From Streptomyces sp. HM190 (lineage in GTDB: Bacteria; Actinomycetota; Actinomycetes; Streptomycetales; Streptomycetaceae): a stretch of 64,000 nt of DNA. Below are positions 1-64,000 of the stretch, piece by piece; within the stretch, counting starts at the first letter, position 1; every line of letters starts with the position of its first letter. The notes beneath the pieces are model-generated. The model saw only the letters and a program-made list of their open reading frames with translations, made no database searches and had not been told where the DNA came from. The stretch covers positions 7,192,001-7,256,000 of the forward strand of contig NZ_CP047318.1 of NCBI RefSeq assembly GCF_009857135.1, in the 5' to 3' direction. A program made the translations under genes and the position numbers.

Positions 1-316
1 GTGTGCGCGCCGACAAGGCGTACGCCTCCCGGAAGAACCGCGCTTACCTGCGGCAGCGCAGGATCCGCTGCACCATCCCGGACAAGGCCGACCAGGCCCG
101 CAACCGCAAGAAACGCGGCTCGCGCGGCGGCCGACCGCCGAAGTTCGACCCGCAGGACTACAAGGCTCGGCACGCGGTCGAGTGCGGCATCAACCGCCTC
201 AAAAGGCACCGGGCCGTGGCCACGAGGTACGACAAGCTCGCGGTCCGCTACGAGGCGACCGTCCTCGTAGCGGCCATCAATGAATGGCTGTGACCAGCAC
301 ATTCGATACACGCCCT
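1..316 (+). mobile_element. Right end of an IS5-family insertion sequence
   Basis: Contains the transposase end and a short 3' non-coding end. The boundary near 316 is inferred: minus-strand coding homology to a methyltransferase stops after an EGGRL motif, at a CTAG followed by an IS-like terminus. The other end is outside the window, so the inverted repeat and target duplication cannot be confirmed. Confidence 0.6.
3..293 (+). CDS. IS5-family transposase, C-terminal part (runs off the left edge)
   Basis: The last 96 codons of a DDE transposase are present and the rest lies outside the window. The segment has the basic [11 protein letters not shown] region, then a [21 protein letters not shown] stretch containing the catalytic Glu and the downstream R/K of the DDE domain, and ends in VAAINEWL, typical of IS5-family elements in Streptomyces. 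The element's right end appears to lie about 20 to 25 bp past the stop codon, near position 316, where reading of the neighbouring minus-strand methyltransferase gene is lost. Since it is cut by the window edge, whether the element is intact cannot be judged. Confidence 0.85.
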
Positions 317-1995
317 AGGCGCCCGCCCTCAGCTACCTGCTCCCGCCAGGAGGGGGAGATGTCCCAGGAGTTGTAGGTGATCACGATTGCGTCGAAGCCG
401 CCGCGCGGTACGAGGTGTGAGGGGGCGCCGAGTGCCGCATCGCCCTGGAACGCGGTGACACGGCCGCTGCCGGCCTCTGTGGTCAACCGCCGGGTGCGGT
501 GTACGACGTAGGGGTCGATGTCGCCGGTGACCACCCTGCCCGTGGGGCCGGCCACATGGGCGATGAGCTCGGCGTTGTAGCCGCCGGATCCCGCCTCGAA
601 CACGATCGCTCCCGGCTTCAGGCACAGGCTTTGGAGCATGTCGGCCTGGAGCCAGGCAGCGGACACCGAACTGGTCGCCTTCCCCGTCTCGTCGCGGCGG
701 GTGACGACGGCCCGGTCGCCGCCGTCGTACGCGGTCTTCAGGGCTTTCTCGGGGACGAAGCGGTGCCGGGGCACCGTGCGCAGCGCCTGCTGTACCGGTT
801 CGGAGGGCGCCCAGCCGCCGTCGATGACTGTCTGGGTCATCTGCTGGCGCAGCCGGACAGCTTCGGCCGGTTCGCCGGGCACGGGCGGCTGGTCGATCGC
901 GAGCGGATAGGAGTGGACCGGTGCAAGGCCAGGAATAACCCCGGGCCAGGTCGCGCCCAGGGCCTGCGCGGCTGGAGCGAACACGGGACCGAGGCAGGCC
1001 ACGGCGTGCAGGTCATGCCACTCCCACCGGTCGAACAGCTGCTGTTCTCGGTTGGCGAGGGTGCCGGACCATGCGGTGATACGGACGACCGCGGTGAGCC
1101 GCGGCACGCCGTGGCTGTCGTCGGCCAGCATCGTGACCACGTGCGCGTCCGAGGCCGAGGCGGTCAGGCCCGTCTCCTCGGCCAGTTCCCGAACCGCCGC
1201 CGCTTCGAAGGACTCCGCACCACTGGTCTTCCCGCCGGGAAGTTCCCACATGCCCCGGCGCGAGCGGCCGAGCAGGACCCGGCCGGCCTCGTCGGCGACG
1301 ACCGCAAGGGCGCCTGTCACAGCCAGACCGGTGGGCGGTCGCTGCCGCTCCACCGCCCGGGTGCCGGTGTGGCACGGGCCGCGCAGGACCAGGACAGCGA
1401 GCTGGTCCGCCTCCAGCCGCTCGACGGTCTCCCAGCCTTCGGCGAGCAGGCGGACCTCGTCCTCGTCGAGGGCGATGTCCCGTCGTTCGGCCGGGGTGTG
1501 CTCGACCACGGGGGTGATGGCCACAAGCGTGCCGCCGGGCCGCAGTCGTTCACCGAGCCCGTGCAGGACGCGGCTGCGATCGCGCAGGAAGGGGTACATC
1601 AGCCGCATGGTGACCAGGTCGTAGCCGTCCTCGTGCAGATCTGCCGGGTCGTCGCGCTCGATGTCCAGGCAGATCCAGCGCACCCGCTCGACGTCGGCGT
1701 GTTCGTCCCGGGCCCGGGCGAGAGCACTGTCGGCGAAGTCGACGGCGTCCACCGTGTAGCCGAGGGAGGAAAGGTAGGCGGCCAGGCTGCCGGTGCCGCA
1801 GCCCACATCGAGCGCCCGTCCGCCGCCATCGGGAACGGGAGCGTGCTCGGCGAGCAGGGCCCGCTCGCGCTCACCGAGTTCCCGGAACCCCTTGCCGTCG
1901 GCATAGTGCTGCTGCCACTGGTCGCGGACGACGTACGCCACGGGCGTGCTCCTCAACTGCTCTTCAGCTGGTGGGTGGTGTGGTGTGCTGGTCAA
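277..1995 (-). CDS. Methyltransferase / Nudix / FxLD-type methyltransferase fusion, 3' end truncated by an IS
   Basis: Three domains are visible in 572 codons. Residues 20-200 form a class I SAM methyltransferase with motif I DVGCGTG at 63-69. Residues 230-345 form a Nudix domain with a canonical box at about 255-277 (GKTSGAE then RELAEETGL). From about 380 there is an isoaspartyl-methyltransferase-like domain ([35 protein letters not shown]). The last domain matches what I recall of the methyltransferases of FxLD-type lanthipeptide systems. The C-terminus breaks off after EGGRL and reads through insertion-sequence DNA to a fortuitous stop, so the last domain is incomplete. The TTG start overlaps the upstream stop (TTGA); GTG at 1941 is an alternative. 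It is the last gene of operon A. Confidence 0.75.
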
Positions 1996-3371
1996 AGACG
2001 GTTCGTTGCGCGGAGCCGGGCCAGGGTGCGGCGGCCTCGCTCGACGAGTTCCGGATCGCCGTGGGCGGCGCCGTATTGGATGCCGGAGACGGCATCCAAT
2101 ACGGACAGGACGACCAGGTGCTCTTCTTCGGCGAGGGACAGGGGGCGGCCGTAGCCGGTCATCAGGGCCTCGTGCAGGTCCGGCCGTCCGTGCCAGGCGT
2201 CGGACAAGCGGACGAAGTCCCTGACGGCCGAACCGCCTTCGCTTCTTTCGAAGTCGATCACGTACAAGATGCCCGTCGACTGCTCCCAGCGAAGGTTCCG
2301 CCGCTGGAAGTCACCGTGCGTGGGAACCCTCTCCAGGGCCGGCAGACCAGCGGCCCCCTTTGCGGTGGCACGGATGAACGCCTCGTCCCCGGGCTCCAAG
2401 TAGGCGCGTGCGCCGTCGAGGTGCCGTTCCAGCTTCTCGAGCGGCAGAGAGTCGGGGAGGGGCGGCAGTGCCGGGGCGCTGCGGTGAATGGTTGCCGCGA
2501 GCTGCCCGATGCAGTGGAAGATCCGCCGCTCCTGGTCGGGCGGGTGGACGGCGCCGTGCAGGGAGCGGCCTGGCACCGTGGTGATGACGATGGCCCGCAG
2601 TGATTCGTCGGCGGCCACCAGACGGGGTGCCAGCGGGCCCAGACGGGGAACCCAGCTGCGGTATGCGGCCAACTCGCGCTGGTGGAAGCGGTCGTTCTGG
2701 TGGATCTTGACAAACCACACCCAATCCTCGGCATCGCGTGCCCGCCACACCTGACTGCCCTTGCGTGCCCAGGAGACATCCGTCCAGCCGGTGATCCTGC
2801 CGACCGCCCGCTCGACGAAGTCCCGCACCGCGTCCTCAGGGACCGTGCTGCTTGGACCGGCGTCGGGCACGAGGCGCAGCCGGTCGACGGCCGGGGCGTA
2901 GGCGATGGGATCGCCGGGCTCCTGGAAATGCAGGGCCATCCGGGCTCCGGCCCGGTAGGCGTCCAGCCCGGCCCGGCAGTAGGCCACCATGGGCTGCGGC
3001 AGCGCGTCGAGCGGGAACCAGCCCATGGCGTCGCACCGGTCCGGCTCCATGACGCGGGGGTTGCCGCGCCAGTGCCGGACCTCGAAGAAGAACCCGACGC
3101 GTGCGCCCCCGCCGGGGGAGCGGTGGTGCACGGTGACGGCCGCGAGGATATCAGCGGGGTCGACGATGACGCCGGTCTCCTCGCTGGTCTCCCGCACGAG
3201 CGCGGTGACGACATCCTCTCCGGGGTCGAGGTGACCAGATGGGAGATGCCACAGTCCTGTCGCGTAGACGTCGCCGGCCCGCCGGGACAGGAGCACTTCG
3301 GGGCCGGCCGCGGTATCACGGACCGCGACCAGGTGCACGTCCAGCGGCTCGGTGTGCCGCCCCCCGCTCAC
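1992..3371 (-). CDS. Nudix hydrolase fused to an aminoglycoside-phosphotransferase-type kinase
   Basis: The 459-residue product joins two enzyme families. Residues 10-140 are a Nudix domain with the box GHLDPGE...RETSEETGV at about 46-67. Residues 180-455 are an APH/choline-kinase-like fold with the catalytic loop HGDFQRRN at 352-359 and the metal-binding DFE at 373-375. Nudix enzymes cleave nucleoside diphosphates linked to X; APH-type kinases phosphorylate small-molecule hydroxyls. The substrate is unknown. The GTG start overlaps the stop of the preceding methyltransferase gene and the stop overlaps the next start, so it is translated within the coupled operon. An antibiotic-resistance role is possible but not indicated by anything specific. 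Confidence 0.8.
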   Translation of the reverse strand: MSGGRHTEPLDVHLVAVRDTAAGPEVLLSRRAGDVYATGLWHLPSGHLDPGEDVVTALVRETSEETGVIVDPADILAAVTVHHRSPGGGARVGFFFEVRHWRGNPRVMEPDRCDAMGWFPLDALPQPMVAYCRAGLDAYRAGARMALHFQEPGDPIAYAPAVDRLRLVPDAGPSSTVPEDAVRDFVERAVGRITGWTDVSWARKGSQVWRARDAEDWVWFVKIHQNDRFHQRELAAYRSWVPRLGPLAPRLVAADESLRAIVITTVPGRSLHGAVHPPDQERRIFHCIGQLAATIHRSAPALPPLPDSLPLEKLERHLDGARAYLEPGDEAFIRATAKGAAGLPALERVPTHGDFQRRNLRWEQSTGILYVIDFERSEGGSAVRDFVRLSDAWHGRPDLHEALMTGYGRPLSLAEEEHLVVLSVLDAVSGIQYGAAHGDPELVERGRRTLARLRATNRL

Positions 3372-4204
3372 CGGTCACCGCCGGGGCGGCGCGCGAGCAG
3401 CATGGTGAACACGGCGTCCTCGACGAGCGGTTCGCCTCGGGCGTGTTCCTCCAGCAGCAAGTGGGCCTCCTGCTCGAACCGTGCGTGCTGATCGCCGAAG
3501 AGCGCCGGGCGGGCGAAGCTCGTGCTGCGTAGATAACCGACCACGGCTGCGGGTGTCCACGTGCGGCGGACCGGGATCCGGTGCTCGCTGACGTCGCTGA
3601 ACGCGGACTCGGCGAGGTCGTCCTCGTAGCGGCGCCCCGGCTCGGTGTACGCCCCAGCGGTGCCGGCCCGCCGCTCGGGGCCGAGGTAGGACTGGATGAG
3701 CCGCTGCAGATCTGCCGTCCACTGCGCTTGGTAGGTCCAGAGGCTGCCATCCCCCATGATCGCCACGCCGGCCCCGGGAGCGGTGACGCGGTCGGCCATC
3801 GTGAGGACCGCGGGGCGGGGCATCCAGTGAAACGCCCGCGCGCAGGTGACCAGGTCCGCTCGGTAGCCGTCGAACGGCGGCGTGAAGTCCTCGGCCCGCA
3901 CGCAGTGGAAGCCAGCGGGACTGTCACCCAGGAGCGGGGCGAGGGTTTCAGTGGCCTCGCGGAGCATCCCTGCGTCCGGATCCACTAGGTCCAGGCGGGC
4001 CACATGGGCAAGAGCGGGGAGCAGCGCAGCTGCAACCTGCCCGGTCCCGGAGCCGAGATCGAGCACGACAGGCCGCGCGACACCTCTCACTGTGCCGGCG
4101 AGTAGGCGGACCGCTTCGGACGGGATGCCCGGCCGGTATCGGGCGTAGTCGGCCGCCGCAGAGGCGAACAGGTCCCTGGACTCTTCTTCCGGGCGGCCCC
4201 TCAT
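3368..4204 (-). CDS. Class I SAM-dependent methyltransferase
   Basis: A 278-residue protein with a Rossmann methyltransferase core: motif I VLDLGSGTGQ near residues 48-57, then DLVDPDAGML (motif II acidic loop), and CARAFHWM, which is common in the UbiE/COQ5-like and Methyltransf_11 groups. The chosen ATG at 4204 overlaps the stop of the HIT gene (ATGA). A much longer frame upstream is only antisense-like read-through. The methyl acceptor is unknown; being one of three methyltransferases in operon A suggests tailoring of a common product. Confidence 0.8.
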   Translation of the reverse strand: MRGRPEEESRDLFASAAADYARYRPGIPSEAVRLLAGTVRGVARPVVLDLGSGTGQVAAALLPALAHVARLDLVDPDAGMLREATETLAPLLGDSPAGFHCVRAEDFTPPFDGYRADLVTCARAFHWMPRPAVLTMADRVTAPGAGVAIMGDGSLWTYQAQWTADLQRLIQSYLGPERRAGTAGAYTEPGRRYEDDLAESAFSDVSEHRIPVRRTWTPAAVVGYLRSTSFARPALFGDQHARFEQEAHLLLEEHARGEPLVEDAVFTMLLARRPGGDR

Positions 4205-4734
4205 GCCTGCTCCAGCAGCGCACGCAGTGCGGCGGCGTCCGCCTGGAGCTGTGCCTCGTCCTGGCGGTTTGTGTCTAGGGCCGTCCACGGGAGCGGCCCG
4301 CCTGGCGCCGGGTCGGCGTGGTCGGCGTAGCGGGGAACGATGTGGGTGTGGAGGTGGGGCACCACGTTGCCGAGGGTGGAGTAGTTCATCTTCATCGGCT
4401 GGTAGAACGCCGTCAGGGCCTTGCCGAGCGTGAGGGTGTCGGCCCAGTACGCGGCGGCGTGGGCGTCTGAGAGGTCGGTGGGCTCGGCGACGTGCGGTGC
4501 GCCGCGGTGAATGAGTACGCAGTAGCCCCGGACCTGGCCCGAGCGCCACAGGTAGGCGTTGGCCACTTCGCCCTGGTGGAGCAGGATGCCCCAGCCGATG
4601 TCTTCGGCGGCGAAGTCGTTGTCACACATGGGGCAGCCCTGGCCGTCGCGGTGGCGGAGGAATTCCTCGGACCACCCGGCCGGTCGACTGGGGCCGTCGG
4701 CGGGCGGGGGAACGGGTTGCCGTTGCTGGGTCAT
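4201..4734 (-). CDS. HIT-family hydrolase
   Basis: A 177-residue protein with the histidine triad HLHTHIVPR at about 127-135 and an N-terminal CPMC pair that may bind zinc. HIT proteins hydrolyse nucleotidyl phosphoramidates, dinucleoside polyphosphates or adenylated acceptors. The ATG at 4734 overlaps the upstream stop; a frame extending to 4926 lacks family similarity. In an operon with Nudix enzymes and methyltransferases it may remove nucleotidyl groups from an intermediate or protect the host. HIT phosphoramidases are known to give resistance to microcin-C-type aminoacyl adenylates, but the link here is only contextual. Confidence 0.85.
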   Translation of the reverse strand: MTQQRQPVPPPADGPSRPAGWSEEFLRHRDGQGCPMCDNDFAAEDIGWGILLHQGEVANAYLWRSGQVRGYCVLIHRGAPHVAEPTDLSDAHAAAYWADTLTLGKALTAFYQPMKMNYSTLGNVVPHLHTHIVPRYADHADPAPGGPLPWTALDTNRQDEAQLQADAAALRALLEQA

Positions 4735-6158
4735 GGACAACTCCCGAGCGATGGAGACGTCTGGTGGGGGACGGCGGCGAGCGGGGGCAGCGTCCAGGTG
4801 AGGGCCATCCGGCCGGGACCGGAGGCGACGCGCTGCGGGTCCCCGCCGTCCGGAATATCGACCCGGTACGTGTCCGGACGGCCCGCCCGCTCCCAAGCGT
4901 CGTGGACGTTTTCGAGTTCGGCCCACACATCACGCGGCCCGTGCACGCGGACCGTGCCGTCGCCGGGGCCGGCCACCGCCCAGGAATCCTCCTCCGGGGC
5001 GACGATGGTCATCGTGTCGGCCTGGAAATCCCTGACCAAGCCCGGTGCCAGGTACGCGGCGGCGATCCAGAAGCCGTGGGCGTCATCGTCGGGCGGCGCG
5101 AGCCGGGTTGGGCGCGGTCGGCCGGGGTCGGCCTTGACCTTGGGCCGGTGGGTCACGGCGGTGAGCCACTCGTAGCCGAGCAAGGGCCGGTGGCCGCGCG
5201 GCCTGCCCGTCAGCACCGCCTGAAGCCTGCCCTTCATCGTGCGGGTGGCGCGCATCTGGCCTGGCCAGCTGGGCGTTCTGGTCACGAGCGTGGTCAGCAG
5301 CGTTCCGCCGGGGGCGAGCTGCTCCACCCAAGCCAGCGGGATGCAGGGCACGCCGATGCCGGAATGGATCCGGTCATACGGTGCCCCGGTGGTGTGTCCG
5401 TTGAGCGCGTCACCTTCGACGACCGTCGCTTCCAGCCCGAGCCGGTCCAGGTTCCGCTGGGCGAACACGCTCATGTGCGGATCGCGTTCGACCCCGGTGG
5501 CACGGCCAGGGCCCGTGATGGCAGCGGCGAGCGCCAGGGAGATCCCGGGACCTGAACCAAGGTCCAGGAACCGCTGCCCGCAGTCCAGTTGGAGGCATTG
5601 CAACACCTCGACGGTGGCAGGGGCGTAGGTGCTCATGGAGGTCATGTGGCCGCCGGTCACCGGTCCCCGGCGAAGGGCGTCCAGCGGCTCGCCGTCGCGC
5701 TGGAGCAGGATGGAGTCGCCGCTGTGGACGAGGTCGAGCCACTCCGGCTGGTCGTCGGGGTGCGAGCCGTCGAGGAGCCGCCAGTCGATCGGATCCGCGC
5801 CTGGGCCGCTGAGCCGGACGTACGCGTGGGGGAGAAGCACTTCCCGCCGCACACGCAGGAGGGCATCGCGCAGCCGCGGGTCGGTCAGCACGCCGTCGGC
5901 GACGAGGCGGTCGACCATCGCGGTGCGGGCGGCGGCCGTTGCGGCGAACAGGTCGGCGGGCATCCTCGGACGCTGGGACGTGCTCGATGCAGAACCCTCT
6001 CCTTGTTCCTGACCGGTTGGCCCTGCGGCAGTCCTTGTAGTGCTTGCACCGGGGGGTGCGGGTGTGTCCAGGATCTCGGCGCGGTGCTTGCAAGAGGAGT
6101 CCGGCTGTTGGACGGCTTCAGCACCAGGCCGGTGCGTGTCCATCTCCGGGGCGCTCAC
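4731..6158 (-). CDS. Protein-L-isoaspartate O-methyltransferase-like enzyme
   Basis: About 475 residues from a GTG at 6158 that overlaps the Nudix stop. After a roughly 65-residue low-complexity N-terminus, the protein shows RTAMVDRLVADGVL and LRDALLRVRREVLLPHAYV, as in PCMT-type proteins, a Ser/Thr-rich GGHMTSMSTYAP segment and motif I FLDLGSGPGISLALAAA, followed by GVERDPHM and an acidic GDALNG loop. A C-terminal extension of about 180 residues is not recognised. PCMT relatives repair isoaspartate, but in peptide natural-product clusters they esterify Asp side chains, sometimes giving aspartimides. The conserved Asp of the operon's leader-like peptides is a conceivable target; this is inference. 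Confidence 0.7.
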   Translation of the reverse strand: MSAPEMDTHRPGAEAVQQPDSSCKHRAEILDTPAPPGASTTRTAAGPTGQEQGEGSASSTSQRPRMPADLFAATAAARTAMVDRLVADGVLTDPRLRDALLRVRREVLLPHAYVRLSGPGADPIDWRLLDGSHPDDQPEWLDLVHSGDSILLQRDGEPLDALRRGPVTGGHMTSMSTYAPATVEVLQCLQLDCGQRFLDLGSGPGISLALAAAITGPGRATGVERDPHMSVFAQRNLDRLGLEATVVEGDALNGHTTGAPYDRIHSGIGVPCIPLAWVEQLAPGGTLLTTLVTRTPSWPGQMRATRTMKGRLQAVLTGRPRGHRPLLGYEWLTAVTHRPKVKADPGRPRPTRLAPPDDDAHGFWIAAAYLAPGLVRDFQADTMTIVAPEEDSWAVAGPGDGTVRVHGPRDVWAELENVHDAWERAGRPDTYRVDIPDGGDPQRVASGPGRMALTWTLPPLAAVPHQTSPSLGSCP

Positions 6159-6604
6159 TTTTGCCGCTCCCAACCGATCTCGGTATACAGCCGGCCGGCA
6201 CGAATCCCCTCGATGGCCGCTCGGGTGTAGGGAACGGTCGGCTCCGGCAGACGGTCGGCAGGCCACCAGGTCCAACGGAGGCACTTGTCCGGCTCCAGTA
6301 CGTTGGGCTCGCCCGCCCATCGGCTGGGCTGGAAGAACAGTTGAACGCGCGGTACGGCGTCCTCGTGGTCGAGGAGGTGCACCGTATGCACGAGGGTGAG
6401 GTCCTCCTCGGCGACGACCAGCTTCGCCTCCTCCATCGCCTCCCGTGCGACGCAGCTCCGGGCCGGTTCTCGTTCCACATGGCCTGCGAGCACATGCCAC
6501 TGGCCGCCCGCGTATGCCGAATCCGGGTGCCGCTGCCCGAGCAGCACCATGCCGTCCCGCTCCAGGTACAGGTGGCCGCCGATCACATTCAGTTCCGCGC
6601 TCAC
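6155..6604 (-). CDS. Nudix-domain protein with a degenerate box
   Basis: A 149-residue single-domain Nudix protein. The box reads GHVEREPARSCVAREAMEEAKL: one residue is missing between the first Gly and first Glu, and the Gly after the EE pair is Lys, so only part of the consensus GX5EX7REUXEEXGU is kept. Surrounding features (LGQRHPDSAYAGGQWHVLAGH, VQLFFQPSRW, FEVRHW-like strand, KCLRWTWWP) still fit the family. GTG start overlaps the MFS stop. It may be catalytically altered or act as a binding protein. Confidence 0.75.
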   Translation of the reverse strand: MSAELNVIGGHLYLERDGMVLLGQRHPDSAYAGGQWHVLAGHVEREPARSCVAREAMEEAKLVVAEEDLTLVHTVHLLDHEDAVPRVQLFFQPSRWAGEPNVLEPDKCLRWTWWPADRLPEPTVPYTRAAIEGIRAGRLYTEIGWERQK

Positions 6605-7992
6605 GCCGTACCACCTCCGCCCACCGCGGGATTGCGCTGTCCGTCGCCGGCGGGGGCGGCGCCGGGTGAAGGTGAGGGGGAGGGGACGGGTGGTTGCATG
6701 AGTGGATCTCCTGGAGGGGAGGGGACGGGCTTGGCTCCGGGCATCTGGCGGAGGCCGCGTAGTGGGGAGCGGTAGAGGACCATGAGGGGGACGAGGAGCA
6801 GGCAGGTGCCGACGATCAGGGTGGGCCGTACGCCGATCCGTGTCCCGAGGCCGCCAGCGACCAGGGCGGCCACCGGCCGGGCGCCTGAGGTGAGCCAGGT
6901 GCTCACGGCCTGCATGCGGGCCTGCATGTCATCGGCGGTGACGACCTGACGAATGGAGCGCTGGGTGGTTCCCGCCGCCGCGGCGCAGGCCAGCTGGAGA
7001 AACAGGGCGGCGCCGATGCCGGTCTGCCAGGCCGGGGCTGGGGAAGCGAGCAGCAGCGGGATCTGGGTGAGCGGGGTGAGCGCGAGCGCGACGAGCATCA
7101 TCGGCCCGGGCCCGTACCGTCGCGCGAGGGCTGGCGCGGCAAGCGCTCCTGCTGCCGCGCCGAGGGCTCCCAGCCCCAGGACCACGCCGAAGGCGGTCGG
7201 GCTCATCGAAAGGGACTTGAGCAGGTACAGGGCCCACAGGGTGTTGAGGAGTGCCAGGGCGGCCGAGGTAGTCGCGTTGACCAGGGTCAGCGTACGCAGC
7301 CGGTGGTCACGGCTTACGTACCGCAGGCCCTCACCGATCTCGGTGTGCAGACGGTCGCTTCCTGCTCGCGCCCGGGCGGTCTCGCGAGTCTGGATGCGGG
7401 CGGTGCACCAGGCGCTGACGAGGTAGGAGCCGACGTCACCGAGCAGTGCCCGGGCCGGTCCGAGGAGCGCGGTCAGGGCGGCGCCGAGGTTGCTGCCGGC
7501 GGTGGCGGCGACGGCGAACAGGGCGCCGATACGGCTGTTGCTCCGTTGGATCAGGGACCGGTCGACCAAGCCGGGCAGGAGACTGATCGCTGCGGCATCA
7601 TGCAGCACCCCTGCCGCACCCTGCACCGCAGCGACCACCATGAGCTGAGCCAGGGACAGCCTGTCCAGCGCCGCCGCTGCGGGCACGCTGGCCAGCGCGG
7701 CGGCACTGACCAGATCTCCGGTGATCATCTGCTTCCGCTTGGAGTACCGGTCGGCCAGCGCTCCGGCGTGCAGCGCCAGAAGGGCGGGCGGGAGTTGGCC
7801 CATGAACGTGATCCAGGCAACCTGGGCAGGGCTGGCATCCAGGACGAGAACGGCCAGCACGGGCAGGACCATCGCGCTGATCGAGCTGCCGGCCACACTG
7901 GCGGCCTGGCCGGTCAGGTACCGACGGAAGTCCTGGTGCCGCCACAGCGACGTCCGCCCGGCCGACGAGACGGGGTCACACGAGGAGGACAT
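6601..7992 (-). CDS. MFS transporter
   Basis: The 463-residue product has about twelve hydrophobic segments and the MFS signature ADRYSKRKQMITGD between helices 2 and 3. It resembles the enterobactin-exporter-like MFS_3 group (RHQDFRRYLTGQAAS at the start). A likely substrate is the product of the operon or a toxic intermediate. The C-terminal tail is Pro/Gly-rich and cytoplasmic. ATG start at 7992 lies inside the end of the preceding small ORF; its ribosome site is a GAGGGGG run just upstream. Confidence 0.85.
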   Translation of the reverse strand: MSSSCDPVSSAGRTSLWRHQDFRRYLTGQAASVAGSSISAMVLPVLAVLVLDASPAQVAWITFMGQLPPALLALHAGALADRYSKRKQMITGDLVSAAALASVPAAAALDRLSLAQLMVVAAVQGAAGVLHDAAAISLLPGLVDRSLIQRSNSRIGALFAVAATAGSNLGAALTALLGPARALLGDVGSYLVSAWCTARIQTRETARARAGSDRLHTEIGEGLRYVSRDHRLRTLTLVNATTSAALALLNTLWALYLLKSLSMSPTAFGVVLGLGALGAAAGALAAPALARRYGPGPMMLVALALTPLTQIPLLLASPAPAWQTGIGAALFLQLACAAAAGTTQRSIRQVVTADDMQARMQAVSTWLTSGARPVAALVAGGLGTRIGVRPTLIVGTCLLLVPLMVLYRSPLRGLRQMPGAKPVPSPPGDPLMQPPVPSPSPSPGAAPAGDGQRNPAVGGGGTA

Positions 7993-8230
7993 GACCTACC
8001 CCCTCGGCTCCCGTCGGGCGCACGCCCGGCACGACCGTGGATGCGTGATCGTGTTGCTCGGGCATCCCATGCACCGCGGTGTCCACGGCCGGGGCGCTGG
8101 CGCCGCGGAGCAGAAACCCCTTCCGCCGCAGAAGGGGAGCGTCACATGGATGGGGGCCGTTCAGCACATCGGCATCCGGACGGGTCAGCATGGCGGTGAG
8201 CACGATGCTCTTCCGCGGGCGTGTGCTCAT
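7976..8230 (-). CDS. Small ORF of unknown function between the two transporters
   Basis: An 84-codon frame whose ATG overlaps the stop of the ABC transporter gene (ATGA) and whose end overlaps the MFS start by 17 bp. The product has one Cys, no membrane segment and a His/Pro-rich C-terminal half. Overlap at both ends fits the operon's style, but the frame also covers a CCCCTTC/GAAGGGG hairpin (about 8116-8136), so the stretch could simply be an intergenic spacer. I recognise no family. Confidence 0.35.
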   Translation of the reverse strand: MSTRPRKSIVLTAMLTRPDADVLNGPHPCDAPLLRRKGFLLRGASAPAVDTAVHGMPEQHDHASTVVPGVRPTGAEGVGHVLLV

Positions 8231-10268
8231 GCGGATGCCTGCCGCTGTGCGTCATCGTCCCGGGCATCCGAGGAGACCTGGCACGACAGCAGCTGTCGGA
8301 ACAGACCCGGTTGCTCGGCCAGCTGTTCGTATGTGCCCTCCTGCACGACCCTGCCCTCGTCGAGAACGACGATTCGGTCGGCTACGGCGACGCTGGTGAT
8401 GCGGTGGGTCACCAGCAGTACCACCCGGTCCCGGGCAAGACCCCGTAGCCGCTGGAAAATCCGGTACTCGGCAAGCGGATCGAGGTTCGCGGTCGGCTCG
8501 TCAAGGACCAAAAGCCCTGCCTGGCGGAAGAACGCCCGCCCGAGAGCGATGCGCTGCCACTGGCCCCCGCTCAGTTCCTCCCCGTTGAGCCACTCGCGGG
8601 CGAGAAGGGTGTCCAGCCCGGCGCCGAGCTTGTCGACGACCTCGTCGGCCCCGGCGGCCTCACACGCCTCGCGTACCGCCGCGTCCCCACGCGCCGTGGG
8701 CTGCCCGAGGGTGATGTTCTCCCGCACCGTCAAAGGCCAACGTGCGTAGGTCTGGGGTACCAGGGCCACCTGCTGCCACAGCGCCTGCGGCTCGGCGTCG
8801 CCGGTGGGAACGCCGTCCCACAGCACCTGCCCCTCGGTGGGCAGATACAGGCCACTGATCAATTTCGACAGCGTCGACTTCCCCGAGCCGTTGAAGCCGA
8901 CAAGGGCGGTGACCTCGCCCTGGCGAAGGGTGAGTGTCACGTCGGACAGAGCGTCTTGGTTCTTGCCCGCGTACCGGTGTGTGACCGACTTGATCTCGAT
9001 CTTCTTCGGCGGCCCCGGGCGATGCGTGCCCCGGCGCATGCGGAACCCCCCGGCCTTGTCCAGGAAGCCGCTCCAGTCGTCCATGTACAGGCCCGTGCGC
9101 ACGGCGCGCGCCCCTACCGAGACCAGACCGCGGACCGACTGGCCCACCGTCTGCAAGGCGAACACAGCCGTCCCGGCGTGTCCGACGCTGATGCGGCCGG
9201 TGGCCAGCAGCCATACGACCGCCGCCCATACGACCGCCGACCCCACGCCGCCGCACAGCGCGCCGATCAAGGACATGCGGGCCCCCTTGTCGGCGGCGGC
9301 GCGGTCCTCGCGGTTGATCCGGGCAACCGTCTGCCGGTACCGGCCGGAGAGGAAACCGGCCATGGTGCCGGCACGGATCTGGTCGGCAGCCTCCTTGGTG
9401 TAGATGTGCCAGCGCAGGATCGACAGCATCCGCAGGTCGCCGTTGCTGCGCAGATTTGCGAGGTAGCGCACACGTGCGGCGCTGACCTGGGCCAGGGCCT
9501 GCGGCAGGCTGGCCGCGACCAGAAGTGGGAGAAGGACCCAGTGCACGCCGGCCAGCACGATCGCTCCAGCGACGAAGGAGGCCGACGAGGCGATCAGGTC
9601 CTGCCCCTCGTTGATCAGGTCCCCAGTGACTTGCGCCCCGCGGTCGGCGGCTTCGCGGTCGTGGTTGAAGTCGGGCTCGTCATAGGCGCACAGCTCCACC
9701 TCGGCGCAGCCGGTGAGCAGCATCTGCTCGGCCTCGCGCGACATCAGTGGGCCCAACCGGGAAGACAACCAGGAGACGGTGATCCCCAGAAGGGCGCGTA
9801 CGCCGGCGGTGCCGGCCAGCAGGGCCACAGAAGGCCACGCCTGAAGGAGCCGCTGGTAGACAGGTAGACGTCTCCGCTGGTCAGCAGGGCGGTCAGGGTG
9901 CCGCTGATGGCGACCAGGCCGAGGGCTTGCATCACGCCGGTGACGGCCTGGCACAGCAGGAGACCGATGGTCGCTCGGCGGTCGACCCGCCATGCGAGAG
10001 CCAGTGACCGGCGTACCAACTGCGGCAGCCGCCGGGCCATATAGCGCATCCTGATCGAACGGCCGGCCGCTTCATGGCTGCCCGTCAGATCGATGTACCG
10101 CATCTGCGGCTCCCTGGCAGCCGTTTCCGATGGCTCATCCGGCTCGGCTGTAGAGGACGCGTCGGGCCCGGTCGTCGGTCCGGGAGGCAACGAGGAGGGT
10201 GTGGACTCCAGCGGGGCGGTGCGCGGCCCCGGGATGTTGTCGGGTGATGCATCGGTGGGCTCACTCAT
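8227..10268 (-). pseudogene. ABC transporter with fused permease and ATPase, frameshifted near 9861-9870
   Basis: An exporter-type ABC half-transporter: an N-terminal polar region, membrane domain, then an ATPase with Walker A GFNGSGKS, Q-loop VPQTYARWPLTVREN, signature LSGGQWQ, Walker B LLVLDEPTANLDP and H-loop VTHR. Reading from the ATG at 10268 is membrane-protein-like up to TALLTSGDVYL. The homologous sequence continues as VYQRLLQAWPSVALLAG in another frame, as expected if one base were missing near 9861-9870. No slippery sequence is seen there, so this is either a real mutation or a sequencing error. The ATG overlaps the stop of the 47-residue peptide gene, with GAGGTGG as its ribosome site lying inside that gene. 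Confidence 0.75.
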
Positions 10269-10408
10269 GCTGCCCACCTCGTATCCGGTCGTGCTGCGCG
10301 CTGGGCAGCGGCGTCAACTTGCCGCCCGGATCGTGCGGAGCACGGGACAGCCGGCATGGGACGTTCGAATGCGGCGATGGGATTCGCAGGGACGGGCACA
10401 GGGTTCAC
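10265..10408 (-). CDS. 47-residue peptide A, first gene of operon A (candidate precursor or leader peptide)
   Basis: GTG start preceded by GGAGGA at a good distance; the TGA overlaps the ATG of the ABC transporter gene. The product aligns ungapped over 47 residues with peptide B (12355-12498), with 15 identities: PV at 3-4, P7, AFE at 13-15, S24, R26, A33, RPDTR at 40-44, A47, and an aromatic residue (W here, Y in B) at 45. One Cys (23), no membrane helix, Pro/Ala/Arg-rich. The frame is open further upstream (to 10714), but similarity to B begins exactly at this start. I recognise no family. Roles to consider are a modified-peptide precursor with Asp42 as the methyl acceptor, or a translated leader controlling the operon. 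Confidence 0.6.
   Translation of the reverse strand: MNPVPVPANPIAAFERPMPAVPCSARSGRQVDAAAQRAARPDTRWAA
10276..10293 (-). repeat. 18-bp element shared by the two peptide genes (copy A)
   Basis: Minus-strand sequence CACGACCGGATACGAGGT, identical at 12366-12383. It encodes the RPDTR motif and its GAGGT also serves as the ribosome site for the coupled downstream gene. Confidence 0.8.
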
Positions 10409-10680
10409 GGAGTCCTCCAGATGGACGCACGAGGGGTACTGGTGCTCTAACAACGGCCCCCGGACGGGTCTGTCACGGGCAGATCCGGGGCAGATAGTGG
10501 ACGGATGTTCTATTGGGTGGCCAGGGTCAAGCGGGCCTTGTCGTGGGTCGCGCCTGTGTCGCTCGAACAGCTGGGATAACCCTTTCGAGGTATTGCGGGG
10601 GGATCCCGTCGGGCGCGGTGGGGCATGGCAACGAGGAGCAGCGGCGGCGGTGGCGTCCGCTGCTCTCGACCTGGGGCGGG
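10409..10680. other. Gap between the glycosylase gene and peptide A; likely promoter region of operon A
   Basis: No supported gene. A TTGACC hexamer on the minus strand (10525-10530) could be a -35 element, but no convincing -10 box follows at normal spacing. No strong hairpin was seen. Confidence 0.4.
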
Positions 10681-11778
10681 TCAGGTTCCGGTCTGCTCCA
10701 GGGCCGCGTTCCATGCGGTGAGGGCGTCGGGGCCGGAACGCAGGAGCGAGGCGACGGGATTGGTCAGGTACTCGTGCTCGACGAGGTAGAGGCCGGCGGT
10801 GCCGGCGTAGCCGGGGAACAGTTCGTTGAGGCGGGTCATCACGGTCTCCGGCGCGGCGTCGTCAGCGTCGAGGAGGCGGCGCGCAAGGATCTTGCGGTTC
10901 CACACGTCGATGCCGAAGGCGGCAGGGTCGCGGGAAGCGTGGGAGGCAATTACCGCGGCGGTGTAGGGGCCCACTCCTTTGATTTCTTGGACGGCCTCCA
11001 TCAGGTTTCCGGCAGCCTTGAGGTCCTCGGTGCTGTGGTCGCGGAAGTAGGCCGCGTAGTGCGGAAGGCTTTTGGCGCGAAAGCCCAGCCGGTCCCGTTC
11101 CTTCAGCGTCTCGGGCGGAACGTGGGCGATCTCGTCTGGGGTGAACCAGGCCCGCAGCGTGATCCCGTCGAAGTGGACGAGATGGCCGTAGTGGGCCAGC
11201 AAATTGCGGGTCATCTGGGTGGTGCGGCGGATGGTGACGTTCTGCAGCAGCAGGGCGATCACGGCGATCTCGAAGTGGTCCTCCGGGCACGACTGCCGCA
11301 TCCCGCCCAGGACTGCGAGTGCCTCGCGCATTGCGGGCACATGGGACGCGAGTTCCGCGAACGCCGCATGGTCTTCGTCCAACCCGTATGAAGAGATGAG
11401 CCGGCGCGTCAGCTCCTCGCGGTCGGCGGGCTTGAAGTCACCGGCGGTGTAGATGTCGGCGATCACGGTGCGGTCCTCGGCATGCAGCCGGACTCCGACC
11501 ACGAGGTCGCCGACTCGGAAGGTACGCCAGCTGCAGGACTCGGTGTGGGCTTCCAGGCCGGTGGCGTAGTGGGACGGCTTCCAGAAGGTGTGCAGGGCGT
11601 TGAACGGACCGTCGCCGGTGACGGGTAGTTCGAGGGTGTCGGTGTGGTCGAGGGTGCGGGGGTTCACGTCATGCTCCCGGGTGGCGGCCGTGGGTCGCAG
11701 GGGGCCGCCGAACAGCTCGTGTTCGGCGTCGGAGACCTGCGGATCGGCCATCGTGACCGGGCCGAAGAATCTCTTCAC
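10681..11778 (-). CDS. HhH-GPD DNA glycosylase (AlkA/OGG-like)
   Basis: A 365-residue protein with the base-excision fold. The helix-hairpin-helix IKGVGPYTAAVI lies at about 266-277, followed by the catalytic Asp in FGIDVWNRK (about residue 291). The LLLQNVTIRRTTQM helix matches the family's conserved region before it. The OGG1 catalytic Lys inside the hairpin is replaced by Pro/Tyr, suggesting a monofunctional, AlkA-like enzyme. The N-terminal 120 residues resemble the glycosylase N-terminal domain. GTG start overlaps the Nudix stop (GTGA). Pairing with a Nudix protein suggests nucleotide or DNA damage handling, or protection against the operon's product. Confidence 0.8.
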   Translation of the reverse strand: MKRFFGPVTMADPQVSDAEHELFGGPLRPTAATREHDVNPRTLDHTDTLELPVTGDGPFNALHTFWKPSHYATGLEAHTESCSWRTFRVGDLVVGVRLHAEDRTVIADIYTAGDFKPADREELTRRLISSYGLDEDHAAFAELASHVPAMREALAVLGGMRQSCPEDHFEIAVIALLLQNVTIRRTTQMTRNLLAHYGHLVHFDGITLRAWFTPDEIAHVPPETLKERDRLGFRAKSLPHYAAYFRDHSTEDLKAAGNLMEAVQEIKGVGPYTAAVIASHASRDPAAFGIDVWNRKILARRLLDADDAAPETVMTRLNELFPGYAGTAGLYLVEHEYLTNPVASLLRSGPDALTAWNAALEQTGT

Positions 11779-12242
11779 CGGGCGCCTCCCGCAGGCCAGT
11801 TGATGGCCCGGTAGGACGGGCCGTGGGTGAGCAGGTGGAAGATGGTGGCGGTGTAGGGGTGACAGTCCGGCGACGGTCGTTCCATCGGCACCCAGACGAG
11901 CCCTTCGTGCTTGTGTGGCTCGGCGTTGTACGGCTCACCCGTCCACGACTGCGCCAGGAACACGGCGGTGATCCGGTCCAGGCCACCGTCGCAGTCATGG
12001 TGGTGGATTAGTCCGCAGAACTCCTGCTGCTCAGCAGTGATATGGACCCCTACCTCCTCCATGGCCTCGCGTCGCGCAGCGTGGTCGAGTGGTTCACCGA
12101 ATTCCAGGTGGCCGCCCACGACAGTGAGCTGTCCCGGTGCGAGGGCGGCGTCCAGTGCGCGGCGTACGCACAGGGCGGCGCCGTTCGTACGGAGCAGGAC
12201 CTGTGCCACGTCGGCGATCAGCTGGTGAGGCGAGTCGCTCAC
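11775..12242 (-). CDS. Nudix hydrolase
   Basis: A 155-residue Nudix protein with a full canonical box GHLEFGEPLDHAARREAMEEVG near residues 42-64 and the N-terminal strand VLLRTNGAALCVRRALDAAL. It resembles the MutT/nucleotide-sanitising group, but the substrate cannot be assigned. The GTG start overlaps the stop of the 39-residue ORF; its TGA overlaps the glycosylase start. Confidence 0.85.
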   Translation of the reverse strand: MSDSPHQLIADVAQVLLRTNGAALCVRRALDAALAPGQLTVVGGHLEFGEPLDHAARREAMEEVGVHITAEQQEFCGLIHHHDCDGGLDRITAVFLAQSWTGEPYNAEPHKHEGLVWVPMERPSPDCHPYTATIFHLLTHGPSYRAINWPAGGAR

Positions 12243-12358
12243 GGGCGGCCCTCCTGCACCAGGCGTTCTAGGGTGTGCCGACCATTGGTCACGAGGGCAC
12301 CGCTGTGCCGAAAGCTATAGGTGAGGACGGAGGACGGGAGAGGTGTGGGCTGCGTCAT
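12239..12358 (-). CDS. 39-residue ORF between peptide B and the Nudix gene
   Basis: ATG overlaps the TGA of peptide B (ATGA) and its own TGA overlaps the GTG of the Nudix gene, so it sits in an unbroken coupled chain. The start has the GAGGT ribosome site encoded within peptide B. The product is soluble, with a basic, helix-prone C-terminal half (NGRHTLERLVQEGRP) and no Cys. It has no counterpart downstream of peptide A and no recognised family. Confidence 0.5.
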   Translation of the reverse strand: MTQPTPLPSSVLTYSFRHSGALVTNGRHTLERLVQEGRP

Positions 12359-12498
12359 GCCAGGTACCTCGTATCCGGTCGTGACCCGTCGTCGAGCAGA
12401 GCTGCGCGACCGGAAGTGAGGCGAAGGCTGGCGCCCGAGGAGGTAGCGGCATTTTCGAACGCAGGATGAACGAGTCCAGGGCGGCGTACGGGATGCAT
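12355..12498 (-). CDS. 47-residue peptide B, first gene of operon B (paralogue of peptide A)
   Basis: ATG preceded by CGAGGAGT; TGA overlaps the next ATG. Same length as peptide A and 15 of 47 residues identical without gaps, concentrated at PV (3-4), AFE (13-15) and RPDTR (40-44), with Tyr at 45. No Cys. The regions between the conserved ends differ at most codons, while the 3' 18 bp are identical. That both copies sit first in an operon and are stop-start coupled to the next gene argues that they are genuine genes. Function unknown. Confidence 0.6.
   Translation of the reverse strand: MHPVRRPGLVHPAFENAATSSGASLRLTSGRAALLDDGSRPDTRYLA
12366..12383 (-). repeat. 18-bp element shared by the two peptide genes (copy B)
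   Basis: Identical to 10276-10293. Both copies are followed within a few bases by GCATGA, the stop-start overlap to the next gene. Confidence 0.8.
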
Positions 12499-12582
12499 GG
12501 GGACTCCTCGGGGCGAGATGCGGACAGGTGATCGGGTAACGGCGGCCCTGCTGTAGCCGTAACGGGTGGAGGGGGGCGAAAT

Positions 12583-12663
12583 CTAGAACGTGATCTCGAA
12601 TATCGGGCTCTCTCCTTGTGTCGTCGGTCGAGGCGGGCTGTGATGCAGTGTTCGATCACTCAT
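12583..12663 (-). CDS. 26-residue micro-ORF downstream of the CYTH-like gene
   Basis: ATG overlaps the TGA of the preceding 19-residue ORF; ends in TAG. The product is His/Pro-rich and ends in IFEITF. It is the third link of a stop-start chain beginning at the CYTH-like gene. It could be a small peptide gene or chance; no homologue is recognised. Confidence 0.3.
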   Translation of the reverse strand: MSDRTLHHSPPRPTTQGESPIFEITF

Positions 12664-12719
12664 GTGGGTTGCGGTACCTCCTGCGGGGGATTGCCGGGGG
12701 GGGGCGCTTGATCAGTCAT
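12660..12719 (-). CDS. 19-residue Pro-rich micro-ORF
   Basis: ATG overlaps the stop of the CYTH-like gene and its TGA overlaps the next ATG. The product is 37 percent Pro. Coupling is the only support. Confidence 0.25.
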   Translation of the reverse strand: MTDQAPPPGNPPQEVPQPT

Positions 12720-13924
12720 GGCGTAGCGAGGTCCGGGCGGAGGGCGATGGCGTCGCGAAGGAAGCTGCGCTTGGAGTAGAAGGTGTGCTCGGCGGCCCAA
12801 CCGTGACTGGCGACGTGCTCGCAGAGCCAGCTGTCGATCCGCTTCATCTCGATGAGGATCTCGTCCTGGTCGTGGTCGAGGATGCTGCGTGAGCGGAGAT
12901 ACTCCAGCTCGCACTGGGAGAGCACCACGTCGGGGGCCGCCAGGAGGGCGCAGCGGTCGAGGAAGATGCCGTAGACGTGTCCGGTGCGCAGCGACTCGCA
13001 CTGGATGTCGTAGCGGACGCGCTGGAAGGGCGGCATGGCCCGGACCTGGAGGTTCAGGTCTTCGCGCAGGAACGTCTCGAAGCGGTCGGGGGTGATGTCG
13101 AGGCCAGGGGTGAGTTCCTCGCGGCGGGCGAAGGCGTCCTCGGTGAACCACTTTCGCTTCAGCACGTGCCCGGCGGTGACGGTAGGGATGAAGGAGGCGT
13201 AGCCGATCTCGGGCTCGGGGCCGGTGACGTCGAACAGATGGTTCTCGGTGTGGTGGATCTGGAACTCTTCCCGGTACTCCGGACGGCAGCCTTCCAGCTT
13301 GCCGTCGCGCAGTGCCTTGAGCAGTTCCATGGACGCGGACCAGATGTCCGGTGCCGGGGCAAGGGTGTACTTGAACTCCAGCTCGGTGCCGGAGAAGTGC
13401 TTGCGGAAGTACCGCAGATGGTTGTTGAGCGCCGTACTCGACTCTGCGTGCGCCGTCAGCACGGGGTCGAACCAGTGCAGTTCCTCGACCGGGCCGTGGC
13501 CGACTGGTTCCCGGGTGGTGCGGACGAAGCAGGCGTCCTCGGGGTGGAAGCGGATCTGCGCGTACGCGTGGTAGCCGCCGCCGGGGTGTTCGGCTAGGTA
13601 GCACAGCGGCACCAGGCCGGGGGCGTCCTCGGTGCCGACCAGGCCGCGCAGGGCGGGGCCGGCGATGGCGTCGGGGAACAGTTCGCAGCCGTCGATCCTG
13701 GCCGCCCCGAGCCGGGTGCCGCCGGGGTGCAGCGCTTCGGCCGGGCATGGCCCCAGCGCGTTCCAGCGGACGATCACGGTGGTGGCCGGCCGGCATACCT
13801 CCTGCGGTGGCACCCGTACGAGCACGATCGGCTCGTCTGGTCGCCGTGGCGCGGTGCGGTTGAGGAGGTGGACGCCGCCGAGGACGACCCAGGCTCCCCG
13901 GTCCGAGGGCTGCTCATCGGGCAC
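12716..13924 (-). CDS. Unknown protein with a CYTH-like (triphosphate-tunnel) domain
   Basis: 402 residues from a GTG preceded by AAGGAGA. The N-terminal half (about 1-140) is unrecognised. The C-terminal half has the hallmarks of CYTH enzymes: an ExExK strand (ELEFKYTL), a basic strand VLKRKWF, VRYDIQCE, FLDRCAL, and a late acidic ELEYL. CYTH proteins bind triphosphate groups inside a tunnel and include adenylate cyclases and thiamine triphosphatases. Assignment rests on motif order only. A triphosphate-binding protein would suit a neighbourhood full of Nudix enzymes. Divergent from the Nudix gene at 14067 across a 142-bp gap. Confidence 0.5.
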   Translation of the reverse strand: MPDEQPSDRGAWVVLGGVHLLNRTAPRRPDEPIVLVRVPPQEVCRPATTVIVRWNALGPCPAEALHPGGTRLGAARIDGCELFPDAIAGPALRGLVGTEDAPGLVPLCYLAEHPGGGYHAYAQIRFHPEDACFVRTTREPVGHGPVEELHWFDPVLTAHAESSTALNNHLRYFRKHFSGTELEFKYTLAPAPDIWSASMELLKALRDGKLEGCRPEYREEFQIHHTENHLFDVTGPEPEIGYASFIPTVTAGHVLKRKWFTEDAFARREELTPGLDITPDRFETFLREDLNLQVRAMPPFQRVRYDIQCESLRTGHVYGIFLDRCALLAAPDVVLSQCELEYLRSRSILDHDQDEILIEMKRIDSWLCEHVASHGWAAEHTFYSKRSFLRDAIALRPDLATP

Positions 13925-14066
13925 GCTGGTCTCCTTCGTGTGAAGCGGGTGCCACGGGTGATCGCCCTGCAGCCCGAAGGGGCCACCGGGTCGGCCGGAC
14001 ATGCCCGGATGGCTGCCTGCTCGTCGCTGCGACGTCCGGCCGGTTCGCCGGCCTAGGGTGGGGCGG

Positions 14067-14597
14067 GTGAGTCATGGTGAAGTCGGTCAGGTGATCTTGG
14101 ACGAGGCTGTTGCGGATGCCCGCCTCGCCGCGTGGGAGTTCGACGGTGCACGGGCCTGGCTGGAGGAAGCCCGCCGACATCCCATGGAGCCGCTGGCGGC
14201 CGAGGTGTGGGTCACCGACCCTGCTTTCGAGCACGTCCTGCTGGTCAAGCACCGCGTGCGCGGATGGGTGCCGCCCGGTGGCAAGGTGGAGCCGGGCGAG
14301 GCGCCGCGTGCGGCGGCGGCACGAGAGCTGCTGGAGGAGACCGGCCTGCGCACCGAGTTGCTGCCCGAGCCCGCTGCCGTGGCGGTGCGTTCCTACCGGG
14401 CCGACTGGTCTCCGACGCTGGGCCTGTCCTACGCCGCGATCGTGGGACGCGACGTGCCGCTCGCCGGGGAGCAGAACCAGCCGGCGGCATGGTTCCGTCT
14501 GGATACAGGCTGGGACAGCGTCTTCCCCGAGGACCGCGAGCGGATCCGTGCGCACGCTCGCTGTCTGGCAGCCGGCCGGGCGGTCGGCTCCCGCTGA
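14067..14597 (+). CDS. Nudix hydrolase
   Basis: 176 residues from GTG 14067, with a canonical box GGKVEPGEAPRAAAARELLE followed by ETGL near residues 72-95. The N-terminal 40 residues form a helical extension (WEFDGARAWLEEARRHP). Only plus-strand gene in this part of the island; it converges with the next Nudix gene, their stops about 20 bp apart. Similar proteins are annotated as 8-oxo-dGTP diphosphatase-like, but the substrate is not determinable. Confidence 0.85.
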   Translation: MSHGEVGQVILDEAVADARLAAWEFDGARAWLEEARRHPMEPLAAEVWVTDPAFEHVLLVKHRVRGWVPPGGKVEPGEAPRAAAARELLEETGLRTELLPEPAAVAVRSYRADWSPTLGLSYAAIVGRDVPLAGEQNQPAAWFRLDTGWDSVFPEDRERIRAHARCLAAGRAVGSR

Positions 14598-14617
14598 GGT
14601 AGGCCCTTGGCCGCCGT

Positions 14618-15163
14618 TCACAGGAGGGCCTCGATCCGGTCGAGGTCGGCCGAGGGCAGGCTGACGAGCTCAAGGTCGTGTAGGAAGCGGCACCACACCG
14701 GCTCCAGGCCGGGTTCGCGCTCGAACTCCTCACGGTCCAGGTACCCGTTGGCGTGCGCGGTGGTCCGCAGCGCGTGCTGCTGCAGCTGGGCCGGGTGGAT
14801 CCACCGAGGGGCGCGGACCTCCCGGGGCGAGGGGCACAGCGACCCGGAAACCTCGGCCTGGAAGATCCACCAGTGGTGGCCGACCGGACCGCTGGGCGTG
14901 CGGTGGCAGTGGTTGGGCCGCCACTGGTCCAGCAGCAGGTGCAGGTGGGTGACGGTGAGACCGACCTCTTCGGTGACTTCGTCGCGCGCGGCCTGCTCGG
15001 GGCCGCCATGCTCGTCGACGTGGCCGGCGACCGGGGCGATTCCGGCCGGAGGAATCGCCCGCTCGAACACCAGCAGGCCGCTCGGGGAGGAGATCAGTAC
15101 CCCGACGCTTGCGTGGTCACAGAGGCGGGCCCCGCCGCCGGGAGCCGGGGCGGCCGGAGTCAT
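14618..15163 (-). CDS. Nudix-domain protein, box partly degenerate
   Basis: 181 residues; ATG overlaps the methyltransferase stop (ATGA). The box reads GHVDEHGGPEQAARDEVTEE followed by VGL, keeping the essential EE pair, but the first Glu is Gly and the RE pair is DE. The protein resembles Nudix enzymes acting on larger nucleotide substrates, with WWIFQAEV and PRWIHPAQL strands. Last gene of the leftward 7-deazaguanine-type operon. Confidence 0.75.
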   Translation of the reverse strand: MTPAAPAPGGGARLCDHASVGVLISSPSGLLVFERAIPPAGIAPVAGHVDEHGGPEQAARDEVTEEVGLTVTHLHLLLDQWRPNHCHRTPSGPVGHHWWIFQAEVSGSLCPSPREVRAPRWIHPAQLQQHALRTTAHANGYLDREEFEREPGLEPVWCRFLHDLELVSLPSADLDRIEALL

Positions 15164-16005
15164 GCGGCGGCCTTTGGCCGTTGGGCGACGACGACGAGCC
15201 AGCTCGTCACGGCCGGGGCATCGGGGGTGGTCATGGCGTAGGCGGTGTCGAGGATCTGCATCCGCTGGGCGTGGGTGAAGTCGCCTTCGGGCCGGGCGAA
15301 GACGGGGATGGACAGCCACGCCTTCTTCTCGGCCATGGTGCTGTGCTGGGCGGTGAGCTCTGTGCCGACGATAGTCAGTCCGGCTGCGGTCAGCTGCTCG
15401 GTGACTGTTTTCAGCGGCAGCTTCGGCGGCCTGTCCGCGTCGCGCGGCGGTGGGGTGTATCCGTGGGTCTCAGCGGCGACTTGGCGGATGAGGGCGTTTA
15501 GGGAAGGCCCGGTGCGGGTTGACAGTTCGTCGGGGTGCCGGACGCCGGCGAAGCCGCCGCCGATGTTGAAGACGAAGTGCCCGCCTGGGCGCAGGATGTG
15601 GGCGACGGCTGCGAACACTGCGGCGGTGTCGGTCTTCCAGATCGCGGAGTTGCACACTACGGCGTCGGCGCTGCTGGCGTGCAGGTGGTCGGCGAGCCGT
15701 TCGGCCGGGGAGGTGATCCAGGTCAGGCGGGCGTCGGTCAGGGTGCGGCGACCGACACGCTGCATCGCGGTGGCGTTGTCGACGGAGACGACCCGAGCGC
15801 GGGCCGGGATCAGGTCGAGGATCGCGCGGGCGGTCGCGCCGGCGCCGCCGCACAGGTCGACCACCAGGCTGGCGTTGGCCAGATGGCCTCGGCGGGCAAG
15901 GTCGCGGCTGGTCGCGTCGTACATGGGGTGGGCGCGGGTGAAGGCGTTGTATGCCTCGGCGTTGCTGTCCTCGTCCCAGCCGAGGATGGCGTCCTGGGGT
16001 GCCAT
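15160..16005 (-). CDS. SAM-dependent methyltransferase
   Basis: 281 residues with motif I VVDLCGGAGATARAIL near 48-62, motif II VVSVDNATAM, and CNSAIWKTDT at the position of motif IV, followed by LRPGGHFVFNIGG. Class I Rossmann methyltransferase; acceptor unknown. Adjacent to nucleotide-type enzymes, so a nucleoside or small molecule is plausible. Confidence 0.75.
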   Translation of the reverse strand: MAPQDAILGWDEDSNAEAYNAFTRAHPMYDATSRDLARRGHLANASLVVDLCGGAGATARAILDLIPARARVVSVDNATAMQRVGRRTLTDARLTWITSPAERLADHLHASSADAVVCNSAIWKTDTAAVFAAVAHILRPGGHFVFNIGGGFAGVRHPDELSTRTGPSLNALIRQVAAETHGYTPPPRDADRPPKLPLKTVTEQLTAAGLTIVGTELTAQHSTMAEKKAWLSIPVFARPEGDFTHAQRMQILDTAYAMTTPDAPAVTSWLVVVAQRPKAAA

Positions 16006-16065
16006 GTTGCTGTGGCCTCGCTTCTCAGAGCGGCCCGGCAGTGCAGGCCGGGTGTTCGGGCAGGG

Positions 16066-16995
16066 TCAAAAGAGCGCGGACTGTACGGCGGCGGGCGGTG
16101 AGGAGAACTGTGCGCCGAGGACGATGCGCCGGCCCTTGAGGGTGCCGAGGTCGAGCAGGTAGGGCAGTTGTTCACCGTCGCCGTCGAGGGTGGCGAGGAC
16201 CTGGGAGCCGAGGCAGGAGAGCACCGTCAGTCCGTGCTCACCGGAGCGTGGGTCGTGCGGGTACAAGGCGCGCCCGGTCTTCGGCGTCCGCAGCAGTTCG
16301 CCTTCGCCGGGCGGCGTCCACGGCTCCGGTGTGGCCGGGACGTTCAGGCCGCTCAGGGCCGCGGTGGCGCGGTCGAGGTGCTGATGGTGGGCGGCGTCGG
16401 CCGGGGCGAGGTCGCGCAGCTCGGCCAGGGCCGTCAGCTTGGCCGCGGCTCGCACGGTCTGCGTCAGGCCGAGTTGGCGGGTGAGGGCATCCTCCAGGAA
16501 CCGCACAGCGCGGCCGTCAGCACTCCGGGCGAGGTAGGTAGCGATCAGGGCACCCTGTTCGTCGAGGCGGGAGCGCTTACGGGGTTCGGCCGCGGTGCCG
16601 ATCTTGGTGGTGCCGTCGGCGAACGTCGCCAGGTACAGCCAGTGCGGCTGGGCCATGTACGCCGCCAGGGAGTCGGGAACATGCCCGCCGGAGTGGAACC
16701 GGTGGGCGAAGCGGAAGTCGTCCCGCCCGGCGCAGGCCGGGCACTGTCCGCCGACCTCGGCCGGGGCCCGGTCAGGGCAGGCGACCGCCTCGACGCGGAC
16801 GCGGTCGGCGAACCGGTACCTGCCGATGCACCACCGGCCGGTACCGCTCACCTGGTAACTCAGGCGCCTGCCCATGACCGGGGCGTAGACGAGTGGTCCG
16901 CCGGTCACGGGGGCGAGCAGAAGGCGGGGGTCTGCGCTCGCCCAGGTGATGCCGTGACAGACGTATGTCCCGCTGACGGGCAGGGCCTGGTCCAT
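16066..16995 (-). CDS. DUF2797-family protein
   Basis: 309 residues. Cys residues in CHG, WCIGRYRF, CPDRAP and QCPACAGRDDF suggest zinc binding in the N-terminal half. The central HWLYLATFADGTTKIGTA and RKRSRLDEQGA segments match DUF2797, a GIY-YIG-like family of unknown function common in actinobacteria. Lies 60 bp upstream of the methyltransferase gene. Possible nuclease-like or nucleic-acid-binding role, unproven. Confidence 0.7.
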   Translation of the reverse strand: MDQALPVSGTYVCHGITWASADPRLLLAPVTGGPLVYAPVMGRRLSYQVSGTGRWCIGRYRFADRVRVEAVACPDRAPAEVGGQCPACAGRDDFRFAHRFHSGGHVPDSLAAYMAQPHWLYLATFADGTTKIGTAAEPRKRSRLDEQGALIATYLARSADGRAVRFLEDALTRQLGLTQTVRAAAKLTALAELRDLAPADAAHHQHLDRATAALSGLNVPATPEPWTPPGEGELLRTPKTGRALYPHDPRSGEHGLTVLSCLGSQVLATLDGDGEQLPYLLDLGTLKGRRIVLGAQFSSPPAAVQSALF

Positions 16996-17031
16996 GGTGC
17001 GTTCCTTGTCGATCGGGGAGGGAGGGCCGGT

Positions 17032-17722
17032 TTAGACGGTCAGGCGCAGACGGTCGGCCAGGGCAGTGGAGGCGGCCTTGTAGACCTGGTCGCGGTCCAA
17101 CTGGGCGACGTGCAGCGTCAGCCAGGCGCCGCGTTCCGCCTGTTCGCGCATCTGGTCCAGGACGGTGTCCTGGTAGCGGATGAAGTCCTCGTCACCGCCG
17201 CCGGCGTGGCCGGCCTCCAGGGAAGTGAACGAGCCTTTGCGGACGAGAGCCTCGCGAGCACCGATGTTCAGGAAGAACACCAGGTCCGGCTTTGTGAGAT
17301 GCGCGAAGACCTGCTCGCACAGGCGGGGGGAGACCTCGGGGTTGACCGAGTACCGAGCGAGGATCTTGTGGTGCGCGTTGTCGAGGATCACGTGGGTTCC
17401 CGCGGCGAGGGCCGGCTGGATGACGCCGGTCCTGCAGGGTGTACCAGGAGGCCAGGGCAAGCAGCCAGTAGTGGTCGCCGCATGCCTGGGCGACGCTGGC
17501 GTCGCGCCGGTAGACCAGCTCGTTGAGGCGGTCGAGGTAGGCGGACAGCTCCGGGTCCCGGCGGACGTCGGTGCTGTGCTTGCCGATGAGGACTGCCGTG
17601 TGGCCGGCGTCGTTGAGGGCCTGGTGCAGGCGGGCTGCGAGGGTGGACTTGCCGGCCCCGTCACCGCCGACGAAGGTGATCAGCTTCCCGGCTGCGGTGG
17701 TGGCCGGCGTGTTCGCCGTCAT
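17032..17722 (-). pseudogene. Thymidylate-kinase-like P-loop kinase, frameshifted near 17430
   Basis: The start (ATG 17722, overlapping the upstream stop) gives KLITFVGGDGAGKSTLAARL, a Walker A typical of dTMP kinases, and continues to ALASWYTLQD. The rest (GVIQPALAAGTHVILDN through PDLVFFLNI and the C-terminus) is in another frame, as expected from one extra base near 17430. Total length of about 229 residues matches dTMP kinases. Either a true mutation or a sequence error. In context it would phosphorylate a (modified) nucleoside monophosphate. Confidence 0.7.
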
Positions 17723-18798
17723 CGGGATTCTCCCAGGGGGTGGGTCGGGCTGACGGTCAGGCGGCCGGTGATGATGGTGCGGATGCGGTCCACCAGGGCG
17801 GCGCGTTGGCGCAGGACGTCGCTGTGACGCTCATTGGACAGGTCGGCGGGATAGTGGGTGGCGAGGTTGTTGGAAATGACGTGGAGGTAACCGAATCTGA
17901 TCCCCGCCTGGCGCGCCGCCGCCCCCATGGGGCCGATCTCCGGGTCGACGAAGGCGTACGAGGCGGTGTGCTGGGCCAGCCAGTCGCGGTTCTCCAGCAG
18001 GATCGACGGGGAGGACACGTGCAGGCCGTTGCGCACCCCGTCGTGGGCGGCGGCGTAGTCGCCGAAGAAGTCGTCCCAGCTCACCATCGCCCCGCGTACC
18101 AGGCTGGTGTTGCCGGTCGCCAGCCAGGCGTTCGGTTCGACGCCGGGGGTCAGCGAGCCGACCTTGCCGACGTAGACGACATCGCCTGCGCCGAGTTCGG
18201 CAAGGCGCGCGACGACCCGTCCGGCCACGTCTCCCCATATGCTGTGGAGGAACCCGAGGTAGACCACGCGACGGCCAGCGACTTCGGTGCGTTGCCACGC
18301 GTAGCCGGGTCCGCGGGTCCACACTCCGTTCTCGGGAGCGAGGTACTGAAGGCCCCAGCCGACGATCACCAGGTCGCCGTCCAGTTCCAGGTCGAGCGCG
18401 TCGAGCGCCGTTCGGCACTCCTCCTGCTCGGGCGGCTGATAGGTGACGGTATCGGCGGGGCGGCCGGTCATGGCCAGATACGTGGCGATGATCAGGGCGT
18501 AGTGCTGGACGTAGTCGGCTCCGGGGAAAGCCTTGACGATGAGGTCACGGCCGTGGATCTCTGCGGTGGGCCGTTCGATGTTGAACAGCTTCCCGGTCTT
18601 CTCGTACCGGGAGATCACCGCCGTGCGGTCGTAGCCGCCGATGACGCGGATGCTGTCCCAGTCCTGGTCCTGGATGAGGTGGTGGACCTTGATCTCCAGG
18701 TAGCGCAGCAGCCTCGCGTGGGTCATGGTGTGCCCGGCCGGCTCGATCGGGGCGGCGCGCAGGAGTCCGGGGGTCGGGTCGGCGAGTAAGGGCGTCAT
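17719..18798 (-). CDS. Nucleoside-phosphorylase-like protein
   Basis: 359 residues; ATG overlaps the upstream stop. The C-terminal two thirds carry features of the PNP/UDP-phosphorylase fold: VVYVGKVGSL (phosphate-loop-like), SSPSILLENRDWL, and VDPEIGPMGAAARQAGIRF at the place where the family has the base- and ribose-binding Glu segment. The N-terminal 130 residues have no recognised domain but include RVIGGYDRTAVISRYEKTGKL. A role cleaving or making the glycosidic bond of a nucleoside fits the neighbouring TGT-like and queuosine-pathway genes. Confidence 0.6.
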   Translation of the reverse strand: MTPLLADPTPGLLRAAPIEPAGHTMTHARLLRYLEIKVHHLIQDQDWDSIRVIGGYDRTAVISRYEKTGKLFNIERPTAEIHGRDLIVKAFPGADYVQHYALIIATYLAMTGRPADTVTYQPPEQEECRTALDALDLELDGDLVIVGWGLQYLAPENGVWTRGPGYAWQRTEVAGRRVVYLGFLHSIWGDVAGRVVARLAELGAGDVVYVGKVGSLTPGVEPNAWLATGNTSLVRGAMVSWDDFFGDYAAAHDGVRNGLHVSSPSILLENRDWLAQHTASYAFVDPEIGPMGAAARQAGIRFGYLHVISNNLATHYPADLSNERHSDVLRQRAALVDRIRTIITGRLTVSPTHPLGESR

Positions 18799-19622
18799 CG
18801 GTGCTCCTCGGCGATCGTCACGGTGCTGCCGGCCGCCGCGCGAACGACGGAGATGTTCTTCCGGATGAGGTCGAACCGGTCTTCGGGGATCGGGCCGAGC
18901 TTCTCGATGCGGGGCGTGGAGGGCTTCTCGTATGGCCCTTCGGGCAGCAGGGCGACGCCCATCGCGCCGAGGATGACCGGGGCTGCGCCGTCCACGGAGG
19001 AGATCCACTCGTGCTCGCGCTGCTCGATCAGCTCCAGGTGCCCGGTCCGGCCCAGACCGAGCAGCCGGTAGATGAGCAGATCGTCGACCAGGCCGCGATC
19101 CTGCAGGTAGGCGGTCGCCAACCAGCGGGTGCGGCACAGTTGCTCGTCGGGATCCGGTCGACGCGAGGCCGGCAGGGCGATGGCCCCGGCCCAGCCGCTG
19201 GTCACGAAGGCGTCGTAGGTGCGCAGCCACTCGTCGTCGTCAGCGGCGTGCAGGACCGCGCACAGCCGGAATGCGTCGCCGGACAGCTTCCGGATCTCTC
19301 GCGCGGCCTTCTCGCTCGCCTTCAAGGTCGCGGTCCCGTCCCGCATGACGTCCGGCAGGATGATCTCCCTCGCGGACACCGCCAGCGCGGCTTCGACGAG
19401 GCTTTCCACCGGCAGGGCGTAGCCTAGGTCGAAGAGCCCGTTGTCGATGATGATCTCGGCGCCGCGCTCGGCCTCGTGAGCGAAGAAGGCCCGGTAGCTC
19501 TCGTCGGACAGCACGTGCTGGGCGGCCACGTGGTGGACGCGGGCCGGCTCTTGGGCGACGAAGTTCTTCAGGTAGGCAGGCGGAGCGATGACGGAGAAGT
19601 CGATGCCCGCGGTGGTGATCAC
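18795..19622 (-). CDS. TGT-superfamily-like protein (DpdA/tRNA-guanine-transglycosylase type)
   Basis: 275 residues; GTG overlaps the folE stop (GTGA). Motif pattern matches short TGT-like TIM-barrel proteins: EIIIDNGLFDLGYALP, REIILPDVMRDGTATL, AVLHAADDDEWLRTY, GAIALPAS and LLGLGRTGHLELI. The zinc-binding Cys cluster of tRNA TGTs is absent (only two Cys). Such proteins exchange guanine for a 7-deazaguanine base in tRNA or, in DpdA, in DNA. Its position directly after folE supports a 7-deazaguanine substrate. Family call is from motif recollection, not search. Confidence 0.55.
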   Translation of the reverse strand: MITTAGIDFSVIAPPAYLKNFVAQEPARVHHVAAQHVLSDESYRAFFAHEAERGAEIIIDNGLFDLGYALPVESLVEAALAVSAREIILPDVMRDGTATLKASEKAAREIRKLSGDAFRLCAVLHAADDDEWLRTYDAFVTSGWAGAIALPASRRPDPDEQLCRTRWLATAYLQDRGLVDDLLIYRLLGLGRTGHLELIEQREHEWISSVDGAAPVILGAMGVALLPEGPYEKPSTPRIEKLGPIPEDRFDLIRKNISVVRAAAGSTVTIAEEHR

Positions 19623-20248
19623 GACGCCCCCCACAGGCCGGTGGTGAGGGTGAGGAACTGCTGGGAAAGGACGGGGTCGGTGCCGAAGCGCCCGCCCGAG
19701 TGCACCGTGGTGGTGCGAGCCTCCTCCATCCGTACGCCCCGCATGCTCATGCACAGGTGCACGCCGCGCACGGCGACGGCGATGTTCTCGTGTCCGATCA
19801 CGCCGTTGAGGTATTCGGCGACCTGGCGGGTGAAGCGTTCCTGGACCTGCAGTCGGCCGGCGAAGTGCTGGGCGATCCGCCCGAACTTCGACAGGCCCAC
19901 CACCTCGCCATCCGGCACGTATCCGGCCGTGACCTGCAAGTTCATGGGCAGCATGTGGTGCTCGCAGAGCGACCACACGCTCATGCCGCCCACGATGACC
20001 AGCTGACCACCCAGCTGGGACTCGGTGAAGCAGGTGGCCGTTTCGGCGCCGTCCGGGGACAGGAAGGCTCTCCACCAGGCCGCGACGCGGTCCGGGGTGC
20101 CGGTCAGCCCCTCGCGGGCGGGGTTCTCGCCCAGCTCGACCAAGAGCTGGTGGATCAGGCCGGAGACCCGGCCGGTGTCGATGACCGTAGCGGGCCCGGC
20201 GACGGCAGCGGTCGGCGCCGCCGCAGGGCTGGCGATAGAGGTCGTCAT
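19619..20248 (-). CDS. folE: GTP cyclohydrolase I
   Basis: 209 residues; ATG 20248 preceded by GAGAGA. Conserved VWSLCEHHMLP and GVHLCMSMRGVRMEEARTTT contain the zinc-binding Cys-His-Cys set. The enzyme converts GTP to dihydroneopterin triphosphate, the first step of both folate and 7-deazaguanine synthesis. Placed between queE and the TGT-like gene, it most likely feeds the QueD-QueE branch. A chromosomal housekeeping folE is expected elsewhere. Confidence 0.92.
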   Translation of the reverse strand: MTTSIASPAAAPTAAVAGPATVIDTGRVSGLIHQLLVELGENPAREGLTGTPDRVAAWWRAFLSPDGAETATCFTESQLGGQLVIVGGMSVWSLCEHHMLPMNLQVTAGYVPDGEVVGLSKFGRIAQHFAGRLQVQERFTRQVAEYLNGVIGHENIAVAVRGVHLCMSMRGVRMEEARTTTVHSGGRFGTDPVLSQQFLTLTTGLWGAS

Positions 20249-20304
20249 GGGCGTCTCTCGTTTCCGGGGACTGGGGAACGGATGGGGCGTGGAGTCGCGT
20301 GCGG

Positions 20305-21048
20305 TCAGCGGCCTCGGGCGTCCGCGAAGGCCAACACGTGAAGGCGGGTGGTGAAGTGCCAGTGCCGGGCCGCGACCCCGTCCGCGAGGACCCGGGTAGT
20401 CGCGGTGATCACCTCGGGGGTGGTGCCCTCCGGCATGACCCACACCGGCGCGAGCCGGTGGGCGTCGGCCAGCTCGGCGATCCGGTCGAGGTCGTCCACC
20501 GTGGAAGCGACGAACTTGAACGCCGCCCGCCCGGAGGCCACAAACGCCTCCAGCGCGGCTGGCACGATGCTCTTGGTCTCCTTCACGCCGAAGCTGGCAA
20601 GCTTGGGCGAGACGTTGAACCGGACCCCGTCGGCCACCAGCTCGGGGGTGGGCGCGATGGTGCCGTTCGTCTCGCACTCGATCCGCTTGCCGGCTGCTAT
20701 CAGTCCCCGGACGAGAGGCACCAGTCGCGCCTGCTGGATCAACGGCTCGCCGCCGGTGATCACGACCAGCTCGACCGGTGAAGACGTGGCCCAGGCCACC
20801 AGGCCCGCGACGGATTGCCTCGTCGACTCCTCGTGCGGGTCGAACCGAGACCAGTCCCAGGTGTACTTCGTGTCGCATCTCGTGCAAGTGAGGTTGCACC
20901 GGGACAGGCGGATGAACAGGGCCGGGTGTCCGCAGCTTGGGCCCTCGCCCTGAAACGTCGGCACCTCGGTACCGAAGCACTCCGCGACGATCAGGGATTC
21001 GCCTTCGGCAGCTTCCGGTTCGAGGTTGAGCGGCTTGGTTGTGGTCAT
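20305..21048 (-). CDS. queE: 7-carboxy-7-deazaguanine synthase (radical SAM)
   Basis: 247 residues with the radical-SAM cluster motif RCNLTCTRC (CX3CX2C) preceded by PTFQGEGPSCGHPALFIRLS, and the VVITGGEPL SAM-binding strand. QueE converts 6-carboxytetrahydropterin to 7-carboxy-7-deazaguanine. ATG overlaps the queD stop (ATGA), so the two are co-translated. Length and motif order are normal for actinobacterial QueE. Confidence 0.92.
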   Translation of the reverse strand: MTTTKPLNLEPEAAEGESLIVAECFGTEVPTFQGEGPSCGHPALFIRLSRCNLTCTRCDTKYTWDWSRFDPHEESTRQSVAGLVAWATSSPVELVVITGGEPLIQQARLVPLVRGLIAAGKRIECETNGTIAPTPELVADGVRFNVSPKLASFGVKETKSIVPAALEAFVASGRAAFKFVASTVDDLDRIAELADAHRLAPVWVMPEGTTPEVITATTRVLADGVAARHWHFTTRLHVLAFADARGR

Positions 21049-21455
21049 TGGCCCACCACATCGAAGCGGGCCCAGCTGCTTGCGGTCTCGCGGACTAGGA
21101 CGGCGACAAGGCGGCCGGGGATCTCCGATTGGAGGTTTTGAACGAACCAGCCGGCCAGGAACTGGGCCAGGCGCTCCGAGGTGGGCTCGAAGGGCAGGAT
21201 CTCGTGCAGGTTGTGGTGGTCGAGCTCGGTGTCCAGGAACGACTTGAACGGGGCGAGCGCACCGAAGTCCGTGACAAAGCCGGGATCCTCCAGCGCGGAT
21301 GCAGTGAGGATGACCTCAACCTCGTAGCTGTGCCCGTGCTGGCGGGAGCACTTGTGCTCATGCGGCAGCCGGGGAAGCCGATGGCCGGCCTCGAAGGCGA
21401 ACTTCTTACCGATGGTGAAATTGCCGGGCGGTAGTGGAACAGCAGTGAAGCCCAT
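21045..21455 (-). CDS. queD: 6-carboxytetrahydropterin synthase
   Basis: 136 residues with the zinc His set FEAGHRLP and HGHSYEVEV, the Cys in HKCSRQHG and the LDHHNLHE segment of the 6-pyruvoyl-tetrahydropterin-synthase fold. Converts dihydroneopterin triphosphate to 6-carboxytetrahydropterin. Starts 59 bp after the DUF6082-like gene and runs into queE by a four-base overlap. Confidence 0.92.
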   Translation of the reverse strand: MGFTAVPLPPGNFTIGKKFAFEAGHRLPRLPHEHKCSRQHGHSYEVEVILTASALEDPGFVTDFGALAPFKSFLDTELDHHNLHEILPFEPTSERLAQFLAGWFVQNLQSEIPGRLVAVLVRETASSWARFDVVGQ

Positions 21456-21504
21456 TCGATTTCTCCGAGAGGTGAGGGTGTGGCTGATTCGGGCGGGGTG
21501 GGGC

Positions 21505-21524
21505 AGCCGCCTCTTCAGGCGGCT
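21505..21524. terminator. Small hairpin at the end of the DUF6082-like gene
   Basis: AGCCGCCT/AGGCGGCT arms around a 4-nt loop; it spans the stop codon. No U-run follows, so it may only partly terminate or process the transcript ahead of queD. Confidence 0.35.
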
Positions 21525-21982
21525 ACGGGCTGTGCCGCCAGGTGGTTCTTCGCGGCCTTGTCCAGCACCTTGGTGAAGTGCTCGGCGCGCTCGTCGCCCT
21601 CGGCCTCCTGAGCGCGGAGGCCCCCGAAACGGGCCCAGTACCGCCGGCAGACGTCCCTCTCCATCAGCTTCGAGGCGTAGAACGGCAGACGCCCGTCCCG
21701 GACGAAGCCGAGGCGGTCGCGCAGGCTGAGCATGCAGATGAGCTGGTTGGCCTTCAGCAGCTGCATGTACTCCTCGACGTCCAGGTCCTCGGGCGTCCAG
21801 AGCTTGGCGAGGTCAGGGTTGGCGGACATCTGCGTCAGCCAGTCGAGTTGGTTGCGCGCGACGGTCGCCTCATTTCGTTCGGCCTGGTGCCGCGCGTCCT
21901 GCCTCAGCCGGGCGGCTCCGACCACGACGGTGGCGAGGGAAACCGCGGCGCCGGCAGCGAGGACGGCGGTGGTGAGCTTCAT
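21515..21982 (-). CDS. Small membrane-anchored protein, DUF6082-like
   Basis: 155 residues. The first 25 form a hydrophobic segment (VLAAGAAVSLATVVVGAARL), the rest is soluble and resembles DUF6082 proteins of Streptomyces (ARNQLDWLTQMSANPDLAKLW, EEYMQLLKANQLICMLSLRDRLG). ATG has AAAGGAC upstream. Function unknown; these proteins often lie near regulatory gene sets. Confidence 0.6.
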   Translation of the reverse strand: MKLTTAVLAAGAAVSLATVVVGAARLRQDARHQAERNEATVARNQLDWLTQMSANPDLAKLWTPEDLDVEEYMQLLKANQLICMLSLRDRLGFVRDGRLPFYASKLMERDVCRRYWARFGGLRAQEAEGDERAEHFTKVLDKAAKNHLAAQPVAA

Positions 21983-22055
21983 GCTTTAACGGTCCTTTCA
22001 CGCAAAGTGATCTGGGGCGAGGGCGGGTCTGTGGAAGCCTGCGGGGCTCGCTGCG

Positions 22056-22631
22056 TCATGCGACTCCCGCTAGCACGACGGCCGGTGAGCCGCCGTCAAT
22101 GCGATCCAGGGCGTACCGGCGGCGCACAGTGTCCAAAGCGACGGCGATCGGCGGCAGTCCGACGGCGGCCCTTCGCTGGTCCAGCAACTGCGGCGCACGC
22201 AGTGGGCACAGCTCCACCCCTGCTGCGCTGAGGACGAGTTGCGTCCCGAACTCTTGGGGTCGCCCGCTGTTGACCAGGGCGCGGTCGTGAAGGTGGGCCC
22301 AGTGCTGGATGCGCGCATCGCCGTCCTGGACCGCACGTTTCAAAAGGGTGGTGGCCGCCCGCTGGAAGTCGGGTTCGTCGTCGGCGTGAAGAGCGATGCT
22401 CCAGGCGGCACGTGCTGCGTCGGGGCCCACGAGACGGTGGCCGGGCCAGTCATGTTCGGCCAGGATGCGGCGCAGCACTTTGGTGTCGGCGTGCTCAGCG
22501 TGACGGTCCTGGCCGAGGTGGACGGCGTCGAGCTGGTTGCGTACGCGTCTGGCCCGGCGTGCTGCCGACTGTGCGGCGCGGGCGATGAGTTCGCGGGCGA
22601 GGTCCGGCCGCAGCGGTTCCGCGGTCCTCAC
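22056..22631 (-). CDS. DUF6624-like protein
   Basis: 191 residues; GTG overlaps the upstream stop. ILAEHDWPGHRLVGPDAARA and AWSIALHADDEPDFQR plus HLHDRALVNSGRPQEFGTQ match the DUF6624 pattern. No catalytic function is known. Soluble, helical. Confidence 0.6.
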   Translation of the reverse strand: MRTAEPLRPDLARELIARAAQSAARRARRVRNQLDAVHLGQDRHAEHADTKVLRRILAEHDWPGHRLVGPDAARAAWSIALHADDEPDFQRAATTLLKRAVQDGDARIQHWAHLHDRALVNSGRPQEFGTQLVLSAAGVELCPLRAPQLLDQRRAAVGLPPIAVALDTVRRRYALDRIDGGSPAVVLAGVA

Positions 22632-23278
22632 GCGATACTCCGCTGGTCGGCGGCGGACTGCGGCTCGTGGACCTGGCAGCCGATGAGCGCGCTCAGCCCA
22701 GGCCGAAGCTCGGCGGTGAGTTCGAGGCGCGCGACTCGCTCATGGTGCTGTCCGGTGCCCGATCCGCGGACGTCCCAGCCCATGTCGGTGAGCCGACGAA
22801 GGAATGTGGCGATCGGATCGACGTCGAGAGGATGGCGGGCCATGGCCTCGGCCCGCACAAGCGGTACCTCGAGCCGGGCGGCGAAGTCGGAGGCCCACAG
22901 AGTGATCAGTCGGACGGTGTCATCGGAGTGACCGGGCAGGGTGTGGACGCAGTCCAGGAAGAGGCACGGGCCTTCGCCCCATCCGAGGTCGGGCCCGCGT
23001 TGCGGGATCATGCAGGCCAGCAGCAGCCCGTCCTCGAACAGTCCAGCCGGTTTCACCTGCGGGGCGCGGAACAGGGCCGGGATATCGGACCGGGCGGGTG
23101 TAGGCACGCCGCGCATGGCGAGCCAGCGCTGACGGTCCTGGACGAGGGCCGCGGCCTCGTCCCGTTCGGCGTTGGTGCGCAACGACCGCATCTCGTACAC
23201 GGCCGGTAACCCTGTCGCGCACTGGCTTCGAGGCGCGGGGGAGGACTCGATGGCCGTAGAAGCGGGTGAGGCATTCAC
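22628..23278 (-). CDS. GNAT-like protein of unknown substrate
   Basis: 216 residues; GTG overlaps the stop of the LuxR-type gene. YEMRSLRTNAERDEAAALVQ and RQRWLAMRGVP resemble the start of a GNAT acyltransferase, with a central CMIPQRGPDLGWGEGPCLFL strand pair and VRLITLWASDFAARLEVPLVRAE. No clear acyl-CoA-binding QGxGxG/A motif is seen, so enzymatic activity is uncertain. Confidence 0.45.
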   Translation of the reverse strand: MNASPASTAIESSPAPRSQCATGLPAVYEMRSLRTNAERDEAAALVQDRQRWLAMRGVPTPARSDIPALFRAPQVKPAGLFEDGLLLACMIPQRGPDLGWGEGPCLFLDCVHTLPGHSDDTVRLITLWASDFAARLEVPLVRAEAMARHPLDVDPIATFLRRLTDMGWDVRGSGTGQHHERVARLELTAELRPGLSALIGCQVHEPQSAADQRSIA

Positions 23279-23766
23279 TGGCTAGCTCCGCTCTCCATCG
23301 TGGTGGCCCGCCTGGCGCCCAGCAGGCCCCACGCGTGGGCCCAGACGACAAGTTGGGTGGTGTTGGCCGCCCCGGTCTTGTCGAGCAGTTCGTCATGTGC
23401 GGCTCGCACGTCGGCGGGCGCGATCTTGGCTATGGCAGCAATGTCGCTGGGATTGCTGTGCTCAGCGACCGCCCGCAGCAACAGTTGCTGCTCTGGACTG
23501 AGTTCCGGCATTGGCCTGTCCGTTGTGGGCGGAGCGACCTGCCGGGCGTTGCACAGGAAGTGCACGATCACCGGGGGCTTGCAGCGGGGCGGGCAGTGGA
23601 GGCTCTCCCGGATGTCGCGTACGTACTGGCGGACGGTCACGGCCGACAGCCCGGTCCTCGCGGCGATCTCTTGAGGGCCAAGGCCGTCCACGAGGTGCTG
23701 GGCGACGCGCTGCTGGGTCGGGGTCAGGGGGGTGATCGGTGCGCTGGTCATCATGCGCGGGGTCAC
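23275..23766 (-). CDS. Regulator with two LuxR-type HTH regions
   Basis: 163 residues from GTG 23766. The N-terminal half contains a LuxR-type HTH (TPTQQRVAQHLVDGLGPQEI, then AARTGLSAVTVRQYVRDIRE). The C-terminal half has a weaker second one (LSPEQQLLLRAVAEHSNPSDI, then NTTQLVVWAHAWGLL). No receiver domain. It heads the coupled chain leading to the DUF6624 gene and may control the 7-deazaguanine-type operon. A strong hairpin lies just upstream of the gene. Confidence 0.6.
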   Translation of the reverse strand: MTPRMMTSAPITPLTPTQQRVAQHLVDGLGPQEIAARTGLSAVTVRQYVRDIRESLHCPPRCKPPVIVHFLCNARQVAPPTTDRPMPELSPEQQLLLRAVAEHSNPSDIAAIAKIAPADVRAAHDELLDKTGAANTTQLVVWAHAWGLLGARRATTMESGASQ

Positions 23767-23807
23767 GGGTGTCTCTTTCGCGGCTGGGTTGAGGGATATC
23801 GGGTGGG

Positions 23808-23846
23808 GTGTCGCCGGACCCCGCGGGGGACGGGGGCCGGCGACAC
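23808..23846. terminator. Strong inverted repeat after the acyl-CoA dehydrogenase-like gene
   Basis: Arms 23808-23822 and 23832-23846 (GTGTCGCCGGACCCC and its near-exact complement, 14 of 15 pairs) with a 9-nt loop. It separates the 23894 gene end from the LuxR-type gene, on the same strand, and likely ends the upstream transcript. Confidence 0.7.
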
Positions 23847-23893
23847 GGGCCCGTGCGCGGCGGCTGGATTCACGGGGCGACGCACACGGGGGC

Positions 23894-25147
23894 TCATGCG
23901 GCCGTCGGGTCGGGGCGGGCCCACGCCGCTTCGGCGGCGAGACGTTCTGACCACTGGATGTGGGCCTCGTCGAAGGCGGCGTCGGCGAGGCGTATGCGCT
24001 GGACTTCGCCGGTTCCGGCCGGTGGGTAGGTGAACTGGATGTCGCGCCACAGGCGCTGGAGGATGTAGTCGCCGTTGAGGGCATGGGCGCCGTGCAGCTC
24101 CATGGCGTCCTGGGTTGACTGCATCGCCCACTGGTGGCCGAGGTACTTGGCGTTGATCAGGTCGGTGTCGCAGGGCAGGCCCTGGTCGAGGAGGTGCACG
24201 GATTGATAGGCCAGGATTCGCCCGGCGCGCAGGCGGGCCTCCATGTCACCGATGCGGTCCCGCAGAACCGGCAGATCGGAGAGGGCGCCTCGGTAGCGGG
24301 AGCGCGCCTTGAGGTAAGCGGTCGAGGCGGCCACGACTGCCTCGTGTATTCCCAGGCTGACTGCGGCCAGGTTGGGACGGCCGTACAGGATGCTGCTGCT
24401 CTGCGCTACGCCCAGCCCCTGGCCGATCTCTCCGACCACGTTTTCCTCGGGGACGTGGACGTGATCGAGGTCGAGGCGGCCGGCGGAGAAGCCGTGCAGG
24501 CCGAGGCCGGGACGGTGGTCGGCGACTGAGAGCCCTCGGCGCTTGGATTCGACCATGAACGCGGTCAGCGCCTGGGAGGTGCTCACGCCTGCCTTGGCGG
24601 TCCGGGCGACCACGAGGTGGGCTCCCGCGAGGTGGCTATTCCCGATGTGGATCTTGCTGCCGGTGATCACCCATTGGTTGCCGACGTGCTCGGCGATGGT
24701 CTCGATGCCGCCGATGTGCCCGCCGGCTCGCGGTTCGGTCACGGCGATCGACAAGAGCAGTGAACCGTCCGCTACGCGGGGCAGCCAGCGGCCCTTCTGC
24801 TCGTAGGTGGCGAAGTGCAGCAGGGCGCCGACGGGGATCAGCGTGGCCTGGAGGATGGCCGCCGCAGCCGCCGAGACGCGGGCAATGCGGTGGACGAGGA
24901 TGGTCTTGGCCACGTGTCCGGCGCCCAGCCCGCCGAAGGAGGACGGGACGGTGACGGCGAACCAGCGTCGTGCGGCCATCAGGTCGGCGACCTTGCGCTC
25001 CACCCTGCCGGGGGCGGCCTCCATGCGTGCGGCGCGCGGCGCGATGTGCTCGGCCGCGAAGGCGTCCGCCTCGTCCCACAGCAGTTCGTGGCGGGCGTTG
25101 AAATAGGGGCGCAGCGCCGGCGGCGGCGTGGTGGGTGTGGCGGGCAT
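23894..25147 (-). CDS. Acyl-CoA dehydrogenase-like flavoprotein lacking the usual catalytic Glu
   Basis: 417 residues with the fold's landmarks: SFGGLGAG, AVTEPRAGGHIGG (FAD/substrate loop), WVITGSKIHIGNSHLA, RLDLDHVHVPEENVVGEIGQG, and C-terminal LHGAHALNGDYILQRLWRD. Where most family members have YEGT with the catalytic Glu, this has PPAGT (Ala at about 377). Glu may be supplied from another helix as in isovaleryl-CoA dehydrogenase, or the enzyme may be a hydroxylase or flavin-binding scaffold. Ribosome site GGGAGAGG before ATG 25147. Upstream neighbours are the conservon genes. Confidence 0.75.
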   Translation of the reverse strand: MPATPTTPPPALRPYFNARHELLWDEADAFAAEHIAPRAARMEAAPGRVERKVADLMAARRWFAVTVPSSFGGLGAGHVAKTILVHRIARVSAAAAAILQATLIPVGALLHFATYEQKGRWLPRVADGSLLLSIAVTEPRAGGHIGGIETIAEHVGNQWVITGSKIHIGNSHLAGAHLVVARTAKAGVSTSQALTAFMVESKRRGLSVADHRPGLGLHGFSAGRLDLDHVHVPEENVVGEIGQGLGVAQSSSILYGRPNLAAVSLGIHEAVVAASTAYLKARSRYRGALSDLPVLRDRIGDMEARLRAGRILAYQSVHLLDQGLPCDTDLINAKYLGHQWAMQSTQDAMELHGAHALNGDYILQRLWRDIQFTYPPAGTGEVQRIRLADAAFDEAHIQWSERLAAEAAWARPDPTAA

Positions 25148-25234
25148 GGTCCTCTCCCTCTCCCTGGATGAAGGTCGCACGGTGGAGCGGCCGGGGATCG
25201 CCTGCGGCTCCCGGGTGGGGGGTCGTGCAACGGA

Positions 25235-25876
25235 CTAGCGGACGGGCGCGCGGGCGATGTGGTCCATCACCCGGAAGCCGGCGTTGATGACGATGTCTCT
25301 CAGCCGTCGGGCCTCGCTCAGGGGCCGCTTCTCGGGGTCGATGACGCACACCGTGCCCAGCACGGTGCCGCTGTCGTGGATGAGCGGGGCACCGAAGTAG
25401 GAGCGGATCCCGACCGCGTCGACCACGGGGTTGCCGCTGAAGCGCGGGCTGGCGTGCACGTCGTGCAGCGGAAGGGCCTTCTTGCGGGCCATGACCTCCG
25501 GGCACCAGCCGTGGTCGCGGCTCATGGTGCGGCCGACGATGACGTACCCGCTGTCCGCGGGCGGCTGGTGCAGCCCGACGAAGGTCTGCTCCTCCAGGAA
25601 GAGGTTGACGAAGCCGTACAGGAACCCGGCTTGTGTGGCCATGTCGCGGGCCAGTTCGTCGAAGTCCTCGCTGGCAGCGGTGGGCACGCCTAGGCGATCC
25701 AGCAGCTCGTACCGCTGCGCCAGCTCGGTCGCCTGCTGGGCCTGCGGGACGGGGACGGCGGCGCCGGCGGGGAGGGATGGCCCATGGGTGACGTCCCGCA
25801 TGGTACGTCGCGGCAGCGACTGCGTGAGGGGGGCGGTCTGCCGCGCGCGGTAGGGGTCGTTGGGCTGATACGACAT
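25235..25876 (-). CDS. GAF-domain protein downstream of the conservon
   Basis: 213 residues. Residues 60-205 form a GAF sensor domain (FGAPLIHDSGTVLGTVCVIDP, RSYFG, HGWCPEVMARKKALPL). The start ATG overlaps the cvnD stop by one base (TGATG), so it is the fifth gene of the conservon operon. Possible small-molecule or redox sensing input for the CvnA-D system. Confidence 0.75.
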   Translation of the reverse strand: MSYQPNDPYRARQTAPLTQSLPRRTMRDVTHGPSLPAGAAVPVPQAQQATELAQRYELLDRLGVPTAASEDFDELARDMATQAGFLYGFVNLFLEEQTFVGLHQPPADSGYVIVGRTMSRDHGWCPEVMARKKALPLHDVHASPRFSGNPVVDAVGIRSYFGAPLIHDSGTVLGTVCVIDPEKRPLSEARRLRDIVINAGFRVMDHIARAPVR

Positions 25877-26544
25877 CAGGCGTCCTGAAAGGTGGTAGTG
25901 GATGCGGGGCCAGCGGGGCTTGCCGATGCGCTCTTCAAGGCGTGGCCAACGAGGGTCAGCAGGACGCCAGCGACGTGGTTCGGATCGCGAGCGTCGCAGG
26001 TGACCACCGGCACAGAGGCGGGCAGTTCGAGGGCGGTGCGGACCTCTTCGGGGGGGTAACGATGTGCTCCGTCGAACTGGTTCACCGCGACGACGAAGGG
26101 CAGGCCGATGTCCTCGAAGAAGCCGACGGGGGCGAAGCTGCTTTCCAGGCGGCGGGTGTCGACCAGGACGACCGCGCCGACGGCTCCGCGACAAAGGTCG
26201 TACCAGAGGTCGACGAAGCGGTCCTGGCCGGGCGTGCCGAACAGGAACAATTCCATGGGCACGGGCGCGTCGGGCAGGTTGAGGCGACCGAAGTCGAAGG
26301 CGACCGTGGTGGTCTGCTTGGCCTCGACGCCCGCCAGGCTGTCCACGTCCGCGCTCGCCTCGGTCAGGTACTCCTCCGTGCTCAGCGGCGTGATCTCACT
26401 GACGGCACCCACGGCGGTGGTCTTGCCCGCGCCGAAACCGCCAGCGATTACGACCTTCAGCACGGTCGGTGAACCGGTACGCGGGCGCGACGACGGCCGC
26501 AGCACCACGGCCGGGTCACCCGGCCTGGGGGTAGGCGATGGCAT
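25876..26544 (-). CDS. cvnD: Conservon GTPase (CvnD)
   Basis: 222 residues: P-loop VIAGGFGAGKTT at 33-43, switch DXXG-type FLFGTPGQDRF, and NQFDGA at the guanine-specificity position. Small Ras-like GTPase of the actinobacterial conservon, which works with CvnA kinase, CvnB roadblock and CvnC. The start overlaps the CvnC gene end by about 29 bp. Confidence 0.88.
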   Translation of the reverse strand: MPSPTPRPGDPAVVLRPSSRPRTGSPTVLKVVIAGGFGAGKTTAVGAVSEITPLSTEEYLTEASADVDSLAGVEAKQTTTVAFDFGRLNLPDAPVPMELFLFGTPGQDRFVDLWYDLCRGAVGAVVLVDTRRLESSFAPVGFFEDIGLPFVVAVNQFDGAHRYPPEEVRTALELPASVPVVTCDARDPNHVAGVLLTLVGHALKSASASPAGPASTTTFQDA

Positions 26545-26920
26545 CGGGCCACTTCCTCTTCAGGCCGGCAGATAGGGCCGCCAGCAGTTGTGCAGACGGA
26601 CGTGCATGCGCGTCGGACGCGGCATAGGCGGTGACAGGGACGACCAGGGCGTCGGCGTCCAGGAGGTCGGAGATGAGGATCTTGACGGCGGTTACGGGAC
26701 GGCCGAGTCGGCCCGCCAGCTCGGTCACCGAACGCCGGTGCTCCCGGCACAGGGCGAGGATCTCTGCGCATTCTTCGGCCTGGCCCGGGCCGGGCCGCCC
26801 GGGTCCGGCATCCAGCACCGTGTCCAGGCCGAGCAGATGCCGTGGCCGGGTGCGACCGCGCGTCAGGGTGTAGGTCCGCACGAACGTCGAATCCTCGGCC
26901 GCGCTCCTGTGTGCGGTCAC
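26516..26920 (-). CDS. cvnC: Conservon DUF742 protein (CvnC)
   Basis: 134 residues with the DUF742 winged-helix pattern (RTYTLTRGRTRPRHLLGLDTV, CREHRRSVTELAGRLGRPVTAVKILISDL). Sits between CvnB and CvnD with overlapping ends, the invariant order of conservons. Likely contacts DNA or the GTPase. Confidence 0.88.
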   Translation of the reverse strand: MTAHRSAAEDSTFVRTYTLTRGRTRPRHLLGLDTVLDAGPGRPGPGQAEECAEILALCREHRRSVTELAGRLGRPVTAVKILISDLLDADALVVPVTAYAASDAHARPSAQLLAALSAGLKRKWPDAIAYPQAG

Positions 26921-27432
26921 CGGACCTCATCACCCGTGCCGACGCGGACGGGGATCTGCATGTAGGGGGCGAACTTCTGCACCAGGCGCCCCATCTCGAA
27001 CCCGACGGTGCCGGCATCGGCGTCCATGGTCGCGATCACCGCGAGGACCGTGTCCACCACGCCTCGTTCGTTGCCGGGATGGCCCTCGAAGGCCGCGCTG
27101 CGACCGGAACTCTGGACGAAGATCAGACAGTCGTCTCGCTCGATGACGACCTGCCTCGCCGGCCTCTTCTTGTGGGTGGGACCGGTGATGTTCGCCGCGA
27201 GTGAGGCCACTCCGCTGATGGCGGCCGACAGTTCGTCCGCCCAGTCCTTGTCGACCTCGCTGTCCAGCAGCCGCAGTCCGTCCCGCGAGAGCAGGACGGC
27301 GTGCGTGACGCCCGTCGTGTCGGAGGCGAACTGCCGCAGCAGCCACGCCATGTTGTCCCGCTGTCCGCTTGCCGTTGTCTCGGTTGCGGGTGCGTCGCCG
27401 GTCACGTTGTTCATCGCGGGGTGGGTACTCAT
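26917..27432 (-). CDS. cvnB: Conservon roadblock/LC7 protein (CvnB)
   Basis: 171 residues. The ATG 27432 has GGAG upstream. The roadblock/LC7 domain (WLLRQFASDTTGVTHAVLLS, ISGVASLAANITG, CLIFVQSSGRSAAFEGHPGN) is the GTPase-activating subunit type of conservons. TGA overlaps the cvnC start. Confidence 0.88.
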   Translation of the reverse strand: MSTHPAMNNVTGDAPATETTASGQRDNMAWLLRQFASDTTGVTHAVLLSRDGLRLLDSEVDKDWADELSAAISGVASLAANITGPTHKKRPARQVVIERDDCLIFVQSSGRSAAFEGHPGNERGVVDTVLAVIATMDADAGTVGFEMGRLVQKFAPYMQIPVRVGTGDEVR

Positions 27433-27502
27433 AGGGATCGCTCCAGAAAGGGGGGAAGGGCCAGCGGATGTAACGGCCACCGGGAACGTGGAGGGACGAG
27501 GT

Positions 27503-29020
27503 TCAGGGCCTGGGGTGCTCTGTCGAAGCGGTGGGAGAACCGGCTTGCCCGCCGGCCTGGATGCCGGTGCGGAAGGCGGCTGCGAGCCCTGGCGTCGCCT
27601 CGGTCACAGGGGCTTGCTCCCGCTCGTGTGGCGGACGGAACGTGCCGGCCTGGCGTCTACGCATGGGAAGTGCGGGTGGATCAGCAGGGTGACCTGCCTG
27701 TGCGGCTTCCGGCGCCCCTGTGGCACTGGTGCGTGGAACCTGCCCCGCTCTCGGGGTGGCTGGAGTCGCGGCAACCTGCTGCGATTGCGGCCCCAAGGGG
27801 CGGGTGTCCTGGGGCGGCGCGCCCGCATCGTCGATGGAGGGAATGGCTACCAGGAGCCGTGCCGGGATGACCACCAGGGCGGTGGTGCCTCCTGTCACGT
27901 TCTCCTGCAGGAGAACGGACAGCCCGTGCGACTGGGCGATCTTCGCGGCGACCAGCAAGCCGAGCTGTCCCGCTCGCACCTGGCCGCTGACGTCGACCTC
28001 GTCGGGGGCCTGGAGCAGGTGGTTCATCTGCGCCCGCGTCTGCGGATGCATGGGGATGGCCCGGTCCTCGACCTCGACCGCCAGCCCGTTCGCCACCCGC
28101 TGCGCACGCACCATCACCTTCGTAGCCGGATCGGAACACTCACAGGCGTTCTCGATCAGCTCAGCCAGCAGGTGCGTCAGGTCCGGACCCACATGGCCGG
28201 GAAGGCCCAGCTCCGCGCCCACGGACCCCGCCGCAACCGCCACCCGCGGATACTGCACGACCTCGGAGACGGCGCCGCGCAGCACGCTCTTGACGGGAAC
28301 GGGCCGACGCACGCTGCGCAGGGACTGCCCGCCCAGCACCGCCGTGCTCTCGACCTGGCGACGCATCCGCGTCACGAGTTGATCGATCTCGAAGATCTTG
28401 GCGAGCAGCTCCGGGTCGTCGGTCAGCATCTCCAGCTGGCTCAGTGCCTCAAGCGCCTTGCCGACCAGCGCGTGCTCGCGCATGGCCAGGCGACGCAGCA
28501 CTTCCAGGAGTACGACGGACTGGGACTCGTCGTGCACCCGTATCAGCGACGCGATGGCCTGCACCTGGAGGGCACTCAACGCCTTGTTGATCTCGACGTT
28601 CGGACTGGCCGATGGTGGCACCTGCAGGTCCGGCAGCGGCGGCCGTCCCCCGCGGCACAGCTCGTCTGCCGACCACTGCACCGACTTTTCGACGGCCGCC
28701 GCGGCTCCTGCGATCGCTGCCAGTGCCGCTGCCTGGGCATGCTCCGCAGCCGTCTGCACGGCCCCTGCAGCCGTTCGCGCTCCGCGAGCCGCCAGCGTGG
28801 CGACTCCCGCCAGTCCGCAGACCAGGCCGGCGAGGAGCCAGCCGGGGCCCACCGCGGACACCGACCAGAGGATGAAGGCGGCACCCAGCAGTGCGGCAAG
28901 GAGCACTAGGGGCAGTGCGACGGCGCGGTGGACATGGTGCAGCGTGAACGCGTCGATCTGAGGCCGCCGTCGGCGGTGGCCGGCGGCGGCTGGCCCTGCC
29001 GCAAAGGCGCTGTCAGGCAT
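27503..29020 (-). CDS. cvnA: Conservon histidine-kinase-like membrane protein (CvnA)
   Basis: 505 residues: two membrane helices near 35-80 (VLLAALLGAAFILWSV, WLLAGLVCGLAGVATLAARG), a helical dimerisation region, and an ATPase domain with N-box ELIENACECS and LLVAAKIAQSHGLSVLLQEN. The G-box is weak. The C-terminal 130 residues are Pro-rich and disordered. CvnA senses a signal at the membrane for the GTPase module. Transcribed upstream of cvnB with a 70-bp gap. Confidence 0.85.
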   Translation of the reverse strand: MPDSAFAAGPAAAGHRRRRPQIDAFTLHHVHRAVALPLVLLAALLGAAFILWSVSAVGPGWLLAGLVCGLAGVATLAARGARTAAGAVQTAAEHAQAAALAAIAGAAAAVEKSVQWSADELCRGGRPPLPDLQVPPSASPNVEINKALSALQVQAIASLIRVHDESQSVVLLEVLRRLAMREHALVGKALEALSQLEMLTDDPELLAKIFEIDQLVTRMRRQVESTAVLGGQSLRSVRRPVPVKSVLRGAVSEVVQYPRVAVAAGSVGAELGLPGHVGPDLTHLLAELIENACECSDPATKVMVRAQRVANGLAVEVEDRAIPMHPQTRAQMNHLLQAPDEVDVSGQVRAGQLGLLVAAKIAQSHGLSVLLQENVTGGTTALVVIPARLLVAIPSIDDAGAPPQDTRPLGPQSQQVAATPATPRAGQVPRTSATGAPEAAQAGHPADPPALPMRRRQAGTFRPPHEREQAPVTEATPGLAAAFRTGIQAGGQAGSPTASTEHPRP

Positions 29021-29046
29021 GGGAATCCTCGTCAGGGTGGGGGTGG

Positions 29047-30942
29047 CTAGGCGTGCTGCGGCGTCAGGTCTGCGCAGGTCTGGTGTGTGCTGCGTGCGGT
29101 CGAGCTGGGTGACGGAGACGCGACCGCGCTGCGGTGGGGGGACTGTGTCGCCAGGAGTTGAAGGAGCCGGGCGCTCTGGATCAGCCCCATGTGGCTGAAC
29201 GCCTGCGGGAAGTTGCCGAGCTGGCGCTGCTGGACGGGGTCGTACTCCTCTGCCAGGAGGCCGAGGTCGTTGCGCAGTGCGAGGAGGCGTTCGAACAGGG
29301 CGTGGGCCTCGTCGAGGCGGCCGGTCAGGGCCAGGGCGTCGACGAGCCAGAAGGAGCAGAGGACGAATGCGCCCTCGTCTCCAGTCAGACCGTCCATCCC
29401 GGTGTGGTCTCCGATGGTCGGGTATCGGCGTACGAGTCCGTCTGACGTGGAGAGTTCACGACGCACTGCGTCCACGGTGCCGATGACGCGCGGGTCGTTG
29501 GGCGGCAGGAAGCCAACGCGGGGGATCAGCAGTGTGGCGGCGTCGAGTTCCTGGGAACCGTAGGACTGGGTGAAGGTATTGCGCACCGAATCGAAGCCCC
29601 GGGTGCAGACCTCGTGGTGGATGGTTGCCCGCAGCTCGATCAGGGGGGCCAGCTCGATGTCGAGCGCGCCGGCTTCGGCCAGGCGGATGGTGCGGTCGAT
29701 CGCCACCCAGGCCATCACCTTGGAGTGGACGAAGTGCCGGCGGGCCCCGCGGATCTCCCAGATCCCCTCGTCGGGCTCCCGCCAGCGTTGTGCCAGGTGC
29801 TCGACGAGCCGCTGGTGCAGAACCGAGGTGTCGGCGCAGTGGGCCACGCCGCTCTCGTGCGCGAGGTACAGGGTCTCGATCACCTCGCCGTACACGTCGA
29901 GCTGGAGCTGGTCTGCCGCCCCGTTCCCGACCCGCACCGGCGTCGAGCCCTCGTACCCGGGCAGCCAGGGCAACTCGCGTTCCCGTAGATCACGCTCCCC
30001 GGTGATCGCATACATGATCTGCAGATTTTCTGGGTCGCCGGCCACGGAACGCAGGAGCCAGCGTCGCCATGCCTGCGCCTCCTGCCGGTAGCCGGTCCCC
30101 AGTAACGCGGCCAGGGTCGTGGCGGCGTCCCGCAGCCAGGTGTAGCGGTAGTCCCAGTTGCGTCGGCCGCCGATCTGCTCGGGCAGCGAGGAGGTCGGCG
30201 CGGCGACGATCCCGCCGCTCGGGCGGTAGGTCAGTGCCTTCAGCGCGATCAAGGAACGGACCACGGCCTCACGGTAGGGGCCCTCGTAGGTGCACTGCTG
30301 CGTCCAGTCCTGCCAGAAGGCGAGCGTCTCGGTGAGCGCCGTGTGCGGGTCGGGGATCTCCGGAGCCAGTGCGTGGGACGGGCACCAGCTGAGCACGAAC
30401 GCCACGCTCTGCCCGGCGCGGATGGCAAAGGCACTGACGACGACGCCGTCCTTCTCCACCTGCGGGACGCAGGTGTCGACCCACAGCGCGTCCGCGCCGG
30501 CCTCCGCGACCATGCGCTCACCGGCCTCATGGATCCATGGGCTGACACTGCCGTATCCCGGCCGCGGACGCATGGCCGAGACCATCGCAACCTCGCCGGC
30601 CAGACCCTCGACGATCCGGATCACCTGCGGTGCCCCGTCGCGCGGCGGCATGAAGTCCAGGACGCGGACCGACCCGGCAGGTGTGCGCCAGATCGATTCG
30701 AGGACGAGCGAGTCACCGCGGTACCGGCGCTCGGCGACCGCTCCGGGCCCGGAGCGGCCAGGCGCGGCCGGGGCGATCTGCCAGGTGCCGTGCTTGTGCG
30801 TGCCGAGCAGGCCGGCGAAGACGGCCGACGAGTCGAACCGGGGCAGGCACAGCCAGTCGATCGAACCGTCATCGCAGACGTGGGCACTGGTCTGCATGTC
30901 GCCGATCAGGCCGTACTGCTCGATGCGCGGGAGGCGTTTCAT
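29047..30942 (-). CDS. Glycoside hydrolase family 15 (trehalase/glucoamylase-like)
   Basis: 631 residues from the ATG overlapping the 79-residue ORF. The N-terminal IEQYGLIGDMQTSAHVCDDG and SIDWLCLPRFDSSAVFAGLL is the signature of actinobacterial GH15 trehalase-like enzymes; the central RNWDYRYTWLRDAATTLAALLG contains conserved acidic residues of the alpha/alpha barrel. Probably cleaves trehalose or short alpha-glucans in the cytoplasm. The operon begins with the DUF6415-like gene. Confidence 0.85.
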   Translation of the reverse strand: MKRLPRIEQYGLIGDMQTSAHVCDDGSIDWLCLPRFDSSAVFAGLLGTHKHGTWQIAPAAPGRSGPGAVAERRYRGDSLVLESIWRTPAGSVRVLDFMPPRDGAPQVIRIVEGLAGEVAMVSAMRPRPGYGSVSPWIHEAGERMVAEAGADALWVDTCVPQVEKDGVVVSAFAIRAGQSVAFVLSWCPSHALAPEIPDPHTALTETLAFWQDWTQQCTYEGPYREAVVRSLIALKALTYRPSGGIVAAPTSSLPEQIGGRRNWDYRYTWLRDAATTLAALLGTGYRQEAQAWRRWLLRSVAGDPENLQIMYAITGERDLRERELPWLPGYEGSTPVRVGNGAADQLQLDVYGEVIETLYLAHESGVAHCADTSVLHQRLVEHLAQRWREPDEGIWEIRGARRHFVHSKVMAWVAIDRTIRLAEAGALDIELAPLIELRATIHHEVCTRGFDSVRNTFTQSYGSQELDAATLLIPRVGFLPPNDPRVIGTVDAVRRELSTSDGLVRRYPTIGDHTGMDGLTGDEGAFVLCSFWLVDALALTGRLDEAHALFERLLALRNDLGLLAEEYDPVQQRQLGNFPQAFSHMGLIQSARLLQLLATQSPHRSAVASPSPSSTARSTHQTCADLTPQHA

Positions 30943-31178
30943 CGTGTGGGTCTCCGTAGTCCCCGTGGACCCGGGGGTGGCTTCGGGGCCGCCGTGGCGG
31001 CCGGGAAGTGTCGGTGAGAGAGGCACGGTGGTAACCGGATCGGGGGAAGTCTGTTCTGCCTCGGCGGGGGATCCACGTCCCGTGGAGGGATGCGGCCGCT
31101 TACTCGATCACCACGAAGAGCCAGCCACACCATGGGACCGAGAATCAGCGCGATCAGAACTGCCCCGGCGGCGGTCAT
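30939..31178 (-). CDS. Small membrane protein, 79 residues
   Basis: ATG overlaps the stop of the DUF6415-like gene and its TGA overlaps the GH15 start (ATGA at both ends). The first 20 residues form a membrane helix (AGAVLIALILGPMVWLALRG), then a Pro-rich cytoplasmic or extracellular tail. Function unknown. Confidence 0.55.
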   Translation of the reverse strand: MTAAGAVLIALILGPMVWLALRGDRVSGRIPPRDVDPPPRQNRLPPIRLPPCLSHRHFPAATAAPKPPPGPRGLRRPTR

Positions 31179-31666
31179 GTCCGGGGCACCGACGCGGCCA
31201 GAACCACGCAGGCGAGGGCGAGAGCGAAGACCGCGCCGCGCAGCACGTTGATCGGCGGCTGCCACCAGCGCCGTCTCTGGACCGGCTTCGCAGGGGCCAC
31301 GTCGTGGGCCCGCACGGCAGCGACAAGGTCTTGGGTTGCCTCGGCCAGCCTGACCAGATGGACCCTGCTGGGCATGTAGCCATCAGTGAGGCCGCCCGAG
31401 CAGAGCTGCTGCGCACGGAGCAGGGCTGGCTCTTGCGAAGGCGTCAGGGCCCCGAGCTGGCTGACGTGTCCTCGCAGCCGCAGTGCGAGGTCCTCCACAT
31501 CGGCGGCAGTATCGGGTAACGGCGAGTCCTCGCCCAGCACGAGCGCCACCGTTTCCGTCGCGGAGGCCGCCGGGTCCCGTCGCAAGATGGGCTCACCAAG
31601 GGCGTGGTTTCTCCGACCCTGATCACTGAGTTGGCACGCCCGGCGAAGGGCCAGCGAGGGACGCAT
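31175..31666 (-). CDS. DUF6415-like protein with a C-terminal membrane helix
   Basis: 163 residues from an ATG preceded by AGGAG. Middle part TVALVLGEDSPLPDTAADVE followed by DLALRLRGHVSQL resembles DUF6415 of Streptomyces. The C-terminus has RRWWQPPINVLRG, then a hydrophobic helix. Function unknown; first gene of the GH15 operon, divergent from the TPR regulator. Confidence 0.6.
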   Translation of the reverse strand: MRPSLALRRACQLSDQGRRNHALGEPILRRDPAASATETVALVLGEDSPLPDTAADVEDLALRLRGHVSQLGALTPSQEPALLRAQQLCSGGLTDGYMPSRVHLVRLAEATQDLVAAVRAHDVAPAKPVQRRRWWQPPINVLRGAVFALALACVVLAASVPRT

Positions 31667-31855
31667 GACGCAACTCCTAGATGAATCCAGCCAACTTGAG
31701 CGAGGAACGCTGTGCACCGCAGGCGACTGAGGTGCAAGGTGAGTGATCCTGCGGCTACGTTGAGCGAACCGCGAATCCCTGTCAGGGGGTATGCCTACGC
31801 GGCCCTCAAGGCCGTCAAAGGCGTCAAAGATCATTTCGGAGCCGAGGGGCAGTAC
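31667..31855. promoter_or_regulatory. Divergent promoter region
   Basis: 189 bp between the DUF6415-like and TPR-regulator genes. It holds GTCAAAGGCGTCAAAG near 31815, a GTCAAA direct repeat that may be an operator. No consensus promoter is unmistakable. Confidence 0.35.
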
Positions 31856-33244
31856 ATGGCCCGTGAGAGAAACGTCGCCCTTGCCGCGCTCCTGCGCGAA
31901 GCGGGCTGGTCCCAGCCCCAAGCAGCCGCCGCGGTCGCTCGCGTTGCCGCGGAGAGCGGTGTACGCGAACTGGAGGCCATTTCCCGCTCCCACATCGCCA
32001 TGTGGGTCCAGGGCACGAAGCCCAGTGGACGAGCGCCTCATATCCTGCGTGAGACGCTGTCCCGCAGGCTCGGCCGACGCCTCACCCTCGCTGACCTCGG
32101 ACTGGAAGATGGACCGACAGGCCCCACTGACAGTAGTTCTGACTGGAGCGTCGACCCTCTGACTGTGCTGGCCGAGCTGGGAAGCGACGATCTGCACATG
32201 CACCGACGCAAGCTGTTGGCTACCACCGCGTACTCGGCCGCCGGCCTCGTCCTGCCTGCCTCTCCATGGTGGGCAGCCGCCCCGGCCGCGGCGGCCTCGC
32301 GCTATGCAGTCTCCTCCCGGCTGGTGACTCAGGCTGACATCGACGACGTCCGCAAGCTGACCACCTTCTACTCCGCGAGGGACCAGCAGCGCGGTGGAGC
32401 CTCGGGGCGCTCGGCCCTGGCCGGCCATCTTCGCGACGAAGCGGTGCCGCTCCTGGGCAGCAGGTTCCGAACGGAACAGCACCGCCGGGATACGTACTCG
32501 GCCGTGGCAGAGATGACCTACCTCGCCGGCTGGATGGCCTTCGACGCCTCCGAGCATCGAACCGCCCAGCGCTACCTCACCCTCGCCGCACGCCTTGCGG
32601 CCGAAGCCGCAGACGGACCGCTGGGCGGCCACATCCTGCGTGCCCTCGCCCACCAAGCAGTCGACCTCGGGCACCCACGCAGAGCGCTCGACCTGGCTGA
32701 CGCCTCGATGTCCCGCACCCACTACGGCCAGGCCAGCTCGCGGGAGAAGGCCCTGCTCGCGGTAGTCCATGCCCGCGCCCTGGCCTCCGGCGGCGACCGC
32801 CGCGGCAGTCTCGCGGCCATCAGTCGCGCGGAGAGGGACCTCGCACGTGCCGATAACGAGGATGCCCCCGACCGCGTCAGCTTCTTCCAGGAAGCCTCCC
32901 TCGCCCACGAGACTGCCTGTGCCTTGCGGGACCTGGGAAATCCTCTCGACGCGGAGTTGCATTTCCAGCGCAGCGTCGCCACCCGCCGGCGGCAGCAGTA
33001 TGCCCGTACACACAGTGTGACCCTCGGCTACCTCGGTGCCGTCCAGGTCCAGCAGGGACGCCTCGATGAGGCATGTGGTACCTGGGGACAAGCACTGGAC
33101 GCCATGGCTGGCGTCCAGTCCGGCCGCGCCCGCGACGTCATCGTCCGCATGCAGAGCGACCTCTCGCCTGTTCGGCAACGTGGTGGCCGCCACGTCGCCG
33201 AACTGGACCGCCGGGCGCGGGAAATGCTGCGCGCCATAGGCTGA
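31856..33244 (+). CDS. TPR-containing transcriptional regulator (NsdA-like)
   Basis: 462 residues from the ATG preceded by GAGGGG. The N-terminal 70 residues resemble an atypical DNA-binding segment (ALAALLREAGWSQPQAAAAV). The C-terminal two thirds form TPR-like helices (YTYSAVAEMTYLAGWMAFD, RYLTLAARLAAEAADG, ALAHQAVDLGHPRRALDLAD). Such proteins resemble Streptomyces regulators of antibiotic production and sporulation. A twin-Arg-like RRKLLATTAYSAAGLVLPAS lies near residue 120. Confidence 0.7.
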   Translation: MARERNVALAALLREAGWSQPQAAAAVARVAAESGVRELEAISRSHIAMWVQGTKPSGRAPHILRETLSRRLGRRLTLADLGLEDGPTGPTDSSSDWSVDPLTVLAELGSDDLHMHRRKLLATTAYSAAGLVLPASPWWAAAPAAAASRYAVSSRLVTQADIDDVRKLTTFYSARDQQRGGASGRSALAGHLRDEAVPLLGSRFRTEQHRRDTYSAVAEMTYLAGWMAFDASEHRTAQRYLTLAARLAAEAADGPLGGHILRALAHQAVDLGHPRRALDLADASMSRTHYGQASSREKALLAVVHARALASGGDRRGSLAAISRAERDLARADNEDAPDRVSFFQEASLAHETACALRDLGNPLDAELHFQRSVATRRRQQYARTHSVTLGYLGAVQVQQGRLDEACGTWGQALDAMAGVQSGRARDVIVRMQSDLSPVRQRGGRHVAELDRRAREMLRAIG

Positions 33245-33316
33245 CCACAGGGCAGGTCCGCAGCTATTGACGGCAGCTGCTGAACACGCGCCCCCGTTAG
33301 AGAGGAACGAGCGCCG

Positions 33317-33817
33317 ATGGCAACGTACGAGGTCGAATCGATCGCAACGGTTGTCGGGGGCCACACCCGCGTCCAGGACGATTACCAGGGTGGAGTCGAG
33401 TCGATCATCCGACTCAACCAGGCGTACCCCCTCGAGACGCTGCAGGGAATCGAAGAGTTTTCCCACCTGACGGTGACCTGGCTCTTCCACCTGGCGCGAC
33501 CGGAAGATGTTCAGCTCCACGCACGCAGCCCCCGGGGGAATCCGGACTGGCCGCCGACCGGTACCTTCGTCCACCGCAACCATCGGCGTCCCAATCAACT
33601 GGCGATCAGCTACCCGCGGCTGCTCAAGGTCGAGGGGCGGGACCTGTTGGTCACCGATCTCGACGCTGTAGACGGAACGCCCGTGATCGACTTGGCACCG
33701 TACTTCGAACAGATGGGGCCTCGTGGCCCGATCCGTCAGCCCGCCTGGCCCGGCGAGATGCTCGAACCGAATTACTGGGCGAAGGCAAGCGAACGGCCCT
33801 CGGAGCGCCCTGTATGA
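33317..33817 (+). CDS. TrmO-like tRNA-Thr m6t6A37 methyltransferase
   Basis: 166 residues. LETLQGIEEFSHLTVTWLFH and AISYPRLLKVEGRDLLVTDL, followed by DAVDGTPVIDLAPYFEQ, match the TsaA/YaeB (TrmO) family, which uses SAM to methylate t6A37 of tRNA-Thr. The N-terminal region is shorter than E. coli TrmO, so the partner function is less certain. It lies alone between regulators, perhaps as island cargo. Confidence 0.75.
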   Translation: MATYEVESIATVVGGHTRVQDDYQGGVESIIRLNQAYPLETLQGIEEFSHLTVTWLFHLARPEDVQLHARSPRGNPDWPPTGTFVHRNHRRPNQLAISYPRLLKVEGRDLLVTDLDAVDGTPVIDLAPYFEQMGPRGPIRQPAWPGEMLEPNYWAKASERPSERPV

Positions 33818-33879
33818 CAGAAGCGACTGAGCTGCCCAGCTTGCCATTTGCATCGTCGGGAACCAACTGGAGGTCTGGC

Positions 33880-34389
33880 TCAAGCTGCAGCCCTCGCGTC
33901 TCGGAACTCACACCACGTCTCCTCGCCGCTGCTCTCCCATGCGTCTGAGATCGCATCGACCAGCCGGATCCCGCGCCCCGATTCGCCGTCGGGTCCGGCT
34001 TCCTTGAGCACAGCGGGCGCCGGGTTGTGGTCGGTTACCGAGACACGCACCACGTCGACGGCCACCGTGATGCGGAGCACGACTTCGCCCTCACCGTGGA
34101 CCACGGCGTTGGTGACCAGCTCCGAAACGGCCAGTACGACGAACCCCGCCACCGGCTCCGAAACCCGGCACCGCCGCAGGAACGCCCTGGCTATGCGCCG
34201 CATCTCCCCGACCTTCGCGAGGTCGGGGAGAAGGGCCGCCTGACAGGCATGGGATGCCGCCGGTACCTCTGCCCTCTCCCATGCGCCGGGCTCGTCTTCC
34301 TGAACTGGCCTGACGCATGACGCGCCGGCTGTAGCCGCACAGCTACGGATGCCCCCGCCGGGCGGGGCCGCCTCTTGGAGCCTGGTCAT
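33880..34389 (-). CDS. Anti-sigma-factor-like ATPase (HATPase_c_2)
   Basis: 169 residues. The N-box VSELVTNAVVHG and the glycine segment DGESGRGIRLVDAIS identify a RsbW/SpoIIAB-type serine kinase-like domain. The N-terminal 55 residues are low-complexity. Divergent from the XRE-TPR regulator; together they form a typical Streptomyces regulatory pair. Confidence 0.82.
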   Translation of the reverse strand: MTRLQEAAPPGGGIRSCAATAGASCVRPVQEDEPGAWERAEVPAASHACQAALLPDLAKVGEMRRIARAFLRRCRVSEPVAGFVVLAVSELVTNAVVHGEGEVVLRITVAVDVVRVSVTDHNPAPAVLKEAGPDGESGRGIRLVDAISDAWESSGEETWCEFRDARAAA

Positions 34390-34437
34390 GTGGGCTATGG
34401 CACCGTGCGGCGACGCCGTCGACCAGGGGAATCCAGA

Positions 34438-34476
34438 GGGGGAAAATTATGTCAAGGGGGAAACTGGAGGGGGGAA
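34438..34476 (+). repeat. Three G-rich direct repeats upstream of the XRE regulator
   Basis: GGGGGAAA at 34438-34445 and 34456-34463 and GGGGGGAA at 34469-34476. The first two are 18 bp apart and lie 45 to 80 bp upstream of the XRE gene start. They may bind a regulator, possibly the product itself. Confidence 0.45.
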
Positions 34477-34520
34477 TTGAGGCCATGATTGGATTCCGCC
34501 CACCAACAGAGGTCACACTC

Positions 34521-35759
34521 ATGCCAGACCCGTTCGCCGACCTGCTCCTCCGGCTTCGGCAGGAGGCGGGCCGGACACAGGAGGAGCAGGCGGAGGCGAT
34601 CAACGCTGTCTCCGGCCGGGACACCATGACCCGCCGAGAGATCAGCCGTTATGAGAACTTCGAGAACATTCCTACCAACCACACAATCGGCCACATCGCG
34701 GCGGCCTGCGGTGTCCCCTTCGAGGAACTACAGCGAGAGGCCAAGGCCGCCCGCGCTCGGAAGAGAAAGGGGCATGCCGATGCAGGGGAGGACCAAGACG
34801 CCGTGAAGCGTCGCACGCTCCTGGGTAGCGCCACTATCGGCGTGAGCGTGGCCGCCGAGCCGTGGGGGCGCCTCGCCTTCGCCCTCAGCAAGGGGACCAA
34901 GATCGATTCGCCCGCTGCCGCCGCGCTCATCGACCGAGCCGCTGAACTGCACGTCCAGGAACTCAACCTCAGCGCGCGGCGGCTACAAAAAACGGTCGAG
35001 TCGCATCTTGACGCGATCACTACGGCCCTGCCTCGTGCAGGCGAACACGAAGGCGCTCTCACCATCGCCGCCGGGGAAACCGCCGCTCTGGCCGGTTGGG
35101 TGGCCTGGGACCTGGGGGAGCACGACAAAGCCAACGCCTACTACAAAGTCACGTCGCAGTGCGCGGCGGCTGCCGGGCATCCTCCACTCCGAGCCCTGGC
35201 CCTGACCTACAGCAGCTACGGCGCTTTGACGCCAAAGGCGAAGATGGAGTTCCTCTCCCAAGCCGCCAACGACGTGCGAGGCCACGGAAACGCTACTGCT
35301 GCCGCCTGGGTTCTCGGTAGGCACGCGGAAGAAGCTGCGGCGGCCGGCGACGAGGTGGGGGCGCTCCAGGCGTTAGACCGAGCGCGCTTCGCCTACGATT
35401 TCGCGGACCACACCAGCGAGCAGGCATGGGTCAGGTTCGTGACCCCATACCGCATGGACTCGTTGGCCCTGTCCGTGTACGGCCAGCTGAGGCGCCCCGA
35501 GCTCACGTCCACAGCTGATACCGCGGTCGACCGCCTCGGAGACGGGCTACCGGACGGGGGCGTCGTAGTCCTCGGTGATCTGGCGTCGGCCCTACTGCGT
35601 GGGGGTGACGTCGACCAAGGCATCTACGTGGCCCGCCAGTTCGCTGCGGCGGCACAGGCCAAGCCCAACACCATGGGCAAGGAGCGGGCGGCGGCTATTG
35701 CAGTGTTGCTCCCTGACAGCGAGCACGAACTTGCCGTTCATTTCCGGCGGTTCGCATGA
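34521..35759 (+). CDS. XRE-family regulator with TPR region and a TTA codon
   Basis: 412 residues from ATG 34521 (AGAGG upstream). N-terminal HTH (LLRLRQEAGRTQEEQAEAIN, then RREISRYENFENIP). Then a basic linker, RRTLLGSATIGVSVAAEPWG and TPR-like helices, as in Streptomyces regulators that control morphology and secondary metabolism. A TTA leucine codon at 35373-35375 (codon 285) makes translation depend on the rare bldA tRNA. Divergent partner is the anti-sigma ATPase. Confidence 0.75.
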   Translation: MPDPFADLLLRLRQEAGRTQEEQAEAINAVSGRDTMTRREISRYENFENIPTNHTIGHIAAACGVPFEELQREAKAARARKRKGHADAGEDQDAVKRRTLLGSATIGVSVAAEPWGRLAFALSKGTKIDSPAAAALIDRAAELHVQELNLSARRLQKTVESHLDAITTALPRAGEHEGALTIAAGETAALAGWVAWDLGEHDKANAYYKVTSQCAAAAGHPPLRALALTYSSYGALTPKAKMEFLSQAANDVRGHGNATAAAWVLGRHAEEAAAAGDEVGALQALDRARFAYDFADHTSEQAWVRFVTPYRMDSLALSVYGQLRRPELTSTADTAVDRLGDGLPDGGVVVLGDLASALLRGGDVDQGIYVARQFAAAAQAKPNTMGKERAAAIAVLLPDSEHELAVHFRRFA

Positions 35760-35824
35760 TCCACCTCGGGTGGCACGCGGCAAGCCCAGGGCACCAACGT
35801 CGCCGACGCCCGGCCCGTGGCTCC

Positions 35825-36151
35825 TCAGTCGGATTCCGTCTCCTCGAAGACCCAGGACAGGTACGCCTCCGACCCGCCGGTTACGGGCAGTGTGATCCAT
35901 TGGGGGACGTCGTACGAGTGCTTCTCGTGCACCCACGCTTCTAGCGCGGGAAGACGGTCCGTCGTAGTCATATACGAGATGCGCCACTCCCGCGCCGCCT
36001 CGACCTTCCCCTTCCACCAGTAGAAGGCGGTGATTGGCGCATCGATGTGAACTCCCGCTGCCAGCTTGCTCTCGACCGCACCTCGGGCCAGCATCGTCGC
36101 CTGCCCCTCGTCGTCGCTGGTCGTCTGAGCAATCACAATATCGTGGGCCAT
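35825..36151 (-). CDS. cutA: CutA-like divalent-cation tolerance protein
   Basis: 108 residues, starting at the ATG preceded by GAGAGGTA. MLARGAVESKLAAGVHI, PITAFYWWKGKVEAAREWRI and WVHEKHSYDVPQWITLPV are characteristic of the trimeric CutA1 fold. Role in metal tolerance is inferred from family only. Confidence 0.8.
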   Translation of the reverse strand: MAHDIVIAQTTSDDEGQATMLARGAVESKLAAGVHIDAPITAFYWWKGKVEAAREWRISYMTTTDRLPALEAWVHEKHSYDVPQWITLPVTGGSEAYLSWVFEETESD

Positions 36152-36596
36152 GCAACTACCTCTCCAGCTCGGGTACCGCGACCCTACCCAGCCGTCCAGG
36201 GCACACCGAGGGCCGGTCGCCACCTCTCAAGGCGAGTGAGGGCTCGACCACGACCTGTACCAGTCAAGTGACGGCGGGCCATGCGGGGTGGCGCGTCGCT
36301 TCGGCACTGCGGTGGCAGGTTCTCATCAACGAGGTCGTGCGGCTGCATTATGCAGGCGCCGGGCCCGTGCGCTTCACAAGCCCGCGACAGGAGGACTTGC
36401 TGGCTGTCGGCGGGCATTCGCTCACGGCAGACGAGAAATAGGACCACAGGACTGGATACCTCCGTCCGGACCATGTCAACGTACAACGTCCCGGAAAACA
36501 CCAGGCCAGGATGTGCAGATGCTCCACTGCGGCCCAGGTTGCGAAATGCCTTGGAATCCTGCACCCGTGTGACTGCCTTGCTGGCAGGGCTCCTAC
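36152..36596. other. Region without a recognisable gene
   Basis: About 445 bp. Several frames are open by chance, but none shows family-like sequence, consistent with decayed DNA before the next pseudogene. Confidence 0.5.
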
Positions 36597-36968
36597 TTGG
36601 GGAGGTCCGCCTGTCTGACCCCGCTATTCGATCCGCTCGCTTCACTGCACCCGCTCTTTATACCCGCGGCGCGTCTGAACGCCTGGTACAGCCAGGCAGC
36701 CGGCGACTACGGGACCCTTTCCGCCGGGCTGTACGTCTGCCTTTGCGTGGCTGGCCTGTTCGGCGAGGGCTATCGCAGCGTCAGTGCCGCCCTCGCATAC
36801 CGTGCGGCACGTCTTGGCGCCGCAACACGGCAAGTGGCACTCGCCATCAGGACGAGCGACTCGCTGCCCGGAATCTCGACCGCCTCACCGATGACGGTCT
36901 GCTGGTGCTCGCCACGGACGGCGCGCACCTGGTTGCGCGTCGGCTGGCCCTGGCTGCGGCGGGCCTAA
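36597..36968 (+). pseudogene. Decayed gene of unknown family, frameshifted and cut by an IS
   Basis: A protein-like reading frame (SQAAGDYGTLSAGLYVCLCV, then AGLFGEGYRSVSAALAYRAA and RLGAATRQVALA) switches frame near 36850 to HQDERLAARNLDRLTDDGLL and VLATDGAHLVARRLALAA. The second frame is then interrupted by the insertion sequence starting at 36969. Family not recognised. Confidence 0.45.
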
Positions 36969-37079
36969 GAAGTTGTTGCCTTTCCGGACTTGAGGACTGC
37001 GTTTCTGCTGGTGGGGCATAGGTCGGCGGTCTCTTGGGAGTAGTGGCGTGTCGTGTTGTCGCTGCCCGGGAGGTCGTGG

Positions 37080-37613
37080 ATGCCGTCGGTTGTTGGACTG
37101 CTGGAACAGTACGAGCTCGCTGCTCGCCGTCGCGTCGACGGGCTGCGGGAGGAGGCCGACCGAATCCAGGCCGAGTTGGCCGCGGCCGAGCAGGAGTGGC
37201 AGGAGTGGGTGATCGCCCGCAGGCGAGTCGGTGACGTGCTGACTCCGGACACCGGCACCGCGGCCGTGGAGGTCGTCCAGGAAACGCGGGACACGGATGC
37301 GCAGGCGGTCGTCCGGGACGCGGCGAAGCCGAAGTCGCAGGTGCCCGTGTGGCGTGAAGGTCTGGCCTGGTCGGTGTTGTCGGCGGACTACCAGCGCATT
37401 CTGCAGGTGGCAGCCGACCGGGCCCGGCTCGGGCAGGGGCCGGTGACCTGCCAGGAGATGGCCGCCGCCTTCGGCATGGACGTGGTGCCGGCAAGGGTGG
37501 AGGCGCTCCGGTCGAAGGCGAAACGCCTGGTCGCGCGCGGCTGGCTGGCCGAGCCGGCCGCGGGCCGGTTCACGCCCGCCCGCGGTGTGGCCGGGCCAGG
37601 CGGCGGCTCATGA
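37080..37613 (+). CDS. IS-borne accessory protein
   Basis: 177 residues from ATG 37080 (GGGAGG upstream). Coiled-coil-like N-terminus (EQYELAARRRVDGLREEADR, AELAAAEQEWQEWV) and a C-terminal HTH-like segment (CQEMAAAFGMDVVPARVEAL, RSKAKRLVARGW). Carried in the opposite orientation to the transposase and overlapping its end by 44 bp. Function in transposition unknown. Confidence 0.6.
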   Translation: MPSVVGLLEQYELAARRRVDGLREEADRIQAELAAAEQEWQEWVIARRRVGDVLTPDTGTAAVEVVQETRDTDAQAVVRDAAKPKSQVPVWREGLAWSVLSADYQRILQVAADRARLGQGPVTCQEMAAAFGMDVVPARVEALRSKAKRLVARGWLAEPAAGRFTPARGVAGPGGGS

Positions 37614-38550
37614 CCATGGTCATCGACCAGTAGATGACCGCCTCGGCACTGGCGGTGCGGCGCTCGTAGTCGCGGGCCAGGCGGCGGCTGCGCATGAGAT
37701 GGGCGAAAAGACGCTCGACGATCCACCGCTTGGGCAGCACCACGAAGCCGCGCATGTCATCGCTGCGTTTGACGATCACCAGCACCAGCGCGAAGGCGGC
37801 CAGGCAGTGCTCGACGAGGCTGCCGGTATAGCCGCCGTCGGCCCAGACGAGGGCGAGGCGGTGGTGCACGGCGGCCACCTGGGCCAGCAGGACCTGCGCG
37901 GCGGTGCGGTCGCCGACATCCGCAGCCGTGACCATCACACCCAGCAGCAGGCCGAGGGTATCGACCACGACGTGCCGCTTGCGCCCGTTGATCTGCTTGC
38001 CGCCGTCGTAGCCACGGCTGTCGGCACCGACGACGGCGTCCGCCTTGATGGACTGCGAGTCGATGACCCCGGCCGTCGGCTCCGTATCCCTGCCCAGCTT
38101 CTCGCGAACCCTGGCGCGCAGCCGGTCGTGGAACTCGCTGACCAGGCCATGGTCGCGCCAGCGGCGGAAGAAGGCGTAAATCCGGTCCCACGGCGGGAAG
38201 TCGACCGGCATCGCCCGCCACTTGATTCCGTTGTCCACGAGATAGCGGATCGCGTCCAGCATCGCACGGTGGCAATACCCCTCCGGCCGGCCGCCCCGCC
38301 CGCGCATCCAGCCCGGCACCGGCAGCAGTGACCGGACCTCGGCCCACTCCGCGTCCGTCATGTCCGTCGGGTACCGGCGCTGCCGTTCGGGCTGGTCGGC
38401 CGCGTTGCCGTACACGTGCGCGAGGCAATCACACGATGGAGCAGCCGAGTTGGACTGCCCTGCCATCGACACGGAAGACTGCGGCACCGGGGCCTCCTGC
38501 TGCTCTATGGATTCGACACCCACGAGCTGTTCAGGAGGCCCCGTCCTCAT
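37570..38550 (-). CDS. IS5-family transposase
   Basis: 326 residues with the DDE chemistry: DSQSIKADAVV (first Asp), ALVWADGGYTGSLVEH (second Asp), and KRWIVERLFAHLMRSRRLAR with the Glu. The N-terminal WAEVRSLLPVPGWMRGRGGR and WRAMPVDFPPWDRIYAFFRR match the helix-turn-helix and insertion domains. Intact length, so probably functional. Confidence 0.9.
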   Translation of the reverse strand: MRTGPPEQLVGVESIEQQEAPVPQSSVSMAGQSNSAAPSCDCLAHVYGNAADQPERQRRYPTDMTDAEWAEVRSLLPVPGWMRGRGGRPEGYCHRAMLDAIRYLVDNGIKWRAMPVDFPPWDRIYAFFRRWRDHGLVSEFHDRLRARVREKLGRDTEPTAGVIDSQSIKADAVVGADSRGYDGGKQINGRKRHVVVDTLGLLLGVMVTAADVGDRTAAQVLLAQVAAVHHRLALVWADGGYTGSLVEHCLAAFALVLVIVKRSDDMRGFVVLPKRWIVERLFAHLMRSRRLARDYERRTASAEAVIYWSMTMVMSRRLARPHRGRA

Positions 38551-38671
38551 GCCCCGGCCACGGCCAGATCACCCGACCGGGAAACCGCGTTCGACCGCCA
38601 CCGCTCAAGATCGAAAAGACAACACTCTCTAAGCAGATGCCGCCTTCGTGATGCGGTGCGCAACATAGACG

Positions 38672-38702
38672 ACGATCGCCGGTTAGCAAAACCGGCGATC
38701 GT
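38672..38702. other. Perfect 13-bp hairpin upstream of the integrase gene
   Basis: ACGATCGCCGGTT (38672-38684), loop AGCAA, then the exact complement at 38690-38702. Lies about 125 bp before the integrase. Could be a terminator, a recombination-related structure or an operator. Confidence 0.5.
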
Positions 38703-38825
38703 GAGGTTCCTTGAGGACGTTCGCATGCGCGGCTGTGCTTGGTGGCGGAGCTGCAGCGAACTCAGCAGCCCGTGAAACGGAATGGCACTGGTCTGGTGCT
38801 AGCCAGATGATCCGGCGCCCTGCTC

Positions 38826-40055
38826 GTGCAGGTCCCCTTGAAGGAGAGTGAGTACCCCCTGTCCGTTCCGATCAAGAAGCTTCCACCCAACTCCAGGGGA
38901 CAGGTGCGCTACCGGTTCGTAGTCGACGTAGGCATCGACCCTGCCACCGGGAGGCGCAAACAGCTGACTCGTACGTTCGCCACTCTCAAGGAGGCGAAGG
39001 CTGAGTACGCGCGCATCACCAACCGCCGCGAGGAAGGGACGTTCGTACCGCCCAACCAGATAAATGTAAATGAGTGGCTTGATCAGTGGCTGGCCATGAA
39101 GGCAGAGGATCTGGAAGAGACCACTATTTACAACTATCGGGTTACCCTCGATCGAGTTCGGGGGAGGCTGGGGCGCATCCGGCTTCAAGAACTCACCGAG
39201 GAAGATGTAGAAAATTGGATGCACTGGGCGTTGAAGCATGGGCGGGTACGCGGTGACAAAGCAGGTACTCCGCTTGGAGTGACCAGCGTGGAGATGAGTC
39301 TCGCCCGATTGAAGGACGCCCTGAATCGAGCCGTTACGCGTCGGCTAGTAACCATGAATGTAGCCCAACATGTGACCATCCCACGTAGGGCACGTAAAGA
39401 AGAGCGAAAGAAGAAGCAGGAGGTGAAGCCGTGGAACGTGCAGGAGATTCAGACGTTCATTCACGGTGTCCGGACAGAACGGCTTTACGCTGCTCTCTTG
39501 CTGTCCCTCATGGGTCTACGTCCGGCTGAAGTCTGCGGACTCCGATGGGAAGACGTGGACTTGGAAGCCGCCACGATCACCATAGCCAACACGCGGACAA
39601 TGATGGGGAATCGGTACGTTGTGGAGAAGGACACCAAGTCCCTGGCCGGGGAACGGGATCTTCCTTTGCCGGCACCGGTGCTGGCTGCCCTCAAGTCGTT
39701 CAGGGCTCTCCAAGCCAAGGAGAAGCTCGTCCTCGGTGAGGCTTACTCGGATTCCGGATACGTCGTGGTGCACGAGACCGGGGAAGCCTTCACGATCAAG
39801 CAGCTCCGCAGACGCGCATACCGGCTCATGGAGATCCTTGAACTCCGCAGAGTGCGCCTCTACGACGCTCGCTCCTCCTGCCTCACATACCTCGCCAACA
39901 AAGGCGTGCCGGATCACATCCTTGCCCGGTGGGCCGGACACACGAACGTCAAGACCACCAAGAAGTGGTACGTGAAGCCGGACGTGGAGGACCTCCGCGG
40001 AGCCGCCACAACGTGGGACGGCCTGCACGGTGCTGCGACGGAGGGGCAAGCGTGA
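38826..40055 (+). CDS. Tyrosine integrase of an integrative element
   Basis: About 409 residues. N-terminal arm-binding-like domain (RFVVDVGIDPATGRRKQLTR, then a core-binding domain around VNEWLDQWLAMKAEDL), and a catalytic domain with GLRPAEVCGLRWEDV (first Arg), DLPLPAPVLAALK, YDARSSCLTYLANKGVPDHI, and WAGHTNVKTTKKWYVKP (His, Tyr nucleophile). The canonical HxxR is YxxR here and the following His is Ser. Start codon uncertain: GTG 38826 lacks a ribosome site and an AAGGAG at 38841 suggests a later start. Codon use is AT-richer than neighbours, consistent with horizontal transfer. Confidence 0.85.
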   Translation: MQVPLKESEYPLSVPIKKLPPNSRGQVRYRFVVDVGIDPATGRRKQLTRTFATLKEAKAEYARITNRREEGTFVPPNQINVNEWLDQWLAMKAEDLEETTIYNYRVTLDRVRGRLGRIRLQELTEEDVENWMHWALKHGRVRGDKAGTPLGVTSVEMSLARLKDALNRAVTRRLVTMNVAQHVTIPRRARKEERKKKQEVKPWNVQEIQTFIHGVRTERLYAALLLSLMGLRPAEVCGLRWEDVDLEAATITIANTRTMMGNRYVVEKDTKSLAGERDLPLPAPVLAALKSFRALQAKEKLVLGEAYSDSGYVVVHETGEAFTIKQLRRRAYRLMEILELRRVRLYDARSSCLTYLANKGVPDHILARWAGHTNVKTTKKWYVKPDVEDLRGAATTWDGLHGAATEGQA

Positions 40056-40542
40056 CTCAGGCGGCCTGCCGATTGAGCGACCCGCCCAGCCGTATGGCAG
40101 TCAAATCGAGTGGCCCCGGCCGCTGCTGGCTGTGGACCAGCGACGGCAAGGGGGGAGGGGCGGCCAGGCTACGGCCAACGTCTCCCCTCCTGCGAGGCAA
40201 GGCAGAGCTTGCCCGCCGTGTGGTGTTCGGGCTGTTCGTCGGTGAATCCCGGAAGGTTTTCAGGTGCGTCATGCCGATCCTTGGGGACGGCACTACATGC
40301 TTTGCTGCAAACCAGACCGTCTGGAAGCCGTGCCGAGGGTGGGAAGCTGTGCGGCGCAGGGATTGGGAGGGTGCGCGAGCCGGGAGGACGCACTGTCCCC
40401 ACGGTCAGGCGTGCACATCGAAGTACCCGTACGTGGACCATGAGGGTCTTGGCGGTGCCGGGCGTGCCGCGCCGCGAGGGTCACGAGCCGCTGGGTTCAC
40501 CTGGCCGTGTGAGATTTCGTGAGACGTGAGAGGGTCTGGGGC
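40056..40542. other. Region without a recognisable gene, between integrase and pcaL
   Basis: 487 bp, a likely place for the attachment site. No tRNA gene, no convincing ORF or strong hairpin was found; direct repeats with the left boundary were not identified. Confidence 0.45.
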
Positions 40543-41844
40543 GTGAGTGAGACACCCCCGAACACCCTGCAATACCGCTTTGACGGGCCAGAAGACGCTC
40601 CGGTCCTGATCTTGGGTCCCTCACTGGGTACCACATGGCACATGTGGGACCGGCAGATCCCCGAACTGACCAGGCAGTGGCGGGTCTTCCGGTTCGACCT
40701 GCCGGGCCACGGCGGTGCGCCCGCGTACCCCGGCGGTTCGGTCTCCGAACTGGCCGCCCGGCTGCTGGCCACGCTGGACGCGGTCGGTGTGCAGCGCTTC
40801 GGCTACGCGGGCTGCGCGCTCGGCGGCGCCATCGGCGCGGAACTCGCGCTGCGCCACCCCGGCCGCATCGCCTCGCTCGCGCTGATCGCCGCCTCGCCGC
40901 GCTTCGGCACGGCCGACGAGTTCCGCCAGCGCGGAGTGATCGTACGGACGAACGGTCTCGACCCGATCGCCCGGACATCCCCGGACCGCTGGTTCACCGC
41001 CGGGTTCGCGGCGGCGCAGCCCGCGATCACCGAGTGGGCCGTGCAGATGGTCCGCACCACCGATCCCGGCTGCTACATCGCCGCCTGCGAGGCCCTCGCC
41101 TCGTTCGACGTCCGCGCCGAGCTGGGCCGTATCGGCGTCCCCACCCTGGTCCTCGTCGGCTCCGACGACCAGGTCACCGGGCCCGCCGAGGCCCGTACGC
41201 TCGTCGCCGGCATCCCCGACGCCCGGCTCGCCGTCGTCCCGAGCGCCTCGCACCTGGTGCCCGTCGAACAGCCGGCCGCGGTCACCGACCTCCTCGTCCG
41301 GCACTTCTCGACGGCCTGGCAGCCGGCGTACGACTCGACCACGGGTCAGGTCGCCATCCCGGTGGCGCCCGCCAAGCCGGTCCTCGCGGTCCCGGTGCCG
41401 CAGCAGAGCGGCCCCGTGGCCGAGATCGCCCCGGCCGCGGTCCAGCCGGAGGCGGCGGGAAGGCCGGACCCGTACGACGCCGGGCTCAAGGTCCGCCGCG
41501 AGGTCCTCGGCGACGCGCACGTCGACCGGGCGCTGGCCACGGCGGACGAGTTCTCCGGGGACTTCCAGGAGTTCATCACCCGCTACGCGTGGGGTGAGAT
41601 CTGGGACCGGCCGGGCCTCGACCGCCGCTCCCGCAGTTGCGTGACGCTCACCGCCCTCGTCGCCGGCGGTCACCTCGACGAACTCGCCTTCCACACCCGC
41701 GCCGCCCTCCGCAACGGGCTCACCCCGGACGAGATCAAGGAAGTCCTCCTCCAGGCCGCCGTCTACTGCGGCGTCCCCGCGGCGAACAGCGCCTTCAAGG
41801 TCGCCCAGCAGATCATCCGGGAGGAGACCACCCCCGAGGAATGA
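40543..41844 (+). CDS. pcaL: PcaL-type fusion: 3-oxoadipate enol-lactonase and 4-carboxymuconolactone decarboxylase
   Basis: 433 residues from GTG 40543. Residues 1-265 are an alpha/beta hydrolase of the PcaD type (WHMWDRQIPELTRQWRVFRF, DLPGHGGAPAYPGG, SHLVPVEQP). Residues 305-430 are a carboxymuconolactone decarboxylase domain (DRRSRSCVTLTALVAGGHLD, GLTPDEIKEVLLQAAVYCGV). These carry out the last ring-cleavage steps of the protocatechuate branch of the beta-ketoadipate pathway. Anomaly: the nucleophile elbow reads GCALGG, with Ala at residue 92 where Ser is expected. No other pca gene is next to it. Confidence 0.8.
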   Translation: MSETPPNTLQYRFDGPEDAPVLILGPSLGTTWHMWDRQIPELTRQWRVFRFDLPGHGGAPAYPGGSVSELAARLLATLDAVGVQRFGYAGCALGGAIGAELALRHPGRIASLALIAASPRFGTADEFRQRGVIVRTNGLDPIARTSPDRWFTAGFAAAQPAITEWAVQMVRTTDPGCYIAACEALASFDVRAELGRIGVPTLVLVGSDDQVTGPAEARTLVAGIPDARLAVVPSASHLVPVEQPAAVTDLLVRHFSTAWQPAYDSTTGQVAIPVAPAKPVLAVPVPQQSGPVAEIAPAAVQPEAAGRPDPYDAGLKVRREVLGDAHVDRALATADEFSGDFQEFITRYAWGEIWDRPGLDRRSRSCVTLTALVAGGHLDELAFHTRAALRNGLTPDEIKEVLLQAAVYCGVPAANSAFKVAQQIIREETTPEE

Positions 41845-41852
41845 CCCGGCCG

Positions 41853-41938
41853 CGGGCCCGCAGAATCGGCGATCGGGCCCGCAGGACCTGCGTCGTCGTG
41901 CCCGTAGGACCTGCGTTCGGGCCCGCACGGCCGGCGTT
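41853..41938 (+). repeat. Four imperfect tandem repeats, period about 21 bp
   Basis: Units start CGGGCCCGCAG at 41853, 41874, 41897 and 41918 (lengths 21, 23, 21, 21), with the third degenerate. A partial fifth follows. They lie between pcaL and the MBL gene. Confidence 0.6.
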
Positions 41939-41999
41939 CGGGCCCGGGGAGGCACCGGTGTGCGGACCCTCGGGTGTCCCGCGGGGGCAGGATGGAACC

Positions 42000-42641
42000 A
42001 TGACCATGAAGCTCACGAAGAAGTCGCACGCCTGCGTCCGTCTGGAGAAGGACGGACGCACGCTCGTCATCGACCCCGGCGGGTTCAGCGAGGAGGACGC
42101 GGCGGTCGGCGCGGACGCGGTCCTGGTCACGCACGAGCACCCCGACCACTTCGACGAGGGACGGCTGCGCACGGCCCTGGAGGGCAACCCGGCCGCCCAG
42201 ATCTGGACCCTGCGCTCCGTCGCCGAGAAGATCTCCGCCGCGTTCCCCGGCCGGGTGCACACCGTCGGCCACGGCGACACGTTCACCGCCGCCGGCTTCG
42301 ACATCCAGGTGCACGGCGAGCTGCACGCCGTCATCCACCCGGACATCCCCCGCATCACCAACGTCGGCTACCTCGTCGACGGCGGCCGGGTCTTCCACCC
42401 CGGCGACGCCCTGACCGTCCCCGGCCACGCCGTGGAGACGCTGATGCTCCCCGTGATGGCCCCATGGAGCAAGATCTCCGAGGTCATCGACTACGTCCGC
42501 GAGGTCGAGCCGCAGCGCGCCTACGACATCCACGACGCCCTCCTCACCGACCTCGCCCGCCCGATCTACGACCGCCAGATCGGCGCCCTGGGCGGCGCCG
42601 AGCACCTCCGCCTCGCCCCCGGCGCCTCGGCGGACGTGTAG
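42000..42641 (+). CDS. MBL-fold hydrolase, UlaG-like
   Basis: 213 residues. Metal-binding motif THEHPDHF and downstream HGELHAVIHP, GGRVFHPGD and VMAPWSK identify a metallo-beta-lactamase fold of the UlaG-like/metal-dependent hydrolase group. Substrate unknown; widely conserved in Streptomyces. Confidence 0.85.
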   Translation: MTMKLTKKSHACVRLEKDGRTLVIDPGGFSEEDAAVGADAVLVTHEHPDHFDEGRLRTALEGNPAAQIWTLRSVAEKISAAFPGRVHTVGHGDTFTAAGFDIQVHGELHAVIHPDIPRITNVGYLVDGGRVFHPGDALTVPGHAVETLMLPVMAPWSKISEVIDYVREVEPQRAYDIHDALLTDLARPIYDRQIGALGGAEHLRLAPGASADV

Positions 42642-42703
42642 GGGCCCGGGGCGGAGAACCGGGCGGGACGGCGTTGTCGGACCCGCCCGGTAAGTTGTGG
42701 GGC

Positions 42704-43483
42704 ATGCGTATCGCCACCTGGAACGTGAACTCGATCACCGCCCGCCTCCCGCGGCTCCTCGCCTGGCTGGAGACCAGCGGCACGGACGTGCTGTGCCTCC
42801 AGGAGGCCAAGATCGCCGAGGACGCCTTCCCCTTCGACGCGCTGCGCGAGAGGGGCTACGAGGCCGCGGTGCACGCCACCGGCCGGTGGAACGGCGTGGC
42901 GGTGATCTCCCGCGTCGGCCTGGAGGACGTCGTCAAGGGCCTGCCCGGCGACCCCGGCTACGACGGCGCCGTGGAGCCCCGCGCGATCTCCGCCACCTGC
43001 GGCCCGGTCCGCGTCTGGTCGGTGTACGTGCCGAACGGCCGCGAGGTCGACCACCCGCACTACGCGTACAAGCTCCAGTGGTTCGAGGCCCTGAAGGCCG
43101 CCGTCGCCGACGACGCCGCCGGCAGCCGCCCCTTCGCCGTCATGGGCGACTACAACGTGGCCCCCACGGACGACGACGTGTTCGACGTCGCCGCCTTCGA
43201 GGGCGCCACCCATGTCACCCCCGCCGAGCGCGCCGCCCTCGCCTCCCTCCGCGAGGCCGGCCTCTCCGACATCGTCCCGCGCCCCCTCAAGTACGAGCAC
43301 CCCTTCACGTACTGGGACTACCGCCAGCTGTGCTTCCCCAAGAACCGCGGCATGCGCATCGACCTCGTCTACGGCAACGAGCCGTTCGGGAAGGCCGTGA
43401 AGGACGCGTACGTGGACCGCGAGGAGCGCAAGGGCAAGGGCGCCTCGGACCACGCGCCCGTCGTGGTCGACCTGGACGTGTAG
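42704..43483 (+). CDS. xthA: Exodeoxyribonuclease III
   Basis: 259 residues with the exonuclease III/AP endonuclease motifs: MRIATWNVNSI, LCLQEAKI (metal Glu), VMGDYNVAP, NRGMRIDLVYG and GASDHAPVVVDLDV (catalytic Asp-His). Repairs AP sites and 3' blocks. Closely follows the MBL gene. Confidence 0.92.
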   Translation: MRIATWNVNSITARLPRLLAWLETSGTDVLCLQEAKIAEDAFPFDALRERGYEAAVHATGRWNGVAVISRVGLEDVVKGLPGDPGYDGAVEPRAISATCGPVRVWSVYVPNGREVDHPHYAYKLQWFEALKAAVADDAAGSRPFAVMGDYNVAPTDDDVFDVAAFEGATHVTPAERAALASLREAGLSDIVPRPLKYEHPFTYWDYRQLCFPKNRGMRIDLVYGNEPFGKAVKDAYVDREERKGKGASDHAPVVVDLDV

Positions 43484-43502
43484 CGGCCCCGCGCACCTCG
43501 GC

Positions 43503-45260
43503 TCAGAGCAGCCGCAGATCCACCGACTCGGCCAGCGCGGCGAGGCCCGCCTCGCCCGGATGCAGATGGTCCCCGCTGTCATGCGCGGGGAGCATCCGCG
43601 CCGGCCGGTCGGGGTCGCGCAGCACCCGGTCGAAGTCCAGCACCCCGTCGAACGCGTCGCTGCCCCGTATCCACTCGTTGACGGCGACCCGGTGGGCGTC
43701 CACGGCGGCCGTGCAGCGGGCCTCGCCCTCGCACGGCGCGATCGTCGCCACCAGCATCCGCAGCCCGCGCGCGTGGCCTCTGGCGGCGATCTTCCGCAGC
43801 CCGTCGACGACCTGGTCCGCGGTGCCGCCCCAGCGGATGTCGTTGACGCCCTGGAAGACGACGGCGGTCCGGGCGGACGTCTGCGCGAGGACATCGCGGT
43901 CGAAACGGTGGACGGCGCTGACACCGCCCGTGTCCGTGGAGACGCCGTCGCCGGGGTAGCGGTCGGTGACCACCCGGTTCGCGGAGATCCCCTGGTTGAG
44001 GACCCCGTAGCGGGGGACCGCGTCCTGCTGCCGCAGCCGGTCCGCCAGGACGTCCGGCCAGCGGCGGTTCGCGCCCGCCGTCGTCCGCTCCCCGTCGGTG
44101 ATCGAGTCGCCGAGGAGGACCACCGACCCCGGCCCACCGCCCACGTCGACGCCCGTCAGCAGCGGCCACGTCGTGATCGTCGACGTGTAGGGCGCCGCCG
44201 AGCCGTCGCCCGCGTGATCGCCCGGCTCGCTGACGTACGAGATCTGCTGGGCCAGCCGGTGCACGGGCGCGGCCGGCACCGTGCCGGGCAGATGGAAGCT
44301 GACCAGCAGATCCGCGTCCGGCGGCACCTCGAAGCCCAGCGGATCACTGAACGCCTGCGCGCCCGCCGGGATGTCGGTGCCGGCCCGGCCCCGGAACGAC
44401 AGCGGCACCGGCGTGCCCACGGCGGCGGCCCCCTGCCCCCGCAACGCCACCGTCGCGCTGCCGACCCGTACCGGCGCCGACGCGAACGTGTTGTCGAGCC
44501 GGATCCGGACCCGGGGCCCGCCCGCCGAGGTGTGCACGACCAGCCGCAGGGTCCGGTCGGTCCACGGCCCGACCGCCGTGTAGCCGGAGGTGGAGGCCGC
44601 CCAACTGCCGGTCCAGCCCCGTGACTCGGGCCGCACCGACAGGGCGAACACATGCAGGTCCCGGTCGCGCGGCAGCGTCACGGAAACCACCTGACGGCCA
44701 CGCGCCAGGGGCACGGTCACGACGTACAGCCGCGCCTTCTCGGCGAGTTGACCGCCGGGTGTGTTGATGTGGGGGAGGGCGACGGCCTTGGTGGCGAGCG
44801 GGCCGGTGCGCCAGTCGGGGGCGGTCAGCCGGTACGAGGAACGGGCGCCGCCGGTGTAGCGGACCGTCCCGGTGCCGCTCGCGTCGGCGCCGCCCGTCGC
44901 GGCGACCAGGAAGGCGAGGGCGTCGCCCCTGCCGCGCACCCGGACGGACTGGCCGTCGGCCCGTACGTTGTCCGCCTCGCCCGGGGCGCGGTCCGGCCAG
45001 GTCAGACGGGCGCCCTGGACGGTCAGCGCACCGCCCGGAGTCCAGCCGGCGGCCGTCAGGTCCCGAGCCGACAGCGAACCGCCCGAGCCGTCGAAGTCGG
45101 CCTCACCGGGCCGCGCGTCGTCACTGACCGCCCGGTTGTCGAACAGCCGCGCAAGCGGGACCGGTTCACCCGCCCCGGCGGCGGCACGGGCCGAGGCGAC
45201 GGGCGCGACCCCCGCCAACAGGCCCAGCACGACGGCGGTTCCCCAGACGCGTCGGCGCAC
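43503..45260 (-). CDS. Secreted SGNH/GDSL hydrolase
   Basis: 585 residues with an N-terminal signal peptide (AVVLGLLAGVAPVASARAA). The C-terminal SGNH domain has VVLLGDSITDGERTT (block I), GVNDIRWGG (block III) and DHLHPGEAG (block V). The N-terminal 300 residues form beta-rich, probably carbohydrate-binding-like regions. Likely an extracellular esterase. Starts with GTG. Confidence 0.85.
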   Translation of the reverse strand: MRRRVWGTAVVLGLLAGVAPVASARAAAGAGEPVPLARLFDNRAVSDDARPGEADFDGSGGSLSARDLTAAGWTPGGALTVQGARLTWPDRAPGEADNVRADGQSVRVRGRGDALAFLVAATGGADASGTGTVRYTGGARSSYRLTAPDWRTGPLATKAVALPHINTPGGQLAEKARLYVVTVPLARGRQVVSVTLPRDRDLHVFALSVRPESRGWTGSWAASTSGYTAVGPWTDRTLRLVVHTSAGGPRVRIRLDNTFASAPVRVGSATVALRGQGAAAVGTPVPLSFRGRAGTDIPAGAQAFSDPLGFEVPPDADLLVSFHLPGTVPAAPVHRLAQQISYVSEPGDHAGDGSAAPYTSTITTWPLLTGVDVGGGPGSVVLLGDSITDGERTTAGANRRWPDVLADRLRQQDAVPRYGVLNQGISANRVVTDRYPGDGVSTDTGGVSAVHRFDRDVLAQTSARTAVVFQGVNDIRWGGTADQVVDGLRKIAARGHARGLRMLVATIAPCEGEARCTAAVDAHRVAVNEWIRGSDAFDGVLDFDRVLRDPDRPARMLPAHDSGDHLHPGEAGLAALAESVDLRLL

Positions 45261-45426
45261 GCGGCGACCCTCCCGTTCCCCTCATGACGACGGATGCGCC
45301 ACGAAACTAAAGAGGCGTCAGAGACCCGTCAATGAGGCAGGCGCGAACCAGGCGTGAACTCCGGGCGAACAGGCGATCCCCGCGCGCCTGTGGTGCGCAG
45401 GGCGGTGCGAATGACACGCTGACCGC

Positions 45427-45891
45427 ATGCACATCCCTTTCCTGGGTCACTGGCGCAAGAAGCACGGTCCCGCCCCGGGAGTCGCGGTGCTGTCCGCCGG
45501 CGAGGACGAGGGGGACGACAACGACCGGGAACGTCACGAACGCATCGCCGAACTGCTCTCCGAATGCGAGCTGCTGCGCGCCCAGGCCCAGCAGGCCGGG
45601 GTCGAACTCGACGACTCGGCCGACTCGTTGGAGGCCCTCGACCAACTGGTGCCGCGCTGGCGCGACGACGAGGAGACCGCCGCCTGGCTGGGCAACGACG
45701 CGGGGCTCTACCTCGGTACCGTCGTCGTCCGCACCGTCGCGGGCGCCCGCTGGGAGATCCGGCCCAACGGCCGGCCCGCGGTGCGGCTGGCCTCCGGGCG
45801 GGAGATCGACGTGGTCGAGGCCGGACACGAGTGGGCCGACAACGGCGCACCGGAACTCTCGCAGCTGTACGCCGAGATCGCGGAAGGGTGA
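45427..45891 (+). CDS. DUF6278-type protein
   Basis: 154 residues. HERIAELLSECELLRAQAQQ, WRDDEETAAWLGNDAGLYLG and RWEIRPNGRPAVRLASGREI fit the conserved small acidic DUF6278 proteins of Streptomyces. Function unknown. Confidence 0.7.
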   Translation: MHIPFLGHWRKKHGPAPGVAVLSAGEDEGDDNDRERHERIAELLSECELLRAQAQQAGVELDDSADSLEALDQLVPRWRDDEETAAWLGNDAGLYLGTVVVRTVAGARWEIRPNGRPAVRLASGREIDVVEAGHEWADNGAPELSQLYAEIAEG

Positions 45892-45978
45892 GCGGAGGCG
45901 GGAAGCGGTGGGGGGAGGCGGAGGTGCGGTGAGCCACCCCGGGACTCCGGCCCCGGCCGGCCCAGGCTCCGGCAGACG

Positions 45979-46119
45979 GGCTTCGCCCGCTCGGCCGCCA
46001 ACCGTGTCGTCTTCATGGCCGACGGGCGCATCGTCGAGGGCCGCACGCCCGACGAGTTCTGCACGAATCCGAAGAGCGACCGGTCCGAGGACTTCCTCTC
46101 CAAGATCCTCACACACTGA
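45979..46119 (+). pseudogene. C-terminal remnant of an amino-acid ABC transporter ATPase
   Basis: Forty-six codons, GFARSAANRVVFMADGRIVE then TPDEFCTNPKSDRSEDFLSK and ILTH, match the end of GluA-type glutamate ABC ATP-binding proteins, but no start, Walker motifs or operon partners are present. A decayed fragment, not a gene. Confidence 0.7.
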
Positions 46120-46276
46120 CCGCCGCCGCTGGACCGGGCGCGGGCCTCGACTACGATGAGCGGTTCCTCCACTTGGGGGTGACCGAGGCCGAGGACTCCA
46201 TCCCGGCCGCACAAGGGGACGCTGCTGCCAGGCGCGCAGTGGCCAGGGGCCAGGCCCGCCCGGCGGCAGCCGGAGA

Positions 46277-47869
46277 TCACTGCTCGCGCAGCGGGATCGA
46301 CACGTACGACGGGTCGTTCGGCGGCGAGGAGAAGGTCAGCTGCGCGCCGGACGGGTTGTGCTCGATGTAGAGCGGGTCGACCGTGTCGACGACCAGGGCG
46401 AGACGGTGGCCCGCCGGGACGTCGTAGGCCGTGGAGAACAACTCCAGGTCCACGCCGAACGGCTTGCCGGGCGTCTCGCCGTGGAAGGTGTACGGCGCGT
46501 GGCTGACCAGCTTGCCGAGGCCGAGCGGGCCCACGTCGTACAGATGGGCGACGAGGGTGCCGCTCTCCTTGGTGGCCGTCACCGTGGTGTGCACTGTGGC
46601 GGTGCCCCGCACCTGCTGCGTGGACCGGTACTTCTCCGACTGCCACACGGCCGCCCAGCGGCGCGGCAACAGCGGGATCGAGGCCACGGGCGGCAGTTGG
46701 GCGACCTGGTCGAGGATGCCGGACAGGAAGACGACCCCGCCGTTCGCGCCCGAGTCGACGTTCGCGTGGATCGTGATGCCACTCGCGAGGGCGATCTTCT
46801 TGCGGGTGGCGGAGACCGACTTCCAGTCCGGGTAGCCCTCGAAGGCGCCGCCGGTACGGGACTTGAGCTGGACGGGCTGCTCGTCCTCGATGCCGCCTGC
46901 CTGGCCCCGCAGATGGTGGTCGAACCACCGCCGGGTGTCCGTCCACACGTCGTTGGGCAGCCCGAACAGGCCCGTCAGTTCGGTGGTGGCGTGGTCGCCG
47001 GGGCGCAGTTCCAGCCGCTTGGGGCCGGTGAGCTTCTCGTAGAAGTCGGCGTACTGGTTGGGCGGGAAGATCGAGTCGCCCCAGCCGTTGGCGAGCATGA
47101 CGGCCGTGCCGTTGGCGTTGATGGCGTCCACATAGGTCGCGGGGGAACGCTTCTTCCCCCAGTCGACCATGTCCTGCTCCTTGGTCAGGTCGGACGCGTA
47201 GAAGTTCTTGAAGATCTCCTTCAGTTCCGGGCCCGGACGGCCCGTGATCCGGCCGGCGCCGTCCAGCAGTCCGGCCGCCTGGAGGTGCTGGGTGCGCCCG
47301 GAGTAGATGGAGTCGATGAGGTCGGCCCAGCCGCTGAGCGCGGCCACCGCCTTGACCCGCTTGTCGTGCGCGGCGGTGAGCAGGCTGATGCCCGCGCCGT
47401 AGGAGAGCCCCGCCATGCCCACGCGGCCCGCGTCGGCCGGGGTGTGGGCGAGGGCCCAGTCGATCACCTTGGAGGCGTCGGCTATGTCCGGTGGCCCGGC
47501 CACTTCTATGTACCCGCCGGACTCCCAGAAGCCCCGGGCGTTGTAACCGACCACGACGTAACCGGCCCTGGCGAGCTGCTGGGCCTGGGCCAGGTACTCG
47601 ACCTGCGGCAGCCCCCAGCTCGTGGGAAGCACCAGCAGCGGGTAGGTGCGCGAGGTGTCGGCGGGGGCGACAACGTTGGCCTTGAGGATCGTGCCGCCGT
47701 CGCCCGTGATGTCGACGAAGCGGGTGGTGGGGGAGTTGACCGAGGCCGCCTGGGCGGCGGGGGCCAGTCCGAGGGCCGTACCGGCGGCCAGGGCGGCCGA
47801 CACGGCGCCCACGGTGGTCGTGCGCAGGGCCCGGGCCGTACGCGATGTCGTGCCGTGCGGGTGTCTCAC
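46277..47869 (-). CDS. Secreted S15/CocE-type alpha/beta hydrolase
   Basis: 530 residues with a signal peptide (VSAALAAGTALGLAPAAQAA). The catalytic domain shows GMAGLSYGAGISLL (nucleophile Ser), GWGDSIFPPNQYAD with the Asp, and RPGDHATTELTG with the His, plus the C-terminal jelly-roll of the X-Pro dipeptidyl-peptidase/CocE group. Probably an extracellular peptidase or esterase. Confidence 0.82.
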   Translation of the reverse strand: MRHPHGTTSRTARALRTTTVGAVSAALAAGTALGLAPAAQAASVNSPTTRFVDITGDGGTILKANVVAPADTSRTYPLLVLPTSWGLPQVEYLAQAQQLARAGYVVVGYNARGFWESGGYIEVAGPPDIADASKVIDWALAHTPADAGRVGMAGLSYGAGISLLTAAHDKRVKAVAALSGWADLIDSIYSGRTQHLQAAGLLDGAGRITGRPGPELKEIFKNFYASDLTKEQDMVDWGKKRSPATYVDAINANGTAVMLANGWGDSIFPPNQYADFYEKLTGPKRLELRPGDHATTELTGLFGLPNDVWTDTRRWFDHHLRGQAGGIEDEQPVQLKSRTGGAFEGYPDWKSVSATRKKIALASGITIHANVDSGANGGVVFLSGILDQVAQLPPVASIPLLPRRWAAVWQSEKYRSTQQVRGTATVHTTVTATKESGTLVAHLYDVGPLGLGKLVSHAPYTFHGETPGKPFGVDLELFSTAYDVPAGHRLALVVDTVDPLYIEHNPSGAQLTFSSPPNDPSYVSIPLREQ

Positions 47870-48003
47870 GGGTCGCTCCTCACTCGTGTCAGTGCAAAGT
47901 GACCCGACGGTAACCGCCGTGACTTACCGGGGGTAACTCCTCGGTGGGTCACGTGACGGTAACGGTTGGCGTGAACACGTCGACCTGGTTCGCCCCTGCC
48001 GTC

Positions 48004-48762
48004 CTACGGGGCCCGGTGCGAGGTCTTGGGGGCCGGGAGCGCCGCCGGTGGGGTCTGCGCGGCGCGGGTGACGTCGCCGACCAGCTCGACGACATCGGGG
48101 CCGTACGCCTGGGAGTTGACGACCTTCAGCAGGAGGACGAAGCTGCCGGTGCCGTACTTGCGGTGGAGCCGCTCGTGGTGGCGGGCGAGGTAACGGGTGG
48201 CCGCCTGGTTCGTGATGGCCCGCTGGCCGCAGAACAGGAAGACGGGCCGCGCCTGGTCGGGCTGGCCGGTGGTGAGCCGGGCCAGCAGGACGTGCTCGGT
48301 GACACCGGGCTCCAGCCGGTAGGTGTCGTCGCCGATCTGGAAGGCCGCCCGGTCGGGGCCGGGCTCGGGATCGGTGTTGAAGCGTATGCCGGGCAGCATG
48401 GCCCCGATGTGCGCGGCCATCCGGCGGTTGGAGGAGGGCCCGCCCACGCAGAACTCGGTGCGTTCGCCGAAGCCCTGCCGGGCCGCGTCCTGCGTGATCA
48501 TCTGGGCGTGCGCACCGCAGTCCTTGATCAGGGCGGACAGCTCCAGCAGCGCGAACACGTCGAAGCGGTGCACCGCCATGTCCGCGCTGGACGGATCGCG
48601 GTTGACCACCAGCAGCGACTCGGAGTTCTCGGGCAGTCCGAAGAACGCCTGCTTGCGGCGGAGCCTGCGCTTCCAGAGGTAGGTCCGGACGAACCAGCCC
48701 AGCGAGGCACTGAGGCCCGCCGCGATCACGCCGAGGACGATATTGCGCACGTCGTCATTCAT
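48004..48762 (-). CDS. Membrane-anchored protein of unknown function
   Basis: 252 residues. One N-terminal helix (IVLGVIAAGLSASLGWFVRT) then a cytoplasmic region with ALLELSALIKDCGAH, NRRMAAHIGAMLPGIRFNTD and PVFLFCGQRAITNQAATRYL. Conserved in Streptomyces in my recollection, without known role. The C-terminal 25 residues are Pro/Ala-rich. Confidence 0.55.
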   Translation of the reverse strand: MNDDVRNIVLGVIAAGLSASLGWFVRTYLWKRRLRRKQAFFGLPENSESLLVVNRDPSSADMAVHRFDVFALLELSALIKDCGAHAQMITQDAARQGFGERTEFCVGGPSSNRRMAAHIGAMLPGIRFNTDPEPGPDRAAFQIGDDTYRLEPGVTEHVLLARLTTGQPDQARPVFLFCGQRAITNQAATRYLARHHERLHRKYGTGSFVLLLKVVNSQAYGPDVVELVGDVTRAAQTPPAALPAPKTSHRAP

Positions 48763-48980
48763 GGCCGCGCATGGTAGCGGGCGCGACCGACCACTGTCCG
48801 AATCCGTGTCCGATTCCGTGGCCGGCTCCGCCCCGCAGCGCGCTCGGCCACCTGTGCGGATCCACCCGTCTGCCGCCCCGTCGACCGCGGGTGACGGGGC
48901 GGCCGGTTGGCCGAGACGCCGCTGACGGCGGGACGGTGGCCACGTTAGTCTGCGCGAACGGTCGTTGACTGGAGGTACTG

Positions 48981-50789
48981 ATGCGTCTGCGTCGCCCTGT
49001 CGCGCGGAAACTGACGGTTCTTGCGGCGGTGTCCGCCGTGGTGTCGGTGGGGGCGGCGGCGCCGCCGACGTCCACCGCGACGGACCCCGTCGAGAAGGTG
49101 CCGGTCGCCGTCGGACACGGCGGTGCGGTCGCGAGCGTCGACCCCGACGCCTCCGCCGCCGGGATCGAGGTCCTCAGGAAGGGCGGCAACGCCGTGGACG
49201 CCGCCGTCGCGACGGCAGCCGCCCTCGGCGTCACCGAGCCGTACTCGGCGGGCATCGGCGGAGGCGGCTACTTCGTCTACTACGACGCCGCGTCCCGCAG
49301 GGTGCACACCATCGACGGCCGCGAGACGGCGCCGCTCAGCGCCGACGACACCCTCTTCCTGGAGAACGGCACACCCGTCCCGTTCGCCGAGGCCGTGACG
49401 AGCGGACTGAGCGTCGGCACGCCCGGCACGCCCGCCACCTGGGGGACCGCGCTGCGCAGTTGGGGCAGCAGGCCGCTCGCCCGACTGCTCAAGCCCGCCG
49501 AGCGCCTCGCCCGCGACGGCTTCACCGTCGACGCCACCTTCCGCGCCCAGACCGCCGCCAACGAGGCCCGGTTCCGCACCTTCCCCGCCACCGCCGACCT
49601 CTATCTGCCCGGTGGTCGGCTGCCCGAGGTCGGCTCCACGCTGAAGAACCCCGATCTGGCCCGCACCTACGCCGAGTTGGGCCGCAAGGGCGTCGGAGCG
49701 CTCTACAAGGGCGACATCGCCCGGGACATCGTCGCCACCGTCAACAAACCACCCGTCGACCCCGCTTCGGACTACCACGCCCGCCCCGGCGACCTGACCA
49801 CCGCCGACCTCGCCGCGTACCGCACCAAGAAGCAGGCGCCCACCAAGGCGTCGTACCGCGGACTCGACGTGTACGGCATGGCCCCCTCCTCCTCCGGCGG
49901 CACCACGGTCGCCGAGGCGCTCAACATCCTGGAGCGCACCGACCTGTCGAAGGCGAGCGACGTCCGGTACCTGCACCGCCTCATCGAGGCGAGCCGTGTG
50001 TCGTTCGCCGACCGGGGCCGCTGGGTGGGCGACCCCGCCTTCGAGGACGTACCGACGAAGGAACTGCTGTCGCAGCGGTACGCCGACTCCCGCGGCTGCC
50101 TGATCAAGGACGACGCGGTGCTCACCAGCCCCGTCGCCCCCGGCGACCCGCGCCGCCCCGCGGCCTGCTCCGCCGGCGGAACGGCCGCGCCCACCACCTA
50201 TGAGGGTGACAGCACGACCCACCTCACCGTCGCCGACAAGTGGGGCAACGTCGTCTCCTACACCCTCACCATCGAGCAGACCGGCGGCAGCGGCATCACC
50301 GTGCCCGGCCGGGGATTCCTGCTCAACAACGAGCTGACGGACTTCTCCTTCACCCCCGCCAGCCCGGCCGTGCACGACCCGAACCTGCCGGGGCCGGGCA
50401 AGCGGCCCCGCTCGTCGATGTCACCGACGATCGTGCTGGACAAGCACGGCAGGCCCGTGGTGGCGCTCGGCTCGCCCGGCGGCGCTACCATCATCACCAC
50501 CGTGCTGCAGACCCTCACCGGCTTCCTCGACCGTGGCCTGCCGCTGGTCGACGCCATCGCCGCGCCCCGTGCCAGCCAGCGCAACCAGACCACCACCGAA
50601 CTCGAACCGGGTCTGTGGAACAGCCCCCTGAAGGGACGGCTCGAAGCCATCGGGCACGGGTTCCGGCAGAACCCCGAGATCGGCGCGGTCGCCGGTGTCC
50701 AGCGGCTGCCGAACGGCACGTGGCTGGCCGCCGCCGAGACGGTTCGCCGCGGCGGCGGCTCGGCCATGGTGGTCCACCCGACGCGCTGA
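48981..50789 (+). CDS. ggt: Gamma-glutamyltransferase
   Basis: 602 residues, secreted (VSAVVSVGAAAPPTSTA after a twin-basic start). Self-cleaving pattern is present: GDSTTHLTVADKWGNVVSYT contains the TTH at the cleavage site and the substrate loop; LDRGLPLVDAIAAPR is also typical. Cleaves glutathione and transfers gamma-glutamyl groups. Ribosome site TGGAGG before ATG. Followed by a strong bidirectional terminator. Confidence 0.92.
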   Translation: MRLRRPVARKLTVLAAVSAVVSVGAAAPPTSTATDPVEKVPVAVGHGGAVASVDPDASAAGIEVLRKGGNAVDAAVATAAALGVTEPYSAGIGGGGYFVYYDAASRRVHTIDGRETAPLSADDTLFLENGTPVPFAEAVTSGLSVGTPGTPATWGTALRSWGSRPLARLLKPAERLARDGFTVDATFRAQTAANEARFRTFPATADLYLPGGRLPEVGSTLKNPDLARTYAELGRKGVGALYKGDIARDIVATVNKPPVDPASDYHARPGDLTTADLAAYRTKKQAPTKASYRGLDVYGMAPSSSGGTTVAEALNILERTDLSKASDVRYLHRLIEASRVSFADRGRWVGDPAFEDVPTKELLSQRYADSRGCLIKDDAVLTSPVAPGDPRRPAACSAGGTAAPTTYEGDSTTHLTVADKWGNVVSYTLTIEQTGGSGITVPGRGFLLNNELTDFSFTPASPAVHDPNLPGPGKRPRSSMSPTIVLDKHGRPVVALGSPGGATIITTVLQTLTGFLDRGLPLVDAIAAPRASQRNQTTTELEPGLWNSPLKGRLEAIGHGFRQNPEIGAVAGVQRLPNGTWLAAAETVRRGGGSAMVVHPTR

Positions 50790-50802
50790 ACCGCGTCTCG
50801 AC

Positions 50803-50852
50803 CCCGGGAGCGGGCGGCGTCGTACGGAGGTGAGCCGCCGCCCGCTCCCGGG
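50803..50852. terminator. Bidirectional terminator after ggt
   Basis: Perfect 17-bp arms 50803-50819 and 50836-50852 (CCCGGGAGCGGGCGGCG and complement) with a 16-nt loop, between two convergent genes. Confidence 0.8.
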
Positions 50853-50863
50853 CCGGCTCATGA

Positions 50864-51517
50864 CCCCCGTGGCGCCCCACCGCTCGGTCAGTACCCGCGG
50901 TCCCGTCGCCGTGACGGCCACCGTGTGTACCACGTGGGCGGCGCGGAAACCGTCGTCCGTGCGCAGGGTCCAGCCGTCCGGGGGCGCGTGGTACCCGTCC
51001 TTGCCGCCGCCGGTCAGCATCGGCTCGATCGCGAGCACCAGGCCGTGCCGCAGGGGCAGGCCGCGTCCCGGCGAACCCTCGTTCGGGACGGACGGGTCCT
51101 CGTGCATGCGGCGGCCGAGGCCGTGGCCGCCGAAGCCGTCGGGGACGCCGTACCCGGCGGCACGGCACACGGAGCCGACGGCGCGGGCGATGTCGCCGAT
51201 GCGGTTGCCCACGGCGGCAGTCGCGATGCCCGCCTCCAGTGCCCGCTCCGCGGCCTCGGTCATCCGCAGGCCGCCCGGGCGCGGCTCGCCCACGACGAAG
51301 CTGATCACCGAGTCCCCGGCCCGGCCGCCGAGGTGGGCGCCGCAGCCGATGGAGACGAGGTCGCCGTCCCGCAGCCGGCAGGAGATCGGGATGCCGTGCA
51401 CGATCGTGTCGTTCACCGAGGCGCAGATCACCGCCGGGAACGGGGTCGGCGCGCCCGCCCCACGACCCGCCCGGCCTCGTACATCGCGTTCATGGACGCG
51501 TCTGTCTGCAGTTCCAT
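50864..51517 (-). pseudogene. Decayed type I methionine aminopeptidase
   Basis: The N-terminus (MELQTDASMNAMYEAGRVVG) is in one frame and the catalytic part (APTPFPAVICASVNDTIVHG, GFGGHGLGRRMHEDPSVPNE, GLVLAIEPMLTGGG) in another, with about 35 residues missing between them. One metal-ligand Asp (IDCG in the family, IGCG here) and the last Glu (FEH-type, VVH here) are substituted. No in-frame stop occurs at the expected end; with one G fewer in the run at about 50864-50868 the frame would close. Almost certainly non-functional. Confidence 0.75.
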
Positions 51518-51531
51518 CAAGCCGATTACTA

Positions 51532-51560
51532 TACCGGTCGGCGCCCATTCCCGTACCGGT
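51532..51560. promoter_or_regulatory. Two TACCGGT half-sites between the map remnant and XRE gene
   Basis: TACCGGT at 51532-51538 and 51554-51560, 22 bp apart, containing the palindrome ACCGGT. Located 30 to 60 bp upstream of the divergent XRE gene; a plausible operator. Confidence 0.45.
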
Positions 51561-51591
51561 TCCCCGGCGGGGGCGGCAGTAGGATGAACGC

Positions 51592-51864
51592 ATGGTGCGC
51601 ACCCCCCTGACCCCCGAAGAGCGCGAACGCGGCGAGCGGCTCGGCCGGTTGCTGCGGGAGGCCCGCGGCGGTCGCAGCATGGCCGAGATCGCCGCGGGCG
51701 CGGGCATCTCCGCGGAGACCCTCCGCAAGATCGAGACCGGCCGCGCCCCTACCCCGGCCTTCTTCACGATCGCCACCCTGGCCCGCACGCTCGGCCTCTC
51801 CATGGACGAACTCGCCGGACGCTGCGCATCGGTGGAGGCGGAGCCGCCGGCGGCCGTGGCCTGA
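51592..51864 (+). CDS. XRE-family transcriptional regulator
   Basis: 90 residues, mostly HTH: RLGRLLREARGGRSMAEIAA then GAGISAETLRKIETGRAPTP and ATLARTLGLSMDELAG. The divergent pairing with a methionine-aminopeptidase gene is the usual arrangement I recall for this regulator in Streptomyces. Confidence 0.8.
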   Translation: MVRTPLTPEERERGERLGRLLREARGGRSMAEIAAGAGISAETLRKIETGRAPTPAFFTIATLARTLGLSMDELAGRCASVEAEPPAAVA

Positions 51865-52160
51865 GCCCGCCGAGGCCCGCCGGGGGGCGTCCATCCGCGC
51901 CGGTACCGTCGCCCGCGCCCGGCGGGGCCGCGCGGGGGTGCGGGTGCGTGCGTGGTGCGGGTGTGCGCCCCTGCGTGCGTCCCTGCCTCCCTGTGTGTGG
52001 CCGGAGTTCGTCCCCGCGTGGCCTGAATCCCTCACGCACGGCCATCGGGCGGTCGCACACGGCACACTGCGTCCGGTCCGAAAACTCCGCGTAGCCTCCC
52101 TGTAACACGGCTGGTGTTCCCTGGCGGACCGGGGCACTCCAGTCTGCCGGGGAGCGTGCG
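51865..52160. other. Intergenic region with no recognisable gene
   Basis: 296 bp, GTGC/CGTG-rich and repetitive, holding the promoter of the following gene. No structured element is evident. Confidence 0.5.
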
Positions 52161-53720
52161 ATGGCTGTGGATCAACTCCCTGGAGAAGTACGGGAGTTCG
52201 CGGTTTATCTGAACAAGCTGATGACGAAGCTGGACCAGGGCGCCGGTTGGTGCGCCGTCTTCTGGCGGCGCGACCCGGACGGCATGCGGGCCTGCCTCGA
52301 CGGTCTGGAGGTCCCGCCCTGGGACGTCGTCGAGGCGCTCATGCACGACCTGCACACCGCGTACGGTCCCGCGGCCGCGGCCCAGGAGACCGAGCGGGCC
52401 CGCGCCCTGCACAGCGCCTCGCTCGCCGCGTACGACGCCCGGCCCGGCGGCCGTGACGCCCTCGGCGACCGGTTCGACGTCATGCTGCGCGAGCAGCGCC
52501 GCGCCGCCGAGCGCGCCGCCGAACTCGACCGCCGCCTCCGTGCCGCCACCACCCGGGAGGAGGCCGAGTCGCTCCGCCTCGACCTGGCCTGGGCCCGCGA
52601 CGACCACGAACGGGCCACCGCCCGCTGCGCCGAACTGCGCGCCCGGATGGAGGACCTCGACCGTCGCGCCCCGCACCTGCCTGTGCGGGGCGCGACGCGC
52701 TTCCCGGACAGCCACCCCGCCACCGATGTCTCCCCGGCCGCGGAGACGGACGTGCGTGGGCCGTGGATGGCGCCCCCCGGCGGCCGCACCGACCGTCCGT
52801 ACGCTGGCCCGGAGCGCACGGACCCGGCGCGCTCGCACGACGGCACGCCGGTGGACCGGACCGACCACGCGGCCCCCACGGGCGAGGACGACACCGGCGC
52901 TGCCCGCCCGGTCGCGTCCGCCTCCCACGGCCCCGCGTCCGAGTCCGCCCCGCAGACCGGGGCGGCGGCGTCCAAGAAGAGGGCCAAGCGGCGCCCCCGT
53001 GGTGGTGCCCGGTTCGCCGGGGCCGTGGAGGCGGAGGAGGTGGAGGAGGCGCCCGTCGTCGTGCCGGAGCGCGCGCCCGCGCAGTCGGCGGCGCCCACGG
53101 CACGCGTGCCCCGGGGCGCGCGCTACGCCGGGGTCGCCGAGCAGGCCGTGCCGCCGCAGCGGACGGAGCGCCCGACCCGGCAGGCGCTGGACGACGGGGC
53201 GCGGCGGGAGGTCGCCGCGACCGTCGAGCTGCTGCTGCGGCTGCGTACGGAGGGCCGCAGCGGAGAGGCGCACGCCCTGCTCGTGGAGGTCGCCCACGGG
53301 CCCGCCGCCCGTTTCCCCCTGCTCGCCGCTGACATGTACCGGGCAGGGCTGGGGGCCGACTGGGCCACCTTGCTCTGGGAGGCCGCCTCGCTGCCCGTCG
53401 GCCGGCTGGTCGACGTCGTCGACGCCCTGAACGCCGTGGGGCGCGGCACCGACGGCGAGCAGATGCTGCGGCAGGGCGTCGCACGGCCCGCCGAGGAGAT
53501 CGGCCTGGCGGTGCTCGGGCTCACCGAGGAGGGGCGCGAGCCACAGGCGCGCGCGCTGCTCGACGCGTACGTACGCATTCGTACGCCCGAGGAGGCGGCG
53601 CGCGTCGCGGAGACGCACCCGCAGCGGCTGACCCGTCTGGTCGGGGAAGCGGCCCGAGCCGTGTCGGAGGACCGCCACCGGGACGTGGCGCACGCCCTGC
53701 GCGTCGCCGGACTCGTCTGA
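52161..53720 (+). CDS. Large coiled-coil and low-complexity protein
   Basis: 519 residues. The first 100 form a compact domain (FAVYLNKLMTKLDQGAGWCA, MRACLDGLEVPPWDVVEALM); 120-175 is a coiled coil (REQRRAAERAAELDRRLRAA, ARCAELRARMEDLDRRAP); then a Pro/Ala/Asp-rich disordered stretch to about 340 and a helical C-terminus (TVELLLRLRTEGRSGEAHAL). Conserved in Streptomyces, function unknown. No membrane segment. Confidence 0.6.
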   Translation: MAVDQLPGEVREFAVYLNKLMTKLDQGAGWCAVFWRRDPDGMRACLDGLEVPPWDVVEALMHDLHTAYGPAAAAQETERARALHSASLAAYDARPGGRDALGDRFDVMLREQRRAAERAAELDRRLRAATTREEAESLRLDLAWARDDHERATARCAELRARMEDLDRRAPHLPVRGATRFPDSHPATDVSPAAETDVRGPWMAPPGGRTDRPYAGPERTDPARSHDGTPVDRTDHAAPTGEDDTGAARPVASASHGPASESAPQTGAAASKKRAKRRPRGGARFAGAVEAEEVEEAPVVVPERAPAQSAAPTARVPRGARYAGVAEQAVPPQRTERPTRQALDDGARREVAATVELLLRLRTEGRSGEAHALLVEVAHGPAARFPLLAADMYRAGLGADWATLLWEAASLPVGRLVDVVDALNAVGRGTDGEQMLRQGVARPAEEIGLAVLGLTEEGREPQARALLDAYVRIRTPEEAARVAETHPQRLTRLVGEAARAVSEDRHRDVAHALRVAGLV

Positions 53721-53842
53721 CCCCCACGGTGAGCCGCGGCCGACCGGCCGTCGGCGCCGGACGCGGAGGCGATCACCCACTGGAGTGCGAAACGTGATCG
53801 ACTCGACCGGTTAACGGCGATGGTCTTGCCCAGCCCGTCGGC

Positions 53843-53891
53843 GAGGCTTACTTTCAAGCCTCTACGGCCTGCTTCTACGGGCGTAGAGGCT
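53843..53891. promoter_or_regulatory. Palindromic candidate operator of the pyrimidine-catabolic operon
   Basis: GAGGCTT-N6-AAGCCTC (53843-53849 and 53856-53862) and a larger repeat AGCCTCTACG (53857-53866) with its complement CGTAGAGGCT (53882-53891). About 30 bp before the nitrilase gene; likely bound by the PucR-type regulator encoded downstream. Confidence 0.55.
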
Positions 53892-53922
53892 CTCTGACGT
53901 CCCGGTCGAAGGAGCAGCTGAC

Positions 53923-54765
53923 ATGGCCAACGTCGTACGCGCCGCCCTCGTCCAGGCGACCTGGACCGGTGACACGGAATCCATGGTCGCCAAGCACGTG
54001 GAGCACGCCCGCGAGGCGGCCCGGCAGGGCGCCAAGGTGATCGGCTTCCAGGAGGTCTTCAACGCGCCGTACTTCTGCCAGGTGCAGGAGCCGGAGCACT
54101 ACGCCTGGGCGGAACCCGTGCCCGACGGCCCGACCGTCACACGGATGCGGGAGCTGGCCCGCGAGACCGGCATGGTGATCGTCGTCCCGGTCTTCGAGGT
54201 CGAGCAGCCCGGCTTCTCCTACAACACCGCCGCCGTGATCGACGCGGACGGCTCCTACCTCGGCAAGTACCGCAAGCACCACATCCCGCAGGTCAAGGGC
54301 TTCTGGGAGAAGTACTACTTCAGGCCCGGGAACCTCGGCTGGCCGGTCTTCGACACCGCCGTCGGCAAGATCGGCGTCTACATCTGCTACGACCGCCACT
54401 TCCCGGAGGGCTGGCGCCAGCTCGGTCTGAACGGCGCCCAGCTCGTCTACAACCCCTCCGCCACCCACCGGGGCCTCTCCTCCCACCTGTGGCGGCTCGA
54501 ACAGCCCGCCGCGGCCGTCGCCAACGAGTACTTCGTCGCCGCGATCAACCGCGTCGGCGTGGAGGAGTACGGCGACAACGACTTCTACGGCACCTCGTAC
54601 TTCGTCGACCCGCGCGGCCAGTTCGTCGGCGACCCGGCGAGCGACAAGGACGAGGAACTCGTCGTACGGGACCTGGACTTCGACCTGATCGAGCAGGTAC
54701 GCACGCAGTGGGCGTTCTACCGGGACCGCAGGCCGGACGCGTACGAAGGACTCGTGCGGCCCTGA
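53923..54765 (+). CDS. Nitrilase-type beta-ureidopropionase/N-carbamoyl hydrolase, copy 1
   Basis: 280 residues with the catalytic triad Glu44 (GFQEVFNAPY), Lys118 (GKYRKHHIP) and Cys155 (VYICYDRHFPEG). Converts N-carbamoyl-beta-alanine (or similar) to beta-alanine, CO2 and ammonia, the last reductive-pyrimidine step. The end of the protein, RDRRPDAYEGL, is shared with copy 2. The next gene, an aminotransferase, starts 61 bp downstream. Confidence 0.85.
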   Translation: MANVVRAALVQATWTGDTESMVAKHVEHAREAARQGAKVIGFQEVFNAPYFCQVQEPEHYAWAEPVPDGPTVTRMRELARETGMVIVVPVFEVEQPGFSYNTAAVIDADGSYLGKYRKHHIPQVKGFWEKYYFRPGNLGWPVFDTAVGKIGVYICYDRHFPEGWRQLGLNGAQLVYNPSATHRGLSSHLWRLEQPAAAVANEYFVAAINRVGVEEYGDNDFYGTSYFVDPRGQFVGDPASDKDEELVVRDLDFDLIEQVRTQWAFYRDRRPDAYEGLVRP

Positions 54766-54826
54766 CGTGGGCACGTACAGCCCTGACCCGCCACACCCGT
54801 ACCGCAGTGAAAGGAGTGGTGCAGCC

Positions 54827-56113
54827 GTGACCGACGAACTGCTCGGCCGCCACAAGGCCGTGCTGCCCGACTGGCTCGCGCTCTACTACGCGGACCCGCT
54901 GGAGATCACCCACGGTGAGGGCCGTCACGTCTGGGACGCCGCAGGCACCAGGTACCTCGACTTCTTCGGCGGCATCCTCACCACGATGACGGCGCACGCG
55001 CTGCCCGAGGTCACCAAGGCGGTGACCGAGCAGGCCGGGCGGATCATCCACTCCTCCACGCTCTACCTCAACCGGCCCATGGTGGAACTGGCCGAACGCA
55101 TCGCCCAGATGTCCGGCATCCCCGACGCCCGGGTCTTCTTCACCACCTCCGGCACCGAGGCCAACGACACCGCCCTGATGCTGGCGACGACGTACCGGCA
55201 GAGCAACCAGATCCTGGCGATGCGCAACAGCTACCACGGCCGCTCCTTCAGCGCCGTCGGCATCACCGGCAACAAGGGCTGGTCACCGACGTCGCTGTCC
55301 CCGCTCCAGACGCTGTACGTGCACGGCGGCGTCCGCACCCGAGGCCCCTACGCCGACCTCGGTGACGCCGACTTCATCGCGGCCTGCGTCGCCGACCTGG
55401 AGGACCTGCTCGGCCACGTCCGGCCGCCCGCCGCGCTGATCGCCGAGCCGATCCAGGGCGTCGGCGGCTTCACCTCACCCCCGGACGGCCTGTACGCGGC
55501 CTTCCGCGAGGTGCTCCAGCGGCACGGCGTGCTCTGGATCGCCGACGAGGTGCAGACCGGCTGGGGCCGCACCGGCGACAACTTCTGGGGCTGGCAGGCG
55601 CACGGGCAGAACGGGCCGCCCGACATCATGACCTTCGCCAAGGGCATCGGCAACGGCATGTCGATCGGCGGTGTCGTCGCCCGCTCCGAGGTCATGAACT
55701 GCCTCGACAGCAACTCCATCTCCACCTTCGGCGGCACCCAGATCACCATGGCCGCCGGCCTCGCCAACCTCAACTACCTGGTCGAGCACGACCTCCAGGG
55801 CAACGCGCGCCGCGTCGGCGGACTGCTCATCGAGCGGCTCCGGGCGATCACGGCACAGGTCCCCGAAGTGCGGGAGGTCCGCGGCCGGGGCCTGATGATC
55901 GGTGTCGAGCTGGTGAAGCCGGGCACCGAGGAGGCCAACCCGGACGCGGCCGCCGCCGTCCTCGAAGCCGCCCGCCGCGAGGGCCTGCTGATCGGCAAGG
56001 GCGGCGGCCACAACACCAGCGCCCTGCGCATCGCGCCCCCGCTCTCCCTGACCGTCGCCGAGGCGGAGGAGGGCGCCGACGCCCTCGAACGGGCTCTGCG
56101 GAGCATCCAGTAG
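54827..56113 (+). CDS. Class III aminotransferase
   Basis: 428 residues from GTG 54827 (AAGGAG upstream). Fold-type I PLP enzyme: FFTTSGTEANDTALMLA, MRNSYHGRSFSAVG, WIADEVQTGWGRTGD and TFAKGIGNG with the Schiff-base Lys. Likely beta-alanine or related omega-aminotransferase making malonate semialdehyde, given the nitrilase and dihydropyrimidinase next to it. Confidence 0.85.
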   Translation: MTDELLGRHKAVLPDWLALYYADPLEITHGEGRHVWDAAGTRYLDFFGGILTTMTAHALPEVTKAVTEQAGRIIHSSTLYLNRPMVELAERIAQMSGIPDARVFFTTSGTEANDTALMLATTYRQSNQILAMRNSYHGRSFSAVGITGNKGWSPTSLSPLQTLYVHGGVRTRGPYADLGDADFIAACVADLEDLLGHVRPPAALIAEPIQGVGGFTSPPDGLYAAFREVLQRHGVLWIADEVQTGWGRTGDNFWGWQAHGQNGPPDIMTFAKGIGNGMSIGGVVARSEVMNCLDSNSISTFGGTQITMAAGLANLNYLVEHDLQGNARRVGGLLIERLRAITAQVPEVREVRGRGLMIGVELVKPGTEEANPDAAAAVLEAARREGLLIGKGGGHNTSALRIAPPLSLTVAEAEEGADALERALRSIQ

Positions 56114-56144
56114 CAGCACCGGAGCAGGATCTGAGGAACGCCCC

Positions 56145-57707
56145 ATGAGCACCGCCCTGGAACCCGCCCTGTCGGTACGCCAGGTCCTCACCCTGGACCG
56201 GGTCCTCGCCGGAGAGCCCGAGGTGGTGGCCGGGGCCGGCCAGCTCGACCGGCCCGTGCGCTGGGTGCACGTGGCCGAGGCCCCCGACGTGGGCGTCATG
56301 CTCACCGGGGGCGAGATGGTCCTCACCACCGGCGTCCTCCTCGCCGGCGACGAGGAGGCGCAGGCCGAGTACATCCGCTCCCTGCACCGCGCGGAGGCCG
56401 CGGCGGTCGTCCTCGGCCTCGGCCGGGCCTTCCCGACGCCGCCCGACGTGATGCGCCGGGCGGCGGACCGCTGCGGACTGCCCATGGTGGTGCTGCACCG
56501 GCCGTTCCCGTTCGCCGAGCTGACGGAGGAGGTCCAGTCCCGGCTCGTGAGGCGGAAGTTCGCCGCCGTGAGCCTGTCCGAGTCCGTACGGACCGCGCTG
56601 ACCGGCCTCATCACGGCCGGCGCCCCGCTGCAACGACTGCTGGACGAGATCGCCCACCACGCGGGCTGCCCGCTCGTCGTCACCAATCTCGCCCACCGCG
56701 TCCTCGCCACGGCCGGGGAGCGGCCCGCCGTCGACGACGTGCTGCGCGACTGGGAGCGCATCTCCCGGCAGGCGGGCGGCACCGAGGGCGACGGCTGGAT
56801 CCGCGCCGAACTGGGCGGACGCGGAGAGCGCTGGGGCCGGATCGTGCTGTGCGGCTACCGCGGCGACACCGCCACCGGACGGCTCCTCGCCGACCGGGCC
56901 GCCGAGGCACTCGTCCTGCACCGCATGCTCGGCGGCACCGCGCACAGCTGGGAGGAGCAGTCCGCGCAGAGCCTGCTGACCGACCTGGTCTCCGGCGTCG
57001 TACCGGCCCGGCAACTGCTGCCCAGGGCGCGGGCGGCCGGACTGCCCGTCAACCGCCGCACCTTCGTGCCGCTCGTCGTGCGCGACATCGACCCGGCCCC
57101 GCTCGACCGCGTGCTGCGGATGCTCGGGCTCTCCGGGCTCGTCGCCGAACTCGCCGAGGGCGCGACCGCCGTCCTGCTGAGCCTCGCCCGGGACCAGGAC
57201 GCGCAGGCGCTCACCGCGCACTTCGCGACCCGGCTGCGCTCGGAGTCCGGGGCGCGCCGGACGGTCGTGGCGGCGGCCGAGCCGCGTATCACCTTCGAGG
57301 AGGTCCCGGCGGGCCTGCGCGAGGCACAGCACGTGGCCGACGCCGTCGCCCAGTCGGCGACCGGGCTGGACCTGCCCGCCGTCGTACGGCTGCGCGACGT
57401 CCATCTGCGGGGCCTGATCCGGCTGCTGCGGGACGACCCGCACGTCCAGGCATTCGCCGAGCGGGAGCTGGACGGGCTGCTGTGCGGCGACCGGCATGCC
57501 GAGCAGGACCTGCTGCCGGTCCTGCGGACCTATCTCGCCACCGGCCGCAACAAGTCCCACACCGCCCAGCTGCACCACGTCAGCCGGCCCGCCCTGTACC
57601 GCCGTCTCGAAGCCATAGAGGCCCGCCTCGGCGTCGACCTCGACGACTTCGAGCAGGCCGCGTCCGTGCACATCGCCCTCCTCGCACACGACGCGCAACA
57701 GGGCTGA
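56145..57707 (+). CDS. PucR-family transcriptional regulator
   Basis: 520 residues. N-terminal PucR domain (VRWVHVAEAPDVGVMLTGGE), a GGDEF-like middle, and the C-terminal HTH_30 (LLPVLRTYLATGRNKSHTAQ then LHHVSRPALYRRLEAIEARL). This family activates purine or pyrimidine catabolism. Sits inside the cluster, so it probably controls both flanking parts. Confidence 0.85.
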   Translation: MSTALEPALSVRQVLTLDRVLAGEPEVVAGAGQLDRPVRWVHVAEAPDVGVMLTGGEMVLTTGVLLAGDEEAQAEYIRSLHRAEAAAVVLGLGRAFPTPPDVMRRAADRCGLPMVVLHRPFPFAELTEEVQSRLVRRKFAAVSLSESVRTALTGLITAGAPLQRLLDEIAHHAGCPLVVTNLAHRVLATAGERPAVDDVLRDWERISRQAGGTEGDGWIRAELGGRGERWGRIVLCGYRGDTATGRLLADRAAEALVLHRMLGGTAHSWEEQSAQSLLTDLVSGVVPARQLLPRARAAGLPVNRRTFVPLVVRDIDPAPLDRVLRMLGLSGLVAELAEGATAVLLSLARDQDAQALTAHFATRLRSESGARRTVVAAAEPRITFEEVPAGLREAQHVADAVAQSATGLDLPAVVRLRDVHLRGLIRLLRDDPHVQAFAERELDGLLCGDRHAEQDLLPVLRTYLATGRNKSHTAQLHHVSRPALYRRLEAIEARLGVDLDDFEQAASVHIALLAHDAQQG

Positions 57708-57745
57708 AACATGCGAGGACCTGGGAAAACGGCGGTGAAACATGC
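57705..57745. promoter_or_regulatory. TGAAACATGC direct repeat and GTGACACSGTG pair
   Basis: TGAAACATGC at 57705-57714 and 57736-57745, 31 bp apart. Further on are GTGACACGGTG (57758-57768) and GTGACACCGTG (57790-57800), a pair 32 bp apart. All lie between pucR and the second nitrilase gene and look like operator sites. Confidence 0.45.
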
Positions 57746-57862
57746 CTCCACGAAGAGGTGACACGGTGGAACGCCGAGCGGCTCCAGACGTGACACCGTG
57801 CAACTCAAACCCGATCGTCGGGCTTCCTAGTCTCGCTTCACACCGAGCGACCGGAGGTCCCG

Positions 57863-58705
57863 ATGAGCAGAGTCATCCGCGCAGCCATCTTCCAGACGGC
57901 CTGGACCGGCGACAAGGAATCGATGATCCAGGTCCACGAGCAGGCGGCCCGCGACGCGGCCGCACAGGGCGCTCAGGTCATGTGCTTCCAGGAACTGTTC
58001 TACGGCCCCTACTTCTGCCAGGTCCAGGACAAGGCGTTCTACGAGTACGCGGAGGCGGTCCCCGACGGGCCGATCGTCAGGCGCTTCCAGGCGCTCGCCA
58101 GGGAGCTGAACCTCGTCCTGGTGCTGCCGATGTACGAGGAGGAGCAGCCGGGCGTCCTCTACAACACGGCCGCCGTGATCGACGCGGACGGCACGTACCT
58201 CGGCAAGTACCGCAAGCACCACATCCCGCAGGTGCCCGGCTTCTGGGAGAAGTTCTACTTCCGCCCCGGCAACGCGGGCTGGCCCGTCTTCGACACCGCG
58301 GTCGGGAAGATCGGCGTGTACATCTGCTACGACCGTCACTTCCCGGAGGGCTGGCGGGCGTTGGGCCTCGGCGGAGCGGAGATCGTCTTCAACCCGTCGG
58401 CTACCTCACGCGGTCTGTCCCGCTACCTGTGGCAGCTGGAGCAGCCGGCGTCGGCCGTCGCCAACGAGTACTTCATCGGCGCGATCAACCGGGTCGGCGT
58501 CGAGGACCTCGGCGACAACGACTTCTACGGGACGTCCTACTTCGTCGACCCGGAGGCCCAGTTCGTCGGCGAGGTGGCGAGCGACAAGGAGACCGAACTG
58601 GTCGTCCGCGACCTGGACATGGCCAAGCTCCGCGAAGTCCGCGACCGCTGGCAGTTCTTCCGCGACCGCCGCCCGGACGCGTACGGCCCGCTGACGGCTC
58701 CGTAG
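57863..58705 (+). CDS. Nitrilase-type beta-ureidopropionase/N-carbamoyl hydrolase, copy 2
   Basis: 280 residues, a close paralogue of the enzyme at 53923, colinear without gaps and with the same triad (Glu44, Lys118, Cys155). Differences cluster at the N-terminus and in the substrate-entrance segments (NLVLVLPMYEEEQPGVLYNT against its counterpart), so substrate preference may differ. Ends before a strong terminator. Confidence 0.85.
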   Translation: MSRVIRAAIFQTAWTGDKESMIQVHEQAARDAAAQGAQVMCFQELFYGPYFCQVQDKAFYEYAEAVPDGPIVRRFQALARELNLVLVLPMYEEEQPGVLYNTAAVIDADGTYLGKYRKHHIPQVPGFWEKFYFRPGNAGWPVFDTAVGKIGVYICYDRHFPEGWRALGLGGAEIVFNPSATSRGLSRYLWQLEQPASAVANEYFIGAINRVGVEDLGDNDFYGTSYFVDPEAQFVGEVASDKETELVVRDLDMAKLREVRDRWQFFRDRRPDAYGPLTAP

Positions 58706-58713
58706 CGAGGCCA

Positions 58714-58747
58714 CCCCGCGCCCCCGCGCTTCTCCCGGGGCGCGGGG
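58714..58747. terminator. GC-rich terminator after the second nitrilase gene
   Basis: CCCCGCGCCCC (58714-58724) and GGGGCGCGGGG (58737-58747) around a 12-nt loop. It separates this gene from the dihydropyrimidinase gene on the same strand. Confidence 0.65.
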
Positions 58748-58832
58748 CGGCACCCTGCGGCCGCCCGCCGCGTGGGCGCGACCAGCCACGAACGACCGGC
58801 ACTTTCCCGACAACCGAACGGAGCGTGACCGA

Positions 58833-60236
58833 ATGAGCGGCCGCACAGTCATCCGCGGCGGTCTCGTCATCACAGCCTCGGACGAGATCCACGCCGACGT
58901 CCTGATCGAGGACGGCCGGGTCGCCGCCCTCGCGTCGAGCGGTACCCCGGCCGCCGAGGCCTGGGTGGCCGACCGGGTCCTCGACGCCACCGGCAAGTAC
59001 GTCATCCCGGGCGGCGTCGACGCCCACACCCACATGGAGCTGCCCTTCGGCGGCACGTTCGCCTCGGACACCTTCGAGACCGGCACGCGGGCCGCCGCCT
59101 GGGGCGGCACCACGACCATCGTCGACTTCGCGGTGCAGAGCGTGGGCCACACCCTCCGCGAGGGCCTCGACGCCTGGCACGCGAAGGCGGAGGGCAACTG
59201 CGCCGTCGACTACGGCTTCCACATGATCGTCTCCGATGTGAACCAGGAGACGCTCAAGGAGATGGACCTGCTGGTCGAAGAGGGCGTCACCTCCTTCAAG
59301 CAGTTCATGGCCTACCCGGGCGTCTTCTACAGCGACGACGGCCAGATCCTGCGCGCCATGCAGCGCTCCGCCGACAACGGCGGCCTGATCATGATGCACG
59401 CGGAGAACGGCATCGCGATCGACGTCCTCGTCGAACAGGCGCTGGCCCGCGGCGAGACCGACCCGCGGTACCACGGCGAGGTCCGCAAGGCGCTCCTCGA
59501 AGCGGAGGCCACCCACCGGGCCATCAAGCTCGCCCAGGTCGCGGGCGCTCCCCTGTATGTCGTGCACGTCTCGGCGATGGAGGCGGTCGCCGAGCTGGCC
59601 AAGGCGCGCGACGAAGGGCTCAACGTCTTCGGCGAGACCTGCCCGCAGTATCTGTTCCTGTCCACCGACAACCTCGCCGAGCCGGACTTCGAGGGCGCCA
59701 AGTACGTGTGCAGCACGCCCCTGCGGCCGCGCGAGCACCAGGCCAAGCTGTGGCAGGGCCTGCGCACCAACGACCTCCAGGTGGTCTCCACCGACCACTG
59801 CCCCTTCTGCTTCGTCGGGCAGAAGGAACTCGGCCGGGGCGACTTCTCCAAGATCCCCAACGGTCTGCCGGGCGTCGAGAACCGGATGGACCTGCTGCAC
59901 CAGGCCGTCGTCGACGGGCACATCTCGCGCCGCCGCTGGATCGAGATCGCGTGCGCGACCCCGGCCCGCATGTTCGGCATGTACCCCCAGAAGGGCACGA
60001 TCGCGCCGGGAGCCGACGCGGACATCGTCATCTACGACCCGCACGCCGAGCAGGTCATGTCCGCCGAGACCCACCACATGAACGTCGACTACTCGGCGTA
60101 CGAGGGCAGGCGCACCACCGGCCGGGTCGAGACGGTCCTCTCGCGCGGCGAACTCGTCATCACCGAGCGGGAGTACACCGGTCGCGCCGGGCACGGCGTC
60201 TACACCCCCCGCTCCACCTGTCAGTACCTCAACTAG
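58833..60236 (+). CDS. hydA: Dihydropyrimidinase/D-hydantoinase
   Basis: 467 residues with the amidohydrolase metal site: GGVDAHTHMELPFGG (His pair), VTSFKQFMAYPG (the Lys that is carbamylated), MHAENGIAID, LYVVHVSAM and VSTDHCPFCF with the metal-binding Asp. Opens dihydrouracil, dihydrothymine or hydantoin rings to N-carbamoyl amino acids for the nitrilases. Overlap-free spacing to the LLM gene is 11 bp. Confidence 0.9.
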   Translation: MSGRTVIRGGLVITASDEIHADVLIEDGRVAALASSGTPAAEAWVADRVLDATGKYVIPGGVDAHTHMELPFGGTFASDTFETGTRAAAWGGTTTIVDFAVQSVGHTLREGLDAWHAKAEGNCAVDYGFHMIVSDVNQETLKEMDLLVEEGVTSFKQFMAYPGVFYSDDGQILRAMQRSADNGGLIMMHAENGIAIDVLVEQALARGETDPRYHGEVRKALLEAEATHRAIKLAQVAGAPLYVVHVSAMEAVAELAKARDEGLNVFGETCPQYLFLSTDNLAEPDFEGAKYVCSTPLRPREHQAKLWQGLRTNDLQVVSTDHCPFCFVGQKELGRGDFSKIPNGLPGVENRMDLLHQAVVDGHISRRRWIEIACATPARMFGMYPQKGTIAPGADADIVIYDPHAEQVMSAETHHMNVDYSAYEGRRTTGRVETVLSRGELVITEREYTGRAGHGVYTPRSTCQYLN

Positions 60237-60247
60237 GAGCGGAGCAG

Positions 60248-61267
60248 ATGGACTTCGGACTCGTCCTGCAGACCGACCCGCCGGCCTCGCGTGTCATCGA
60301 GCTGATGAAGCGCGCCGAGGACAACGGCTTCACCTACGGCTGGACCTTCGACTCCGCCGTGCTGTGGCAGGAGCCGTTCGTCATCTACAGCCAGATCCTG
60401 TCCCGGACCACGAAACTGAAGGTCGGTCCGATGGTCACCAACCCGGGCACCCGCACCTGGGAGGTGACCGCCTCGACCTTCGCCACGCTCAACGACATGT
60501 TCGGCAACCGCACTGTCTGCGGCATCGGCCGCGGCGACTCCGCGATGCGCGTCGCGGGCCGCACCCCGAACACCCTGGCCCGCATCAGCGCCGCCATGAA
60601 GGTCATCCGCGCCCTCGGCTCCGGCGAGGAGGCCGACCTCGGCGGCACGGTGATCCGTTTCCCCTGGATCAAGGAGGACGCCGAACTCCCGGTCTGGATG
60701 GCCGCGTACGGCCCCAAGGCCCTGAAGATGACGGGGGAGGAGGCCGACGGCTTCATCCTCCAGCTCTCCGACCTGTACCTCACCGAGTACATGGTCAAGG
60801 CGGTCAAGGACGCGGCCGTCGCCGTCGGGCGCGACCCGTCCGAGGTGAAGATCTGCGTGGCCGCCCCCGCCTACGTCACGGAGGACGACTCGCCGGAGGC
60901 GCTCGCCCACGCCCGTGAGCAGTGCCGCTGGTTCGGCGGCATGGTCGGCAACCACGTCGCCGACCTGGTCGCCAAGTACGGCGAGCACTCCGCGGCCGTA
61001 CCGGAGGAACTCACGGACTACATCAAGGCCCGTGAGGGGTACGACTACTCCCACCACGGACGGGCCGACAACCCCGACACGGCGTTCGTCCCCGACGAGA
61101 TCGTCGACCGGTTCTGTGTCATCGGTACTCCCGAGGCGCACATCGCGAAGCTGAACGCGCTGCGGGACCTGGGCGTCGACCAGTTCGCCGTGTACGACAT
61201 GCATGACGCGCAGGAGCGGGTGATCGACGTGTACGGCTCCACGGTCATCCCCGCGCTCACCGGCTGA
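60248..61267 (+). CDS. LLM-class flavin-dependent oxidoreductase
   Basis: 339 residues, ATG preceded by GGAGCGG. Bacterial-luciferase-like TIM barrel with MDFGLVLQTDPPASRVIELM and TFDSAVLWQEPFVIYSQILS, resembling F420- or FMN-dependent members. In this cluster it may supply the oxidoreductive step (reduction of pyrimidine or ring oxidation, as RutA-type monooxygenase does). Cofactor undetermined. Confidence 0.75.
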   Translation: MDFGLVLQTDPPASRVIELMKRAEDNGFTYGWTFDSAVLWQEPFVIYSQILSRTTKLKVGPMVTNPGTRTWEVTASTFATLNDMFGNRTVCGIGRGDSAMRVAGRTPNTLARISAAMKVIRALGSGEEADLGGTVIRFPWIKEDAELPVWMAAYGPKALKMTGEEADGFILQLSDLYLTEYMVKAVKDAAVAVGRDPSEVKICVAAPAYVTEDDSPEALAHAREQCRWFGGMVGNHVADLVAKYGEHSAAVPEELTDYIKAREGYDYSHHGRADNPDTAFVPDEIVDRFCVIGTPEAHIAKLNALRDLGVDQFAVYDMHDAQERVIDVYGSTVIPALTG

Positions 61268-61422
61268 CCGGGGATTCCTTCCCGGGCCGGCTCCTGCCAC
61301 CATCCGGAACGCTCCACTCCATCACGACCCCCCACACCTTGACTCCCTCCCCGCTCCCCCGGGGAGGGCCCAGGGCCCGCACGGCCTTTCTCTCCCGTCC
61401 CGCCTCCTTGATTGGCCTGCCC

Positions 61423-62976
<1,554 letters not shown>

Positions 62977-63021
62977 GCGCCCCCGGACGGTGACGGCGGT
63001 GGCCGCGCCGGAGACGTGCCC

Positions 63022-63693
63022 CTACCGGGCGCGCTCCAGCGCGGCCACCGCTTCCTTCGCCGCCTTGATGGCACCCTTGTTGATCTCGTCGGTGCTCGGC
63101 GCCTTCTGCGACTCGAAGTCGCTGCCGTTGTAGGTGACGACCACCAGGGCGTTCGCCACGCGTGCGTACACCACGCCCTCGCGGGTCTGCTGCTTGTCCT
63201 CGGTGGTGAGGTTCACGACGGAGTAGGCCGCGTCACCGAGACCAGGCACCGCGCCACCGCCGCTCTTCTGCGACATCCGCTCCTTGAAGGTGGTTTCGGC
63301 CTTCGCGTCCGTTGGGTGAATCTCGTACGAGATGTCCAGCCAGCGGTAGTCGTACCCCTTCAGGGCGTTCCAGGAGCAGGTGCGGCGTACCGACTCGTCG
63401 GTCGACGCTATCTCCTTGCCGGCGGGCTTGGCGCCCGGAACAAGGGATGTGACCGATTTCGCCGTGACGGCGCCGCAGGGCGAGGGCGCCTTCGCATAGG
63501 TCTTGGTCGCGGCGGACGCGGCCGGCGCGGACTCGGAGGTGGAGATGGGCCCGGACGCGGTCTCCGCCGCGGACTCCTTGCCCGCCGGGCCCTGGTCCGA
63601 CGAACCGGACGACAACGCCCAGCCTGCCGTGGCGAGTACGGCGACCGGAAGCAGACGCACGGTGAGGGCGAGCGGCAGAGGGAGATCACGCAC
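63022..63693 (-). CDS. Membrane-anchored DUF3558-like protein
   Basis: About 223 residues from GTG 63693. N-terminal helix LLPVAVLATAGWAL without lipobox, a Ser/Ala linker, then a globular domain with two Cys (SPCGAV and RRTCSWNA) and LDISYEIHPTDAKAETTFKE, resembling DUF3558-type proteins of Streptomyces. Function unknown. A longer start at 63753 is possible. Confidence 0.6.
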   Translation of the reverse strand: MRDLPLPLALTVRLLPVAVLATAGWALSSGSSDQGPAGKESAAETASGPISTSESAPAASAATKTYAKAPSPCGAVTAKSVTSLVPGAKPAGKEIASTDESVRRTCSWNALKGYDYRWLDISYEIHPTDAKAETTFKERMSQKSGGGAVPGLGDAAYSVVNLTTEDKQQTREGVVYARVANALVVVTYNGSDFESQKAPSTDEINKGAIKAAKEAVAALERAR

Positions 63694-63882
63694 AGCGCAC
63701 TTCTCGGGGTCGTGGCGGCGGTACCGCCGGTCGGTGGGGTACGTCAGTGTCACACGACTGCCGGTGGGGCGAAAGTGTGACCTCGCTCCGTGTGTACGTG
63801 GTGACCGGCCCTCACCGTTCAGTCGCGCCGCGACTTTCCGGAGCCCCGGCTTCCGTCCGACGCGCGTGCCGGGATCGGATCC
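63694..63882. other. Short gap between two divergent lipoprotein-type genes
   Basis: 189 bp. No supported gene; likely holds both promoters. Confidence 0.5.
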
Positions 63883-64000
63883 ATGCTCCCGACACTCCGC
63901 CGCACCGCCTCCCGTGTGCCCCTGTCCGCCGCGCTGGTCCTGGCCGCCGGCGGCTGCGGACTGGGGGCGGACGACCCCGTCTTCACCACCGCCTACTTCG
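63883..64000 (+). CDS. Lipoprotein, N-terminal part only (runs off the right edge)
   Basis: Thirty-nine codons from ATG 63883: basic start (LRRTASR), hydrophobic core VPLSAALVLAA, and a lipobox-like AAGGC with the acylated Cys, then GLGADDPVFTTAYF. A secreted lipoprotein, family not determinable from this fragment. Confidence 0.65.
   Translation, partial: MLPTLRRTASRVPLSAALVLAAGGCGLGADDPVFTTAYF

Follow-up and report, generated by a model that had tools for sequence, protein, structure and literature searches.

In translational coupling, or re-initiation, the stop codon of an upstream ORF overlaps the start codon of the next, and the ribosome site for the latter lies inside the upstream ORF. 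Many bacteriocins are under LexA control, and class V lanthipeptides combine a core cysteine, an APH-like kinase beside the precursor and a HopA1-type partner. In Streptomyces venezuelae, LexA ChIP-seq yielded the box tCGAAC-N4-GNNCGa (PMC9380542), which is the LexA consensus employed here. According to the sections of that paper on the regulon, lexA and dnaE2 carry more than one box (TCGAACGTGTGTTT being given as lexA-2), and the ABC transporter genes vnz_15995 (box CCGAACGCATGTGT) and vnz_26265 are among the LexA targets strongly induced by mitomycin. The imiditide/pamtide class is defined, in the relevant passages of PMC13001092, by a precursor together with a PIMT.

The window, the whole stretch of 64,000 nucleotides that was analysed, holds two 47-codon ORFs, pepA and pepB, which the original prediction had located correctly while leaving their strand (minus) unsaid. 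The genes of the two operons are the following.

10265–10408, minus: pepA, putative 47-codon leader ORF with GTG start, its stop overlapping the ATG of the ABC exporter gene
8227–10268, minus: ABC exporter gene in the pepA operon, its reading frame broken once near 9861–9865
12355–12498, minus: pepB, putative 47-codon leader ORF with ATG start, its stop overlapping the ATG of the 39-aa ORF
12239–12358, minus: 39-aa ORF, apparently an internally deleted remnant of an APH-like kinase gene, with a weak collinear match to both kinase ends
11775–12242, minus: NUDIX hydrolase gene of the pepB operon
10681–11778, minus: HhH-GPD glycosylase-like gene (Pfam 24.5 bits, cutoff 26.2)

The translation of pepA, from its GTG start, is VNPVPVPANPIAAFERPMPAVPCSARSGRQVDAAAQRAARPDTRWAA and that of pepB is MHPVRRPGLVHPAFENAATSSGASLRLTSGRAALLDDGSRPDTRYLA. 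Aligned without gaps, the two share 16 of 47 residues with the initiator and 15 without it, the latter being the figure first reported; none of 20,000 shuffles matched this score, and at the DNA level 64 of 144 positions are identical. The good ribosome sites (GGAGGA before pepA, CGAGGAG before pepB) and the overlap of each stop with the next start, in both cases ATGA, were also found as predicted, and so was the lack of a known family: neither peptide has an HMM match in NCBIfam, Pfam or PADLOC. For the one named plasmid homologue, the gene table, which describes itself as incomplete, shows nothing annotated at the match. Cysteine occurs once in pepA and is absent from pepB. The ORF overlapped by pepB is the phosphotransferase-like remnant, and the NUDIX gene comes after it. 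The first ~28 residues of the HhH-GPD glycosylase-like gene match the start of the ABC exporter; this gene is best read as a fusion with the exporter start, the exporter itself having apparently been lost from the pepB operon.

A profile search of the window's own genome recovered pepA (E 9.0e-13) and pepB (E 7.0e-22), and 43 of 44 places were kept in the profile search, the omitted one lying inside a 500-codon frame. The Streptomyces family comprises 49 intact members of 25–84 aa, pepA and pepB included, and the stop overlaps the next start in all 49, against 138 of 635 same-strand neighbours in the background; since the relatives share ancestry, such family counts are not independent. These ORFs are short, have their own ribosome site and stand first in the operon, so that the predicted paralogy and operon-first position are borne out by a real family. 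We counted a member at E ≤ 1e-3 in 38 of the 246 genomes that were searched. In a search of 216 genomes of the class, the matches outside the genus of the window had E ≥ 0.002, none spanning the whole profile; one block-bearing named locus, L113, is titled Kitasatospora aureofaciens. Kept out of the 49-ORF set were 14 of the 37 loci of one locus set, namely L066, L071 and L076 (partial block), L070, L080 and L091 (run-on or degenerate), L087 and L099 (start lost), L088 (frame broken), L094 (fused to NUDIX) and L074, L075, L093 and L096 (short or redundant). L226 was removed from a set of 26 regions.

Upstream of both ORFs lies conserved DNA with the following elements.

12500–12694, minus: conserved upstream block of pepB, ~200 bp, from GCAATCCC to the ribosome site
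12650–12655, minus: half-site TCGAAC at −157 of pepB
12584–12599, minus: LexA-like box of pepB, TCGAGATCACGTTCTA, degenerate (7/10 of the consensus by hand count), placed by aligning relatives
12559–12566, minus: CCCGTTAC, promoter-like block of pepB, followed by CGTTACC at 12541–12535
10563–10568, minus: half-site GTTCGA, as read on the minus strand, at −160 of pepA
10497–10512, minus: LexA-like box of pepA, TAGAACATCCGTCCAC, degenerate (7/10)

The block was aligned over 280 columns in 18 loci with a mean column identity of 84%. Among exporter relatives, the peptide accompanies the block in 18 of 22 loci and is absent from all 58 loci that lack the block. TCGAAC or GTTCGA is present at −240 to −131 in 47 of 49 members, both window copies among them, against 36 of 564 controls, while a perfect tCGAAC-N4-GNNCGa near −104 occurs in 10 of 49 members, in 0 of 564 controls and in 0.0002 of shuffles. 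The −104 boxes of the window score 7/10 each, which is reached by about 42% of shuffles, and a scripted scan of the pepB promoter returned a different 7/10 stretch, at −133. Of the 19 boxes in the pepA clade, 8 read TAGAAC-N4-GTYCAC rather than CGAAC-N4-GNNCG. The CCCGTTAC block gave no sigma-70 match; if it and CGTT form the promoter, the box would lie ~18 nt upstream, which is odd for a repressor. The window's own genome has CGAACGTGTGTTTG ~70 nt ahead of an ORF that we take to be LexA, and 17 perfect CGAAC-N4-GTTYG sites, just one of which we would recognise as that of an SOS gene. Judged from position, descent and the half-site, the window promoters may be of the SOS type.

Another palindrome is seen in 8 of 56 exporter promoters that are devoid of the block. 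A riboswitch-like RNA was set aside; the consensus fold is weak (−14.81 kcal/mol over the 280 columns), and an Rfam search gave one chance-level match (E 4.2) and none of relevance. A pure DNA element without translation was ruled out, since the frame and the overlap persist as the length varies.

The original prediction had named conservation at the DNA level only, with no excess of synonymous changes, as a finding that would refute it. This is what the N block of the pepB clade displays (60 synonymous changes observed, 59.2 expected), whereas the counts are 2058 against 1428.2 for the family as a whole and 656 against 398.5 for the five codons of xSRPD close to the end. The latter excess is 1.65-fold overall, 2.16 in the pepA clade and 2.44 in the pepB clade. 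For the N block a modest excess of 1.44 was obtained, rising to 1.8-fold in the APH clade, and in the middle of the peptide a synonymous excess was looked for and was absent. At the amino-acid level the peptide is weakly constrained over its start, and no constraint was detected in its middle. As some protein-level constraint exists in the N block and xSRPD, the peptide may do more than couple. The conserved end coincides with an identical stretch of DNA.

12366–12383, minus: 18-bp CACGACCGGATACGAGGT in pepB, coding SRPDTR and extending into the next gene's ribosome site (GAGGT)
10276–10293, minus: the same 18 bp in pepA

These are its two occurrences in the window, and a search of the 7.76-Mb genome for its 16-bp core, allowing up to one mismatch, gave no further site. 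Close before the stop, both the amino acids and the codons (CCG GAT ACG) of the RPDTR end are conserved: Asp is GAT in 31 of the 32 loci having Asp there and Pro is CCG in 42 of 43, while Arg −8 uses four different codons. The ribosome site inside the leader end is only slightly less open than controls (0.28 vs 0.37 unpaired).

We propose, with a probability of roughly 0.5, that pepA and pepB serve as translated leader cistrons, which link promoters of the SOS type with exporter operons. The ORFs and their overlaps, the ribosome sites, the boxes and the co-occurrence are seen directly in the DNA. LexA would bind the conserved block, in which a LexA-type half-site is predicted near −160 and another LexA-type box near −104, and on account of these two sites the operon would probably be derepressed, as part of the SOS response, on DNA damage. 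Ribosomes would load at the strong site ahead of the leader, translate its codons (47 here, 25–84 in relatives), halt on ATGA and restart on the first operon gene, be it an APH-like kinase, NUDIX hydrolase or ABC exporter, with the aid of the ribosome site within the last leader codons. Coupling of this kind would tie exporter translation to the regulated transcript, and most of the amino-acid sequence would be of little importance. Between the two roles first suggested, modified-peptide precursor or translated leader, the leader is favoured because the ORF accompanies the regulatory DNA block rather than the exporter as such, and because the stop–start overlap is kept though length and sequence vary. 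The precursor role is not supported, since there is neither a constant modification enzyme nor a synonymous excess in the middle.

The same leader mechanism may operate with boxes bound by a regulator other than LexA, a tentative alternative for which the degenerate window boxes and the TAGAAC-N4-GTYCAC boxes of the pepA clade speak; nevertheless, the perfect LexA consensus stands at the same position in 10 members and the TCGAAC half-site in 47, both window copies among them. A secreted peptide, perhaps bacteriocin-like or signalling, released by the adjoining ABC exporter upon DNA damage, appears rather unlikely. An exporter is indeed present in 43 of 49 operons with the peptide gene first, several members are Arg/Pro-rich, and the MxPV...PAFE start is recognisable throughout the family with some synonymous excess. 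Against this, the middle is unconstrained, the C-terminal end is absent in L092 (25 aa), L093 (24 aa) and L074 (20 aa), L087 and L099 have lost the start codon yet retain the exporter, block-less exporter relatives do not have the peptide, and inspection by eye revealed no signal peptide or double-glycine leader. The wider claim, that Streptomyces has widespread SOS-induced small peptides released by their own LexA-controlled ABC exporter upon DNA damage, is doubtful.

Conservation of the end in amino acids (1.65 over xSRPD, four codons for Arg −8) as well as in codons, near the stop and with an exporter downstream, would suit a nascent-peptide sensor, in which a drug- or metabolite-triggered ribosome stall regulates the exporter as in the BmrCD leader of Bacillus. 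We hold this to be unlikely, given that a simple scan found no terminator-like site on the transcribed minus strand of 10200–12800, that the consensus RNA structure is weak and that the C-terminal end is absent in some operons. Very improbable is a RiPP precursor, of imiditide/pamtide or class V lanthipeptide type, on which a nearby PIMT-like methyltransferase or APH-like kinase would act. The one locus protein examined is an FxLD-system methyltransferase (392.6 bits against a cutoff of 320) and in 15 of 48 operons the gene called first is an APH-like kinase, but PIMT-like genes occur in 13 and APH-like genes in 20 of 49 operons, and cysteine is not conserved, nor is the middle constrained.

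For Streptomyces annotation, the new element is an unannotated cassette of promoter block and leader ORF. Under the leader-cistron reading, a response to DNA damage is predicted for a family of ABC-exporter operons, several of which also contain kinase and NUDIX genes; if true, the SOS response of antibiotic producers would extend to efflux. It would also mean that peptide families can resemble RiPP precursors though much of their conservation is regulatory. If the peptide were released by its own LexA-controlled exporter, genome damage would be linked to peptide export.

Among known systems, class V lanthipeptides have the APH-like kinase beside the precursor, which holds here for 20 of 49 operons. 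The imiditides/pamtides, as far as described in the relevant passages of PMC13001092, are alike in the short, often unannotated ORF, the PIMT-like gene sometimes nearby and the occurrence in Streptomyces, but have a PIMT with every precursor, against 13 of 49 operons here. The BmrC/BmrD leader of Bacillus subtilis is likewise a peptide that precedes a multidrug ABC transporter and, by the title of the paper (PMC4191407), acts by ribosome-mediated transcriptional attenuation; here a simple scan for an intrinsic terminator from the leader start to the gene found none, and leader and following gene overlap. With the S. venezuelae LexA regulon, as presented in the sections concerned (PMC9380542), the points of resemblance are the box consensus, perfect in 10 of 49 members, more than one box and ABC transporter genes, whereas those sections describe no leader peptide and the window boxes are degenerate. 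Stop–start overlap with an internal ribosome site is shared with translational coupling in general; what distinguishes the present case is that the upstream ORF belongs to a small family travelling with its promoter block.

In this family the leader tracks the promoter rather than the pump. With one exporter as query against the named genomes, 120 relatives were confirmed and the best 80 of the 120 were kept; 22 of these 80 carry the promoter block, the conserved upstream region of ~200 bp. The peptide profile matched 18 of the 22 block-bearing loci (L110, L145, L149 and L150 gave no match) and none of the 58 loci without the block, four of which have <500 bases upstream. The family includes the two minus-strand leader ORFs of the window, pepA and pepB.

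Features of the window discussed in the text
10408-10265, minus strand: pepA, GTG start, stop overlapping the start codon of an ABC-exporter gene
12498-12355, minus strand: pepB, ATG start, stop overlapping the start codon of a 39-aa ORF
11778-10681, minus strand: HhH-GPD glycosylase-like gene, a gene fusion with an exporter start

The original prediction of a paralogous 47-residue pair with 15 identical residues was borne out, the ungapped identity being 16/47, which was reached by 0 of 20000 shuffles; DNA identity is just 64/144 bases, and an identical 18-bp block common to both occurs twice in the window. The overlap of each stop with the next start, likewise predicted, was found for pepA and pepB and throughout the 49 family loci with an intact leader ORF (25-84 aa), these two included, against a background of 4-base overlaps in 138/635 same-strand neighbours. 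The ribosome site of the next gene is carried in the last leader codons, typically as GAGGT or GAGGTG.

The operon survey covered 35 regions and 26 more; genes were called with a simple script based on codon usage, and their labels come from similarity to a small set of references. The APH-like label derives from the annotation of the plasmid copy (Streptomyces sp. NBC_01471), and the protein matched no NCBIfam family at E <= 1e-5. An ABC exporter lies within the same-strand run in 43 of the 49 loci; the exporter-less runs are L069, the pepB locus of the window, L203 (with a 195-codon exporter fragment 1.4 kb further on), L204, L211 and L222. The first called gene after the leader is ABC in 26, APH-like in 15, NUDIX in six and other in one, one run being empty, while PIMT-like methyltransferases and APH-like kinases occur in 13 and 20 of the 49 operons, respectively. 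Between the pepA and pepB clades, exporter identity is just about one third. At L079, the exporter following the leader is the third, directly preceded by two exporter-like genes.

In the case of pepB, the 39-aa ORF, which itself overlaps a NUDIX gene, resembles both the start and the end of the APH-like kinase in a weak but collinear match. The glycosylase-like protein shares its N-terminus with the exporter family (the first ~28 residues), and the pepB operon therefore appears to have had its exporter replaced. In L206 and L209, shorter relatives of this protein immediately precede the leader. The pepA-operon exporter has a single frame break near 9861-9865 (minus strand) relative to L206 and L217, which are intact and 88-89% identical over most of their length; it is either an error or a real mutation. 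The minus-strand stretch 4731-18800 holds many NUDIX genes (6155, 11775, 14618; 14001 on the other strand) and methyltransferases, and the gene order of 12716-18798 is preserved ahead of pepB in L082, L094, L095, L096 and L100.

Homologues of pepB are present in Streptomyces, where the upstream block is conserved to the same degree as the ORF (84% mean identity, 280 columns, 18 loci). A sequence-only profile matched 24/199 genomes, distant loci among them. At E <= 0.1 the peptide profile A3, built from 21 rows, matched 107/246 genomes, many of these matches being chance hits; at E <= 1e-3 it matched 43 places in 38 of the 246, one place being excluded. Across 216 genomes of the class, matches beyond the genus were at noise level; one named block-bearing locus, L113, is titled Kitasatospora aureofaciens. 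The incomplete gene table of the plasmid copy lists no feature under the peptide, and titles and abstracts among the open-access matches listed gave no description of the family (Streptomyces leader peptides and ABC transporters, FxLD/NUDIX RiPPs, Streptomyces LexA, LexA and leader peptides, uORF coupling, LexA-regulon exporters).

Synonymous ratios (observed/expected) are indications, because the sequence pairs are not independent. Over the N block (MxPV...PAFE) the coding frame gives 1.44, the two alternative forward frames 0.38 and 1.09, and the reverse frame with the same third positions 1.42; the clade values are 1.32 (pepA), 1.13 (pepB) and 1.8 (APH clade). Conservation of DNA only, the counter-explanation named with the original prediction, holds for the N block of equal-length pepB-clade members (60 synonymous changes against 59.2 expected) and fails for the family as a whole and at the RPDTR end. 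There, the five codons ending at Asp give 1.65 overall (pepA 2.16, pepB 2.44, APH 1.06), and therefore this end too is indicated to be protein-constrained. Its codons are unusually fixed (Asp GAT in 31/32, Pro CCG in 42/43), and those of Arg -8 vary (CGA 27, CGT 7, CGC 5, CGG 3). The middle gave 107 against 129.6 in equal-length pepB-clade members and 74 against 78 in the pepA group. Leader codon 4 of L090 and L092 is TTA, a rare and bldA-dependent codon in Streptomyces.

The favoured reading, with a probability of about 0.5, is that these ORFs are leader cistrons: transcription of the leader-exporter operon would be under SOS-type control, and leader translation would be followed by termination-reinitiation into the exporter operon. 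Secretion of the peptide is less likely, as the exporter persists in relatives whose leader has no start codon (L087, L099) or has lost its end (L092, L093); sensing by ribosome stalling on the peptide is likewise less likely.

As for the putative SOS-type control of the leader cistrons, a 16-bp box lies ~104 nt ahead of the leader start, and its gap to a CCGT(N)(A/T)C block is exactly 18 nt in 26/49 loci, 41 in 10 (the script took the second block) and 19 in three, with no fit in 10. In 10/49 loci the best box fits the S. venezuelae LexA consensus tCGAAC-N4-GNNCGa (PMC9380542) perfectly (shuffle rate 0.0002; 0/564 control gene starts, five of which score at least 9). TAGAAC-N4-GTYCAC is found in 8/19 pepA-clade boxes and TCGAAA-N4-GTTCTA in 8/14 pepB-clade boxes; both window boxes agree with the consensus at 7/10, a score that alone is at chance level. 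TCGAAC, in either orientation, forms a second element at -240 to -131 in 47/49 loci (controls 36/564); in 41 of these it lies within 5 bases of -160, both window copies included. Scans around the two window leaders found no sigma-70 promoter and, over 10200-12800, no minus-strand terminator. A different palindrome, CGAAACAC-n-GTGTTCG, is seen at about -136 to -209 in the block-less exporter relatives L108, L111, L114, L125 and L133. In the genome of the window, CGAACGTGTGTTTG lies ~70 nt ahead of a putative lexA ORF; no SOS gene was recognised at the other 16 of the 17 perfect CGAAC-N4-GTTYG sites in this genome. This CGAACGTGTGTTTG is close to the lexA-2 site of S. venezuelae (PMC9380542).
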